Source: Actinomycetota bacterium (GTDB taxonomy: Bacteria > Actinomycetota > Geothermincolia > Geothermincolales > RBG-13-55-18). From it: a stretch of DNA of 34,213 nt. A program made the position numbers and the translations under genes. The notes under the pieces were generated by a model that was not told the origin of the DNA, made no database searches, and worked only from the letters and a program-made list of their open reading frames with translations. Shown piece after piece: positions 1 through 34,213 of this stretch (position 1 is the first letter of the stretch; each line of letters begins with the position of its first letter). The stretch lies in contig JASEFK010000014.1 of the NCBI GenBank assembly GCA_030019255.1, positions 35,175 to 69,387 of the forward strand, given 5' to 3'.

Positions 1-179
1 AGGTCCGTCATGAACACCAGGAGCCTGCGCGTCTTCGCGGAGGTGGCCCGCACGGGGAGCTTCTCCGCCGTTTCTTGTTCCCGCCGCCATGGGGTCTTCC
101 GCCACATCAAGGGAGGTCCGTCATGAACACCAGGAGCCTGCGCGTCTTCGCGGAGGTGGCCCGCACGGGTAGTTTCTCC
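1..179 (+). repeat. Direct repeat of the lysR 5' end (two copies, offset 113 bp)
   Basis: Bases 1-66 and 114-179 are the same sequence apart from two substitutions (57/170 and 60/173). Each copy holds the start codon and the first 19 codons of the LysR gene. The left copy begins at the first base of the window, so it may extend further left. A 47-bp unrelated stretch separates the copies. This is either a real partial tandem duplication or an assembly artefact at a contig end. Confidence 0.9.
10..126 (+). pseudogene. Truncated lysR copy / possible 38-aa leader ORF
   Basis: This ORF starts with the same ATG and the same first 19 codons as the LysR gene downstream, then runs into unrelated codons. 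Its TGA overlaps the ATG of the full gene (ATGA at 123-126). It keeps only the first part of the helix-turn-helix, so it cannot bind DNA as a LysR protein. It is probably a duplication remnant. Because translation would end exactly on the lysR start, it could also act as a translationally coupled leader. No function is claimed. Confidence 0.45.
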
Positions 180-1055
180 ATCGCCGCCCGGAACCTGGGG
201 CTCACCCAGCCCGCGGTGAGCTTCCACATCCGCTCCCTGGAGAAGGAATACGGGTGCACCCTGGTGGACCGCTCCCTGGGCCGCTGCCGGCTGACCGAGC
301 CGGGCCGGGTCCTGCTCAGGCATGCCCAGCGCATATTGAAGTTGGAGGAGGAGCTGGCGCGCGAGATGGAGGGGAAGCGAGGCGAGCCCAGTGGAATTCT
401 GAACATCGCCGCCAGCAATATCCCCGGGGAATACATCCTGCCCCGCGTGCTCTCCCGTTACCGCCTCCGTTATTCCCTGGTGGAACCCCGCCTGGAGGTC
501 ACCGATACCCGCGGGGTCCTGGACCTGGTGAGGGCGGGGGAGGTGGACCTGGGCTGCGTGGGTTCCCGGGATGACGAGGAGAGGATGGAGTACGGGAGGC
601 TCTGCCCCGACCGCCTGGTCTTTATCGCCCCCGGCGATCACCCCCTGGCCACCCGAAAACGCATAACGGCGGAGGACCTCGCCGGGGAAACCCTCATCCT
701 CAGGGAGGAGGGGTCGGGGACCCGCTCCCACATGCTGCGTATCCTATCCGAGCTGGGGTTGGACGTCTCCGGCTTGGACTGCCTGGTGCTGGGAAGCACC
801 ATGGCCGTTATCCAGGCCGTGGCCGCCGGGGCTGGAATCTCCGTCTCCTCCCTGTGGGCGGTGGAGCCGTACTCACGACTGGGCAAGGTCCGCGTGCTGT
901 CCTTGTCCGGGGCGGACCTCAGGCGCGACTTCTTCTACGTCACCCTGCGGCGCAGGCCGTCCACGCCGGCGGTGGAGGCCCTGGAGCAGTTGATCGAGGA
1001 GATGCGCCCGGAACTGGAGGATGAACTGGCTTCCCTTTACGGTCCCTTGAACTGA
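123..1055 (+). CDS. LysR-family transcriptional regulator
   Basis: A 310-aa DNA-binding transcription factor of the usual LysR length. Residues 1-60 form the winged helix-turn-helix (FAEVARTGSFSIAARNLG, then LTQPAVSFHIRSLEKEYG). The rest is the two-lobed effector-binding domain. The ATG at 123 is chosen because the protein then begins with the canonical N-terminus and is preceded by GGGAGG at 111-116; an upstream ATG at 90 would add a non-homologous tail. The stretch around residues 100-110 (IAASNIPGEYILP) resembles, from memory, the LysR subgroup annotated as associated with selenium metabolism. That would fit the selenocysteine enzyme in this window but is unproven. The gene is convergent with the Sir2 gene, their 3' ends overlapping by 19 bp. 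Its natural target would lie left of the window or elsewhere. Confidence 0.93.
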   Translation: MNTRSLRVFAEVARTGSFSIAARNLGLTQPAVSFHIRSLEKEYGCTLVDRSLGRCRLTEPGRVLLRHAQRILKLEEELAREMEGKRGEPSGILNIAASNIPGEYILPRVLSRYRLRYSLVEPRLEVTDTRGVLDLVRAGEVDLGCVGSRDDEERMEYGRLCPDRLVFIAPGDHPLATRKRITAEDLAGETLILREEGSGTRSHMLRILSELGLDVSGLDCLVLGSTMAVIQAVAAGAGISVSSLWAVEPYSRLGKVRVLSLSGADLRRDFFYVTLRRRPSTPAVEALEQLIEEMRPELEDELASLYGPLN

Positions 1056-1891
1056 AGCTGCGTCTCCGCGCCGCCCGGCCCGGGTGTGTCCGGGCCTCTC
1101 AGCCAGTGCGCGAAGAAACTTCCTGCCGGCAGGGGTATGTGGAGGTGCGCCTGGGAGGTAAGCGCCGTCCGGGAAGGATCGACGACCACCAGCCTGGCGC
1201 CGCCTTCCAGCGCCACCCGCGGTATCATGGCCGCCGGATAGACCACCGCGGAGGTCCCCAGCACCAGCATGAGCCGGCAGCGGCCCGCCTCTTCCAGGGA
1301 GCGGTTGAACTCCGCCGGCGGAAGTCCCTCTCCGAAGAGGACCACGTCGGGCCGCGTCCGGCCCCCGCAGCTCCCGCAGGGAAGTGTGTATTCCCGCATG
1401 GACTTCAGCAGCCGGCGCCTGTTCCCCGCCTCGCGCAGGGTCTCCAGCACTCCCCACGCCCTCTCCCGCTCCACCTCCGTCCTTCTTCCACACCTCACGC
1501 AGCGCAGGCGGAAGGCGTTGCCGTGGAGCTCCAGTACCTGCCTGCTGCCCGCCGCCTGGTGCAGGCCGTCGATGTTCTGGGTAATGACCGCGCGGAGGCG
1601 GCCTTCCTCCTCCAGGCGGGCCAGGACCCGGTGACAGGGGTTGGGTCGGGCCCGCAGGAGGGTATCCAGGATACCGGAGGCCAGACCGGCCAGCCTGCGG
1701 GGCCGGAAAAGGAAGGCCAGGGCGAGACCGAGAAGGTTGCCGTAAAGGGCAGGTGGATATTCCTTCCAGATCCCCTCATCCCCCCGGAAGGTGGGTATGC
1801 CGCTCTCGGCGGAGACCCCCGCCCCGGTGAAGGCCACCGTGTATGGAGAGGCGTCCAGCAGTCCCCCCAGCGCCGAAAGATATTCCTCCAT
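1037..1891 (-). CDS. cobB: Sir2-family NAD-dependent protein deacylase (sirtuin)
   Basis: Removes acyl groups from protein lysines, using NAD+ and giving O-acyl-ADP-ribose plus nicotinamide. The 284-aa protein has the sirtuin signatures in order: GAGVSAESGIPTFRG (residues 23-37), TQNIDGLHQ (104-112), the catalytic His123 in ELHG, a structural zinc site made by C131/C134 and C172/C175, and GTSAVVYPA for NAD binding. The stretch between the two cysteine pairs is long but within family range. It is the last gene of a minus-strand unit after the P-type ATPase and apbE, starting 21 bp beyond the apbE stop. No clear Shine-Dalgarno precedes the ATG, so translational coupling to apbE is possible. The substrate is unknown; acetyl-CoA synthetase is a common sirtuin target in bacteria, but none is in the window. 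Confidence 0.9.
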   Translation of the reverse strand: MEEYLSALGGLLDASPYTVAFTGAGVSAESGIPTFRGDEGIWKEYPPALYGNLLGLALAFLFRPRRLAGLASGILDTLLRARPNPCHRVLARLEEEGRLRAVITQNIDGLHQAAGSRQVLELHGNAFRLRCVRCGRRTEVERERAWGVLETLREAGNRRRLLKSMREYTLPCGSCGGRTRPDVVLFGEGLPPAEFNRSLEEAGRCRLMLVLGTSAVVYPAAMIPRVALEGGARLVVVDPSRTALTSQAHLHIPLPAGSFFAHWLRGPDTPGPGGAETQLQFKGP

Positions 1892-1912
1892 GACATCAGG
1901 GAGAGAAAAACC

Positions 1913-3079
1913 TCAGGGGCCCGTGGCCTCCTTCACTTCCTCCAGGTACCCCTCCATGCCCTTCGTGGAGTGAACCCTCCCGGAGGAATCCACAAGGAGG
2001 CAGTCCAGGCCGTGCGACTCCGCCCAGCTCAAACCCTCCGGGTAACCCATAACGAAGACGGCGGTGGACAGGGCATCGGAGCGGGCTCCTTCCTCCCCAC
2101 CCACCACGGTCACCGAGATCGCCCCCCTCGCCGGGTAACCGGTGCGCGGGTCGAGTATATGGTGATAGCGAATCCCCTCGTACTCGAAAAAGCGCTGGTA
2201 ATCACCGGAGGTGCTCACGTAAGTTCCCCCGGAAAGAAGGAGGGTAGCCAGGTAATCCTCCCCCCGCGGATCGAGGATGCCGATCCGCCACAGCGGCCCG
2301 CCGGCGCTTCCCGGCTTCTCTCCCAGGGTAAGGTCGGTGCTTATCATGCTTATATATCCCGACTGGATGCCCCGGGAGCGAAGTACCTCCGCCGCCCGGT
2401 CCAGCGCGTATCCCTTGGCCAGCCCTCCCACGTCCAGGGACATGCCCGGCTTAAGGAAACGGACGGTGCGGCCCGCCTCGTCCAGCTCGAGCAGGTTCGT
2501 GCCCACCAGGCTCAAGGCGTCAGCTATTTCCTCCTCTCCGGGAGGCGGGTCGCCCCTCGCTCCCCTGCCCAGGACATCCCAGAGGTCCACCAGGGGACCC
2601 ACGGTGATATCGAAGGCACCTCCGCATTCCCGGTAAATCTCCACTCCGGTGGTTATGACCCTCCAGAGGTCCTCGGAAACGACCACCGGTCCCCGCGCCG
2701 CCTCCCGGTTAAGCCTGTACAGTTCGCTCTCCGGGTCGTAACGGTCGAACACGCCCTGGAGGCGCTGGAGCTCCCGGAAGGCCTCGTCCACCGCTCCCTC
2801 CACCCGGGCCTGGTCCTTCCCGTAGGCGGTTATGGTCACGTAATCGTCGAGGACGAACATGGTGCGCTGGTAGGGCTCCCGCGAATAGCCGGGATTGAAG
2901 AGCCTCACGCCGAGGAAGGCTGCTCCCACCAGGACCAGAAAGACCGCGGTCACTATAAGGGTGTCGCGGCGGTTCTTGCGCCCCAGGCTCTCCCGGTCGA
3001 GATCCTCTTCTCCTTCCATGGTCGGTAGTATATCAGAGCCGCGGGCCGCAAGGACCGGGCGAATCCTTCTTCGGGGCAC
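1913..3079 (-). CDS. apbE: FAD:protein FMN transferase (ApbE), membrane-anchored
   Basis: Transfers FMN from FAD onto a threonine of target proteins such as RnfG, RnfD, NqrB and NqrC, on the outer face of the membrane. The family signatures are present: SLDVGGLAKGYALDRA, the HHILDPRTGYPA loop and DALSTAVFVMG with the Mg-binding Asp. A single hydrophobic helix at about residues 40-58 anchors the protein with its catalytic domain outside. There is no lipobox cysteine, unlike many ApbE lipoproteins. The start is uncertain: a GTG at 3079 lies 7 bp after the ATPase stop behind GGGGAC, while the ATG at 3019 has no visible ribosome-binding site. It sits downstream of rnfD, whose product has a candidate FMN-threonine, so RnfD is the likely substrate (inference). 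Confidence 0.92.
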   Translation of the reverse strand: MPRRRIRPVLAARGSDILPTMEGEEDLDRESLGRKNRRDTLIVTAVFLVLVGAAFLGVRLFNPGYSREPYQRTMFVLDDYVTITAYGKDQARVEGAVDEAFRELQRLQGVFDRYDPESELYRLNREAARGPVVVSEDLWRVITTGVEIYRECGGAFDITVGPLVDLWDVLGRGARGDPPPGEEEIADALSLVGTNLLELDEAGRTVRFLKPGMSLDVGGLAKGYALDRAAEVLRSRGIQSGYISMISTDLTLGEKPGSAGGPLWRIGILDPRGEDYLATLLLSGGTYVSTSGDYQRFFEYEGIRYHHILDPRTGYPARGAISVTVVGGEEGARSDALSTAVFVMGYPEGLSWAESHGLDCLLVDSSGRVHSTKGMEGYLEEVKEATGP

Positions 3080-3086
3080 CGTCCCC

Positions 3087-5510
3087 TCAGCCGTCGGAAA
3101 CAGCCATGAGACCGCCCGGGGCCCTCCGTTCCACGTACCTCACCGCCAGCTCCAGGAGCAGCACGTGGACGGCGGCGATGCCCAAGGCCTGGAGGAGGAC
3201 GGGAATGGAGGGCATGAAGAGCTGGAAGAAGGCCCGGAACCAGGGCAGGAGCATAATGCCGGCGAAGGCACCCCCCATGATGGCGGTGAGCCCGCCCTTC
3301 CAGGTTAAGAGGGGCCGGGAGAGGTGCGCCAGCACCGACAGCCCCACGCAGGTGAGGACGATGACCGCCGTGGTCCTTACCTCACCGTCCGGAATCCGGT
3401 TTGAATGGGCCATGGCCACGGCCATGAAGGTTGCGGAGGTGGCGATGACTCCCGCGGGGAAGGAGAAGAGCATCACCCGCCGCAGGAGGCCAGGCCGGTA
3501 GCGCCGCCGGCTGGGGGTGAAGGAGAGGATGAAAGCGGGTATGCCGATGGTCAGGGAACCCACCAAGGTGATATGCCTTGGGAGCAGGGGGAAGGGCCAC
3601 CGGGCCAGGGAAATCACCAGGGCCAGCAGGGCCACGTACACGGTCTTGGTGAGGAAGAGATTGGCCACCCTCTCCATGTTGGCCATTACCCTGCGGCCCT
3701 CGGCCACTACCCCGGGAAGGGTGGAGAACCTCCCGTCCAGGAGCACCAGCTGGGCTACCGCCTTGGTTGAGGGAGCTCCCGATCCCATGGCTATGCCCAG
3801 GTCCGCCTCCTTCAAGGCCAGGGTGTCGTTCACCCCATCCCCGGTCATGGCCACTACGTGGCCCCGGCCCTGCAGGGCCCGGACCATATCCCGCTTCTGT
3901 TCCGGCACCACCCTGCCGAAGACCGCCCTCTCCTCCAGGACCGCGGCCATCTCCTCGCCGCCGGGGGGGAGGTTCCTCGCGTCCACGGGCTCCTCCGCCT
4001 CCGGAACTCCTACCCGCGAGGCTATGCTGGCTACCGTGCGCGGGTTGTCCCCGGAGATCACTTTTATCCTAACCCCCTGCTCACGGAAATAGGCCAGGGT
4101 CTGCGGCGCGTCCGGGCGCACCTTCTCCATGAGGGCGAGGATAGCCGCGGGGCGAAGGCGGGCGGGAAGGGACGCGCCCTCGCTCAGCTGCCCGTCCGCC
4201 TGCGCCAGCATCAGCACCCTCAGGCCCCTATTCGCCAGTTCCTCCACCACCGCGGAAATCTCCCGCTCGCCGCCCCCGCAACCGGGAGCGGCCGCGGCAA
4301 GGAGGATCTCCGGCGCGCCCAGCACCCAGGTCCCCCGCTCCCGGAACTCCACCGCGCTCCACTTGCGCGCCGAGGAGAAGGGGACCACGCCGGCCACTTC
4401 CCATCCCCCCGCCTTGGGGGAAGCCTCGGCGAGGGCGGAAAGGGTGGCGTTGTGGTCCGGCAAAGCCCGGACCAACGCCCCCAGCGCCTCCCGCGCCTCC
4501 AACCGATCGTCGAGGAAGCGCACCTCCTGCAGGTCCAGGGTGCCCTCAGTCAAGGTCCCCGTCTTGTCCAGGCAGACCACGTCCACCCTGGCCAGCCCTT
4601 CCACGGCGGGAAGCTCCTGGACCAGCACGTTGCGCCGGGCGAGCATCACGGCGCTTGCGGCGAAGACGATGCTGGTGAGCAGTATCAGCCCCTCCGGCAC
4701 CATGCCCACCAGTCCGGCCACGGAAGCGATGACCGCCTCCCGCAGGGAGAAGTGGGTCAGCAACTGGCCGGAGACGAAGACCAGCGCGACGGGGATCATT
4801 ATCCAGGTGATGTAACGCAGGATGGTGTCCGCCGCTTTCCTGAGGTCCGAGGACACCAGCGTGAAGCGCCTGGCCTGGAAGGCCAGTTTCTGGGCGTAGA
4901 CCTCTCCCCCCACCGCCGTGGCCCGGAACTTTCCCCTTCCCCCGGACACGAAACTCCCCGACCAAACGCCGTCACCCGGCCCCTTGAGAACCGGCACCGA
5001 CTCGCCCGTGAGGAGGGATTCGTCCACCTCCAGCCCCTGGGAAATCACCACCGACCCGTCCACCAGAATCTGGTCTCCGGGACCGACCTCGACCAGGTCG
5101 TCGAGGACGATCTCCTCCCTGGGGATATCCCTGACCTCCCCCTCCCTCACCACCCGGGCGCGGGGAGCGGTCAGGATGTAGAGCCGGTCCAGGGTCCTCT
5201 TGGCCCGCCACTCCTGGACGATGCCGATGAGGGTGTTGAAGACCAGCACCAGTCCGAAGAGGGCGTCGCGGGGGGAATCGAGCACCAGGACGATTACCGC
5301 CAGGGCGCCCAGGAGGGCGTTGAAGCGGTTGAAAACATTGGCCCGGATGATGTGTGCCAGGGACCGACTGCTCTTCTCCCTCACCCGGTTGGTGAGTCCC
5401 CTCTCCACCCTCTCCCGGACCTGGTCCTCCCGGAGGCCAGTCCGGGGATAATCCGGTCCGAGCTCTTCCAGGTCGGAAGGAGGAGCGGTCAAGGTATACA
5501 TGTCACTCAT
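3087..5510 (-). CDS. Cation-transporting P-type ATPase, CtpE-like
   Basis: ATP-driven cation pump of 807 aa. Visible motifs: TGES in the actuator domain (residues 168-171), PEGL in transmembrane helix 4 (272-275), DKTGTLT with phosphorylated Asp315, and TGDGVND in the hinge. About ten hydrophobic segments are spread as expected (pairs near 60-95, 232-290 and six at the C-terminus). There is no N-terminal heavy-metal CxxC domain and no CPC in helix 4, which argues against copper, zinc or cadmium. The PEGL motif and layout resemble mycobacterial CtpE, reported as a calcium transporter, so Ca2+ is the best guess. Start: GGAGG followed by ATG at 5510. The apbE gene begins 7 bp downstream, so the two are probably co-transcribed. 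A link to electron transfer is not evident. Confidence 0.88.
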   Translation of the reverse strand: MSDMYTLTAPPSDLEELGPDYPRTGLREDQVRERVERGLTNRVREKSSRSLAHIIRANVFNRFNALLGALAVIVLVLDSPRDALFGLVLVFNTLIGIVQEWRAKRTLDRLYILTAPRARVVREGEVRDIPREEIVLDDLVEVGPGDQILVDGSVVISQGLEVDESLLTGESVPVLKGPGDGVWSGSFVSGGRGKFRATAVGGEVYAQKLAFQARRFTLVSSDLRKAADTILRYITWIMIPVALVFVSGQLLTHFSLREAVIASVAGLVGMVPEGLILLTSIVFAASAVMLARRNVLVQELPAVEGLARVDVVCLDKTGTLTEGTLDLQEVRFLDDRLEAREALGALVRALPDHNATLSALAEASPKAGGWEVAGVVPFSSARKWSAVEFRERGTWVLGAPEILLAAAAPGCGGGEREISAVVEELANRGLRVLMLAQADGQLSEGASLPARLRPAAILALMEKVRPDAPQTLAYFREQGVRIKVISGDNPRTVASIASRVGVPEAEEPVDARNLPPGGEEMAAVLEERAVFGRVVPEQKRDMVRALQGRGHVVAMTGDGVNDTLALKEADLGIAMGSGAPSTKAVAQLVLLDGRFSTLPGVVAEGRRVMANMERVANLFLTKTVYVALLALVISLARWPFPLLPRHITLVGSLTIGIPAFILSFTPSRRRYRPGLLRRVMLFSFPAGVIATSATFMAVAMAHSNRIPDGEVRTTAVIVLTCVGLSVLAHLSRPLLTWKGGLTAIMGGAFAGIMLLPWFRAFFQLFMPSIPVLLQALGIAAVHVLLLELAVRYVERRAPGGLMAVSDG

Positions 5511-5875
5511 CTTATTTCCTCCCCCCGGGCCCCGGAAGCCGCCCAGCGCTCACCGCGTGGGTAACGGCCTCCTTGTCTCCCTTCCCTTCCATCACTTTCC
5601 GGGTCCTTCGGACTTCCGGTCGCGGATAATCGGCTGATTGATATAGGTCATGATAACTCAAATCCCCATCCATCGGCCCTCGGACCATCGAAAACCGCGC
5701 CCTGTCCCGTTTTCGATATCCTGGTAATTGATACCATCGGGGGAACCGTTTGCCCGTCAGGCAAAGACTCGAGCTTCCCGGAAAAAAGATGGTTGGGAGG
5801 CGTAAAAGCCTTTTTCCGCCTCGAGGTCCGTCCTGAAAGGAATCCCCGCGGAAAAGGCACCCGGATCATGAGAAA
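5511..5875 (-). other. Intergenic region between rnfD terminator and P-type ATPase
   Basis: About 365 bp with no convincing gene; a 73-aa minus-strand ORF (5648-5869) has no recognisable features. A 6-bp hairpin TTTGCC-cgtca-GGCAAA lies at 5749-5765. The region should hold the promoter and leader of the ATPase-apbE-sir2 unit, but I find no well-spaced -35/-10 pair. Confidence 0.5.
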
Positions 5876-5898
5876 GGGGCCGGGCGGAACCCGGCCCC
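5876..5898 (-). terminator. Rho-independent terminator after rnfD
   Basis: A perfect 9-bp GC stem (GGGGCCGGG / CCCGGCCCC) with a 5-nt loop, followed on the minus strand by TTTCT. It lies about 30 bp past the rnfD stop and closes the fdnG-fdnH-rnfC-rnfD transcript, separating it from the ATPase unit. Confidence 0.8.
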
Positions 5899-5930
5899 CA
5901 GCGGCGTTTGGATCATGGGCCCCGCGTTCT

Positions 5931-6875
5931 TCAGGCGGCGACCACCTCTCCGAACTTCCTGGGCTTGAACGCCCTGTCCAGCAGGGGGACGAAGGCGTTG
6001 CCGATGAGGATGGAATAGGCCACCGCCCCGGAGGGCCCCCCGTAGAGGCGGATGAGCACGATGCAGATCCCGATGATCAGGCCGAACACCGCCTGTCCCC
6101 ACCGGTACATGGGACTGGTCACCCAGTCGGTGGCCATGAAGAAGGCTCCCAGCATCACTCCACCCGCCAGTATCTGGTAGAGCCCGTCGGAGCCCAGGAT
6201 GTAGGCTAGGATGAACACGGTGGCCAGGATGGTCACCGGGATCACCCAGTTGATGACCTTGCGGTAGATTAGGTAGGCGCCTCCCAGAAGGATCCAAAAG
6301 CAGCCCACCTCGGAGATGGCCCCGCCGTAGTTGGCGAAGAGAAGGGCCGCGTAGGAGGGCGCGCCCTCCAGCCCGTGCTTGATGTAGGCCACCGGGGTGG
6401 CCGCCTGCACCCCGTCGAAGCCCCCGGGCAGGAATCCCAGATGCCCGGTCCAGCTGGCCAGGAACCCGGAACCGATGAGGATGAACACGAACCCGAAGAG
6501 GGCGGGGTTGAAGATGTTCCGGCCCAGGCCTCCCATGAGCTCCTTGACGATAACCACGGCCACGAAGGAGGCGATGATCATGTTCAGCCAGTGTATCTTG
6601 GGCGGGAGAAGCAGGGCCAGCAGCAGGCCGGTCACCGCGGCGCTCCCGTCCGAAAGGGTGACCTTCTTTTTCCTCACCTTGCGGGCCACCAGCTCGAAGA
6701 ACATGGCCGACCCCACGCATACCGCGATGTTGAACAGGGCGTTGTAGGTGAAAGCCACCAGCGCGGCGATGGTTATGGGCGCCAGGGCTATGAGCACGTC
6801 GCGCATGGCGACCGCCGTCTGTTCCTTGCTCCTCAGGTGCGGGGGCGGGGTGATGACCAGGTTATCCAATGCCAT
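5931..6875 (-). CDS. rnfD: RnfD/NqrB-family membrane flavoprotein
   Basis: Integral membrane subunit of Rnf/Nqr-type electron-transfer complexes. It carries a covalent FMN on its outer side and passes electrons across the membrane. The 314-aa protein has about nine to ten hydrophobic helices. The loop FDGVQAATPVAY contains Thr160 at the position of the FMN-threonine in the family motif (usually SGAT, here QAAT). GLGRNIFNPALFGFVF (residues 117-131) and MLGAFFMATDWVTSPM are further family blocks. It starts 15 bp after the rnfC stop with a GGAGGCGAT site, so it is the last gene of the fdnGH-rnfCD operon. The other Rnf subunits (A, B, E, G) are absent from the window. RnfD without RnfG suggests a reduced complex in which RnfD alone relays electrons between the FdnH clusters and RnfC (inference). 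Confidence 0.93.
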   Translation of the reverse strand: MALDNLVITPPPHLRSKEQTAVAMRDVLIALAPITIAALVAFTYNALFNIAVCVGSAMFFELVARKVRKKKVTLSDGSAAVTGLLLALLLPPKIHWLNMIIASFVAVVIVKELMGGLGRNIFNPALFGFVFILIGSGFLASWTGHLGFLPGGFDGVQAATPVAYIKHGLEGAPSYAALLFANYGGAISEVGCFWILLGGAYLIYRKVINWVIPVTILATVFILAYILGSDGLYQILAGGVMLGAFFMATDWVTSPMYRWGQAVFGLIIGICIVLIRLYGGPSGAVAYSILIGNAFVPLLDRAFKPRKFGEVVAA

Positions 6876-6890
6876 TTCCCATCGCCTCCT

Positions 6891-8210
6891 CTACTTCTTC
6901 TTCCGGGCCGCGATCTCGGCCTTGGCCTTGCGCACGTACTGCACGTGGGGGATGTAGGCGGGGCACTGGTAGGAGCAGCACCCGCACTCGAAGCAGTCCA
7001 GGGCTCCCCACATCTCCGCCCGGTCCCACTGCCCCCGCTTCGTCGACTGGACGATGAAGTTGGGGGAGAGGAACATGGGGCAGACCTCCACGCACTTGCC
7101 GCAGCGGACGCACTCCGACTCCTCTCCCAGGTCCACCATCTCGGAGGTGAGGACCACCACCCCCGAGGTTCCCTTGACCACCGGGGTCTTGGCGTCCGGC
7201 TGGGTCCAACCGGTCATGGGGCCGCCCATGATCAGCTTCACCGGGTTGCCCACCAGGCCACCGCAGGCCTCCAAGAGGACGGATACGGGGGTGCCCACTC
7301 GGGCCAGGAGGTTGGCGGGCTCCCGCACCCCGGGGCCGGTGACGGTGACCACCCGCTCGTAGAGGGGCTTGCCCCAGGCCGCCGCCTCGTAGAGGGCCAC
7401 CGCCGTGCCCACGTTCTGCACCAGGCAGCCCACCTCGGAGGGGAGCTTGCCCGGGGGGACCTTCCTTCCCGTGAGGGCGAAGATGAGCATCTTCTCCGCC
7501 CCCTCCGGGTACTTGACCTCCAGCACCTCCACTTCCACGTCGCGGTAGGAGGAGGCGCGGGAGCGCAGGGCGTCCACGGCGTCCATCTTGTTGGCCTCCA
7601 CCCCGATGATCACCCGTGAGGCCCCCACCGCCGTCTTGAGCAGGCGGGCGCCGGCGATGAGGTCGTCGGTGCGCTCCAGCAGGAGGCGGTGGTCGCAGGT
7701 GAGGAAGGGCTCGCACTCGCAGGCGTTGATGATCACCGTGTCGATGGGCTTGTCGGAGGGAGGGGTGATCTTCACGTGGGTGGGGAAAGCGGCCCCGCCC
7801 ATGCCCACCAGCCCGGCCTCCTTGGCTATCTCCCGGATCTCCTCCGCGGTGAGGGACTCCAAGTCCTTGCCGGGCTTCTTCTGGAACTCGGGCTGCGTGG
7901 CGTCGGGGGTGATGACCACACTCCTCACCTTGGCCCCAGTGAAGTTGGGGACCTCGGTTATGGCCTTGACCACGCCGGATACCGAGGCGTGCACCGGGGC
8001 GGAGACGAAGGCCTGGGCTTCGCCTATCTTCTGGCCTACCTCCACCCGGTCTCCCTCCTTGACCAAGGGCTCGCAGGGGGCCCCCACGTGCTGCTGTAGG
8101 TGGATGACCACCTCGGAGGGGATGGGGGCCGGCTTGATGGCCTTGCCCGAGGCCAGCTCCTTGTTGTAGGGGGGATGGATACCTCCCTGGAAGGTCTTGA
8201 GCTCCGCCAT
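6891..8210 (-). CDS. rnfC: RnfC-like NADH/ferredoxin-type electron-transfer subunit
   Basis: Peripheral cytoplasmic subunit of Rnf complexes, binding FMN and NAD(H) and carrying two [4Fe-4S] clusters. Visible parts in order: the RnfC N-terminal barrel-sandwich region (about residues 30-85), the Nqo1-like nucleotide/FMN-binding stretch GLVGMGGAAFPTHVK (133-147), a SLBB-like region, then CVRCGKCVEVCP (about 367-378) and CFECGCCSYQCP (about 406-417). At about 439 aa it matches short RnfC proteins without the repeat-rich C-terminal tail. The ATG at 8210 follows the fdnH stop by one base (TGA-C-ATG) with GGGGGTGAG in front; a GTG at 8219 is an alternative but sits too close to the G-rich site. The tight coupling to fdnH implies a fixed stoichiometry with the formate dehydrogenase. 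Confidence 0.93.
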   Translation of the reverse strand: MAELKTFQGGIHPPYNKELASGKAIKPAPIPSEVVIHLQQHVGAPCEPLVKEGDRVEVGQKIGEAQAFVSAPVHASVSGVVKAITEVPNFTGAKVRSVVITPDATQPEFQKKPGKDLESLTAEEIREIAKEAGLVGMGGAAFPTHVKITPPSDKPIDTVIINACECEPFLTCDHRLLLERTDDLIAGARLLKTAVGASRVIIGVEANKMDAVDALRSRASSYRDVEVEVLEVKYPEGAEKMLIFALTGRKVPPGKLPSEVGCLVQNVGTAVALYEAAAWGKPLYERVVTVTGPGVREPANLLARVGTPVSVLLEACGGLVGNPVKLIMGGPMTGWTQPDAKTPVVKGTSGVVVLTSEMVDLGEESECVRCGKCVEVCPMFLSPNFIVQSTKRGQWDRAEMWGALDCFECGCCSYQCPAYIPHVQYVRKAKAEIAARKKK

Positions 8211-8211
8211 G

Positions 8212-9129
8212 TCACTCACCCCCTCCCTGTGCCTGGCGCTCCAATCCTTCGTTGCGCTTGTTGATCACGTAACCGACTCCCGCCGCGGCCACCAGGCCTA
8301 CCAGGGCCAGGCCGCCCCAGGGAGCGCCCGGTTTCACCAGGGTCTCCCAGACGGTCACGCCGGCTGGTACCGTGGGCTTCTCCGGCAGGCCGTACTTATC
8401 GGGGGTATCCTCGAGCACGTAGATGTAATGGAGACCGCCCAGCTCGTTCTCCCCGTAGACCTGGGCCTTGTCCTTGCCCCGGCCCTTCAGATATTCCACC
8501 CGCTTCCTGGCCAGCTCCAGCATCTCTTCGCGGGTGCCGAAGGAGAGAGCCCCGGAGGTGCAGGTCTGCACGCAGGCGGGGCGGTTGCGGGTGGGGTAAG
8601 GGTCCTTGGCGTTCTTCATGTCCGGTGAGGCTTGCTCAGGCTCAGGAAAAGCCTCCGGATCCTGGCTTATACGGTCCAGGCACATGACGCACCGGAAGAT
8701 CCCCTTTTCCTTCTCGTCGTAGCGGCAGGCCTGGAAGGGGCAAGTGGCCACGCAGTAGTTGCAGCCGATGCACTGCTTGGGGTCGGTCTTTACCACGTAG
8801 GCCTCGGTGTCCCCATCGGTCACCTTATGCTTCTTGGTGGCCCCGCTGGGGCACACCTTGACGCAGGTGGCGTCGGTGCAGTGCATGCACTGGTACTTGG
8901 TGAAGTACCAGTAGATCTCGTCGTCGCTCTTCGGACGCTCTTCGGGCTCGTTGAAGAGGATGCGCATCCAGCACTGCGCGGTGAGCTGGCGGGGATTCTC
9001 GTAGGTGCCCTCGTTGTGGGTCTCCGTGTACCCCCGCTGGTTCCAGTTCTTGCAGGCTACCTGGCAGGCCCGGCATCCCGTGCACTTGCTGGCGTCGAAG
9101 AGGATGGCCTTGTCCGTCGGGTTAGCCAT
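8212..9129 (-). CDS. fdnH: Formate dehydrogenase iron-sulfur (beta) subunit, membrane-anchored
   Basis: Electron-relay subunit of an FdnG-type formate dehydrogenase. The 305-aa protein has the FdnH pattern of four [4Fe-4S] clusters: C16/C19/C22/C26, C81/C84/C89/C93, C120/C123/C126/C130, and a set around C135, C147/C150 and C186/C190. One hydrophobic helix at residues 271-289 ends in positive residues, as in E. coli FdnH, where this helix anchors the subunit and meets the cytochrome b. No signal peptide is visible; in this family the subunit travels with the Tat-exported alpha subunit. It starts one base after the fdnG stop (TAA-A-ATG) with AAGGAAGGTG upstream. No cytochrome b gene follows; rnfC does. 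The electron acceptor is therefore likely the Rnf-like pair rather than menaquinone through FdnI. Confidence 0.93.
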   Translation of the reverse strand: MANPTDKAILFDASKCTGCRACQVACKNWNQRGYTETHNEGTYENPRQLTAQCWMRILFNEPEERPKSDDEIYWYFTKYQCMHCTDATCVKVCPSGATKKHKVTDGDTEAYVVKTDPKQCIGCNYCVATCPFQACRYDEKEKGIFRCVMCLDRISQDPEAFPEPEQASPDMKNAKDPYPTRNRPACVQTCTSGALSFGTREEMLELARKRVEYLKGRGKDKAQVYGENELGGLHYIYVLEDTPDKYGLPEKPTVPAGVTVWETLVKPGAPWGGLALVGLVAAAGVGYVINKRNEGLERQAQGGGE

Positions 9130-9130
9130 T

Positions 9131-12100
9131 TTACTTCACCTTCCTTAGGTTCACCAGGAAAGCCTTGGATTCGGGGATGGTGGTGTTGGCGTCTCCCACG
9201 TGCGGCGTCAGCTGGTTGGCGGCGTAGTTCTTCTTGGAGAACCCGTTGCGCTCCGGGCCGCCCGGGAAGAGGCCAACGAACCCATAATGCCAGGTTAATC
9301 CCACTATGTGGATCTTCCTGGTTGTGCCGTTGTCCCCGATCTCCAGGGGCTTCAGGCGCACGGTGACCACGGCAACGCCCTGCACCTTGCCGCGCTTGCT
9401 CTCCACCTCAACCAGGTCGCCGCTCTTGATCCCCAGCTCGTCGGCCAGCTCCTTGGAGATCTCGACGAAGTTCTCCGGCATGGCCTCGCCCAGCCAGGAA
9501 TTGTTGCGGGTCATCTGCCCCGCCTGCCAGTGCTCGGTCACCCGGTAGGTGGTGCACACGTAGGGGTAGCGCTCGTCCCCCACCTCGGCGAAGCCCCACT
9601 TCTCGGGCTCGTTCTTGGCCGAGGGCCACTCGAGCACCGCCGCCGGGTTGTTCTGTACCGAGGAGAGCATGTTCCTGACCGGGCTTTCCCGCGGCTCGTA
9701 GTGCTCGGGGAAGGGGCCCTCCGCCATGGAGTTGGAGAAGAGGCGCGCCACCAAGGCACCCGGCTCCCGGTTCATGAAGAAGGAGGTGGCACCGGAACGG
9801 GTCCTCATGGTGGCCTTCCCCCTGAGCTCGGCCGGGAAGGCCGGGTCGGAGCTAGGCTGGGTATAGAAGTCGGGCACGTCGTTCTTCATCCCCAGTGTCT
9901 CGTCGTCCTTGAAGGTGAAGAGGGCCTTGTCCGGGGCGAAGGGCTTGCCTGACCAGTCCACGGAGTTGCGGTTGTAGAGGATGCGACGGTTCAGAGGCCA
10001 GACCCAGGCCCAGTTGGGATTGACTCCCAGATCGATCATCTTGGCGTCGGATGGCGGGTTCTCGGTGTAGATGGTCTGGCCGTCTTTCCCCAGCCAGTAC
10101 ACCGGTGTCTTCTGGAAGTGCCACTGCGCCTTGTTGAAGGGGATGCCGTTCCACTCCATGACCTGCTTGTCCCGGGGGATCTTGGTCTTTCCGTCCTCCC
10201 CCTTGGGGAGCTGTCCCTCAATGCCCAGGATCTTGGCCGCGTTCTCTATATCCGCGTCGCTAGCCCACTGCCCGCAGTAGATCCACGTGCCGCTGACGGT
10301 GGAGCCATCGTCCTTGAGGTTGGCGAAGCTGAAGACCGGCTTCTTGAAGGCCGCCTCCCAGGAGAATTCCCCTTCCGGCCAGGTGAACCCGCTGATCTCC
10401 AGCTGCACCTGGTCCAGGTTGGGATCGCCGTGCTCGTCTTCCTCGTAAGCCCAGAAGAGCTCGGTGATGGCCTCCTTGTTCTTGCCGCCCTCCGCCTCGT
10501 AGAGGTCCTTCAAGGCCTTCATGAGCTGGTGCATTATCCAGGCGTCGGACTTGGCGTCGCCGGGGGGTTCCACCGCCTTCCAGCGGTACTGGGCCAGGCG
10601 ACCGGAGTTGGTCACCACCCCACTCTTCTCCACCGAGGAAGCGGCGGGCAGCACCCATACTTCGGTCTTGATGTCCTTGGGCTCCACGCCGGGGCGGCGC
10701 CAGAAGTTCATGGATTCCGTCTCCCACAGGTCCACGGCAACGAACCAGTCCAGCTTGTCCATGGCCGCGGCCTCCAGGTTGGAGCAGGCCCCGCCCACCA
10801 CTGGGTTCTGACCCCAGGCGATGAGGCCCTTGATAACCCCGGCGTACATGTCCTCGAAGAGGGCGATGTGGGTGTAGTTCTTGCCCTTCTTGACCTTGGG
10901 ATGCAGGTCATAGGCCTTGTCCAGCCCGTTCTTCTTGGCGTAGGGGCCGTAGTAAGCCATGAGGTAGCTCTTGACGAAACGGGGCGTCCAAGTCCAGATA
11001 CCCACCTTGGGAGTCAATTTTTCCAGGTACTTGTCCAAGGTGGGATGATCGGTGGAGTTGGGAACCGAGATGTAGCCGGGAAGTATGTGGCTTAGCAGCC
11101 CGAAGTCCGTCGATCCCTGTACGTTGGACTCGCCGCGAAGGGCGTTGATTCCCCCTCCGGGCATCCCGGTGTTCCCCAGCAGCGCCTGCAGGATGGCGAA
11201 GGCGCGTATCTTCTCCGTCCCGAAGGTGAACTGGGTGAGCCCCATGGCGTACATGAGGTTGCCGGTTTTCTCCCGCTTGTGGGTAATACCCACATAGGTC
11301 TCCGCGATCTCCTTGAACTTGTCCGGGTCCATGCCGCAGACCTTGGCCACCACGCTGTCCGGGCCCTCATAGGTGTAGCGCGAGACGTGCTTGGCCAGCT
11401 TGGCGAAGACCGTAGGCTGCATCTCGTCGAACCTTCCCGCCTTGATGAGCTCCCATTCCACGGGGATGTAGTTCCCGTTGCTGTCCTTGGGTCCGATGGG
11501 CACTCCCCTTCCGGGGAAGGCAGGGTCCTCGGCAATGGGGATGAGCTGCACGCGCTTGGGCTCCCCGGTAGCGGGATCGGTTTGGTAGGTCCACTTATTG
11601 ACCTTGGGGTCGGGATTGTACTTCTTCTTCTCCTTGTCGTAGCCGCTGAAGTATCCGTCCAGCTCCCAGGGCCCCTTGAAGTCCGGATCAACCAGGATGG
11701 GGGCGTTGGTGTAGTTCTGGACGTACTCCCAGTTGATGTAGTTCTTATCGATGGCGTACTTGATGAGAGCGTTGAAGAAGGCGATATCGGTGCCCGGCCG
11801 GATGAAGGAGAAGAGATCGGCACGGGCGGCGGAGCGGGTGAACCTGGGATCCACCACGATGATCTTGGCGCCCCTCTCCTCCCTGGCTTTCTCCAGCCAC
11901 TTCCAGGAGACGGGATGGTTCTCGCTGGGGTTGGCGCCGCAGATTATGAAGACGTCCGCGTTCTTGAGGTCCACGTAGTGATTGGTCATGGCCCCCCGGC
12001 CGTACGTGCCGCCGAGACCGGCGACTGTGGCCGAGTGTCATATGCGGGCCTGGTGTTCTATATACACCAGGCCGAGGGAACGCGCGAACTTGGCGGCCAG

Positions 12101-12610
12101 ATAGCACTCCTCATTGTCCAGGGCCGCCCCACCCAGCTGGGCGATGCCCTCGCAGCGATTGGCGGTCACCTTCTGTCCGTCCACCTCGTCGGTCTCCACG
12201 AAGGTGGCGTCGCGAGTGTCCTTGATGAGACGGGCGATGGCCGGGATGGCCTCCTCCCAGGTCCTCTCCTCCCAGTCCGTGGCCCCCGGCGCGCGGTAGA
12301 GGACCTTCTTCAAACGCCTCTCGTTGTTGGCCACCTGGATGATGGACTGTCCCTTGGAGCAGAGGCTGCCCCGGTTGATGGGGCTGTCGGGGAGCCCCTC
12401 GATATTCACCACCTTCCCGTCCTGCACGCTGACGATGGCGGAGCATCCCACGGAGCAGTACGGGCATACCGTGGTGCTTTCCCTTGCCTCGCGGATGCGA
12501 AGCTCATCGCCGGCGGCGTAGGCAGGGGTGGTGAAACCGAGTTGGGCGAGGGCCGTGACGCCTATCCCGGCGCCCGACAGCTTGAGGAAACTTCTGCGAG
12601 AAAGTTCCAT
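9131..12610 (-). CDS. fdnG: Formate dehydrogenase catalytic subunit, selenocysteine-containing, Tat-exported
   Basis: Molybdenum- or tungsten-pterin enzyme oxidising formate to CO2 (or the reverse). The gene contains an in-frame UGA at 12038-12040, codon 191. The context reads HQARI-Sec-HSATVAG, matching the family motif around the catalytic selenocysteine (Sec196 in E. coli FdnG). Both flanks are in one frame and homologous to FdnG, so this is one 1159-residue protein, not two genes. N-terminal features: a Tat signal (SRRSFLK, then a hydrophobic stretch ending near PAYA), then CPYCSVGC plus a later Cys for a [4Fe-4S] cluster. Molybdopterin-binding blocks include GANPSENHPVSW and the C-terminal NNSWLGEAMPENFVEI. 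The ATG at 12610 follows GGGGGGAG; a further-upstream ATG at 12688 would bury the Tat motif. Automated annotation is likely to split or truncate it at the UGA. Confidence 0.96.
12005..12040 (-). promoter_or_regulatory. Bacterial SECIS element for UGA-selenocysteine decoding
   Basis: Directly after the UGA the mRNA can fold into a hairpin with a 6-bp apical stem (UCGCCG / CGGCGG, one U-G pair) and a GUCU loop. The segment GGUCU begins 18 nt after the UGA, which as I recall is the same sequence at the same distance as in E. coli fdhF. SelB binds such loops to deliver Sec-tRNA. The selA, selB, selC and selD genes are not in the window. Confidence 0.85.
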
Positions 12611-12774
12611 ACTCTCCCCCCACTTTCCTAGGTCGACTCCTGCACTTTCTCTCGTTTCATTCGCCAATTCGTTCCCTTTTATGCGCAAAGCCTCTCCCTA
12701 CTACAATCGGGATTACCAGAGGCTGACTCACTATACCAGGCCTCGCCTTTTTAAGCGCTTTTTCCACTACAGGA

Positions 12775-12837
12775 TGTCAAGGTCCGCCTTCCCGAAAATC
12801 GCCGCCATTATACTACCATTTTTTCACTAAAACGCAA
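12775..12837 (-). promoter_or_regulatory. Candidate promoter region of the fdnGH-rnfCD operon
   Basis: On the minus strand this AT-richer stretch holds a consensus TATAAT (12807-12812) with a poor -35 (TTGCGT, 19-bp spacing). About 26 bp further down is a perfect TTGACA (12775-12780) without a clear -10. It lies just after the stop of the 67-aa ORF and 165-200 bp before the fdnG start, so a separate start of transcription for fdnG is plausible. Confidence 0.4.
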
Positions 12838-13030
12838 CTCGTACCCGAAAAGTCCTCTTTACCCGCCATCTTAACGTGAGCCCGGCCTCGATTCCCCCCA
12901 GCCCGGCGTTCAAGCGCGTTAACCGCGGTACTTCTCCCCTGCGGCGACCTAAAACCCGCGCGTCCGGGTCCAGCGAGTATCCCACGGCCTTGAGCCGCCC
13001 TCCCCGGTCGACCCGAAGAATGGCCTTCAC
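12827..13030 (-). CDS. Small hypothetical protein (67 aa) downstream of fdhE
   Basis: GTG-started ORF of 67 aa, 18 bp after the fdhE stop and on the same strand. The product is basic and arginine-rich, with a hydrophilic start (KAILRVDRGGRLKAVGYSLD) that could form a beta-hairpin. It has no cysteines, no signal peptide and no membrane segment. I do not recognise a family. Its position between fdhE and fdnG and its amino-acid-like composition favour a real gene, but no strong ribosome-binding site is visible. A longer ORF in another frame (12813-13070) looks like a shadow. Confidence 0.4.
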   Translation of the reverse strand: MKAILRVDRGGRLKAVGYSLDPDARVLGRRRGEVPRLTRLNAGLGGIEAGLTLRWRVKRTFRVRVAF

Positions 13031-13048
13031 GCCCTTGAGGACGCTGGC

Positions 13049-14044
13049 TCAGGAAAAAACCGTCCGGCACCCCCGTTGGTACCCCTTCTCCTCCGCCGCC
13101 AAGTCCAGCCGGGCGGTGGCCAGGTCCTCGAGGGGCAGCACCAGTTCCTCGTCCTTACCCGTGTATCCCGAGGTTATCTTTATATACTTCCGGCAGTTGT
13201 CGCACAGGTAAGCCCGGTGGTGGGGATCGTCCTCCAGATATATATACCGCAGCTTCTCCTGGTCGGTGGTCATGCAGAAGGGACACATCATCCGGGGGAA
13301 CCCCCAGCGTGCCCCGCAACGGGAGCACTCCAGCACCCGCAGTCCGTCCTCGGAGCGCAGGAAACCCATCAGGGGGAGGTCCCCGCACACGGGACAGGTC
13401 CCCCTGGCCACCTGGTCCAGGTCCGCTTGCCGGGCCAGGGAGGCGGCCGCCTTCCAGTAGAAGGGAGCTAGGGTGAGGTGCAGGAGGAGGTAAATCAGTT
13501 CCGGTTCCGCCGCCTTCCCCTCCGCCAGGGAGTTGAACCTCTCCTCGTCACCGGCCAGGCAGGCCTCGACCAGCTCGCGGGCCAGCTCCTCTGTGAGCTC
13601 TTCCTCGAGGAAAGTCCTCAGGTCCGCCGGCTCCTTATCGCCCTTCTTTATCAGCGCCTCCCCTATCTCCCTGATCATCCCCACCAGAAGGGAGAGGTCT
13701 ATCTCCATCTCCTCTGGTTCCAAGAGCAGCCTCCCTTCCTCCAGGCGGAAGGACACCTCCGCGCCCTCGATGTGGGGCAGGCGATCCGGGATGCGCCGAG
13801 AAAGACGGCGCTGCACGGAGAAGACCTCGCGGTACAGGTCCGTTATCCCCTTCAGCCTGGGATTCTTTTCCACATACTCCCTGGCCTTCCGGTTTACCAG
13901 GCTCTTGTTTATGCGGCGCTGCTTGAGGTTGAAATCGCCTATGGTAACCCACCTCCTCGATAACCGGCGGACGTGCGTCCACCCGTAACCCGGGCCTTCA
14001 ACCCGAGCCCCTCGAATAGCGCGGCCCTTCCCGTTTCGGTCCAT
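13049..14044 (-). CDS. fdhE: Formate dehydrogenase accessory protein FdhE
   Basis: Cytoplasmic maturation factor needed for activity of Tat-exported, FdnG-type formate dehydrogenases; E. coli FdhE is a rubredoxin-like iron protein binding the catalytic subunits. The C-terminal half has the expected metal-binding pairs CPVCG, CSRCG, CPFC and CDNC. Without the first 34 residues it would be 297 aa, close to the usual 300-310. The start is odd. A strong AGGAGG (13952-13957) is followed, 9 nt later, in frame, only by an ATA codon (13942-13940); no ATG, GTG or TTG is near it. The first in-frame ATG is at 14044, with a weak site, adding an unusual N-terminus. Its presence with fdnG and tatAC makes a complete export and maturation set. 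Confidence 0.92.
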   Translation of the reverse strand: MDRNGKGRAIRGARVEGPGYGWTHVRRLSRRWVTIGDFNLKQRRINKSLVNRKAREYVEKNPRLKGITDLYREVFSVQRRLSRRIPDRLPHIEGAEVSFRLEEGRLLLEPEEMEIDLSLLVGMIREIGEALIKKGDKEPADLRTFLEEELTEELARELVEACLAGDEERFNSLAEGKAAEPELIYLLLHLTLAPFYWKAAASLARQADLDQVARGTCPVCGDLPLMGFLRSEDGLRVLECSRCGARWGFPRMMCPFCMTTDQEKLRYIYLEDDPHHRAYLCDNCRKYIKITSGYTGKDEELVLPLEDLATARLDLAAEEKGYQRGCRTVFS

Positions 14045-14064
14045 GCCGCACCGCGGGCGGAATA

Positions 14065-14091
14065 ATCATACCAGAAAGGGACCCGGTACAA
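14065..14091 (-). promoter_or_regulatory. Candidate fdhE promoter
   Basis: Minus-strand TATGAT (14065-14070) preceded by TTGTAC (14086-14091) at a short 15-bp spacing. A transcript would start near 14058, some 14 nt before the ATG at 14044 and about 115 nt before the AGGAGG/ATA site. Confidence 0.35.
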
Positions 14092-14596
14092 TTAACAGGA
14101 ATATTGTCTGCCGTTCACTCCCCACAGGCGAAGTCGGCATCATCCCCGGGGACTCGATCCCTTATCCGTCTCGTCCGGCGCTCATCGGCCGCGTGCCGTG
14201 ACTCTGCCCTTGCGTCCGCAACCCATTCCACCTGGATACCGAGGGCCCGGATCTCAACCTATGAATTCCTGGCTGCCCGCCGGGAGTGGTGACCTTTCCC
14301 ACCCCGGCCTCGAATAGTCTGGAAATCCGTGAAGATGCACAAGGCCCGCACGTGCGTTCCTTTCCCAGCTTTTCATGAACCATTGGTCCGGACGGTGCGG
14401 TTCGGATGGGTATGGACAGGTTCCCAGAACCCTACTCCGCCTTCCAACCGGGATGGACATGGTGTCCGGCTATAACTTTCCGGGGGCGCCGATAGCTTCT
14501 CAAGGCCCTACTTCTCAAGGCCCTGCTCGCTCGAGCATTCTTCCGGTTGGCTACCTTCCCCAGGTTCTGGAAGGCGGTAACCCCTTTCACAAGTTC
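14092..14596. other. Gene-free interval between fdhE promoter and tatC
   Basis: About 500 bp with only short, uncharacteristic ORFs on either strand and no tRNA-like fold that I can find. It contains a 14-bp tandem repeat (14494-14522) and a 6-bp inverted repeat TGCTCG-ct-CGAGCA (14524-14537) close to the tatC 3' end, without a T-tract. Confidence 0.5.
14494..14522. repeat. Two tandem copies of a 14-bp sequence
   Basis: CTTCTCAAGGCCCT occurs at 14494-14507 and again at 14509-14522, separated by one base (period 15). The copies are identical. Role unknown; it lies in the 3' flank of tatC. Confidence 0.85.
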
Positions 14597-15355
14597 CTAC
14601 TCGCCCAATTCCTCCTCCAGAGCCTTCCTTCGCCTATCTGCGGCCCGCTTGCCCAGGGCGGCGAAGAATATGCTCCCCTCGTAGAGGAGGAACATGGGGG
14701 CGGCCACCAGCATCATGGTTATGGGGTTCCAGTCCGGGGTGATGAGGGCGGCAAAGGCCAGGATGGCGATAACGGCGTACCTCCATCCCCGGTGAAGCCT
14801 GCGGGGAGTCACGATGCCCAGGCGCACCACCAGCCACACCAGCAGGGGCGTCTCGAAGGTGAGGCCCAGGGCCAGCATGAGCAGGGCCACCAGGCCCACA
14901 TAGTCCCCGGCCATGAGCACAGGGCTAATCCTCCCCTGGGCCTGGCCCACCAGCCAGTTCAGGCCCACGGGCAGGATGTAGAAGTAGCAGAAGGCGGCGC
15001 CGGCCAGGAAAAAGAGGATGATGAAGAAGAGGGAACCGTACATCAGGCGCTTCTCCCGCTTGCGCAGGGCGGGGGCCACGTAGGCCAGGACCTCGTAGAG
15101 GATGACCGGGAGGGCGATGACCAGGGCCGCGTACATGGCGATCTTGAAGCGCACCATGAACGGCTCGAGGACCGTCTGGTAGTAAAGGTTGAGGGGGATG
15201 TCGGCCTTGGTAGCCGGCCTCTTCAAGAAATCGAGGATCTCCCAGGAGAACACATATCCCACGCAGACCGCCACCAGGAGGGAGATGAAGATGACGATTA
15301 TGCGCCTGCGCAGTTCCTCCAGGTGCTCAATGAAGGACATTCTCAGCTCGGCCAC
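14597..15355 (-). CDS. tatC: Sec-independent protein translocase TatC
   Basis: Multispanning core of the twin-arginine translocase, which recognises the RR signal and exports folded proteins. The roughly 250-aa protein has the TatC N-terminal signature MSFIEHLEELRRR, the conserved Pro/Glu of the helix 2-3 region (FEPF-like LEPFMVRFK), and six hydrophobic helices. The family ends of the helices are visible, for example LALGLTFETPLLVW and ALITPDWNP. The GTG at 15355 is preferred because GGGGAGG lies 5 nt before it; GTG at 15361 and ATG at 15340 are alternatives. It follows tatA on the same strand with a gap of about 300 bp. FdnG is an obvious Tat substrate within the same neighbourhood. Confidence 0.95.
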   Translation of the reverse strand: MAELRMSFIEHLEELRRRIIVIFISLLVAVCVGYVFSWEILDFLKRPATKADIPLNLYYQTVLEPFMVRFKIAMYAALVIALPVILYEVLAYVAPALRKREKRLMYGSLFFIILFFLAGAAFCYFYILPVGLNWLVGQAQGRISPVLMAGDYVGLVALLMLALGLTFETPLLVWLVVRLGIVTPRRLHRGWRYAVIAILAFAALITPDWNPITMMLVAAPMFLLYEGSIFFAALGKRAADRRRKALEEELGE

Positions 15356-15653
15356 AGGCACCTCCCCGAACGATTGGAAAACCGAAAAGTGGGGTGGTAT
15401 TCATTCAGGTGATGATGCCGGGAACGGATCACTCTATATCTTCAGGTCATGCCGCCGACCGTTCACCCCTATCGACATATCCACGTCATCCGAACGAGCC
15501 CGGCAAACGATTCCCGCAACACATCAAGCCGTATACGCCGCCCCGCATCATCATCCCCCATTAAAGCGGAGGGAGACCCGCCCTCCTATATGCGCACGCG
15601 CAAGGCAACGGCTTTTCCGCAGGATCATCATCCCGGGGTCGCCCGGCGGGAGT

Positions 15654-15884
15654 TCAATCCTCGTCGTCCGAGGACTTCTTCTTGGCCCCTTCCTCCTCAT
15701 CCGTTCCCTCGATGCCTTCCTGGATGGCCTTGGAGACCTCTTGGCTCGAGGCCCGGAACTCGCGGATGGCCTTCCCCACGGAACGCCCTATCTTGGGAAG
15801 CTGAGCCGGCCCGAAGATGATGAGGGCGATGAGGAGTATCACTCCCAGCTCGGGGAGGCCGAAGCTCTGAAACAGGGCGAGCAT
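15654..15884 (-). CDS. tatA: Sec-independent protein translocase TatA
   Basis: Pore-forming or membrane-thinning component of the Tat system. The 76-aa protein has the classic layout: a short N-terminal transmembrane helix (about residues 10-25), the FGP hinge (IIFGPAQLPKIGRSVGKA), an amphipathic helix, and an acidic and lysine-rich tail. The ATG at 15884 has AAGGAGG at a good distance; an upstream ATG at 15914 would add ten charged residues not seen in the family. It is expressed from a strong predicted promoter about 130 bp upstream. With tatC it forms a minimal TatAC system of the type found in many Gram-positive lineages; no tatB is seen. Confidence 0.94.
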   Translation of the reverse strand: MLALFQSFGLPELGVILLIALIIFGPAQLPKIGRSVGKAIREFRASSQEVSKAIQEGIEGTDEEEGAKKKSSDDED

Positions 15885-16013
15885 TCCTTTTCCCTCCTTC
15901 TCGCGTTCCCGCACCGGCCTTTCCGGCGAGGCTGTCCCCTTTCCCGATGAGCCTCAACCGGCTCACGTCGACTCTTTCAGGCTTGCGAACATGTCCTTCC
16001 GGCGCGCCTACTA

Positions 16014-16042
16014 ATATTAGACCCCGCCAAGATGATAGTCAA
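16014..16042 (-). promoter_or_regulatory. Promoter of tatA-tatC
   Basis: Minus-strand TTGACT (16037-16042) and TAATAT (16014-16019) with a 17-bp spacer. The -10 sits within the palindrome CTAATATTAG. The predicted transcript starts near 16007, about 120 nt before tatA. Confidence 0.7.
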
Positions 16043-16566
16043 ACGAACCGAACATCGAGATATCACCCCTTTCTTTCTGTCGACCTGCTTGTTTGGTGAG
16101 GATGACAGGGCGGTCTCCTCGGCTTTTTCAATCTCGAAAACGCCTGCATGAACGATACATCATCGCCAACCGACCGTATCTAATCCCTTCTAGGAGGAAC
16201 CCCCGCGAAGCCCCGTTCGGGAAGGGCGCGCATGCTCGAAGCCACCCTTACGGCGATGACCCGGAATGCCTCCTCGGAAGTGACGGAGCCGGGCAGGCAA
16301 GAGGCATGCTTGACGGTTATCCCTGAACGGCTCTTACCGAGCCGCCATTCGGGGAATCGCCATCCCGGACCTCGTGCGGACCGGGGACGCTGGCCTGCAT
16401 TCCGTTGGAGGATAATATGAACCGAGCGGCATATCATAAATGAGGAACATTACTACGAGGATGAGCCCGAGCCGTCCCCGCGACCAGGCAAAGGACGTGT
16501 AACCACGGTTGCCGACGGGGAGGGAAGGGAGGCTCTCTATCGCGCCGGTCAAGGCGGGCAGCATAG
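16043..16566. other. Gene-free interval between the tat promoter and the lipoprotein gene
   Basis: About 520 bp with short ORFs on both strands that lack ribosome-binding sites and family features. It should contain the promoter of the lipoprotein gene at its right end, but no convincing -35/-10 pair is visible. Confidence 0.5.
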
Positions 16567-17454
16567 ATGGTCGAGGCGAAAAGAAAGGGGAACAGCACCC
16601 CGTACCACGGGACGGAGGACGCGGCGGGAGACCCGGTCCGCCTTCGGGCGAAATACGTTACCGGCCTGGCGGCGGTCCTCGCAGCCACCCTCGTGGTCGT
16701 CCTGGCCGTCCTTACGCTTTCCGGATGCGGCAAGGGGAGGGAGAGCCGGGAGGAGAAGCTCTCCCGAGTTACGGAAGCGGCCACCGCCTTCCTGAACGCC
16801 CTGGGCGACCAGCGGGTGGAGGTCCTGCGGGAGATGATGACCGCCGAATACCTGGAGGGTAACCGGGTGCCGGACCCCGTGACCAGTAAGGACCTGGTGG
16901 CCGCCCTGGGCTACTTGGCATCCTACCGCTTTTCCCCCGACCGGGACGTGATCCTCGCGGACGACCGGGCGACGGTCACCGTGGTCCTGGAAATAACCGG
17001 AAAGGGGGAGAAGGAGGAAACCCTTGCCCTCAAGCTGGAAGGTGACGCATGGAAGGTGGATGCTTTCACCGCCCTGGACTGGTCCCGCCGTCCGCCGCCC
17101 GTGGACGGAGAAGAAGGGGAACGGGCGGAGGTGGAACAGGCCCTGCGGGATTTCCTCATCGCCTGCCTGGACGGGCGGACGGAATACATCTTGGAGCACC
17201 TGAGCCGGGCTTACAAGGAGAAACACCGCCTGGAGAAGCCCTGGACGGCGGCGGAGTTCTCCGGGATCTTCGGGACTGCGCGCTCCTACGACTTCGATCC
17301 CCGGGACATACAGTTGAGGGAAAACGCCGCCGAGGTGGACGTGACCATCGAGTTCGGAACCCGGGGCAACCTGGAATCGGAGACCTCCCGGGTGCGGCTG
17401 GTCAAGGAAAAGGGCGAGTGGCTCATCGACTCCTTCCCCTTCTTCATCTACTGA
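16567..17454 (+). CDS. Putative lipoprotein with two NTF2-like repeats
   Basis: 295-aa protein of unknown function. After about 28 polar residues there is a hydrophobic stretch (about 30-51) ending in LTLSGCGK, a plausible lipobox, so the mature protein is probably attached outside through the cysteine. The remainder shows two similar halves, about 65-165 and 180-295. Each has a helical start (TEAATAFLNALGDQR; EQALRDFLIACLDGR), then an alternation of strands ending in a motif like LEGDAWKVDAFTAL / EKGEWLIDSFPFF. This is the pattern of DUF4878/NTF2-like lipoprotein domains. The signal region is unusually far from the first Met and the start is weakly supported. No operon partner is clear; the next gene on the strand has its own promoter. 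Confidence 0.7.
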   Translation: MVEAKRKGNSTPYHGTEDAAGDPVRLRAKYVTGLAAVLAATLVVVLAVLTLSGCGKGRESREEKLSRVTEAATAFLNALGDQRVEVLREMMTAEYLEGNRVPDPVTSKDLVAALGYLASYRFSPDRDVILADDRATVTVVLEITGKGEKEETLALKLEGDAWKVDAFTALDWSRRPPPVDGEEGERAEVEQALRDFLIACLDGRTEYILEHLSRAYKEKHRLEKPWTAAEFSGIFGTARSYDFDPRDIQLRENAAEVDVTIEFGTRGNLESETSRVRLVKEKGEWLIDSFPFFIY

Positions 17455-17685
17455 CCACCGGTGAAGAAAAGCCGTCGTTCCGGTACCGTCCCATTCTCCG
17501 GCATCTCTCAAAGACAACCCCGTTTTTACCTGATGCCAGGTATAGGATTCTCAACCGCAAAGCCTGCCCACGGGATTGCGCATACCTGGAAACGATTGCT
17601 TGGAACCGTCCATGAACGTCGTAATGCCACCGTTTAAACAAAACAGAATTCCCCACAGCGGCACAGCCAGACAGCAATTAAATTA

Positions 17686-17714
17686 TTGTCTTTTGCCCAT
17701 ATAAGGGCTATGAT
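17686..17714 (+). promoter_or_regulatory. Promoter of the mrp / ORP-like gene cluster
   Basis: TTGTCT (17686-17691) and TATGAT (17709-17714) at 17-bp spacing, in an AT-rich island unlike its surroundings. A second TATAAT at 17792-17797 may belong to another start. With the GTG at 17847 the leader would be about 125 nt. The rest of 17455-17846 holds no gene. Confidence 0.6.
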
Positions 17715-17846
17715 TTCAAGGCCCGTATAAACTTGGATTTCCTTCCTAATCCCTATGTAAATAATTACCGCTTGTTTTTTATAGGCATATGTATAATAAT
17801 TTTACCGGAGGACGACCGGGACAGAGAAACAAGCGGAGGTGAGGAC

Positions 17847-18644
17847 GTGCCTGGCGAGGAGAAAGCCGCGCCCCGGGAACCGGAAGGTGAAAAGGTCCCC
17901 GCGATAGACCGCTTTCTGGCCGTCATGAGCGGCAAGGGAGGCGTGGGAAAGTCGTCCGTCACGGCCCTGCTCGCGGCGGGCCTTCAGAAAAAAGGCTTGG
18001 CGGTGGGGGTCCTCGATGCCGACATCACCGGCCCCAGCATCCCCAAGGTCATGGGCGTCAGGGGACAGATAACGGTGGAGAACGGTAAGATGGTGCCTCC
18101 CCTTTCCGCGGGAGGCATAAGGGTCATGTCCGCCAACCTGCTACTCGACAGGGAGGATGACGCCCTTATCTGGAGAGGCCCCTTGGTCTCCAACGCCATC
18201 AGGCAGTTCTGGGAGGATACCGATTGGGGAAAGCTGGATTACCTGCTCCTCGACCTGCCTCCGGGAACCTCAGATGCTCCCCTGACCATAATGCAGATGC
18301 TCACAGAGACCGACGTGCTCATCGTCACCTCCCCGCAGGTGCTGGCCTCCATGGTCGTGCGCAAGGCCATAAACATGGCCCGCAAGGTGGGCGGGAGGAT
18401 CATCGGCGTGGTGGAAAACATGGGCACGGCCTTATGCCCGCACTGCGGAAAGACCTTCGAGCTCTTCGGGGGTGAGGGGACGGAGCAGATGATAAGGGAC
18501 ATGGGGCTCCCCCTACTGGGAAAGATCCCCCACGACCAGCGCATAAGTGAACTGTGCGATATCGGGGCCATAGAGACCTACGAGTCGGAGGCGGTTAACG
18601 CCATGGTGGCGTCGATCCTGGCCGTCACCGGCCACGAGGACTGA
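17847..18644 (+). CDS. mrp: Mrp/NBP35-family P-loop ATPase (iron-sulfur carrier)
   Basis: Cytoplasmic ATPase of the Mrp/ApbC family, which binds and hands over Fe-S clusters; homologues also sit beside Mo/Fe-S protein genes. The P-loop SGKGGVGKS lies near residues 27-35, followed by DADITGPSIPKVMG and LDLPPGTSDAPL. The bridging-cluster pair CPHCG lies in the ENMGTALCPHCGKTFELFG region. It lacks the N-terminal DUF59 domain of some Mrp proteins. GTG at 17847 is chosen because GGAGGTGAGG (17835-17844) precedes it; a longer reading from 17733 would add a hydrophobic, AT-rich-encoded tail that is probably untranslated leader. It leads a cluster of NifX-like and MinD-type genes. Confidence 0.93.
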   Translation: MPGEEKAAPREPEGEKVPAIDRFLAVMSGKGGVGKSSVTALLAAGLQKKGLAVGVLDADITGPSIPKVMGVRGQITVENGKMVPPLSAGGIRVMSANLLLDREDDALIWRGPLVSNAIRQFWEDTDWGKLDYLLLDLPPGTSDAPLTIMQMLTETDVLIVTSPQVLASMVVRKAINMARKVGGRIIGVVENMGTALCPHCGKTFELFGGEGTEQMIRDMGLPLLGKIPHDQRISELCDIGAIETYESEAVNAMVASILAVTGHED

Positions 18645-18745
18645 CGCTAACGCCGTCCGGAAAGCGGTAGGGAAAGAGCGAGCTCGACCGGTCGGCTCAC
18701 TCCGCGCGTAGATTAGCGCCTCCGCCGGGAAGGGAGGTGAAGAGA

Positions 18746-18931
18746 ATGGGTCCATTCGGAAGGGGTGAAGGAAGAGGAGCCGGACGCCCCGCGGGAGGGC
18801 GCGGGCTGGGCGGAAGCTCCCGCTGTACCTGCCCCAGGTGCGGATACAGCGAACCCCATCGGAGGGGCATACCATGTTCCAGCAAGCGCTGTCCCAAGTG
18901 CGGAACCCCCATGGCGGGTGAGCGATGCTGA
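18746..18931 (+). CDS. Small zinc-ribbon / rubredoxin-like protein
   Basis: 61-aa protein with a Gly/Arg-rich N-terminal half and a C-terminal metal site: C-x-C-x2-C (CTCPRCG) and C-x4-C-x2-C (CSSKRCPKCG). Proteins of this type (Gly/Arg-rich head, CPRCG ... HRRGIPC ... CPKCG) commonly accompany Mrp and NifX-like genes in anaerobes. Function unknown; a zinc or Fe-S site is likely. ATG at 18746 has GGGAGG 8 nt upstream; a GTG at 18737 overlaps that site and is unlikely. It is too short for many gene finders. Confidence 0.75.
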   Translation: MGPFGRGEGRGAGRPAGGRGLGGSSRCTCPRCGYSEPHRRGIPCSSKRCPKCGTPMAGERC

Positions 18932-19099
18932 GCGTTGAGGGTCGCCGCGGCCACCTTTCGGCGGGAAACGGGCACCTTTAACCGGTGCGGAGGCCCGGCG
19001 GGTGGTCGGCGTGGCGGAATCACCCGCGCGGGCGATCGTTCCCCCGCAAAAAGGCTCGGCCGGTATGACATCAGGTAACGCAGGCAAGGAGGTCTGAAG

Positions 19100-19651
19100 A
19101 TGAAAATAGCAGTTTCCTCGACTGGACCCGATCTGGAGAGCGCCGTGGATCCGCGTTTCGGACGCTGCGCTTATCTGCTCTTCGTGGACATGGATACCCT
19201 GGAGTTCGAGGCGGTTTCCAACCCCAACGTCTCCGCTGGCGGAGGTGCGGGCATCGGAACCGCCCAGATGGTGGTGGACCGGGGCGCGAAAGCGGTGCTC
19301 ACCGGGAACGTGGGGCCCAACGCCTTCGGGGTCCTGAGCCAGGCTGGAATTGCCGTCTATACGGGGGTCGCCGGCACAGTGAGGCAGGCGGCCGAAAACT
19401 TCAAATCCGGAGGGATGACCACAGCTTCCGCCCCCACCGTGGGAGGTCATTTCGGCATGCAGCCGCCTGCCGGTGGGCCCGGCGGGACCATTCCCGGTAC
19501 GGCTCCCTTCTTCCCCGGACCGGGGACGGGATTGGGCGCGGGCATGCCCGGGCCGGGACCCTTCTACCCGGGAGCCGGCATGGGACCGGGCAGAGGGCGC
19601 GGCGGTTGGGGCCGAAGGGGATGCGGCGGAGGAGGCGGCTGGCGTTGGTGA
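19100..19651 (+). CDS. NifX/NifB-type (dinitrogenase iron-molybdenum cofactor family) protein with glycine-rich tail
   Basis: Residues 1-115 form the NifX/NafY-like fold that binds metal-sulfur cofactors. Family landmarks are MKIAVSSTG, DPRFGRCAYLLFVD, GAGIGTAQMVVDRGAKAVLTG and GPNAFGVLSQAGIAVY. In Desulfovibrio the orange protein (ORP), which carries a Mo-Cu-S cluster, belongs to this family and sits with the same neighbours. Residues 120-183 are a low-complexity Gly/Pro/Arg/Trp tail (PGPGPFYPGAGMGPGRGRGG). AAGGAGGT precedes the ATG. The stop overlaps the next gene's GTG by 4 bp (GTGA), implying coupled translation with the MinD-type ATPase. Confidence 0.9.
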   Translation: MKIAVSSTGPDLESAVDPRFGRCAYLLFVDMDTLEFEAVSNPNVSAGGGAGIGTAQMVVDRGAKAVLTGNVGPNAFGVLSQAGIAVYTGVAGTVRQAAENFKSGGMTTASAPTVGGHFGMQPPAGGPGGTIPGTAPFFPGPGTGLGAGMPGPGPFYPGAGMGPGRGRGGWGRRGCGGGGGWRW

Positions 19652-20529
19652 TAGCCGTCGCCAGCGGCAAAGGAGGCACCGGAAAGACGCTGGTGGCCGT
19701 CAACCTGGCCCTGGCCCTGGCCGGGGAGGGCCTCGAGGTGCGGCTCATCGACTGCGACGTCGAGGAGCCCAACGACCATCTCTTCCTCCAACCCGAGATC
19801 CGGTCCTCGGAACGGGTGGAGCTGACGGTCCCCAGGATAGACCCCGACAAGTGCGACCTCTGCCGCATATGCGTGGATTTCTGTGCCTACAACGCCCTGG
19901 CCTTGGCCGGGGACCGGATCATGGTCTTCGATGAGCTGTGCCATGCCTGTGGGGGTTGCTCCCTGCTCTGCCCCAGGGAAGCGGTGAGGGAGGAACCCGT
20001 GCCCATCGGCAGGGTGGAATGTGGCCTGGTTAAAGCAGGCAAATATGGCGGAGCCGATATCTCCTTCTGCCATGGAATCTTGGACATAGGCGAGCCCAAG
20101 GCCACCCCCATAGTCAGGAGGCTTAAGGAAAGGATCGGGGAGGGGGCGGTGAACATCCTGGACGGAGGACCTGGCTCGGGCTGCCCGGTCATGGAGACGG
20201 TAAGGGGGGCCGACTACTGCCTGCTGGTGACGGAACCCACCCAGTTCGGCCTTCATGACCTGCGCATGGCCTTGGAGATGGTCAGGGAGCTGGACATCCC
20301 CCACGGCGTGGTCATCAACAAGTACATCCTCGGCGGGGGCGGGCTGGATACCTGGTGTGCGGAAAACGGGGTACCGGTACTGCTGCGTATAGCCTACAAG
20401 AGGGAATACGCCTCCCTCTACTCCCGTGGCCTTAACCTGGTGGAGGAGGTCCCGGAATGGAGGGAGCGCTTCCTGCGCATGTTCCGGAAGATCGTGCCGA
20501 ACAAGGTGGAGGGAGGGGCGAGGGCATGA
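19648..20529 (+). CDS. MinD-superfamily ATPase with inserted 2x[4Fe-4S] ferredoxin domain (first copy)
   Basis: 293-aa deviant-Walker P-loop ATPase (IAVASGKGGTGKTLVAVN) with a bacterial ferredoxin domain inserted after strand 2: CDLCRICVDFC and CHACGGCSLLCP. The C-terminal half has the MinD-type GPGSGCPV and VTEPTQFGLHDL blocks. Homologues are the paired ATPases of the Desulfovibrio ORP cluster. They probably use ATP and Fe-S redox state to load or move metal clusters on the NifX-like partner; the exact reaction is not known. GTG at 19648 is chosen for the 4-bp overlap with the preceding stop and the GGAGGAGG about 13 nt upstream; TTG at 19606 or ATG at 19621 would add only an Arg-rich head. 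Confidence 0.92.
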   Translation: MIAVASGKGGTGKTLVAVNLALALAGEGLEVRLIDCDVEEPNDHLFLQPEIRSSERVELTVPRIDPDKCDLCRICVDFCAYNALALAGDRIMVFDELCHACGGCSLLCPREAVREEPVPIGRVECGLVKAGKYGGADISFCHGILDIGEPKATPIVRRLKERIGEGAVNILDGGPGSGCPVMETVRGADYCLLVTEPTQFGLHDLRMALEMVRELDIPHGVVINKYILGGGGLDTWCAENGVPVLLRIAYKREYASLYSRGLNLVEEVPEWRERFLRMFRKIVPNKVEGGARA

Positions 20530-20661
20530 GGCGAGGGCGCGGACATCCCCGCCCTTTCCACGGACGGCGGGAGGAACCGGCGGTATGGCACGGGGCCCGG
20601 CGCATCTCAAGGGATCGGGGAGCATCGATGGAAGGGGATTGCCGAAAAGGGCGGTGAGCAC

Positions 20662-21549
20662 ATGAAACAGCTGGTGGTGCTCAGTGGAAAGGGCGGGACC
20701 GGGAAAACCACCGTGGCGGCGGCCCTGGTGGAGCTGGCGGGAAGGGCGATGATCGCCGACTGTGACGTGGAAGCGCCCAACCTGCACCTCCTTCTGAAGC
20801 CGGAGATAACCAAGTCCTACACCCTGAACGTGTCCCGCAAGGCGAGCATCGACCCCGAGAGATGCACGCGGTGCGGCGACTGCGTGGAGGCGTGCCGCTT
20901 CGAGGCCATACGGGAATTCCGGGTCGAGAGGCATGCCTGCGAGGGATGCGTACTCTGCGCGCGCCTCTGCCCCGCCGGTGCAATAAGCATGGAGGAACCG
21001 GAGGGGACCGAGGTCTTCATGGGCGAGACCCCCTATGGGGAGATGGTGTGGGCGCGTCTGGCGGTGGGCGAAGAGGCTTCCGGAAAGGTGGTCTCCCGGG
21101 TGCGCATGGAGGCGCAAGCCGCGGCGGTGGAGAAGGGTTATCAACTCCTGGTAATAGACGGGTCCCCCGGCATCGGCTGCCCGGTGATCGCCTCGGTGAC
21201 CGGCGCCGACCTGGCCCTCATGGTGGCCGAGCCCACCCTCTCCGGGCGACATGACCTCCTCCGCGCGCTGGAGACCGCCGCCTTTTTCCGCATCCCTTCC
21301 CTCGTTTGCCTCAACAAGTGCGACATAAACGTGGAGGAAGCGGAGCGGATAAAGGAAGAGTGCGCCTCCTTGGGCGTGGAGGTAGTGGCGGAGATACCCT
21401 ACCTGGAGGAACTGGCCGAGGCGGCGAGGTTGTGCATGACTCCCTTGGAGGTCGCGGAGGGTGAGGCCGCCCGCCTGCTTCGCCGGCTTCACGAAAAGGT
21501 GATGGAAAGGATCGGTTTACCCGCTTCACAAAAGGGGACTTTACATTGA
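20662..21549 (+). CDS. MinD-superfamily ATPase with inserted 2x[4Fe-4S] ferredoxin domain (second copy)
   Basis: 295-aa paralogue of the preceding ATPase. P-loop VLSGKGGTGKTTVAAAL at the start, ferredoxin insert CTRCGDCVEAC and CEGCVLCARLCP, then GSPGIGCPVIASVTGADL and VAEPTLSGRHDLLRAL. The two ATPases probably work as a heterodimer, as such genes nearly always occur in pairs (family knowledge). The ATG at 20662 follows GGGCGGTGAG. The 132-bp gap from the first copy contains only a 43-codon ORF in ATGA overlap with it (20526-20657), with no recognisable feature. Confidence 0.92.
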   Translation: MKQLVVLSGKGGTGKTTVAAALVELAGRAMIADCDVEAPNLHLLLKPEITKSYTLNVSRKASIDPERCTRCGDCVEACRFEAIREFRVERHACEGCVLCARLCPAGAISMEEPEGTEVFMGETPYGEMVWARLAVGEEASGKVVSRVRMEAQAAAVEKGYQLLVIDGSPGIGCPVIASVTGADLALMVAEPTLSGRHDLLRALETAAFFRIPSLVCLNKCDINVEEAERIKEECASLGVEVVAEIPYLEELAEAARLCMTPLEVAEGEAARLLRRLHEKVMERIGLPASQKGTLH

Positions 21550-21646
21550 CATTTGCTCTCCCGGGATGAGGCATTCTTGTCGTGCAATCAACGGGAACGG
21601 AATCAAAAGCGCAGCTCAAGCCCGTACATCTATATGACATATGCCC

Positions 21647-21652
21647 TATAAT
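21647..21652 (+). promoter_or_regulatory. Candidate -10 box before the second NifX-like gene
   Basis: Consensus TATAAT in the 190-bp gap after the MinD-type ATPases, with no good -35 at 16-18 bp. It may allow separate expression of the two genes that follow, possibly with an activator. Confidence 0.35.
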
Positions 21653-21738
21653 ACTTCAACATGGACATGGGACGCCGTGCCGGGATCGTGATGGAAAGCG
21701 AAAACGCCCGTACCGATATCCGAGAAAGGAGGATGTAG

Positions 21739-22125
21739 ATGCTAATATGTGTCGCCGCTGAAGGTGGGGAGGTATGTCCCCACTTCGGCCACTGCGAGGA
21801 GTTCGCCCTCTTCCAGGCCGAAGGCGAGGAGGTCAGGCTGCTGAGGCGCGTGCCCAACCCCGGACACGCACCCGGTGCCCTTCCTCCCATGCTCAAGGAA
21901 TGGGGAGTCACCCACGTGATATCCGGAGGGATGGGCAACCGGGCGGTGGCCCTCTTCCGATCCCTGGGCATCGAGGTTGTCACCGGGACCCGCGGGGACC
22001 TGGAGGAAACGGCCCGTGCCCTGGCCTCGGGAACCCTCACGAGCGAGGAGAACGTCTGCGACCATTCCGGGGAGGGGGACGCCTGCGGTCGAGGGGGAGA
22101 ACACGGCGGCCGCTGCCGCCGATGA
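21739..22125 (+). CDS. NifX-like (dinitrogenase iron-molybdenum cofactor family) protein, second copy
   Basis: 128-aa protein. Residues 1-105 have the NifX-type fold: MLICVAAEGGEVCPHFGHCEEF, then MLKEWGVTHVISGGMGNRAV and FRSLGIEVVTG. The C-terminal 25 residues are rich in Cys, His and Gly (CDHSGEGDACGRGGEHGG) and may bind a metal. AAAGGAGG precedes the ATG. It differs from the first copy in lacking the Pro/Gly tail and in having three extra cysteines near the N-terminus. It overlaps by 4 bp an alternative start of the CoA-binding gene. Confidence 0.9.
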   Translation: MLICVAAEGGEVCPHFGHCEEFALFQAEGEEVRLLRRVPNPGHAPGALPPMLKEWGVTHVISGGMGNRAVALFRSLGIEVVTGTRGDLEETARALASGTLTSEENVCDHSGEGDACGRGGEHGGRCRR

Positions 22126-22163
22126 TATACCTTATCCATCACATCCTGGAGGAGGGCGCCGAC

Positions 22164-22622
22164 ATGATAGACCTCGACCTCTCGAAGATGGGGTGCTTCG
22201 CCGTGGTGGGCGCCACTCAGGATCGCAACAAGTATGGGTACAAGGTGCTCATGGACCTCCACCGCGGGGGCTATCGGGTCTACGGCGTGAACCCTAACTA
22301 TGACGAGATAGAGGGAGTGAGGTGCTTTCCCGACCTCGCAAGCCTTCCCGAGGTGCCGGACCTGCTCATCTTCGTCGTCCCCCCGGAGGTCACCGAAAGG
22401 ACGGTGGAGGAGGCGGCCAGGCTGGGGGTGAGAAGGGTATGGATGCAGCCGGGCTCCGAATCGCCCCAGGCCATAGCCTTCTGCCGGGATAGGGGTATCG
22501 AGGCCATCCACGACGCCTGCATCATGATCTACAGGAGAGAGGCCGGAGAGGAAACAAGGGATCTTGAGCCGGATGGGGCCGGCGCAGCTCACCGGTTTAC
22601 GTCGTCGGAGAGGTCCAGGTAG
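22164..22622 (+). CDS. CoA-binding (YccU-type Rossmann) protein
   Basis: 152-aa single-domain protein of the CoA-binding family, homologous to the nucleotide-binding domain of succinyl-CoA synthetase alpha. Landmarks: FAVVGATQDRNKYGYKVLMDL, YRVYGVNPNYDEIEG, VPDLLIFVVPPEVT, RRVWMQPGSES and the end of the domain at IHDACIMI. Its role in cells is not established. ATG at 22164 has GGAGGAGGG 7 nt upstream; an ATG at 22122 in ATGA overlap with the preceding gene is an alternative, adding 14 residues. The C-terminus past residue 130 is probably unstructured and converges with the tadG-like gene (34-bp overlap). Confidence 0.88.
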   Translation: MIDLDLSKMGCFAVVGATQDRNKYGYKVLMDLHRGGYRVYGVNPNYDEIEGVRCFPDLASLPEVPDLLIFVVPPEVTERTVEEAARLGVRRVWMQPGSESPQAIAFCRDRGIEAIHDACIMIYRREAGEETRDLEPDGAGAAHRFTSSERSR

Positions 22623-23125
22623 CAGCGGGCGGTGGCGGTGAGGACCGCTCCACCGGGTTTCAGGAACAGCCGGTCCGCCCTGCGGGCCACGCGGACAGTG
22701 ACCCATAGATACCTCTCGTTGCCGCCCGTCTCGCAGGAGACGAGCTCGCACCCGTTGCGCCGGGCGTAATCGCGTGCCGCCCCGGTGGGATCGTTCCCCA
22801 CCCCGAAGAGGGGGGTGAGCTCCAGCCCGGCGGCCTTGGCCGCGGCATCGGCGGCGGTCTGGGCCTGTGACCTCGCGGCATAGACCTGGGTCACATCATG
22901 CAGGATAAGGGCCAAAAGGAGCATCACCGGGACCAGGGCCGCGGCGATCACCGTGACTCCCGCCGCTTCTCCCCGCACCAGCCGCCGCGCACGGAGTACA
23001 AAACCCTCTCTCCAGGCAGTCGAACGGGGTCCTTGGGAACGGATGTCATTTCCCGGCGGGCCCTCTATAAGAGGGGGGCATGAATCCCTCCCCGGAAGGC
23101 CGCGTCGATGCCTTCGGGAATCCAT
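22589..23125 (-). CDS. TadG/TadE-like Flp pilus-assembly protein
   Basis: 178-aa protein with a basic N-terminal 45 residues, then one transmembrane helix in the TadE-like pattern (GEAAGVTVIAAALVPVMLLL), followed by a helix ARSQAQTAADAAAKAAGLEL. This matches the short TadE-like proteins found near secretion genes in actinobacteria. The mature pseudopilin-like domain would be outside; three cysteines (CELVSC, CYLDL) are in the C-terminal part. ATG at 23125 has AAGGAGG upstream. It is the last gene of a minus-strand unit with tadE. The Tad ATPase, platform and prepilin peptidase are not in the window. Confidence 0.75.
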   Translation of the reverse strand: MDSRRHRRGLPGRDSCPPLIEGPPGNDIRSQGPRSTAWREGFVLRARRLVRGEAAGVTVIAAALVPVMLLLALILHDVTQVYAARSQAQTAADAAAKAAGLELTPLFGVGNDPTGAARDYARRNGCELVSCETGGNERYLWVTVRVARRADRLFLKPGGAVLTATARCYLDLSDDVNR

Positions 23126-23310
23126 CAATCAAGGCCTCCTTGCGGGAATAAAATCGTTTTCCCGCCGCTCGTAATTCTTGGCCCCCTTACGCAAGTACCC
23201 ACCCACACCTCCCCTTGTGAGAATAAATCGTTTTCCCTTCGCTCATAATCCAGTGGACGTCCCCAGGAAGCGGGGTCCACGTTTATCCGCGGGAGGTCTG
23301 CGCCGTTCAT
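23125..23310 (-). CDS. Small hypothetical ORF (61 aa) wedged between tadE-like and tadG-like genes
   Basis: It overlaps the tadE stop as ATGA (23307-23310) and ends with TGATG shared with the tadG start (23125). Those tight overlaps are typical of coupled operon genes and are the main reason to list it. The product (MNGADLPRINVDPASWG...) has no membrane helix and one cysteine. Part of it derives from an imperfect 40-bp duplication. No family is recognised; it may simply be a readable spacer. Confidence 0.35.
   Translation of the reverse strand: MNGADLPRINVDPASWGRPLDYERRENDLFSQGEVWVGTCVRGPRITSGGKTILFPQGGLD
23135..23251. repeat. Imperfect 40-bp direct repeat upstream of the tadG-like gene
   Basis: Copies at about 23135-23177 and 23209-23251 share the core AATCGTTTTCCC and flanks (about 80 % identity, one 1-base gap). 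The left copy carries the ribosome-binding site of the tadG-like gene; the right copy carries a similar AAGGGGAGG. The single-base gap puts the two copies in different reading frames. Both contain a GGGAA...TTCCC dyad. Confidence 0.75.
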
Positions 23311-23822
23311 GCTCCCTCCCGGTCGTTCTCGATGCGCATCTCCGCGCTGCTGCGCACGGTAACCCGGGGGAAGAACCTCTCCACGGCGGGCAGGGCGATG
23401 GGCACGTCATACTCCACCTCCACCCTTATCCATTCACCCCGCTTCCGCGGGCCGCTCTCCACCCTGACCTTGAGCTTCTCCTGGTCCAGCCCGGAGGCGG
23501 CGCGGGCTGCCGCTCCCTCGATAAGGGCCAGGTTTCCGGTCTCCACCCCCTTCCTCGCCCCCTCCCGGGCCGCGGCGGTCACCGCTATCTGGGCCCGCAT
23601 CACCAGCACCGCCTGAACCAGGAGCAGAAAGACCAGGAGCAGGAAGGGAAGGACCATGGCGAATTCCGCCGTGGCCTGCCCTCGAGGGTCACGGAAGGGG
23701 AGGGGGCCACCATGAGAACGGAAAAGCCGGAAACAGCGCCTTCTTGCCTCGGGACCTTCTCGCTTGCCACGAATGAATGGGAGCCTTTTTCCTTCTGCCT
23801 TTTTCGAACTATGACTCGACAA
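23307..23822 (-). CDS. TadE-like pilus-assembly protein
   Basis: 171-aa protein with the TadE signature FRDPRGQATAEFAMVLPFLL (Gly/Gln plus Glu five residues into the helix), a transmembrane helix of about 20 residues, then AAAREGARKG and a beta-rich outer domain (RVESGPRKRGEWIRVEVEYDV). About 45 basic residues precede the helix. TTG at 23822 is chosen because GGGAGGA lies about 5 nt upstream; longer readings add non-homologous sequence. Tad-type minor pseudopilins are processed or anchored in the membrane. The gene overlaps the following small ORF by 4 bp. Confidence 0.8.
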   Translation of the reverse strand: MSSHSSKKAEGKRLPFIRGKREGPEARRRCFRLFRSHGGPLPFRDPRGQATAEFAMVLPFLLLVFLLLVQAVLVMRAQIAVTAAAREGARKGVETGNLALIEGAAARAASGLDQEKLKVRVESGPRKRGEWIRVEVEYDVPIALPAVERFFPRVTVRSSAEMRIENDREGA

Positions 23823-24223
23823 CGCGATTCCTCCCTTCCTCACGCCTATCCCCCGCCGGGCACGGTGAACGGGAAGGATCTTCTCGCGTCCTACGACTAT
23901 CGAGATGCGTCCCATTCGCAAGCTTGCCATCTGAGACGGCAGGACACCGCGCACCTCTCCCCCAGGCCATGGACTCTTGACCCCCCACCGGAATAGTTAC
24001 CATTTATTGCTAAATCATCCCCGCGAGCACAAGGGGACAGGCATCTCATCCGTTTAAGCCGGACCTGCGGAAACAGCCTGCGTAGAATACAGCATTCGCG
24101 CAATGCCGTGGTACTGGTACAATGCCGGGAGCCGCGAGTTCTCAGCGTTAGCTCCCGCGCCCCTACGGTGCAACAGAGGGGATCGATTGTCGGCAAGCCT
24201 GCTGTTTTCGAGAGGAACGTGAC
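23823..24223. other. Gene-free interval with a hairpin
   Basis: No convincing gene in about 400 bp. A perfect 7-bp inverted repeat CGGGAGC (24126-24132) / GCTCCCG (24151-24157) encloses a further CGC/GCG pairing, so a 32-nt nested hairpin is possible on either strand. There is no T-tract. Confidence 0.45.
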
Positions 24224-24427
24224 CTATTCGACCGTCTTGAAGCTCTCCTCGCGCTTCCCGCTTTTCACCCCGAGCTTCTTGAGGATGTCCTCCGGTATCT
24301 CCGGCGTGACGTATCCAACGATATCGTTGTAGTGCTGGATGAGGAAGCGGTCCCCCCGGCGCAGGCCGATGACCATGTCCGCGGCCTTGGACCTCAACTC
24401 AGTAGTGCTTATAATCTTGACCGCCAT
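24224..24427 (-). CDS. Phd/YefM-type antitoxin-like protein
   Basis: 67-aa protein with the N-terminal pattern of Phd/YefM antitoxins: ISTTELRSKAADMV as the DNA-binding arm, then LRRGDRFLIQHYNDIVGYVTP as the strand and dimer part. The short charged C-terminal tail (KSGKREESF) would be the toxin-binding region. These proteins normally repress their own operon and neutralise a toxin encoded next to them. No toxin-like ORF (RelE, Doc or PIN) is seen on either side, so it is an orphan or serves as a plain regulator. GGAGGAGG precedes the ATG and a good promoter lies upstream. Confidence 0.75.
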   Translation of the reverse strand: MAVKIISTTELRSKAADMVIGLRRGDRFLIQHYNDIVGYVTPEIPEDILKKLGVKSGKREESFKTVE

Positions 24428-24465
24428 CTCTCCTCCTCCCCGAAAATTGAAAAGTTGTAGATGTT

Positions 24466-24494
24466 ATATTACATGCTCATCAGTGCGCCGTCAA
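24466..24494 (-). promoter_or_regulatory. Promoter of the antitoxin-like gene
   Basis: Minus-strand TTGACG (24489-24494) and TAATAT (24466-24471) with a 17-bp spacer, about 40 bp before the ATG. An autoregulating antitoxin would bind nearby; no clear palindrome is visible. Confidence 0.65.
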
Positions 24495-24706
24495 GCCCAA
24501 TCGCCCCCACAAAAAGCCGGAGGCGGTCTCACCCCGAAGACCGGTCATATTAATCTCCTTCCGGATCATTGTTCCCTTTCGGGCGTTTTCGGGCGGACGA
24601 TTTCCCCCGTTAAATCCCGCGCCAAAACGGGCTCGACTATTTACAACGTCATCCTTGAGGCAACGAATCCGTTGGGAGTGGATTTATTAGGAGTCAATTC
24701 GAATCC

Positions 24707-24736
24707 TTGATGCTACCCGCCCTCCGGTAATATAAT
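24707..24736 (+). promoter_or_regulatory. Promoter of the methyltransferase/corrinoid/GH29 unit
   Basis: TTGATG (24707-24712) and consensus TATAAT (24731-24736) with an 18-bp spacer. The transcript would start near 24743, giving a leader of about 59 nt before the ATG at 24802. The rest of 24495-24706 holds no gene. Confidence 0.7.
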
Positions 24737-24801
24737 TGGATTCCGAAAAGAATCATTTTAAGTTTTACACGGATGGTGCTGACCTGCACAAAGGAGGCGG
24801 G

Positions 24802-25932
24802 ATGCTGGAAAAACCCTTCAAGAATTATTACGACTTCGACCACCTGCGCCGCGTTCTGCTGCGCGAAACCACGGAGGGCCCGGTGCCCATCATCGAGCTG
24901 TTGGCCGACCCGGAGATCATGAGCGCGGTCACTGGCCTGGAATTCCCCGCCGAGAGGGCGATGGAGATCTTCTACTTAGGGCCCAACCCCACCATGGAGC
25001 AGCTAGAACTCGGCATACAGCTCATGGATCTCTCCCTGGCCTTCTCCGAGAAGGTGGGCTACGATTACGTGACCATGGTCCCCGTGGTCCCCATCCCCCG
25101 CACCGAGTTCCTCCTGCGGGAAAACCCCGTCCAGGATGGGAAGCTGCGGGGTTGGCAGGATGAGCACCGCGGCCTGATCATGAGCCGCTCCGACTTCGAG
25201 GCCTTTCCCTGGCCCTCCCCGGAGGACATCAGCCTGGTGGCCATGGACTACGCCGCCTCCAAGATGCCCGAGGGCATGAAGGTGATGGCCGTATATACCG
25301 GCATTTTTGAGGACCTGAAACGTCTCATGGGCTTCGAGAACATGGCCCTGAAGAGCATCGAGGAGCCCGATCTCTGCGGGGACATCCTGGAAAAACTCAC
25401 CGAACTGGCGGAGGCGGCCGTGGAACGCTGCGCGGCTCACCCGGCGGTGGGCGCAGTCTTCTACGCCGAGGACATGGGCTTCAACCGCTCGCTCATGCTC
25501 TCCCCGGCCTGGATGCGCCAGTGGGTGATCCCCCGCCTGAAGAGGATCGCCGACGCCTGCCACCGCCACGACAAGCCCTTCCTCCTCCATTCCTGCGGCC
25601 AGATCGACGCTCTCATGGAAGATCTCATCCACATGGTGGGCATCGACGCCCGCCATTCCTTCCAAGACAACATCGAGCCGGTAGAGCAGGTTTACAGAAA
25701 ATACCATGACCGCATCGCCATCTTGGGGGGACTGGACGTTGACCTGCTGGCGCGGGGAACGCCCCAGGAGGTGAGACGGAGAACCCGCCAGATCCTGGAA
25801 GTCTGCGCGCCGGGCGGCGGTTTTTGCATGGGCTCAGGGAACTCGCTCACCAATTACATCAAGATCGAGAATTACTACGCAATGCTGGACGAGACCCGAA
25901 AATGGAACGAGGAACACTACGGCACATGTTAG
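24802..25932 (+). CDS. UroD-family corrinoid methyltransferase (MtaA/MtbA/CmuA-like)
   Basis: 376-aa protein of the uroporphyrinogen-decarboxylase superfamily. The paralogues next to corrinoid proteins are zinc-dependent methyltransferases moving a methyl group to or from Co(I)-corrinoid. Candidate zinc ligands are His263 and Cys265 in HSCG and Cys342 in GGGFCMGSG, the arrangement seen in the methyltransferase branch rather than true haem-pathway decarboxylases. Further landmarks: FYAEDMGFNRSLMLSP and AILGGLDVDLLARGTP. AAAGGAGG 5 nt before the ATG at 24802 fixes the start; an upstream reading to 24736 begins inside the promoter. The next gene encodes the likely corrinoid partner. Methyl donor or acceptor cannot be told from sequence. 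Confidence 0.9.
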   Translation: MLEKPFKNYYDFDHLRRVLLRETTEGPVPIIELLADPEIMSAVTGLEFPAERAMEIFYLGPNPTMEQLELGIQLMDLSLAFSEKVGYDYVTMVPVVPIPRTEFLLRENPVQDGKLRGWQDEHRGLIMSRSDFEAFPWPSPEDISLVAMDYAASKMPEGMKVMAVYTGIFEDLKRLMGFENMALKSIEEPDLCGDILEKLTELAEAAVERCAAHPAVGAVFYAEDMGFNRSLMLSPAWMRQWVIPRLKRIADACHRHDKPFLLHSCGQIDALMEDLIHMVGIDARHSFQDNIEPVEQVYRKYHDRIAILGGLDVDLLARGTPQEVRRRTRQILEVCAPGGGFCMGSGNSLTNYIKIENYYAMLDETRKWNEEHYGTC

Positions 25933-26150
25933 AAACCTCCCCGGCCGGCCCGTAAGGAATTCCCCGCCGATGGTTTACCCGTTACGCGGGTCGTCGTTCC
26001 ATCACGCCTATAACGTCCCCAGCGCAAAAAGGCGCATGAAGAGCCGGGCCGAGCGTCGGTGAAGGTAAGAGGAATCTTTCGCCAAGACCATCACCCGGGA
26101 TGCGCACAGGAGGAGGATAAAAAAGGGAGATAGGGCAAGGAGGAAAACGG

Positions 26151-26783
26151 ATGCAGCAGCTCAAGGAACTGGTCAAACAGGGAAAGGCCGAGGAAACTGA
26201 GGCTCGGGTGCGGGAACTGCTCAAGGCCGGGACCACCCCCGAGGCCTTGATGCGGGAAGCGATGATCCCCGCCATGGAAGAGGTCGGTAATCTATTCCAG
26301 GAGGGCGAATACTTTCTCCCCGAGATGCTCCTCGCCGCCCGCGCCATGCAGAGGGGGATGGAGTTGCTGAAACCCATTTTAGTGTCCAGTGGTTCCGGGT
26401 TCCAGGGCAAGGTGGTGCTGGGCACCGTGCAGGGGGACATCCACGACATCGGGAAGAACCTGGTAGCCATGACCCTGGAGGGAGCCGGCTTCGAGGTTAT
26501 CGACCTGGGAGTGGACGTGCCTCCGGAACGATTTGTGGAAGCGGTAAAGGAATATGCGCCTCAGGTATTGGGCATGTCGGCTTTGCTCACCACCACCATG
26601 CTTTCCATGAAGGAGACCCTCGACCACCTGCGGAAGGAAGGCCTGCGTGACCGGGTCAAGGTGATGATCGGAGGGGCGGCCGTGCGCCAGGAGTTCGCCG
26701 TAGAGATAGGGGCCGATTTCTACGGGCCGGATTCCACCGCGGCGCGGGACTTCGTCCGCCGGGTCGTGGAATCTGCCGGGTAG
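26151..26783 (+). CDS. Corrinoid (cobalamin-binding) methyltransferase protein, MtaC/MttC-like
   Basis: 210-aa two-domain protein that shuttles methyl groups on a bound corrinoid. Residues 1-85 form the helical cap domain (ARVRELLKAGTTPEALMREA ... FLPEMLLAARAM). Residues 86-210 are the Rossmann-like B12 domain with the cobalt-ligand motif D96-x-H98-D-x-G101 in GTVQGDIHDIGKNLV. MSALLTTTMLSM and MIGGAAVRQEFA follow as usual. AAGGAGG precedes the ATG. A 218-bp gap from the methyltransferase shows no recognised riboswitch. The downstream gene begins 5 bp after the stop. No corrinoid-activating ATPase (RamA type) is in the window. Confidence 0.94.
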   Translation: MQQLKELVKQGKAEETEARVRELLKAGTTPEALMREAMIPAMEEVGNLFQEGEYFLPEMLLAARAMQRGMELLKPILVSSGSGFQGKVVLGTVQGDIHDIGKNLVAMTLEGAGFEVIDLGVDVPPERFVEAVKEYAPQVLGMSALLTTTMLSMKETLDHLRKEGLRDRVKVMIGGAAVRQEFAVEIGADFYGPDSTAARDFVRRVVESAG

Positions 26784-26788
26784 GGGCG

Positions 26789-28189
26789 GTGATTCGCATG
26801 ATAACGAGCGACCGGAACCTCTTCAAGGCGGCTGAATGGGTGGCCACGGAGATCTTCCAAGCTTTGGCGAGGACGGTTTGGCGGCTGATCCTCCCCGTGC
26901 CGTATCCCTCCGGTCCGGATGAGTCGTGGTACAAGAAACCGGGCCTGGGGATCATGTACCAGATCGAATACCGCCCCGGCATGGACTGGGACCGAGACTA
27001 CGAGGAATTTAACCGCTCCATGATGGACGATGAGGGGAAACTCAACTTCAACGGGCCCTTCTGCAGGATCGACGAATGGGTCGAGCTGAGCAAGGACGTT
27101 GGCGTGGATTATCATATTTTTGAGTCCAAGTGGCATGACGGGATCTGCTACTTCAACACAGAGCTCACCGGCTGGAAAACCGAAACCGATTACTGTCGCC
27201 GATTCGCCGAACTCAGCCGTCGAGCCGGAATTCCCTTCATGTTCTATTACTCGGCGATATTGGACCACAATCCCCTTTTCGATCCCATACAGCCCAATCC
27301 CCATTCCACCTTTTCCGTCTTGAGCATGGAAAGCCAGCCGATGTACGAAGATTACTTGAGGGGGCAGTACCGCGAATTGATGGACCAGTACCACCCCGAC
27401 GGCATGTGGATAGACTGGTACTGGCCCGACCGAGCCACTGAGCTGACCATCGATTTCTTCCGGACCAACTACCCGGAAACGGTGATCACCTTCAACTTTT
27501 CGAACTATTTTCCCAGTTCCTACCATAAGCTGGATTACACTTCCGGCGAAGCACACGATTTGGCCGGCTTTTACATCAAGCTCGTAAAAACGGGGTCGTT
27601 GCTGCTGCCCATTCTCACGGGCGCCTGGAAGTGGGCGACTCTGTTCAGGCGGGTGGCGGACCACCCCTGGGAGCTCATTACCCCGTCCGGAAAATGGTGG
27701 CAAGATCCGACCTTGCGTGAGGACCCTTATGAGTTGCTCAGGATGGCCGCGGTGATACTGGGCAGCGGCGGCAAGCTGTGCGTAGGGGCATCCGCCCAGC
27801 TGAACGGGGAATTGTACCCCGACCAGGTAAAACAACTGAAGATGCTCGGCGAATGGTACAAGCCGAGGAAAAAGCTCTTCACGGAGTCCATCCCCCTGCG
27901 CTATCGGCGTCGGGAGGTACCGGGCATCAGGATAAGCCCGCCGAGCGTGAAATCGATGGCTTGCATCCATGGCGGGAATGTGCTCCTGCACCTGGTGAAC
28001 ATGGACGGGATCACCCGACCGATAGTCGTGGAGTTCAAGGGGCGAAGGTGGGGAAATATCGCCCGAATATACCTCGAGCCCACGCGGAAAGAATTGGGGG
28101 TGGAGAGGAACGACAAGGGCGTCCGAGTGGTGATCCGGCCTGAGGATATCGACCCGGTGGATATCATCCTCAGGCTTAAGTCATTATGA
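26789..28189 (+). CDS. GH29 alpha-L-fucosidase-like protein
   Basis: 466-aa protein with the GH29 catalytic barrel pattern: WVELSKDVGVDYHIFESKWH (residues 97-116, with KWHDG in place of the usual KHHDG), YEDYLRGQYRELMDQYHPD, then DGMWIDWYWPD, where Asp209 sits at the position of the catalytic nucleophile. The C-terminal 100 residues form a beta-rich domain like the fucosidase C-terminal lobe. There is no signal peptide, so it acts inside the cell. It begins 5 bp after the corrinoid-protein gene (GTG 26789, or ATG 26798 nine bases on), so the two are coupled. A cytoplasmic glycosidase tied to methyl-transfer genes suggests a methylated deoxyhexose or glycoside as substrate (inference). The acid/base residue is not assigned, and loss of hydrolase activity cannot be excluded. 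Confidence 0.75.
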   Translation: MIRMITSDRNLFKAAEWVATEIFQALARTVWRLILPVPYPSGPDESWYKKPGLGIMYQIEYRPGMDWDRDYEEFNRSMMDDEGKLNFNGPFCRIDEWVELSKDVGVDYHIFESKWHDGICYFNTELTGWKTETDYCRRFAELSRRAGIPFMFYYSAILDHNPLFDPIQPNPHSTFSVLSMESQPMYEDYLRGQYRELMDQYHPDGMWIDWYWPDRATELTIDFFRTNYPETVITFNFSNYFPSSYHKLDYTSGEAHDLAGFYIKLVKTGSLLLPILTGAWKWATLFRRVADHPWELITPSGKWWQDPTLREDPYELLRMAAVILGSGGKLCVGASAQLNGELYPDQVKQLKMLGEWYKPRKKLFTESIPLRYRRREVPGIRISPPSVKSMACIHGGNVLLHLVNMDGITRPIVVEFKGRRWGNIARIYLEPTRKELGVERNDKGVRVVIRPEDIDPVDIILRLKSL

Positions 28190-28423
28190 ACGGCGTGGGA
28201 AGCTGAGAATCGTGCCGCCGAAGGAGTAAGGGATTTTTTCGCTCCCCTGGTGCCGGAGAGCAACGCGGCAATCGAGAGACTGGGCAGGTTCGCACGGGAT
28301 ATGACCGCTTGAACGGAAACAACCGCGTAAGCATGGTGACCACCCAATCGTGCTGCCAGGCGGCGAACGAATCGCGCGCGCGAAAAATGCGTGATTTATT
28401 AAGGTTGTTGAGAAGGGCGTGCT
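28190..28423. other. Convergent intergenic region
   Basis: Between the GH29-like gene and the oppositely oriented protease gene. No terminator hairpin with T-tract is recognised on either strand, although TTTTTT occurs at about 28231-28237. Confidence 0.4.
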
Positions 28424-31400
28424 TCACCGGAGAAAAGATATGCAGGCCACGTTGGAGAGAGGGGACACGTTTCCCGCTTCGTCCCGTGCCTGGAGGGCGA
28501 AGCAAAGCTCCACGGCCCCCTCGCCCCCTCCGCTTAAGCCCAGGAGCCGGCACAGCATCTCCCAGGGGATGAACATCTCCTCCGCCGCCCCGGGTTCGGC
28601 GGGAAGGGGCTTTCCCTCCATGAGCGGAAGGGCCTCCGCCCAGTTGACGTTCCAGTCTTCCCCTTCCGGGGATCCTTTCAGGCATCGGACTTCGTAACAC
28701 ATGGCCCGGCCGAGACGGCCGTCGTCACCGGGGGCCGTCCAGGTTAGCTTCACGCCCGCGAGGTGACCGTCCTCCACGACCGGCTCCGCGGCCAGGTCGG
28801 TCACCCTCCCCGGCCTCCGGGCATCCGTCTCTAGGCACCCGGTATTCCAGGGGTCGTGCCCGTATTCCGGCCAGTCGGCGGGGTCGCCCACCCGGGAGCC
28901 CGTCCTCCAGACCAGGAGCCACCCCTCGCGCGTGCCGCAGACCACTTCCCGCTTCCCGTCCCCGTCCAGATCGCCCACCGCCGGCGTGGCCACCGTCCAA
29001 CCCCCGGTGAACTTGGGCCAGCCGCGGACTTCACCGCCCCCCGGCTTGAAGGCATGCAGGTCGTAATAGGAGCTCCCGACCAGGATCTCCTGGACACCGT
29101 CTCCGTCGATGTCCGCGGCCCCCGGGGTCACGAAGAACATCATGTCGTTAACGCGGCGGGGAAAGGAGGACAGCATCCGGCCGTCCTTGCACCTCCAGGC
29201 GGAAAGCTGGTCGTCGGACCTCACCTGCTCGGCGGGGAAGAAGAGGTCCAGTGCCCTTCCCATGCCCATGGTGGGCGCCACGTAGCATATTCCATTTCCT
29301 TCCAGGCGGGCAAAGCAGCCCCCTCCCAGGGCGCACATGACCGGGGCATCGGAGGACTCGGATCCCGCCCCCAACCGGTCGCAATCCAGGCTGCGCGGCA
29401 TCCCCAGGGCATCCGCGCCCAGGAAGGAGGAGCCGTCCGCCTTCAGGATATAAGGAGGACCCGCTGCTGAGGCCACCCCCACTTCCAATTTCCCGTCGCC
29501 GTCCACGTCGGCCACCGCGGCGGGGCCGTTGACCCCCTCCACCACGTTGGGAAGCATGCCCGGAGCGACCATGGCCAGCTTCGCCGGCCAACCCGGGAGG
29601 TAGGCGTTGGAGGGGACCTCCCCCTCGCCGGGAAGGGACCCGTCCTCCCGGGGATGTGTGGCACCCCGGCGGTACACGGCGTAAACCCTGGTATTGCCCG
29701 GCCTGAACCTGCCCCCCGCAGCCCCGTCCAAAAAAGGCCCCAGGATGGGGAGCACGAGGGAGAGGAGAAAGGTCTCCGCAGACACCCAGGCCGCCTCGTC
29801 GGTGTAGGCCTCGTTGGTCCCGCATATCACCTCCGGCTCCCCGTCGGCGTCCAGGTCGGCCACCGAGGGGTTGGTGACTATCTTGCTCCCCCTGGGAACT
29901 TTTTCCTGCTCTCGGAAGGTGCAGGTGTGGGTGAGAGGATCCAGGCGCGCTACCCGCCCGGGATCCGCCAGCTTCACCGGCCATCCCTCCACCGGGCTGC
30001 CGTCGGCATGCCAAGCGTAGAGGTGCTGGTCCAGGCAGGCGGCGATTACCTCCAGCCGGCCGTCGGGCGGGACGTCCAGGTCGGCCAGCACCGGGCCCCG
30101 CAGGAAGCCGCGGTCCAGGCAATTCCAACGGTCGAGGCGATGCACCCGGTCGGGAACCACCCGCGAGGCGTACCACTCCGCCGGCAGGGCCCCTTCCGTC
30201 CACCAGTCGGCCCGGTCGGGGATGGAGTACAGGGGGTTGGAGCGCACCGGGAATCCCGGCAGCAACTCCCCGGAGCCGTTCCAGGCGTATATCCTCCCCA
30301 GGACGTCCCCGGCCACTACCTCCAGTCGGCCGTCGCCGTCCAGGTCGCCCACCGCGGGGGTCCCGGTGATGGATGCGAAGACCGTCTTCGGTAGAGCCCC
30401 GGAGGCGAAACCCTCCGACTCCAGGTGTAGAGGCAGGGGCGTGGTGTGCACCGGCCATCCCTGGAGCTCGGTGAAATCCGCCCTGAAGGCGTGCACCTCC
30501 CCGTCCCCGGTGGCCACGATGAGCTCGTCGGTTCCGTCGTCGTCCAGGTCGGCCAGTCGGGGGGAGGCGGAGAGGTCCCCACCCACCCGGATAGGAGCGC
30601 CGGGATAGGCATCCGGGTCGTGGAAGCAGAAGAGGGTCTTGCGATCCTCGCCCCAGTTTCCCCGGTCGTCACGCACCCGGACCCGGACGGTGAAGGCGTA
30701 GCGGTTGGGGTCCACCTCCCCACCCCGGCGGGGAATGCTCTCCTGCACCAGGCGGTATACTTCCCCCAGGTCCAGGGTGGCCAGCACCCCTTCGAGGGGT
30801 TCGAAGCGGAAGTCGGCCCCTCCCACGGTTGCCCATTCCCCCTCGGAGGGATTCCACCCCGGTCCCCACTCCACGGTGTAGCTGTAGGAATCGGCGCGCA
30901 CCGCGGCCACCCTGCCAACTATTTCCAGCTCCACCTCGTTGGGGTCCCGCAACTCGAACCAGCGCGGGGAGCGTATCTCCGCCTCCGGAGGGATCCTCCC
31001 CTCGGCCACCGCCTGCACCGCCCGCCGGGCGTTCACCCGGCCGTAGCCGAAGTAGGGGTCCCACCCCGGGCCGGAGGGGAATCTCCGGGAAGGGCCGACC
31101 AGGCCATCCAGGAGGCCCAGGCTCACCCGGTGTTCCCCGGGGGAGAAGTCGATGTCATCTGCGGTCATGGTGAGCAGCTGCTTGACCTCGCAGGCGGAAA
31201 GCGGCGTTTCCATCCCCGGGTAAGGCCACAGGTCGCCTTTTCTCACCCGGTCCTCGGCGGCGGAGTAAACCAAGGCGGCGATGCCCGCCAGCCTTCCCGT
31301 GGCCCCCGAGGAATGGCCGTCGGAGGGGACGGAAATATGGGTGTGCGCCCCGTAATTGGTAAGCCCTCCCAGGTAGAGGTAGGAGGGCGGGAACTGGCGG

Positions 31401-32458
31401 AGCAGGAAGCACCCCGGGTCGGCATACTTTTGCACCGCGTTGACCTGGACGGTGCGCTCGTAGGTGGAGGGATAGTTCTGGTGCGCCGACTCCTCGTCCG
31501 CCGCGGAGGCGATCACCGCCACCCCGCGGGACCAGGCGTAATCCACGGCAGCCTGCCCGAAGCTGGAGACGTTGACGGTGCCCAGCGCCTCCAATACCAC
31601 CCGGGCCCCGGAATCAACGGCGAAGACCACCCCCTGGGCGAAGCGGTTGACGTCCACGATGAAGGAGTCCCCCACCCGGACCACCAGGAGCATGGCGTTG
31701 GGGCAGGTGCCGGGTATGCCCTCCCCGTTGTCCGCCTCACCCGCCGCCCAGGCGCACTCCGCGCCCCCGTGGCCGAAGTCCGCCTCGTCACGGGGGTCGT
31801 TGTCATCTTCCAGGAAATCCCACCCGGAGATATCGTCCTGGTAGCCGTTGCCATCGTTGTCCTCGCCGTCGGAGAAGGCCCAGATGAGGTCCTCCGGGTC
31901 CAGGAGCCCGTTGCCGTTGAGATCCGCCACCCGAGGGTCACCCTGGTAGTCCTCCAGGTTGAAGACCCCGTCGCCGTTCACGTCCCAGCGGTCCGCGCCT
32001 TGGGGCGGGGGAAGCTCCCCGGGGTTGAGGTAGATCTTTCCGGCCAGGTCCCGCATGATCCCCGGGTCGTTCCAGCGGACGCCGGAATCCAGCACGGCGA
32101 TGACCACGTCCGGCCTTCCCGTGGTTATCTTCCAGGCCTCGTCCACCGAGGCTCCCATGACCCCCTCGAGTTCCCGGCGGTAGCAGTCGGGCAGGAAGAG
32201 GCTCAGGAGGAGATGGTAAAGGGTGGAAGCCCCCTGCGAGGTGTATTTCCAGTAATCCCCATCGGTAGGAAGGTAGTCGTCGGGCGGACTCTCGCTGTAG
32301 CAGTAATCCTCGTAGCGGTACGGATCCTGTCCCGGGGGAGGTGGAGGCCAGGGGGTAGCGGCCCGCACCGGCACGGAAGTGCAGATAAAAATAAAGGTTA
32401 AAGTTATGGCGGAGGCGATCTTCCGCCCCCGTTTTGCGTCCGCGCAATTTGTCTCCAT
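28424..32458 (-). CDS. Secreted subtilisin-fold (S8) protein with seven-repeat FG-GAP/VCBS beta-propeller
   Basis: 1344-aa exported protein. A Sec signal peptide (hydrophobic residues 14-31, cleavage near VRA-AT) leads into an S8 catalytic domain: Asp124 in VIAVLDSGVRW, His230 in FGHGG, Ser384 in GHSSGATGRLAG. A DxNGDG/DNDGNG calcium-binding insert (about 157-222) lies between Asp and His, as in many bacterial S8 proteins. About residues 630-1210 hold seven repeats with DxDxDG cores (for example AVGDLDGDGRLEVVAGD), each followed by an aromatic strand: one seven-bladed propeller. A fibronectin-type-III-like C-terminus follows (RPGRVTDLAAEP ... DEAGNVSPLSN). The usual HGTHVAG and GTSMAAP are altered, and the oxyanion Asn appears replaced by Ala-Asp (320-321), so activity is uncertain. 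Own promoter upstream. Confidence 0.88.
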   Translation of the reverse strand: METNCADAKRGRKIASAITLTFIFICTSVPVRAATPWPPPPPGQDPYRYEDYCYSESPPDDYLPTDGDYWKYTSQGASTLYHLLLSLFLPDCYRRELEGVMGASVDEAWKITTGRPDVVIAVLDSGVRWNDPGIMRDLAGKIYLNPGELPPPQGADRWDVNGDGVFNLEDYQGDPRVADLNGNGLLDPEDLIWAFSDGEDNDGNGYQDDISGWDFLEDDNDPRDEADFGHGGAECAWAAGEADNGEGIPGTCPNAMLLVVRVGDSFIVDVNRFAQGVVFAVDSGARVVLEALGTVNVSSFGQAAVDYAWSRGVAVIASAADEESAHQNYPSTYERTVQVNAVQKYADPGCFLLRQFPPSYLYLGGLTNYGAHTHISVPSDGHSSGATGRLAGIAALVYSAAEDRVRKGDLWPYPGMETPLSACEVKQLLTMTADDIDFSPGEHRVSLGLLDGLVGPSRRFPSGPGWDPYFGYGRVNARRAVQAVAEGRIPPEAEIRSPRWFELRDPNEVELEIVGRVAAVRADSYSYTVEWGPGWNPSEGEWATVGGADFRFEPLEGVLATLDLGEVYRLVQESIPRRGGEVDPNRYAFTVRVRVRDDRGNWGEDRKTLFCFHDPDAYPGAPIRVGGDLSASPRLADLDDDGTDELIVATGDGEVHAFRADFTELQGWPVHTTPLPLHLESEGFASGALPKTVFASITGTPAVGDLDGDGRLEVVAGDVLGRIYAWNGSGELLPGFPVRSNPLYSIPDRADWWTEGALPAEWYASRVVPDRVHRLDRWNCLDRGFLRGPVLADLDVPPDGRLEVIAACLDQHLYAWHADGSPVEGWPVKLADPGRVARLDPLTHTCTFREQEKVPRGSKIVTNPSVADLDADGEPEVICGTNEAYTDEAAWVSAETFLLSLVLPILGPFLDGAAGGRFRPGNTRVYAVYRRGATHPREDGSLPGEGEVPSNAYLPGWPAKLAMVAPGMLPNVVEGVNGPAAVADVDGDGKLEVGVASAAGPPYILKADGSSFLGADALGMPRSLDCDRLGAGSESSDAPVMCALGGGCFARLEGNGICYVAPTMGMGRALDLFFPAEQVRSDDQLSAWRCKDGRMLSSFPRRVNDMMFFVTPGAADIDGDGVQEILVGSSYYDLHAFKPGGGEVRGWPKFTGGWTVATPAVGDLDGDGKREVVCGTREGWLLVWRTGSRVGDPADWPEYGHDPWNTGCLETDARRPGRVTDLAAEPVVEDGHLAGVKLTWTAPGDDGRLGRAMCYEVRCLKGSPEGEDWNVNWAEALPLMEGKPLPAEPGAAEEMFIPWEMLCRLLGLSGGGEGAVELCFALQARDEAGNVSPLSNVACISFLR

Positions 32459-32493
32459 GTTTCCCCCGTCTCGTCCCCCATGAACAATCTCAT

Positions 32494-32523
32494 ATTATAT
32501 GACCGTTTTTGCACTTCATTCAA
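32494..32523 (-). promoter_or_regulatory. Promoter of the S8-propeller gene
   Basis: Minus-strand TTGAAT (32518-32523) and consensus TATAAT (32494-32499) with an 18-bp spacer. The -35 overlaps the last codons of the radical SAM gene. Predicted leader about 30 nt. Confidence 0.75.
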
Positions 32524-33800
32524 GGTGAATTGCGGTCCGCGTTGCGCAGGCGCTCGTAGTTGCTGCGCCGCTCCAGCCCCTCCACCCGGAACAGGGGGTC
32601 ATCGCCGATCAGCTCGCGCAACCTTTCCATTTTCAACCAGTTGTAGTACAGGGGGCGCAGGAAATCGGGGTCCTCCCGGTGTCCCAGGAAGGTCCCCTTC
32701 CGGGGGGGACGCAGCCGCATCCCCCTCCCCAGTCCGGTGTACTTGTACACCCTTATCCAGGAGTTGACCCCCACGGTGTCCGGCCTCACGGCCCGGAAGA
32801 AGTCCAGGAGATCCCGGAGCTCGTCCTCCTCTTCGTCCGGGAAGCCCAGGAGGAGGTCCACGGCCACACGTATCCCGTGCCTTCCCGCCAGCTCGATGAA
32901 GCTCTGGAGGTCGAAGAGACCGTACCTTCCGGCGGCCAGGGAAAGGGAGTCCACGGAGAGGGTTACCGAGACCGCGCCACTTTCGCGTAGCAGCCGGAAG
33001 AGGCCCTCGTCGTGGGGCAGGGGCTTCATGTACAGTGACCACTCCAGGTCCAGGCCGGAGGAGACCCAGAGGTGGAGAAGCTCCTTGCAGGTCTCCAGGT
33101 CCTGGTTGAACTCGCAGTCGCAGAGGTGGAGCTCCCGCACGCCGGCTTCCTGCAAGGAGGCGAGCTCTGCCACCACTGCCCGCGGGTCCCGGGTCCTCCA
33201 GGGCAGGCCGGCCTCCAGGCAGAAATCGCAAGCCCCCAGGCAGCCGGTCTGGGTGGTAAATCCTGCCAGTCCCCTTTCCTGTAGATAGGGTTCGTAATCC
33301 ACCCAGCGCGCCCTCTCCGGGACCTCCCCGTGGTCGAAGGAATACTCCCAGCCGTTCACCAGCCGCGGCAGCCCCTCTCCCGCCTCCAGGTAGCGCAGTA
33401 AGTGGGGGAGGGCCCGTTCTCCGGGGCCGAAGACGGCGCAGTCGGCGCCCACGTACTCCGCCACCTCCCGGGGCCCCGCCAGGAGCGCCGTTCCTCCCAC
33501 CACCACTGGCGCCCCGCAGGCCCTCCGGGCGGCGGATATCAGTTCCGCGAAGTCGTCCAGGAAGAAGAGGGGGTCGTGGTAGAGGGAGGTGTCCAGGTTG
33601 CGCAGGGAAAACCCCACCAGGTGGGGGCAGAAGGAGGAGAGCCTCTCCGCCAGGATCGCCGCCGGGTCCGGCGAAAAGGCCAGGTCCACCACCTCCACCT
33701 CGTGACCCTCGCGGTCCAGGTAATGGGCCAGGTATTCCAGCCCCAGGGGGATCACCGGGGGCTCGAGGTAGCGGTTGGGGTTCACCAGGGCCACCCTCAT
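32520..33800 (-). CDS. B12-binding-domain radical SAM protein
   Basis: 426-aa protein. Residues 1-135 are a Rossmann-type cobalamin-binding domain (MRVALVNPN, PLGLEYLAHYLDREGHEVEVVDL, PVVVGGTALLAGPREV). Residues 175-390 are a radical SAM barrel with the cluster motif C187-x3-C191-x2-C194 (TGCLGACDFC) and GFPDEEEDELRDLLDF, as in the BchE/class-B methylase group. The chemistry could be radical methylation or ring formation on an unknown substrate; nothing adjacent identifies it. ATG at 33800 with AAGGAGG 13 nt upstream, a long spacing. The product ends only 60 bp before the protease gene start, and that gene has its own promoter. The start is overlapped by a short ORF copied from its own 5' region. 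Confidence 0.88.
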   Translation of the reverse strand: MRVALVNPNRYLEPPVIPLGLEYLAHYLDREGHEVEVVDLAFSPDPAAILAERLSSFCPHLVGFSLRNLDTSLYHDPLFFLDDFAELISAARRACGAPVVVGGTALLAGPREVAEYVGADCAVFGPGERALPHLLRYLEAGEGLPRLVNGWEYSFDHGEVPERARWVDYEPYLQERGLAGFTTQTGCLGACDFCLEAGLPWRTRDPRAVVAELASLQEAGVRELHLCDCEFNQDLETCKELLHLWVSSGLDLEWSLYMKPLPHDEGLFRLLRESGAVSVTLSVDSLSLAAGRYGLFDLQSFIELAGRHGIRVAVDLLLGFPDEEEDELRDLLDFFRAVRPDTVGVNSWIRVYKYTGLGRGMRLRPPRKGTFLGHREDPDFLRPLYYNWLKMERLRELIGDDPLFRVEGLERRSNYERLRNADRNSP

Positions 33801-33881
33801 GTCGTGCTCGATACCTCCTTTTTCCCGCTCCCGAGGTCCAGGTAATGGGCCAGGTATTCCATCCCCAGGGGGATCACTGGG
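33713..33881. repeat. Direct repeat of part of the radical SAM 5' coding region (offset 122 bp)
   Basis: A 47-bp segment at 33713-33759, encoding residues about 15-30 of the radical SAM protein, recurs at 33835-33881 upstream of its start with two mismatches. The duplicate keeps the reading frame. Confidence 0.9.
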
Positions 33882-33901
33882 ACCGGCCTCATCTCACGCA
33901 T
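33797..33901 (-). pseudogene. Truncated radical SAM copy / possible 34-aa leader ORF
   Basis: It starts at an ATG (33901) behind AAGGGAG, reads through the duplicated segment (PVIPLGMEYLAHYLD, matching the main protein with one change) and ends in a TGA that overlaps the radical SAM ATG (ATGA at 33797-33800). It could be the remnant of a deleted paralogue, or a leader peptide whose translation is coupled to the main gene. Confidence 0.5.
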
Positions 33902-33942
33902 CGCTCCCTTGCTTACCATACGCTCGGAAACACGACGTCCTC

Positions 33943-34011
33943 ACGCCTTCTTCCCGATCCCACACCTTTCTCTAACACCCTTACGCCTTCTTCTGGATAT
34001 CACGCCTTCCT
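33943..34011. repeat. Four short repeats at 19-21 bp spacing
   Basis: ACGCCTTC-like units start at 33943, 33964 (variant ACACCTTT), 33983 and 34002; read on the minus strand they are GAAGGCGT. The two-helical-turn spacing puts them on one face of the DNA, 40-110 bp upstream of the leader ORF. They may be binding sites for a regulator of the radical SAM gene. Confidence 0.55.
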
Positions 34012-34213
34012 CTATTATCCACGTTCCCGTACTGACTCGCATTGGAGCAGCGCTCGTGAGTTCGGACCTCGAGTAAACCGCCGTCTTCCATTAAGTTCCG
34101 TGCTCAGCGTGCCGGGAAACGGATGCGCTTCCACACACCGGATCGAAGAAAGTCACTCCCTTGCCCTGCGCGTGGAATTCGGAAGCCGTGAAAAAAATAG
34201 CTTTGGAACGAGT
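34012..34213. other. Right-hand end, no gene recognised
   Basis: No ORF with coding features, no RNA gene and no clear terminator. It may hold the promoter of the radical SAM transcript or the end of a neighbouring gene outside the window. Confidence 0.4.

Follow-up and report, generated by a model that had tools for sequence, protein, structure and literature searches.

A selenocysteine formate dehydrogenase operon with rnfC and rnfD in Actinomycetota: a probable four-subunit transmembrane formate:NAD+ oxidoreductase

The tightly packed run of four minus-strand genes fdnG-fdnH-rnfC-rnfD (12610-5931) probably encodes a four-subunit transmembrane formate:NAD+ oxidoreductase. It lies within a stretch of 34,213 nucleotides, hereafter the window, at positions 35,175 to 69,387 of contig JASEFK010000014.1 (assembly GCA_030019255.1, Actinomycetota bacterium). 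The source is a Ca. Solincola-type actinomycetote of the Geothermincolia lineage (class), with a genome 98.8% complete. A formate:NAD(H) enzyme in which RnfD and RnfC stand in for the membrane subunit FdnI had been proposed in a sequence-only reading of this DNA. The proposal is supported by the lack of an FdnI-type cytochrome, by a relative that carries the module without rnfA/E or rnfG, by sister modules built on other enzymes, by RnfD clades specific to the enzyme partner, and by linkage to apbE.

Gene content and layout of the operon

Profile searches recovered all four genes; these and the other features located below are on the minus strand. The fdnG gene (9131..12610) encodes the Tat-exported selenocysteine-containing catalytic subunit of formate dehydrogenase-N (TIGR01553, 1037 bits, cut-off 814), and the nearest PDB sequences are those of periplasmic formate dehydrogenases (1h0h_A, 8cm4_A, and 1kqf_A). 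The start codon, ATG at 12610, is followed by the motif SRRSFLK, which together with a TAT_signal match bears out the Tat signal proposed earlier. Translation with TGA read as U placed the selenocysteine codon at the in-frame TGA in 12038..12040. The same TGA, within the motif QARI-U-HSATVA or its near variants, is kept in all 12 relatives in which the motif was found, and the aligned chain 1h0h_A has X at this position. Judged by its sequence, FdnG is a selenoprotein. A frameshifted or split fdnG was therefore rejected, the interrupting TGA being a selenocysteine codon conserved in relatives. The Rfam search of the window gave zero RNA elements, so no SECIS family match stands behind this codon.

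The iron-sulfur subunit, with four [4Fe-4S] clusters, is encoded by fdnH (8212..9129). Its nearest solved relative is FdnH of E. coli (1kqf_B, E = 2.9e-53), while the TIGR01582 score of 203 bits is under the cut-off of 335. All 16 of the 16 cluster cysteines are invariant in an alignment of 10 sequences. The anchor helix noticed previously corresponds to a hydrophobic C-terminal segment, placed by sequence and alignment at about residues 272-290 (approximately 8260..8316). The structure model of FdnH is poor (pLDDT 43), and in that low-confidence model a helix spans residues 272-301.

The rnfC and rnfD models were the top-scoring profiles for the remaining pair. The product of rnfC (6891..8219; TIGR01945, 536 bits, cut-off 246) is predicted to be a cytoplasmic head with an NAD(H)/FMN site and two [4Fe-4S] clusters. 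It matches chain 7zc6_C with E = 1.9e-136 and also 9eri_C, retains 8 of 8 cluster cysteines, and comprises RnfC_N and 51K FMN domains, the NADH/FMN domain being NuoF-like. A predicted membrane flavin wire is encoded by rnfD (5931..6875; TIGR01946, 260 bits, cut-off 207; PF03116, 311 bits; E = 5.6e-65 to 7zc6_D), and its AF2 model (pTM 0.76) reaches a TM-score of 0.82 to both 9eri_D and 7zc6_D. The predicted site of covalent FMN is Thr160 (codon 6396..6398), located by aligning DGVQAATPVA with DGVTTATPLA of 7zc6_D; residues A159-T160-P161 are invariant in 10 of 10 aligned RnfD sequences of the pair type. RnfD can be aligned over its whole length with RnfD chains, residue 8 standing opposite residue 9 of 7zc6_D, and has no N-terminal extension. 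PF03116 is its only Pfam match, without a PF00175 fusion, and RnfC is a separate gene.

Gaps of 1-15 bp had been read between the genes. Spacings of 1 nt (fdnG/fdnH) and 15 nt (rnfC/rnfD) agree with this, but fdnH and rnfC overlap by 8 nt if rnfC starts at GTG 8219. The presumed strong terminator is a stable hairpin 3' of rnfD (5875..5899, -25.5 kcal/mol) followed by only a short U tract (TTTCT), and is better described as a probable terminator.

Genes related to export, maturation, and flavinylation surround the operon. Upstream of fdnG are fdhE (13049..14044), for a formate dehydrogenase maturation protein (PF24859/PF24860; TIGR01562 below cut-off), the Tat translocase gene tatC (14597..15361; PF00902, 208 bits), and a tatA-like gene (15656..15884) assigned by eye from the open frame MLALFQSFGLPELGVILLIALIIFGPAQLPKIGRSVG...; the upstream placement of fdhE and tatC is conserved in relatives. 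Downstream of rnfD is apbE (1913..3079; PF02424, 273 bits), the sole FMN transferase gene in the genome. Its position downstream of the operon is kept in relatives, and in L043/G016 it follows rnfD immediately. No FMN_bind gene occurs among the cluster genes scanned.

Membrane partners and distribution in the class

The absence of FdnI noticed in the cluster extends to the whole genome: PF01292 (cytochrome b561, FdnI/HyaC) has no match anywhere in the 98.8% complete assembly, and neither has NrfD (PF03916). An FdnI or NrfD encoded elsewhere and serving FdnGH was rejected on these grounds. RnfA, RnfB, RnfE, and RnfG had also been reported as absent; this holds for the fdn cluster and its homologous loci, but not for the genome, in which one complete rnfCDGEAB operon is present on a different contig. 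A complete rnf operon accompanied by a separate fdnI had been named as a finding that would speak against the proposal, and only the first of the two is present. Separately, we observed a single UbiA-family protein in the genome, above the cut-off of no model, and quinones are possible in this organism.

For the survey of relatives, 31 genomes of the class and 365 others sampled in the phylum were used. Pair-type RnfD was found in 31 of 31 class genomes and in 0 of the 365 others. The contig scan relied on two short peptide patterns, which may overlook distant orphan pairs in other phyla. Adjacency of fdnH, rnfC, and rnfD in other genomes, suggested earlier as a check, was confirmed: the entire fdnG-fdnH-rnfC-rnfD order is present in 19 of 31 class genomes searched, the source genome included. 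Since this order recurs in relatives down to ~45% protein identity and Ka/Ks is 0.04-0.28 across all four genes, consistent with purifying selection, a chance arrangement is ruled out.

The same RnfCD pair also accompanies other enzymes. The source genome encodes a [NiFe] hydrogenase module, HydS(Tat)-HydL-HydM-RnfC-RnfD, which is conserved in relatives. A third module, composed of FdnH-like-RnfC-RnfD-PhsA-like Tat molybdoenzyme-TorD, was found in 3 genomes (L117, L163, L119 plus L162). In phylogenetic trees, fully supported branches part pair-type RnfC and RnfD from canonical ones, and the RnfD clades match the enzyme partner exactly, with 1 change per type. That rnfCD is left over from the decay of a full rnf operon was rejected, given the complete operon elsewhere, the deep clade of its own, and the Ka/Ks values.

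Operons often gather genes of one physiological state, and the adjacency might be incidental or only regulatory, with no physical complex. We find this scarcely credible when 19 class genomes, with protein identities of about 45-93%, keep the order with hardly any space between the genes, the same pair occurs with three enzyme types, and RnfD is partner-specific.

An alternative with somewhat more to commend it, although unlikely, is that RnfC and RnfD of the operon are isoforms that join canonical RnfA/B/E/G, while the formate dehydrogenase is merely co-transcribed and linked metabolically through NADH or ferredoxin. The complete rnfCDGEAB of the source genome fits this idea, as does the presence of rnfA/E in most relatives that have the module. 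Most of the genomes have a complete rnf operon beside the pair, and mixed complexes may therefore occur in them. Genome G016 (identical in sequence to L043; 99% complete, Ca. Geothermincola primus) argues against it, carrying fdnGH-rnfCD-apbE with a single RnfD, while rnfA/E and rnfG were not found in its whole genome. The fdn rnfCD pair is thus independent of a complete rnf operon, and for the same reason the rnf operon of the source genome does not refute the proposed complex. Isoforms would also leave FdnGH and the hydrogenase without any membrane partner, PF01292 and NrfD being absent, and would account poorly for RnfD clades that follow the periplasmic enzyme and for three different enzymes bearing the same pair.

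Proposed electron path

From these data we infer formation of a complex, its electron path, NAD as the acceptor, and its direction. Formate would be oxidised by FdnG at the outer face, and the four [4Fe-4S] clusters of FdnH would deliver electrons to the surface of the membrane. From there, RnfD would conduct them inward through its covalent FMN (Thr160) and a riboflavin to RnfC, whose two [4Fe-4S] clusters and FMN would reduce NAD+ in the cytoplasm. In Rnf structures, electrons pass from FMN(RnfG) to FMN(RnfD, outer side), riboflavin, FeS(RnfC), FMN, and NAD+ (PMC12174285). Within Rnf, the pair forms the half of the electron loop that leads back inward, and FdnGH would substitute for the outward half (RnfB, RnfA/E, RnfG). 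Because formate would be oxidised outside and NAD+ reduced inside, the enzyme would operate as a redox loop separating about two charges per formate without an ion-pumping subunit. In the reverse run, NADH and membrane potential would yield formate outside.

RnfD might instead be an NqrB-like anchor that passes formate electrons to menaquinone, with RnfC structural like NqrA. Within Nqr, quinone is reduced by NqrB, to which RnfD is homologous, and NqrA is without cofactors (PMC12174285); the genome also has the one UbiA-family prenyltransferase gene. We regard this as very unlikely, as the quinone pocket of NqrB is built by N-terminal helices missing from RnfD (PMC12174285) and no such extension is present here, RnfC retains its 8 FeS cysteines and FMN/NADH domain, and the UbiA protein passes no cut-off.

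The same four-subunit complex could also use ferredoxin as the cytoplasmic partner in place of NAD(H), an option left open in the sequence-only reading. The whole Rnf exchanges electrons with ferredoxin, and a low-potential anaerobe would presumably benefit. In solved Rnf complexes, however, ferredoxin is met at the RnfB side and NAD+ at RnfC (PMC12174285); the module has no RnfB, and its RnfC carries the NuoF-like domain. Judging by midpoint potentials, formate would not readily reduce ferredoxin while charging the membrane. Ferredoxin is consequently a most improbable acceptor, and NAD+ is preferred.

Relation to known enzymes and reuse of the RnfCD pair

Among respiratory enzymes, formate dehydrogenases and uptake hydrogenases are textbook cases of quinone-linked redox loops. 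The proposed complex resembles FdnGHI of E. coli (1KQF) in its periplasmic selenocysteine-containing FdnG, four-cluster FdnH with anchor helix, Tat export, FdhE maturation, and transmembrane redox-loop logic, but RnfD and RnfC replace the dihaem cytochrome b FdnI and its quinone acceptor site. Periplasmic formate dehydrogenases of Thermacetogenium phaeum and Syntrophomonas wolfei (PMC6895022) are likewise outward-facing selenoenzymes with FdhE in acetogenic or syntrophic metabolism, although they have a gamma subunit and a menaquinone link.

With the Rnf complexes of Clostridium tetanomorphum (7ZC6) and Acetobacterium woodii (9ERI), similarity is confined to the fold and cofactor motifs of RnfC and RnfD. 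A periplasmic dehydrogenase stands where those complexes have their outward half (RnfB, RnfG, and RnfA/E with the intramembrane cluster), and no ion-pumping subunit is therefore expected. Nqr (NADH:quinone oxidoreductase) has a cofactor-free NqrA and an NqrB with N-terminal quinone-site helices, neither of which is present here. RnfC as an NADH module outside Rnf is known from the MetVF-RnfC2 methylenetetrahydrofolate reductase (PMC9430772), but as a lone subunit, RnfD not being among those described.

Two-subunit NQR/RNF-like systems, reported chiefly from Actinobacteria and the candidate phyla radiation, share the one-direction transmembrane path, an NqrB/RnfD-type membrane domain, and the apbE link (PMC8238504; PMC11334425). 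In those systems NAD is bound by an NqrF-like domain (PF00175) fused to the membrane domain, the partner protein binds FMN, and the Thr for flavinylation has been lost, whereas the fdn operon has a separate RnfC, an iron-sulfur dehydrogenase partner, and the Thr kept. The main texts of PMC8238504 and PMC11334425 contain no mention of hydrogenase, formate, or RnfC. A search of open-licence papers found no formate dehydrogenase or hydrogenase wired to RnfCD; an account in a subscription journal is possible.

The same arm would be reused by the [NiFe] hydrogenase of the source genome and the Tat molybdoenzyme of relatives. We favour, with some reserve, a general role for RnfCD as a plug-in transmembrane NAD(H) arm across this deep actinomycetote class, taking the place of cytochrome b/NrfD in formate dehydrogenase, [NiFe] hydrogenase, and PhsA-like molybdoenzyme. 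HydM, an extra four-helix protein of the hydrogenase module, has no counterpart in the formate dehydrogenase module; docking may therefore differ between the two.

With RnfCD in place of the cytochrome b arm, formate or H2 outside would feed electrons directly to NAD+ inside, with charge separated and without quinone or ion pump. This would be a minimal reversible converter linking NADH and membrane voltage to formate or H2 outside the cell, with bearing on how acetogens and syntrophs live at the limit of available energy, and a new, simple form of energy storage as membrane voltage is proposed for these little-known uncultured anaerobic bacteria. Redox-loop enzymes that work without quinone through a plug-in arm would further make up a class of their own, the periplasmic substrate:NAD+ oxidoreductases. 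Such enzymes would also offer a direct test of whether the Rnf/Nqr electron loop can be taken apart into two modules, one per half, as its out-and-back course suggests.

Clades of RnfC are not sorted by partner, and 4 changes are needed for the fdn group. Very recent gene conversion as the route of rnfC exchange was rejected, the fdn and hyd copies of one genome having ~80% DNA identity with a few stretches of 90-95%. Judging from these sequences, exchange of rnfC between fdn and hyd copies looks old or partial.

Organization of the operon and its proteins

The four genes of the operon lie on the minus strand exactly where the sequence-only reading had placed them. They are fdnG (12610-9131; Tat signal, 1037 bits to the formate dehydrogenase-N alpha model with a cut-off of 814), fdnH (9129-8212; aligned with E. 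coli FdnH, 1kqf_B), rnfC (8219-6891; TIGR01945, 536 bits) and rnfD (6875-5931; TIGR01946, 260 bits). The proposed spacing of 1-15 bp is close to the observed 1, -8 and 15 nt, except that fdnH and rnfC overlap. In translation, the fdnG frame is open solely if TGA at 12040-12038 is taken as selenocysteine, and this TGA is kept in 12 relatives within QARI-U-HSATVA or near variants. Ka/Ks values of 0.04-0.28 show that purifying selection acts on all four genes.

Genes for fdhE, tatC and a tatA-like protein are located 5' of fdnG on the same strand. Where a strong terminator had been described, a hairpin of -25.5 kcal/mol with a poor U tract lies 3' of rnfD. Past it follow a P-type ATPase gene (3087-5510; closest to the proton-efflux type IIIA model, under its cut-off) and apbE (1913-3079), the sole FMN transferase gene detected in the genome. 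The ATPase gene is kept between rnfD and apbE in Solincola-type loci and is missing there in locus L043. The window also encodes a Sir2-family protein (1037-1891), a large subtilase with FG-GAP repeats (28424-32458) and a B12-binding radical SAM protein (32520-33800).

All 16 cluster cysteines of FdnH are invariant in an alignment of ten sequences. RnfC can be aligned over its full length with its counterparts in C. tetanomorphum and A. woodii, and it retains the two ferredoxin-type motifs as well as the FMN/NADH domain. For RnfD the full-length match is 7zc6_D (E = 5.6e-65), and its AlphaFold model (pTM 0.76) has a TM-score of 0.82 to 9eri_D and 7zc6_D. The predicted FMN threonine, Thr160 (DGVQAATPVA), corresponds to that in DGVTTATPLA of 7zc6_D and is invariant in ten RnfD from RnfCD pairs adjoining enzyme modules (pair-type RnfD). 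Transfer of electrons from RnfD to quinone is countered by the intact RnfC cofactor motifs and by the lack of NqrB N-terminal helices in RnfD.

RnfCD pairs and membrane partners

The source genome (2.93 Mb, 98.8% complete; nearest named relatives Candidatus Solincola, Ca. Geothermincolaceae) contains three RnfC/RnfD pairs, one of them in the studied operon. RnfA, B, E and G, which the studied operon lacks, are encoded elsewhere in a complete rnfCDGEAB operon (L004) holding another pair; its RnfD (L004:8775-9821) carries Ser (GGASPLA) in place of the Thr that is usually flavinylated, while pair-type RnfD keep Thr. The remaining pair closes the operon HydS(Tat)-HydL-HydM-RnfC-RnfD (L005:4668-10414, contig G000:C4), in which HydS and HydL are the small and large subunits of a [NiFe] hydrogenase. 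HydS is Tat-exported and has a hydrophobic helix at its C-terminus, and HydM (7431-7925) is our label for a four-helix protein without family match. This sister module is kept in 14 named loci of relatives.

The absence of FdnI holds for the whole source genome, which encodes neither a PF01292 cytochrome b nor NrfD; FdnGH and the hydrogenase are thus both without a conventional membrane partner. A complete rnf operon combined with a separate fdnI had been named as evidence against the proposal; the former was found and the latter was not, genome-wide. Two more FDH-like genes with in-frame TGA (G000:C9:33269-35299 and 100583-102622), under the Fdn-type profile cut-off, are probably cytoplasmic FDHs.

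INDEPENDENCE from canonical Rnf was examined in Candidatus Geothermincola primus (G016, 99% complete; same sequence as L043). Its sole RnfD locus is tatC-fdhE-fdnG-fdnH-rnfC-rnfD-apbE, with apbE directly 3' of rnfD, and its genome has no rnfA/rnfE or rnfG, so the RnfCD pair there cannot depend on the remaining Rnf. This argues against the operon's RnfC and RnfD being isoform subunits for canonical Rnf, as does the sorting of RnfD by partner described below. Downstream apbE was also observed in L037, L038, L039, L041, L060 and L062.

Phylogeny and distribution

In maximum-likelihood trees, pair-type RnfC and RnfD are each split from canonical sequences by a fully supported branch. The RnfD tree sorts perfectly by partner, with one change each for formate dehydrogenase, hydrogenase and molybdoenzyme; the RnfC tree does not, its fdn group requiring at least four changes. 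Within the source genome, the formate dehydrogenase and hydrogenase copies are 77-78% identical in RnfC and 44% in RnfD. Such a pattern would be expected for a partner-specific membrane subunit with an interchangeable cytoplasmic NAD(H) head.

The suggested adjacency search revealed contiguous fdnG-fdnH-rnfC in 18 relatives and the source genome, with fdn-type rnfD directly 3' of rnfC in each of the 18. In the named loci, all RnfC close to that of the operon sit in dehydrogenase or hydrogenase modules, and distant ones (52% or less) accompany further rnf genes wherever neighbours are readable. Mere co-expression as the reason for the grouping is opposed by this repeated and partner-specific association. 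When 396 genomes of the phylum were searched by profile (pair-type at 353 bits or more), all 31 belonging to the class had pair-type RnfD and none of the 365 others did, the best score among these others being 339 bits. Five of the others were inspected: a complete rnf operon is present in four, and in the fifth (L154) rnfC, rnfD and rnfG are accompanied by a partial match to rnfA.

Genome G014 carries a second, diverged FDH-RnfCD module (L118:4589-11821, contig G014:C177) with fdhE downstream; its catalytic subunit reads through without TGA and probably has Cys in place of Sec. Solitary hydrogenase-type RnfD, 54-59% identical to those of hydrogenase modules, occur at L156:4023-5989 and L157:6794-8677. 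The gene before each codes for a proline-rich protein that is hydrophobic in its terminal segments, and neither RnfC nor an enzyme was recognised beside them. Three Planctomycetota (Brocadiae) loci (L081, L085, L089) contain rnfC-rnfD-rnfG, with rnfE/A/B unrecognisable in available flanks, and are possibly another partial Rnf.

Proposed electron path and a third module

Structures of Rnf and Nqr show a double passage of electrons across the membrane (PMC12174285). On the way out they move via RnfB and RnfA/E to RnfG; on the way back they leave RnfG, pass the FMN and riboflavin of RnfD and then the clusters and FMN of RnfC, and finally reach NAD+. RnfCD corresponds exactly to the inward half of this path, and a periplasmic dehydrogenase with its iron-sulfur exit at the membrane could take the place of RnfG in feeding RnfD. 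From the observed proteins, motifs, synteny and tree patterns we infer, as the most likely mode of action, a physical complex, its acceptor and direction, and a lack of ion pumping.

The formate potential is near -430 mV. With H2 at -414 mV and NAD+ at -320 mV (PMC12174285), electrons from formate or H2 would drop about 0.1 V each. Per reaction, two charges would be carried inward, and H+ would be released on the outer side and taken up on the inner side, so the reaction would be poised near a membrane potential of ~0.1 V (standard conditions) and be reversible. Forward, the oxidation of formate or H2 would build up the membrane potential; in reverse, formate or H2 would be made at the expense of NADH and the potential. 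Ferredoxin as acceptor is disfavoured by unfavourable energetics and by the absence of RnfB.

The closest described systems are two-subunit NQR/RNF-like complexes, in which, in contrast, an RnfD-like membrane domain is fused to a flavoreductase domain and electrons pass to an FMN-binding protein (PMC8238504, PMC11334425); the main texts of both papers mention neither formate, hydrogenase nor RnfC. For related actinomycetotes, the passages of PMC7325909 covered here describe only a complete Rnf complex. Searches of the open-access literature turned up no description of an FDH or hydrogenase coupled to RnfCD, and we rate the arrangement as known parts combined in an undescribed manner.

A third module, found in three genomes, comprises an FdnH-like protein, RnfC, RnfD, a Tat-type PhsA-like molybdoenzyme and a TorD-type chaperone. 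G026 has it in full (L117:764-6890); in G009 (L163/L063) it is interrupted by a contig end, and in G012 it is divided between two contigs (L119 and L162). If the enzyme is a reductase, this module would work in the opposite sense, from NADH to a periplasmic acceptor. In G012, an ArsD-like gene and a gene for an SBF-family transporter, possibly an arsenite transporter, are located a few kb from it.
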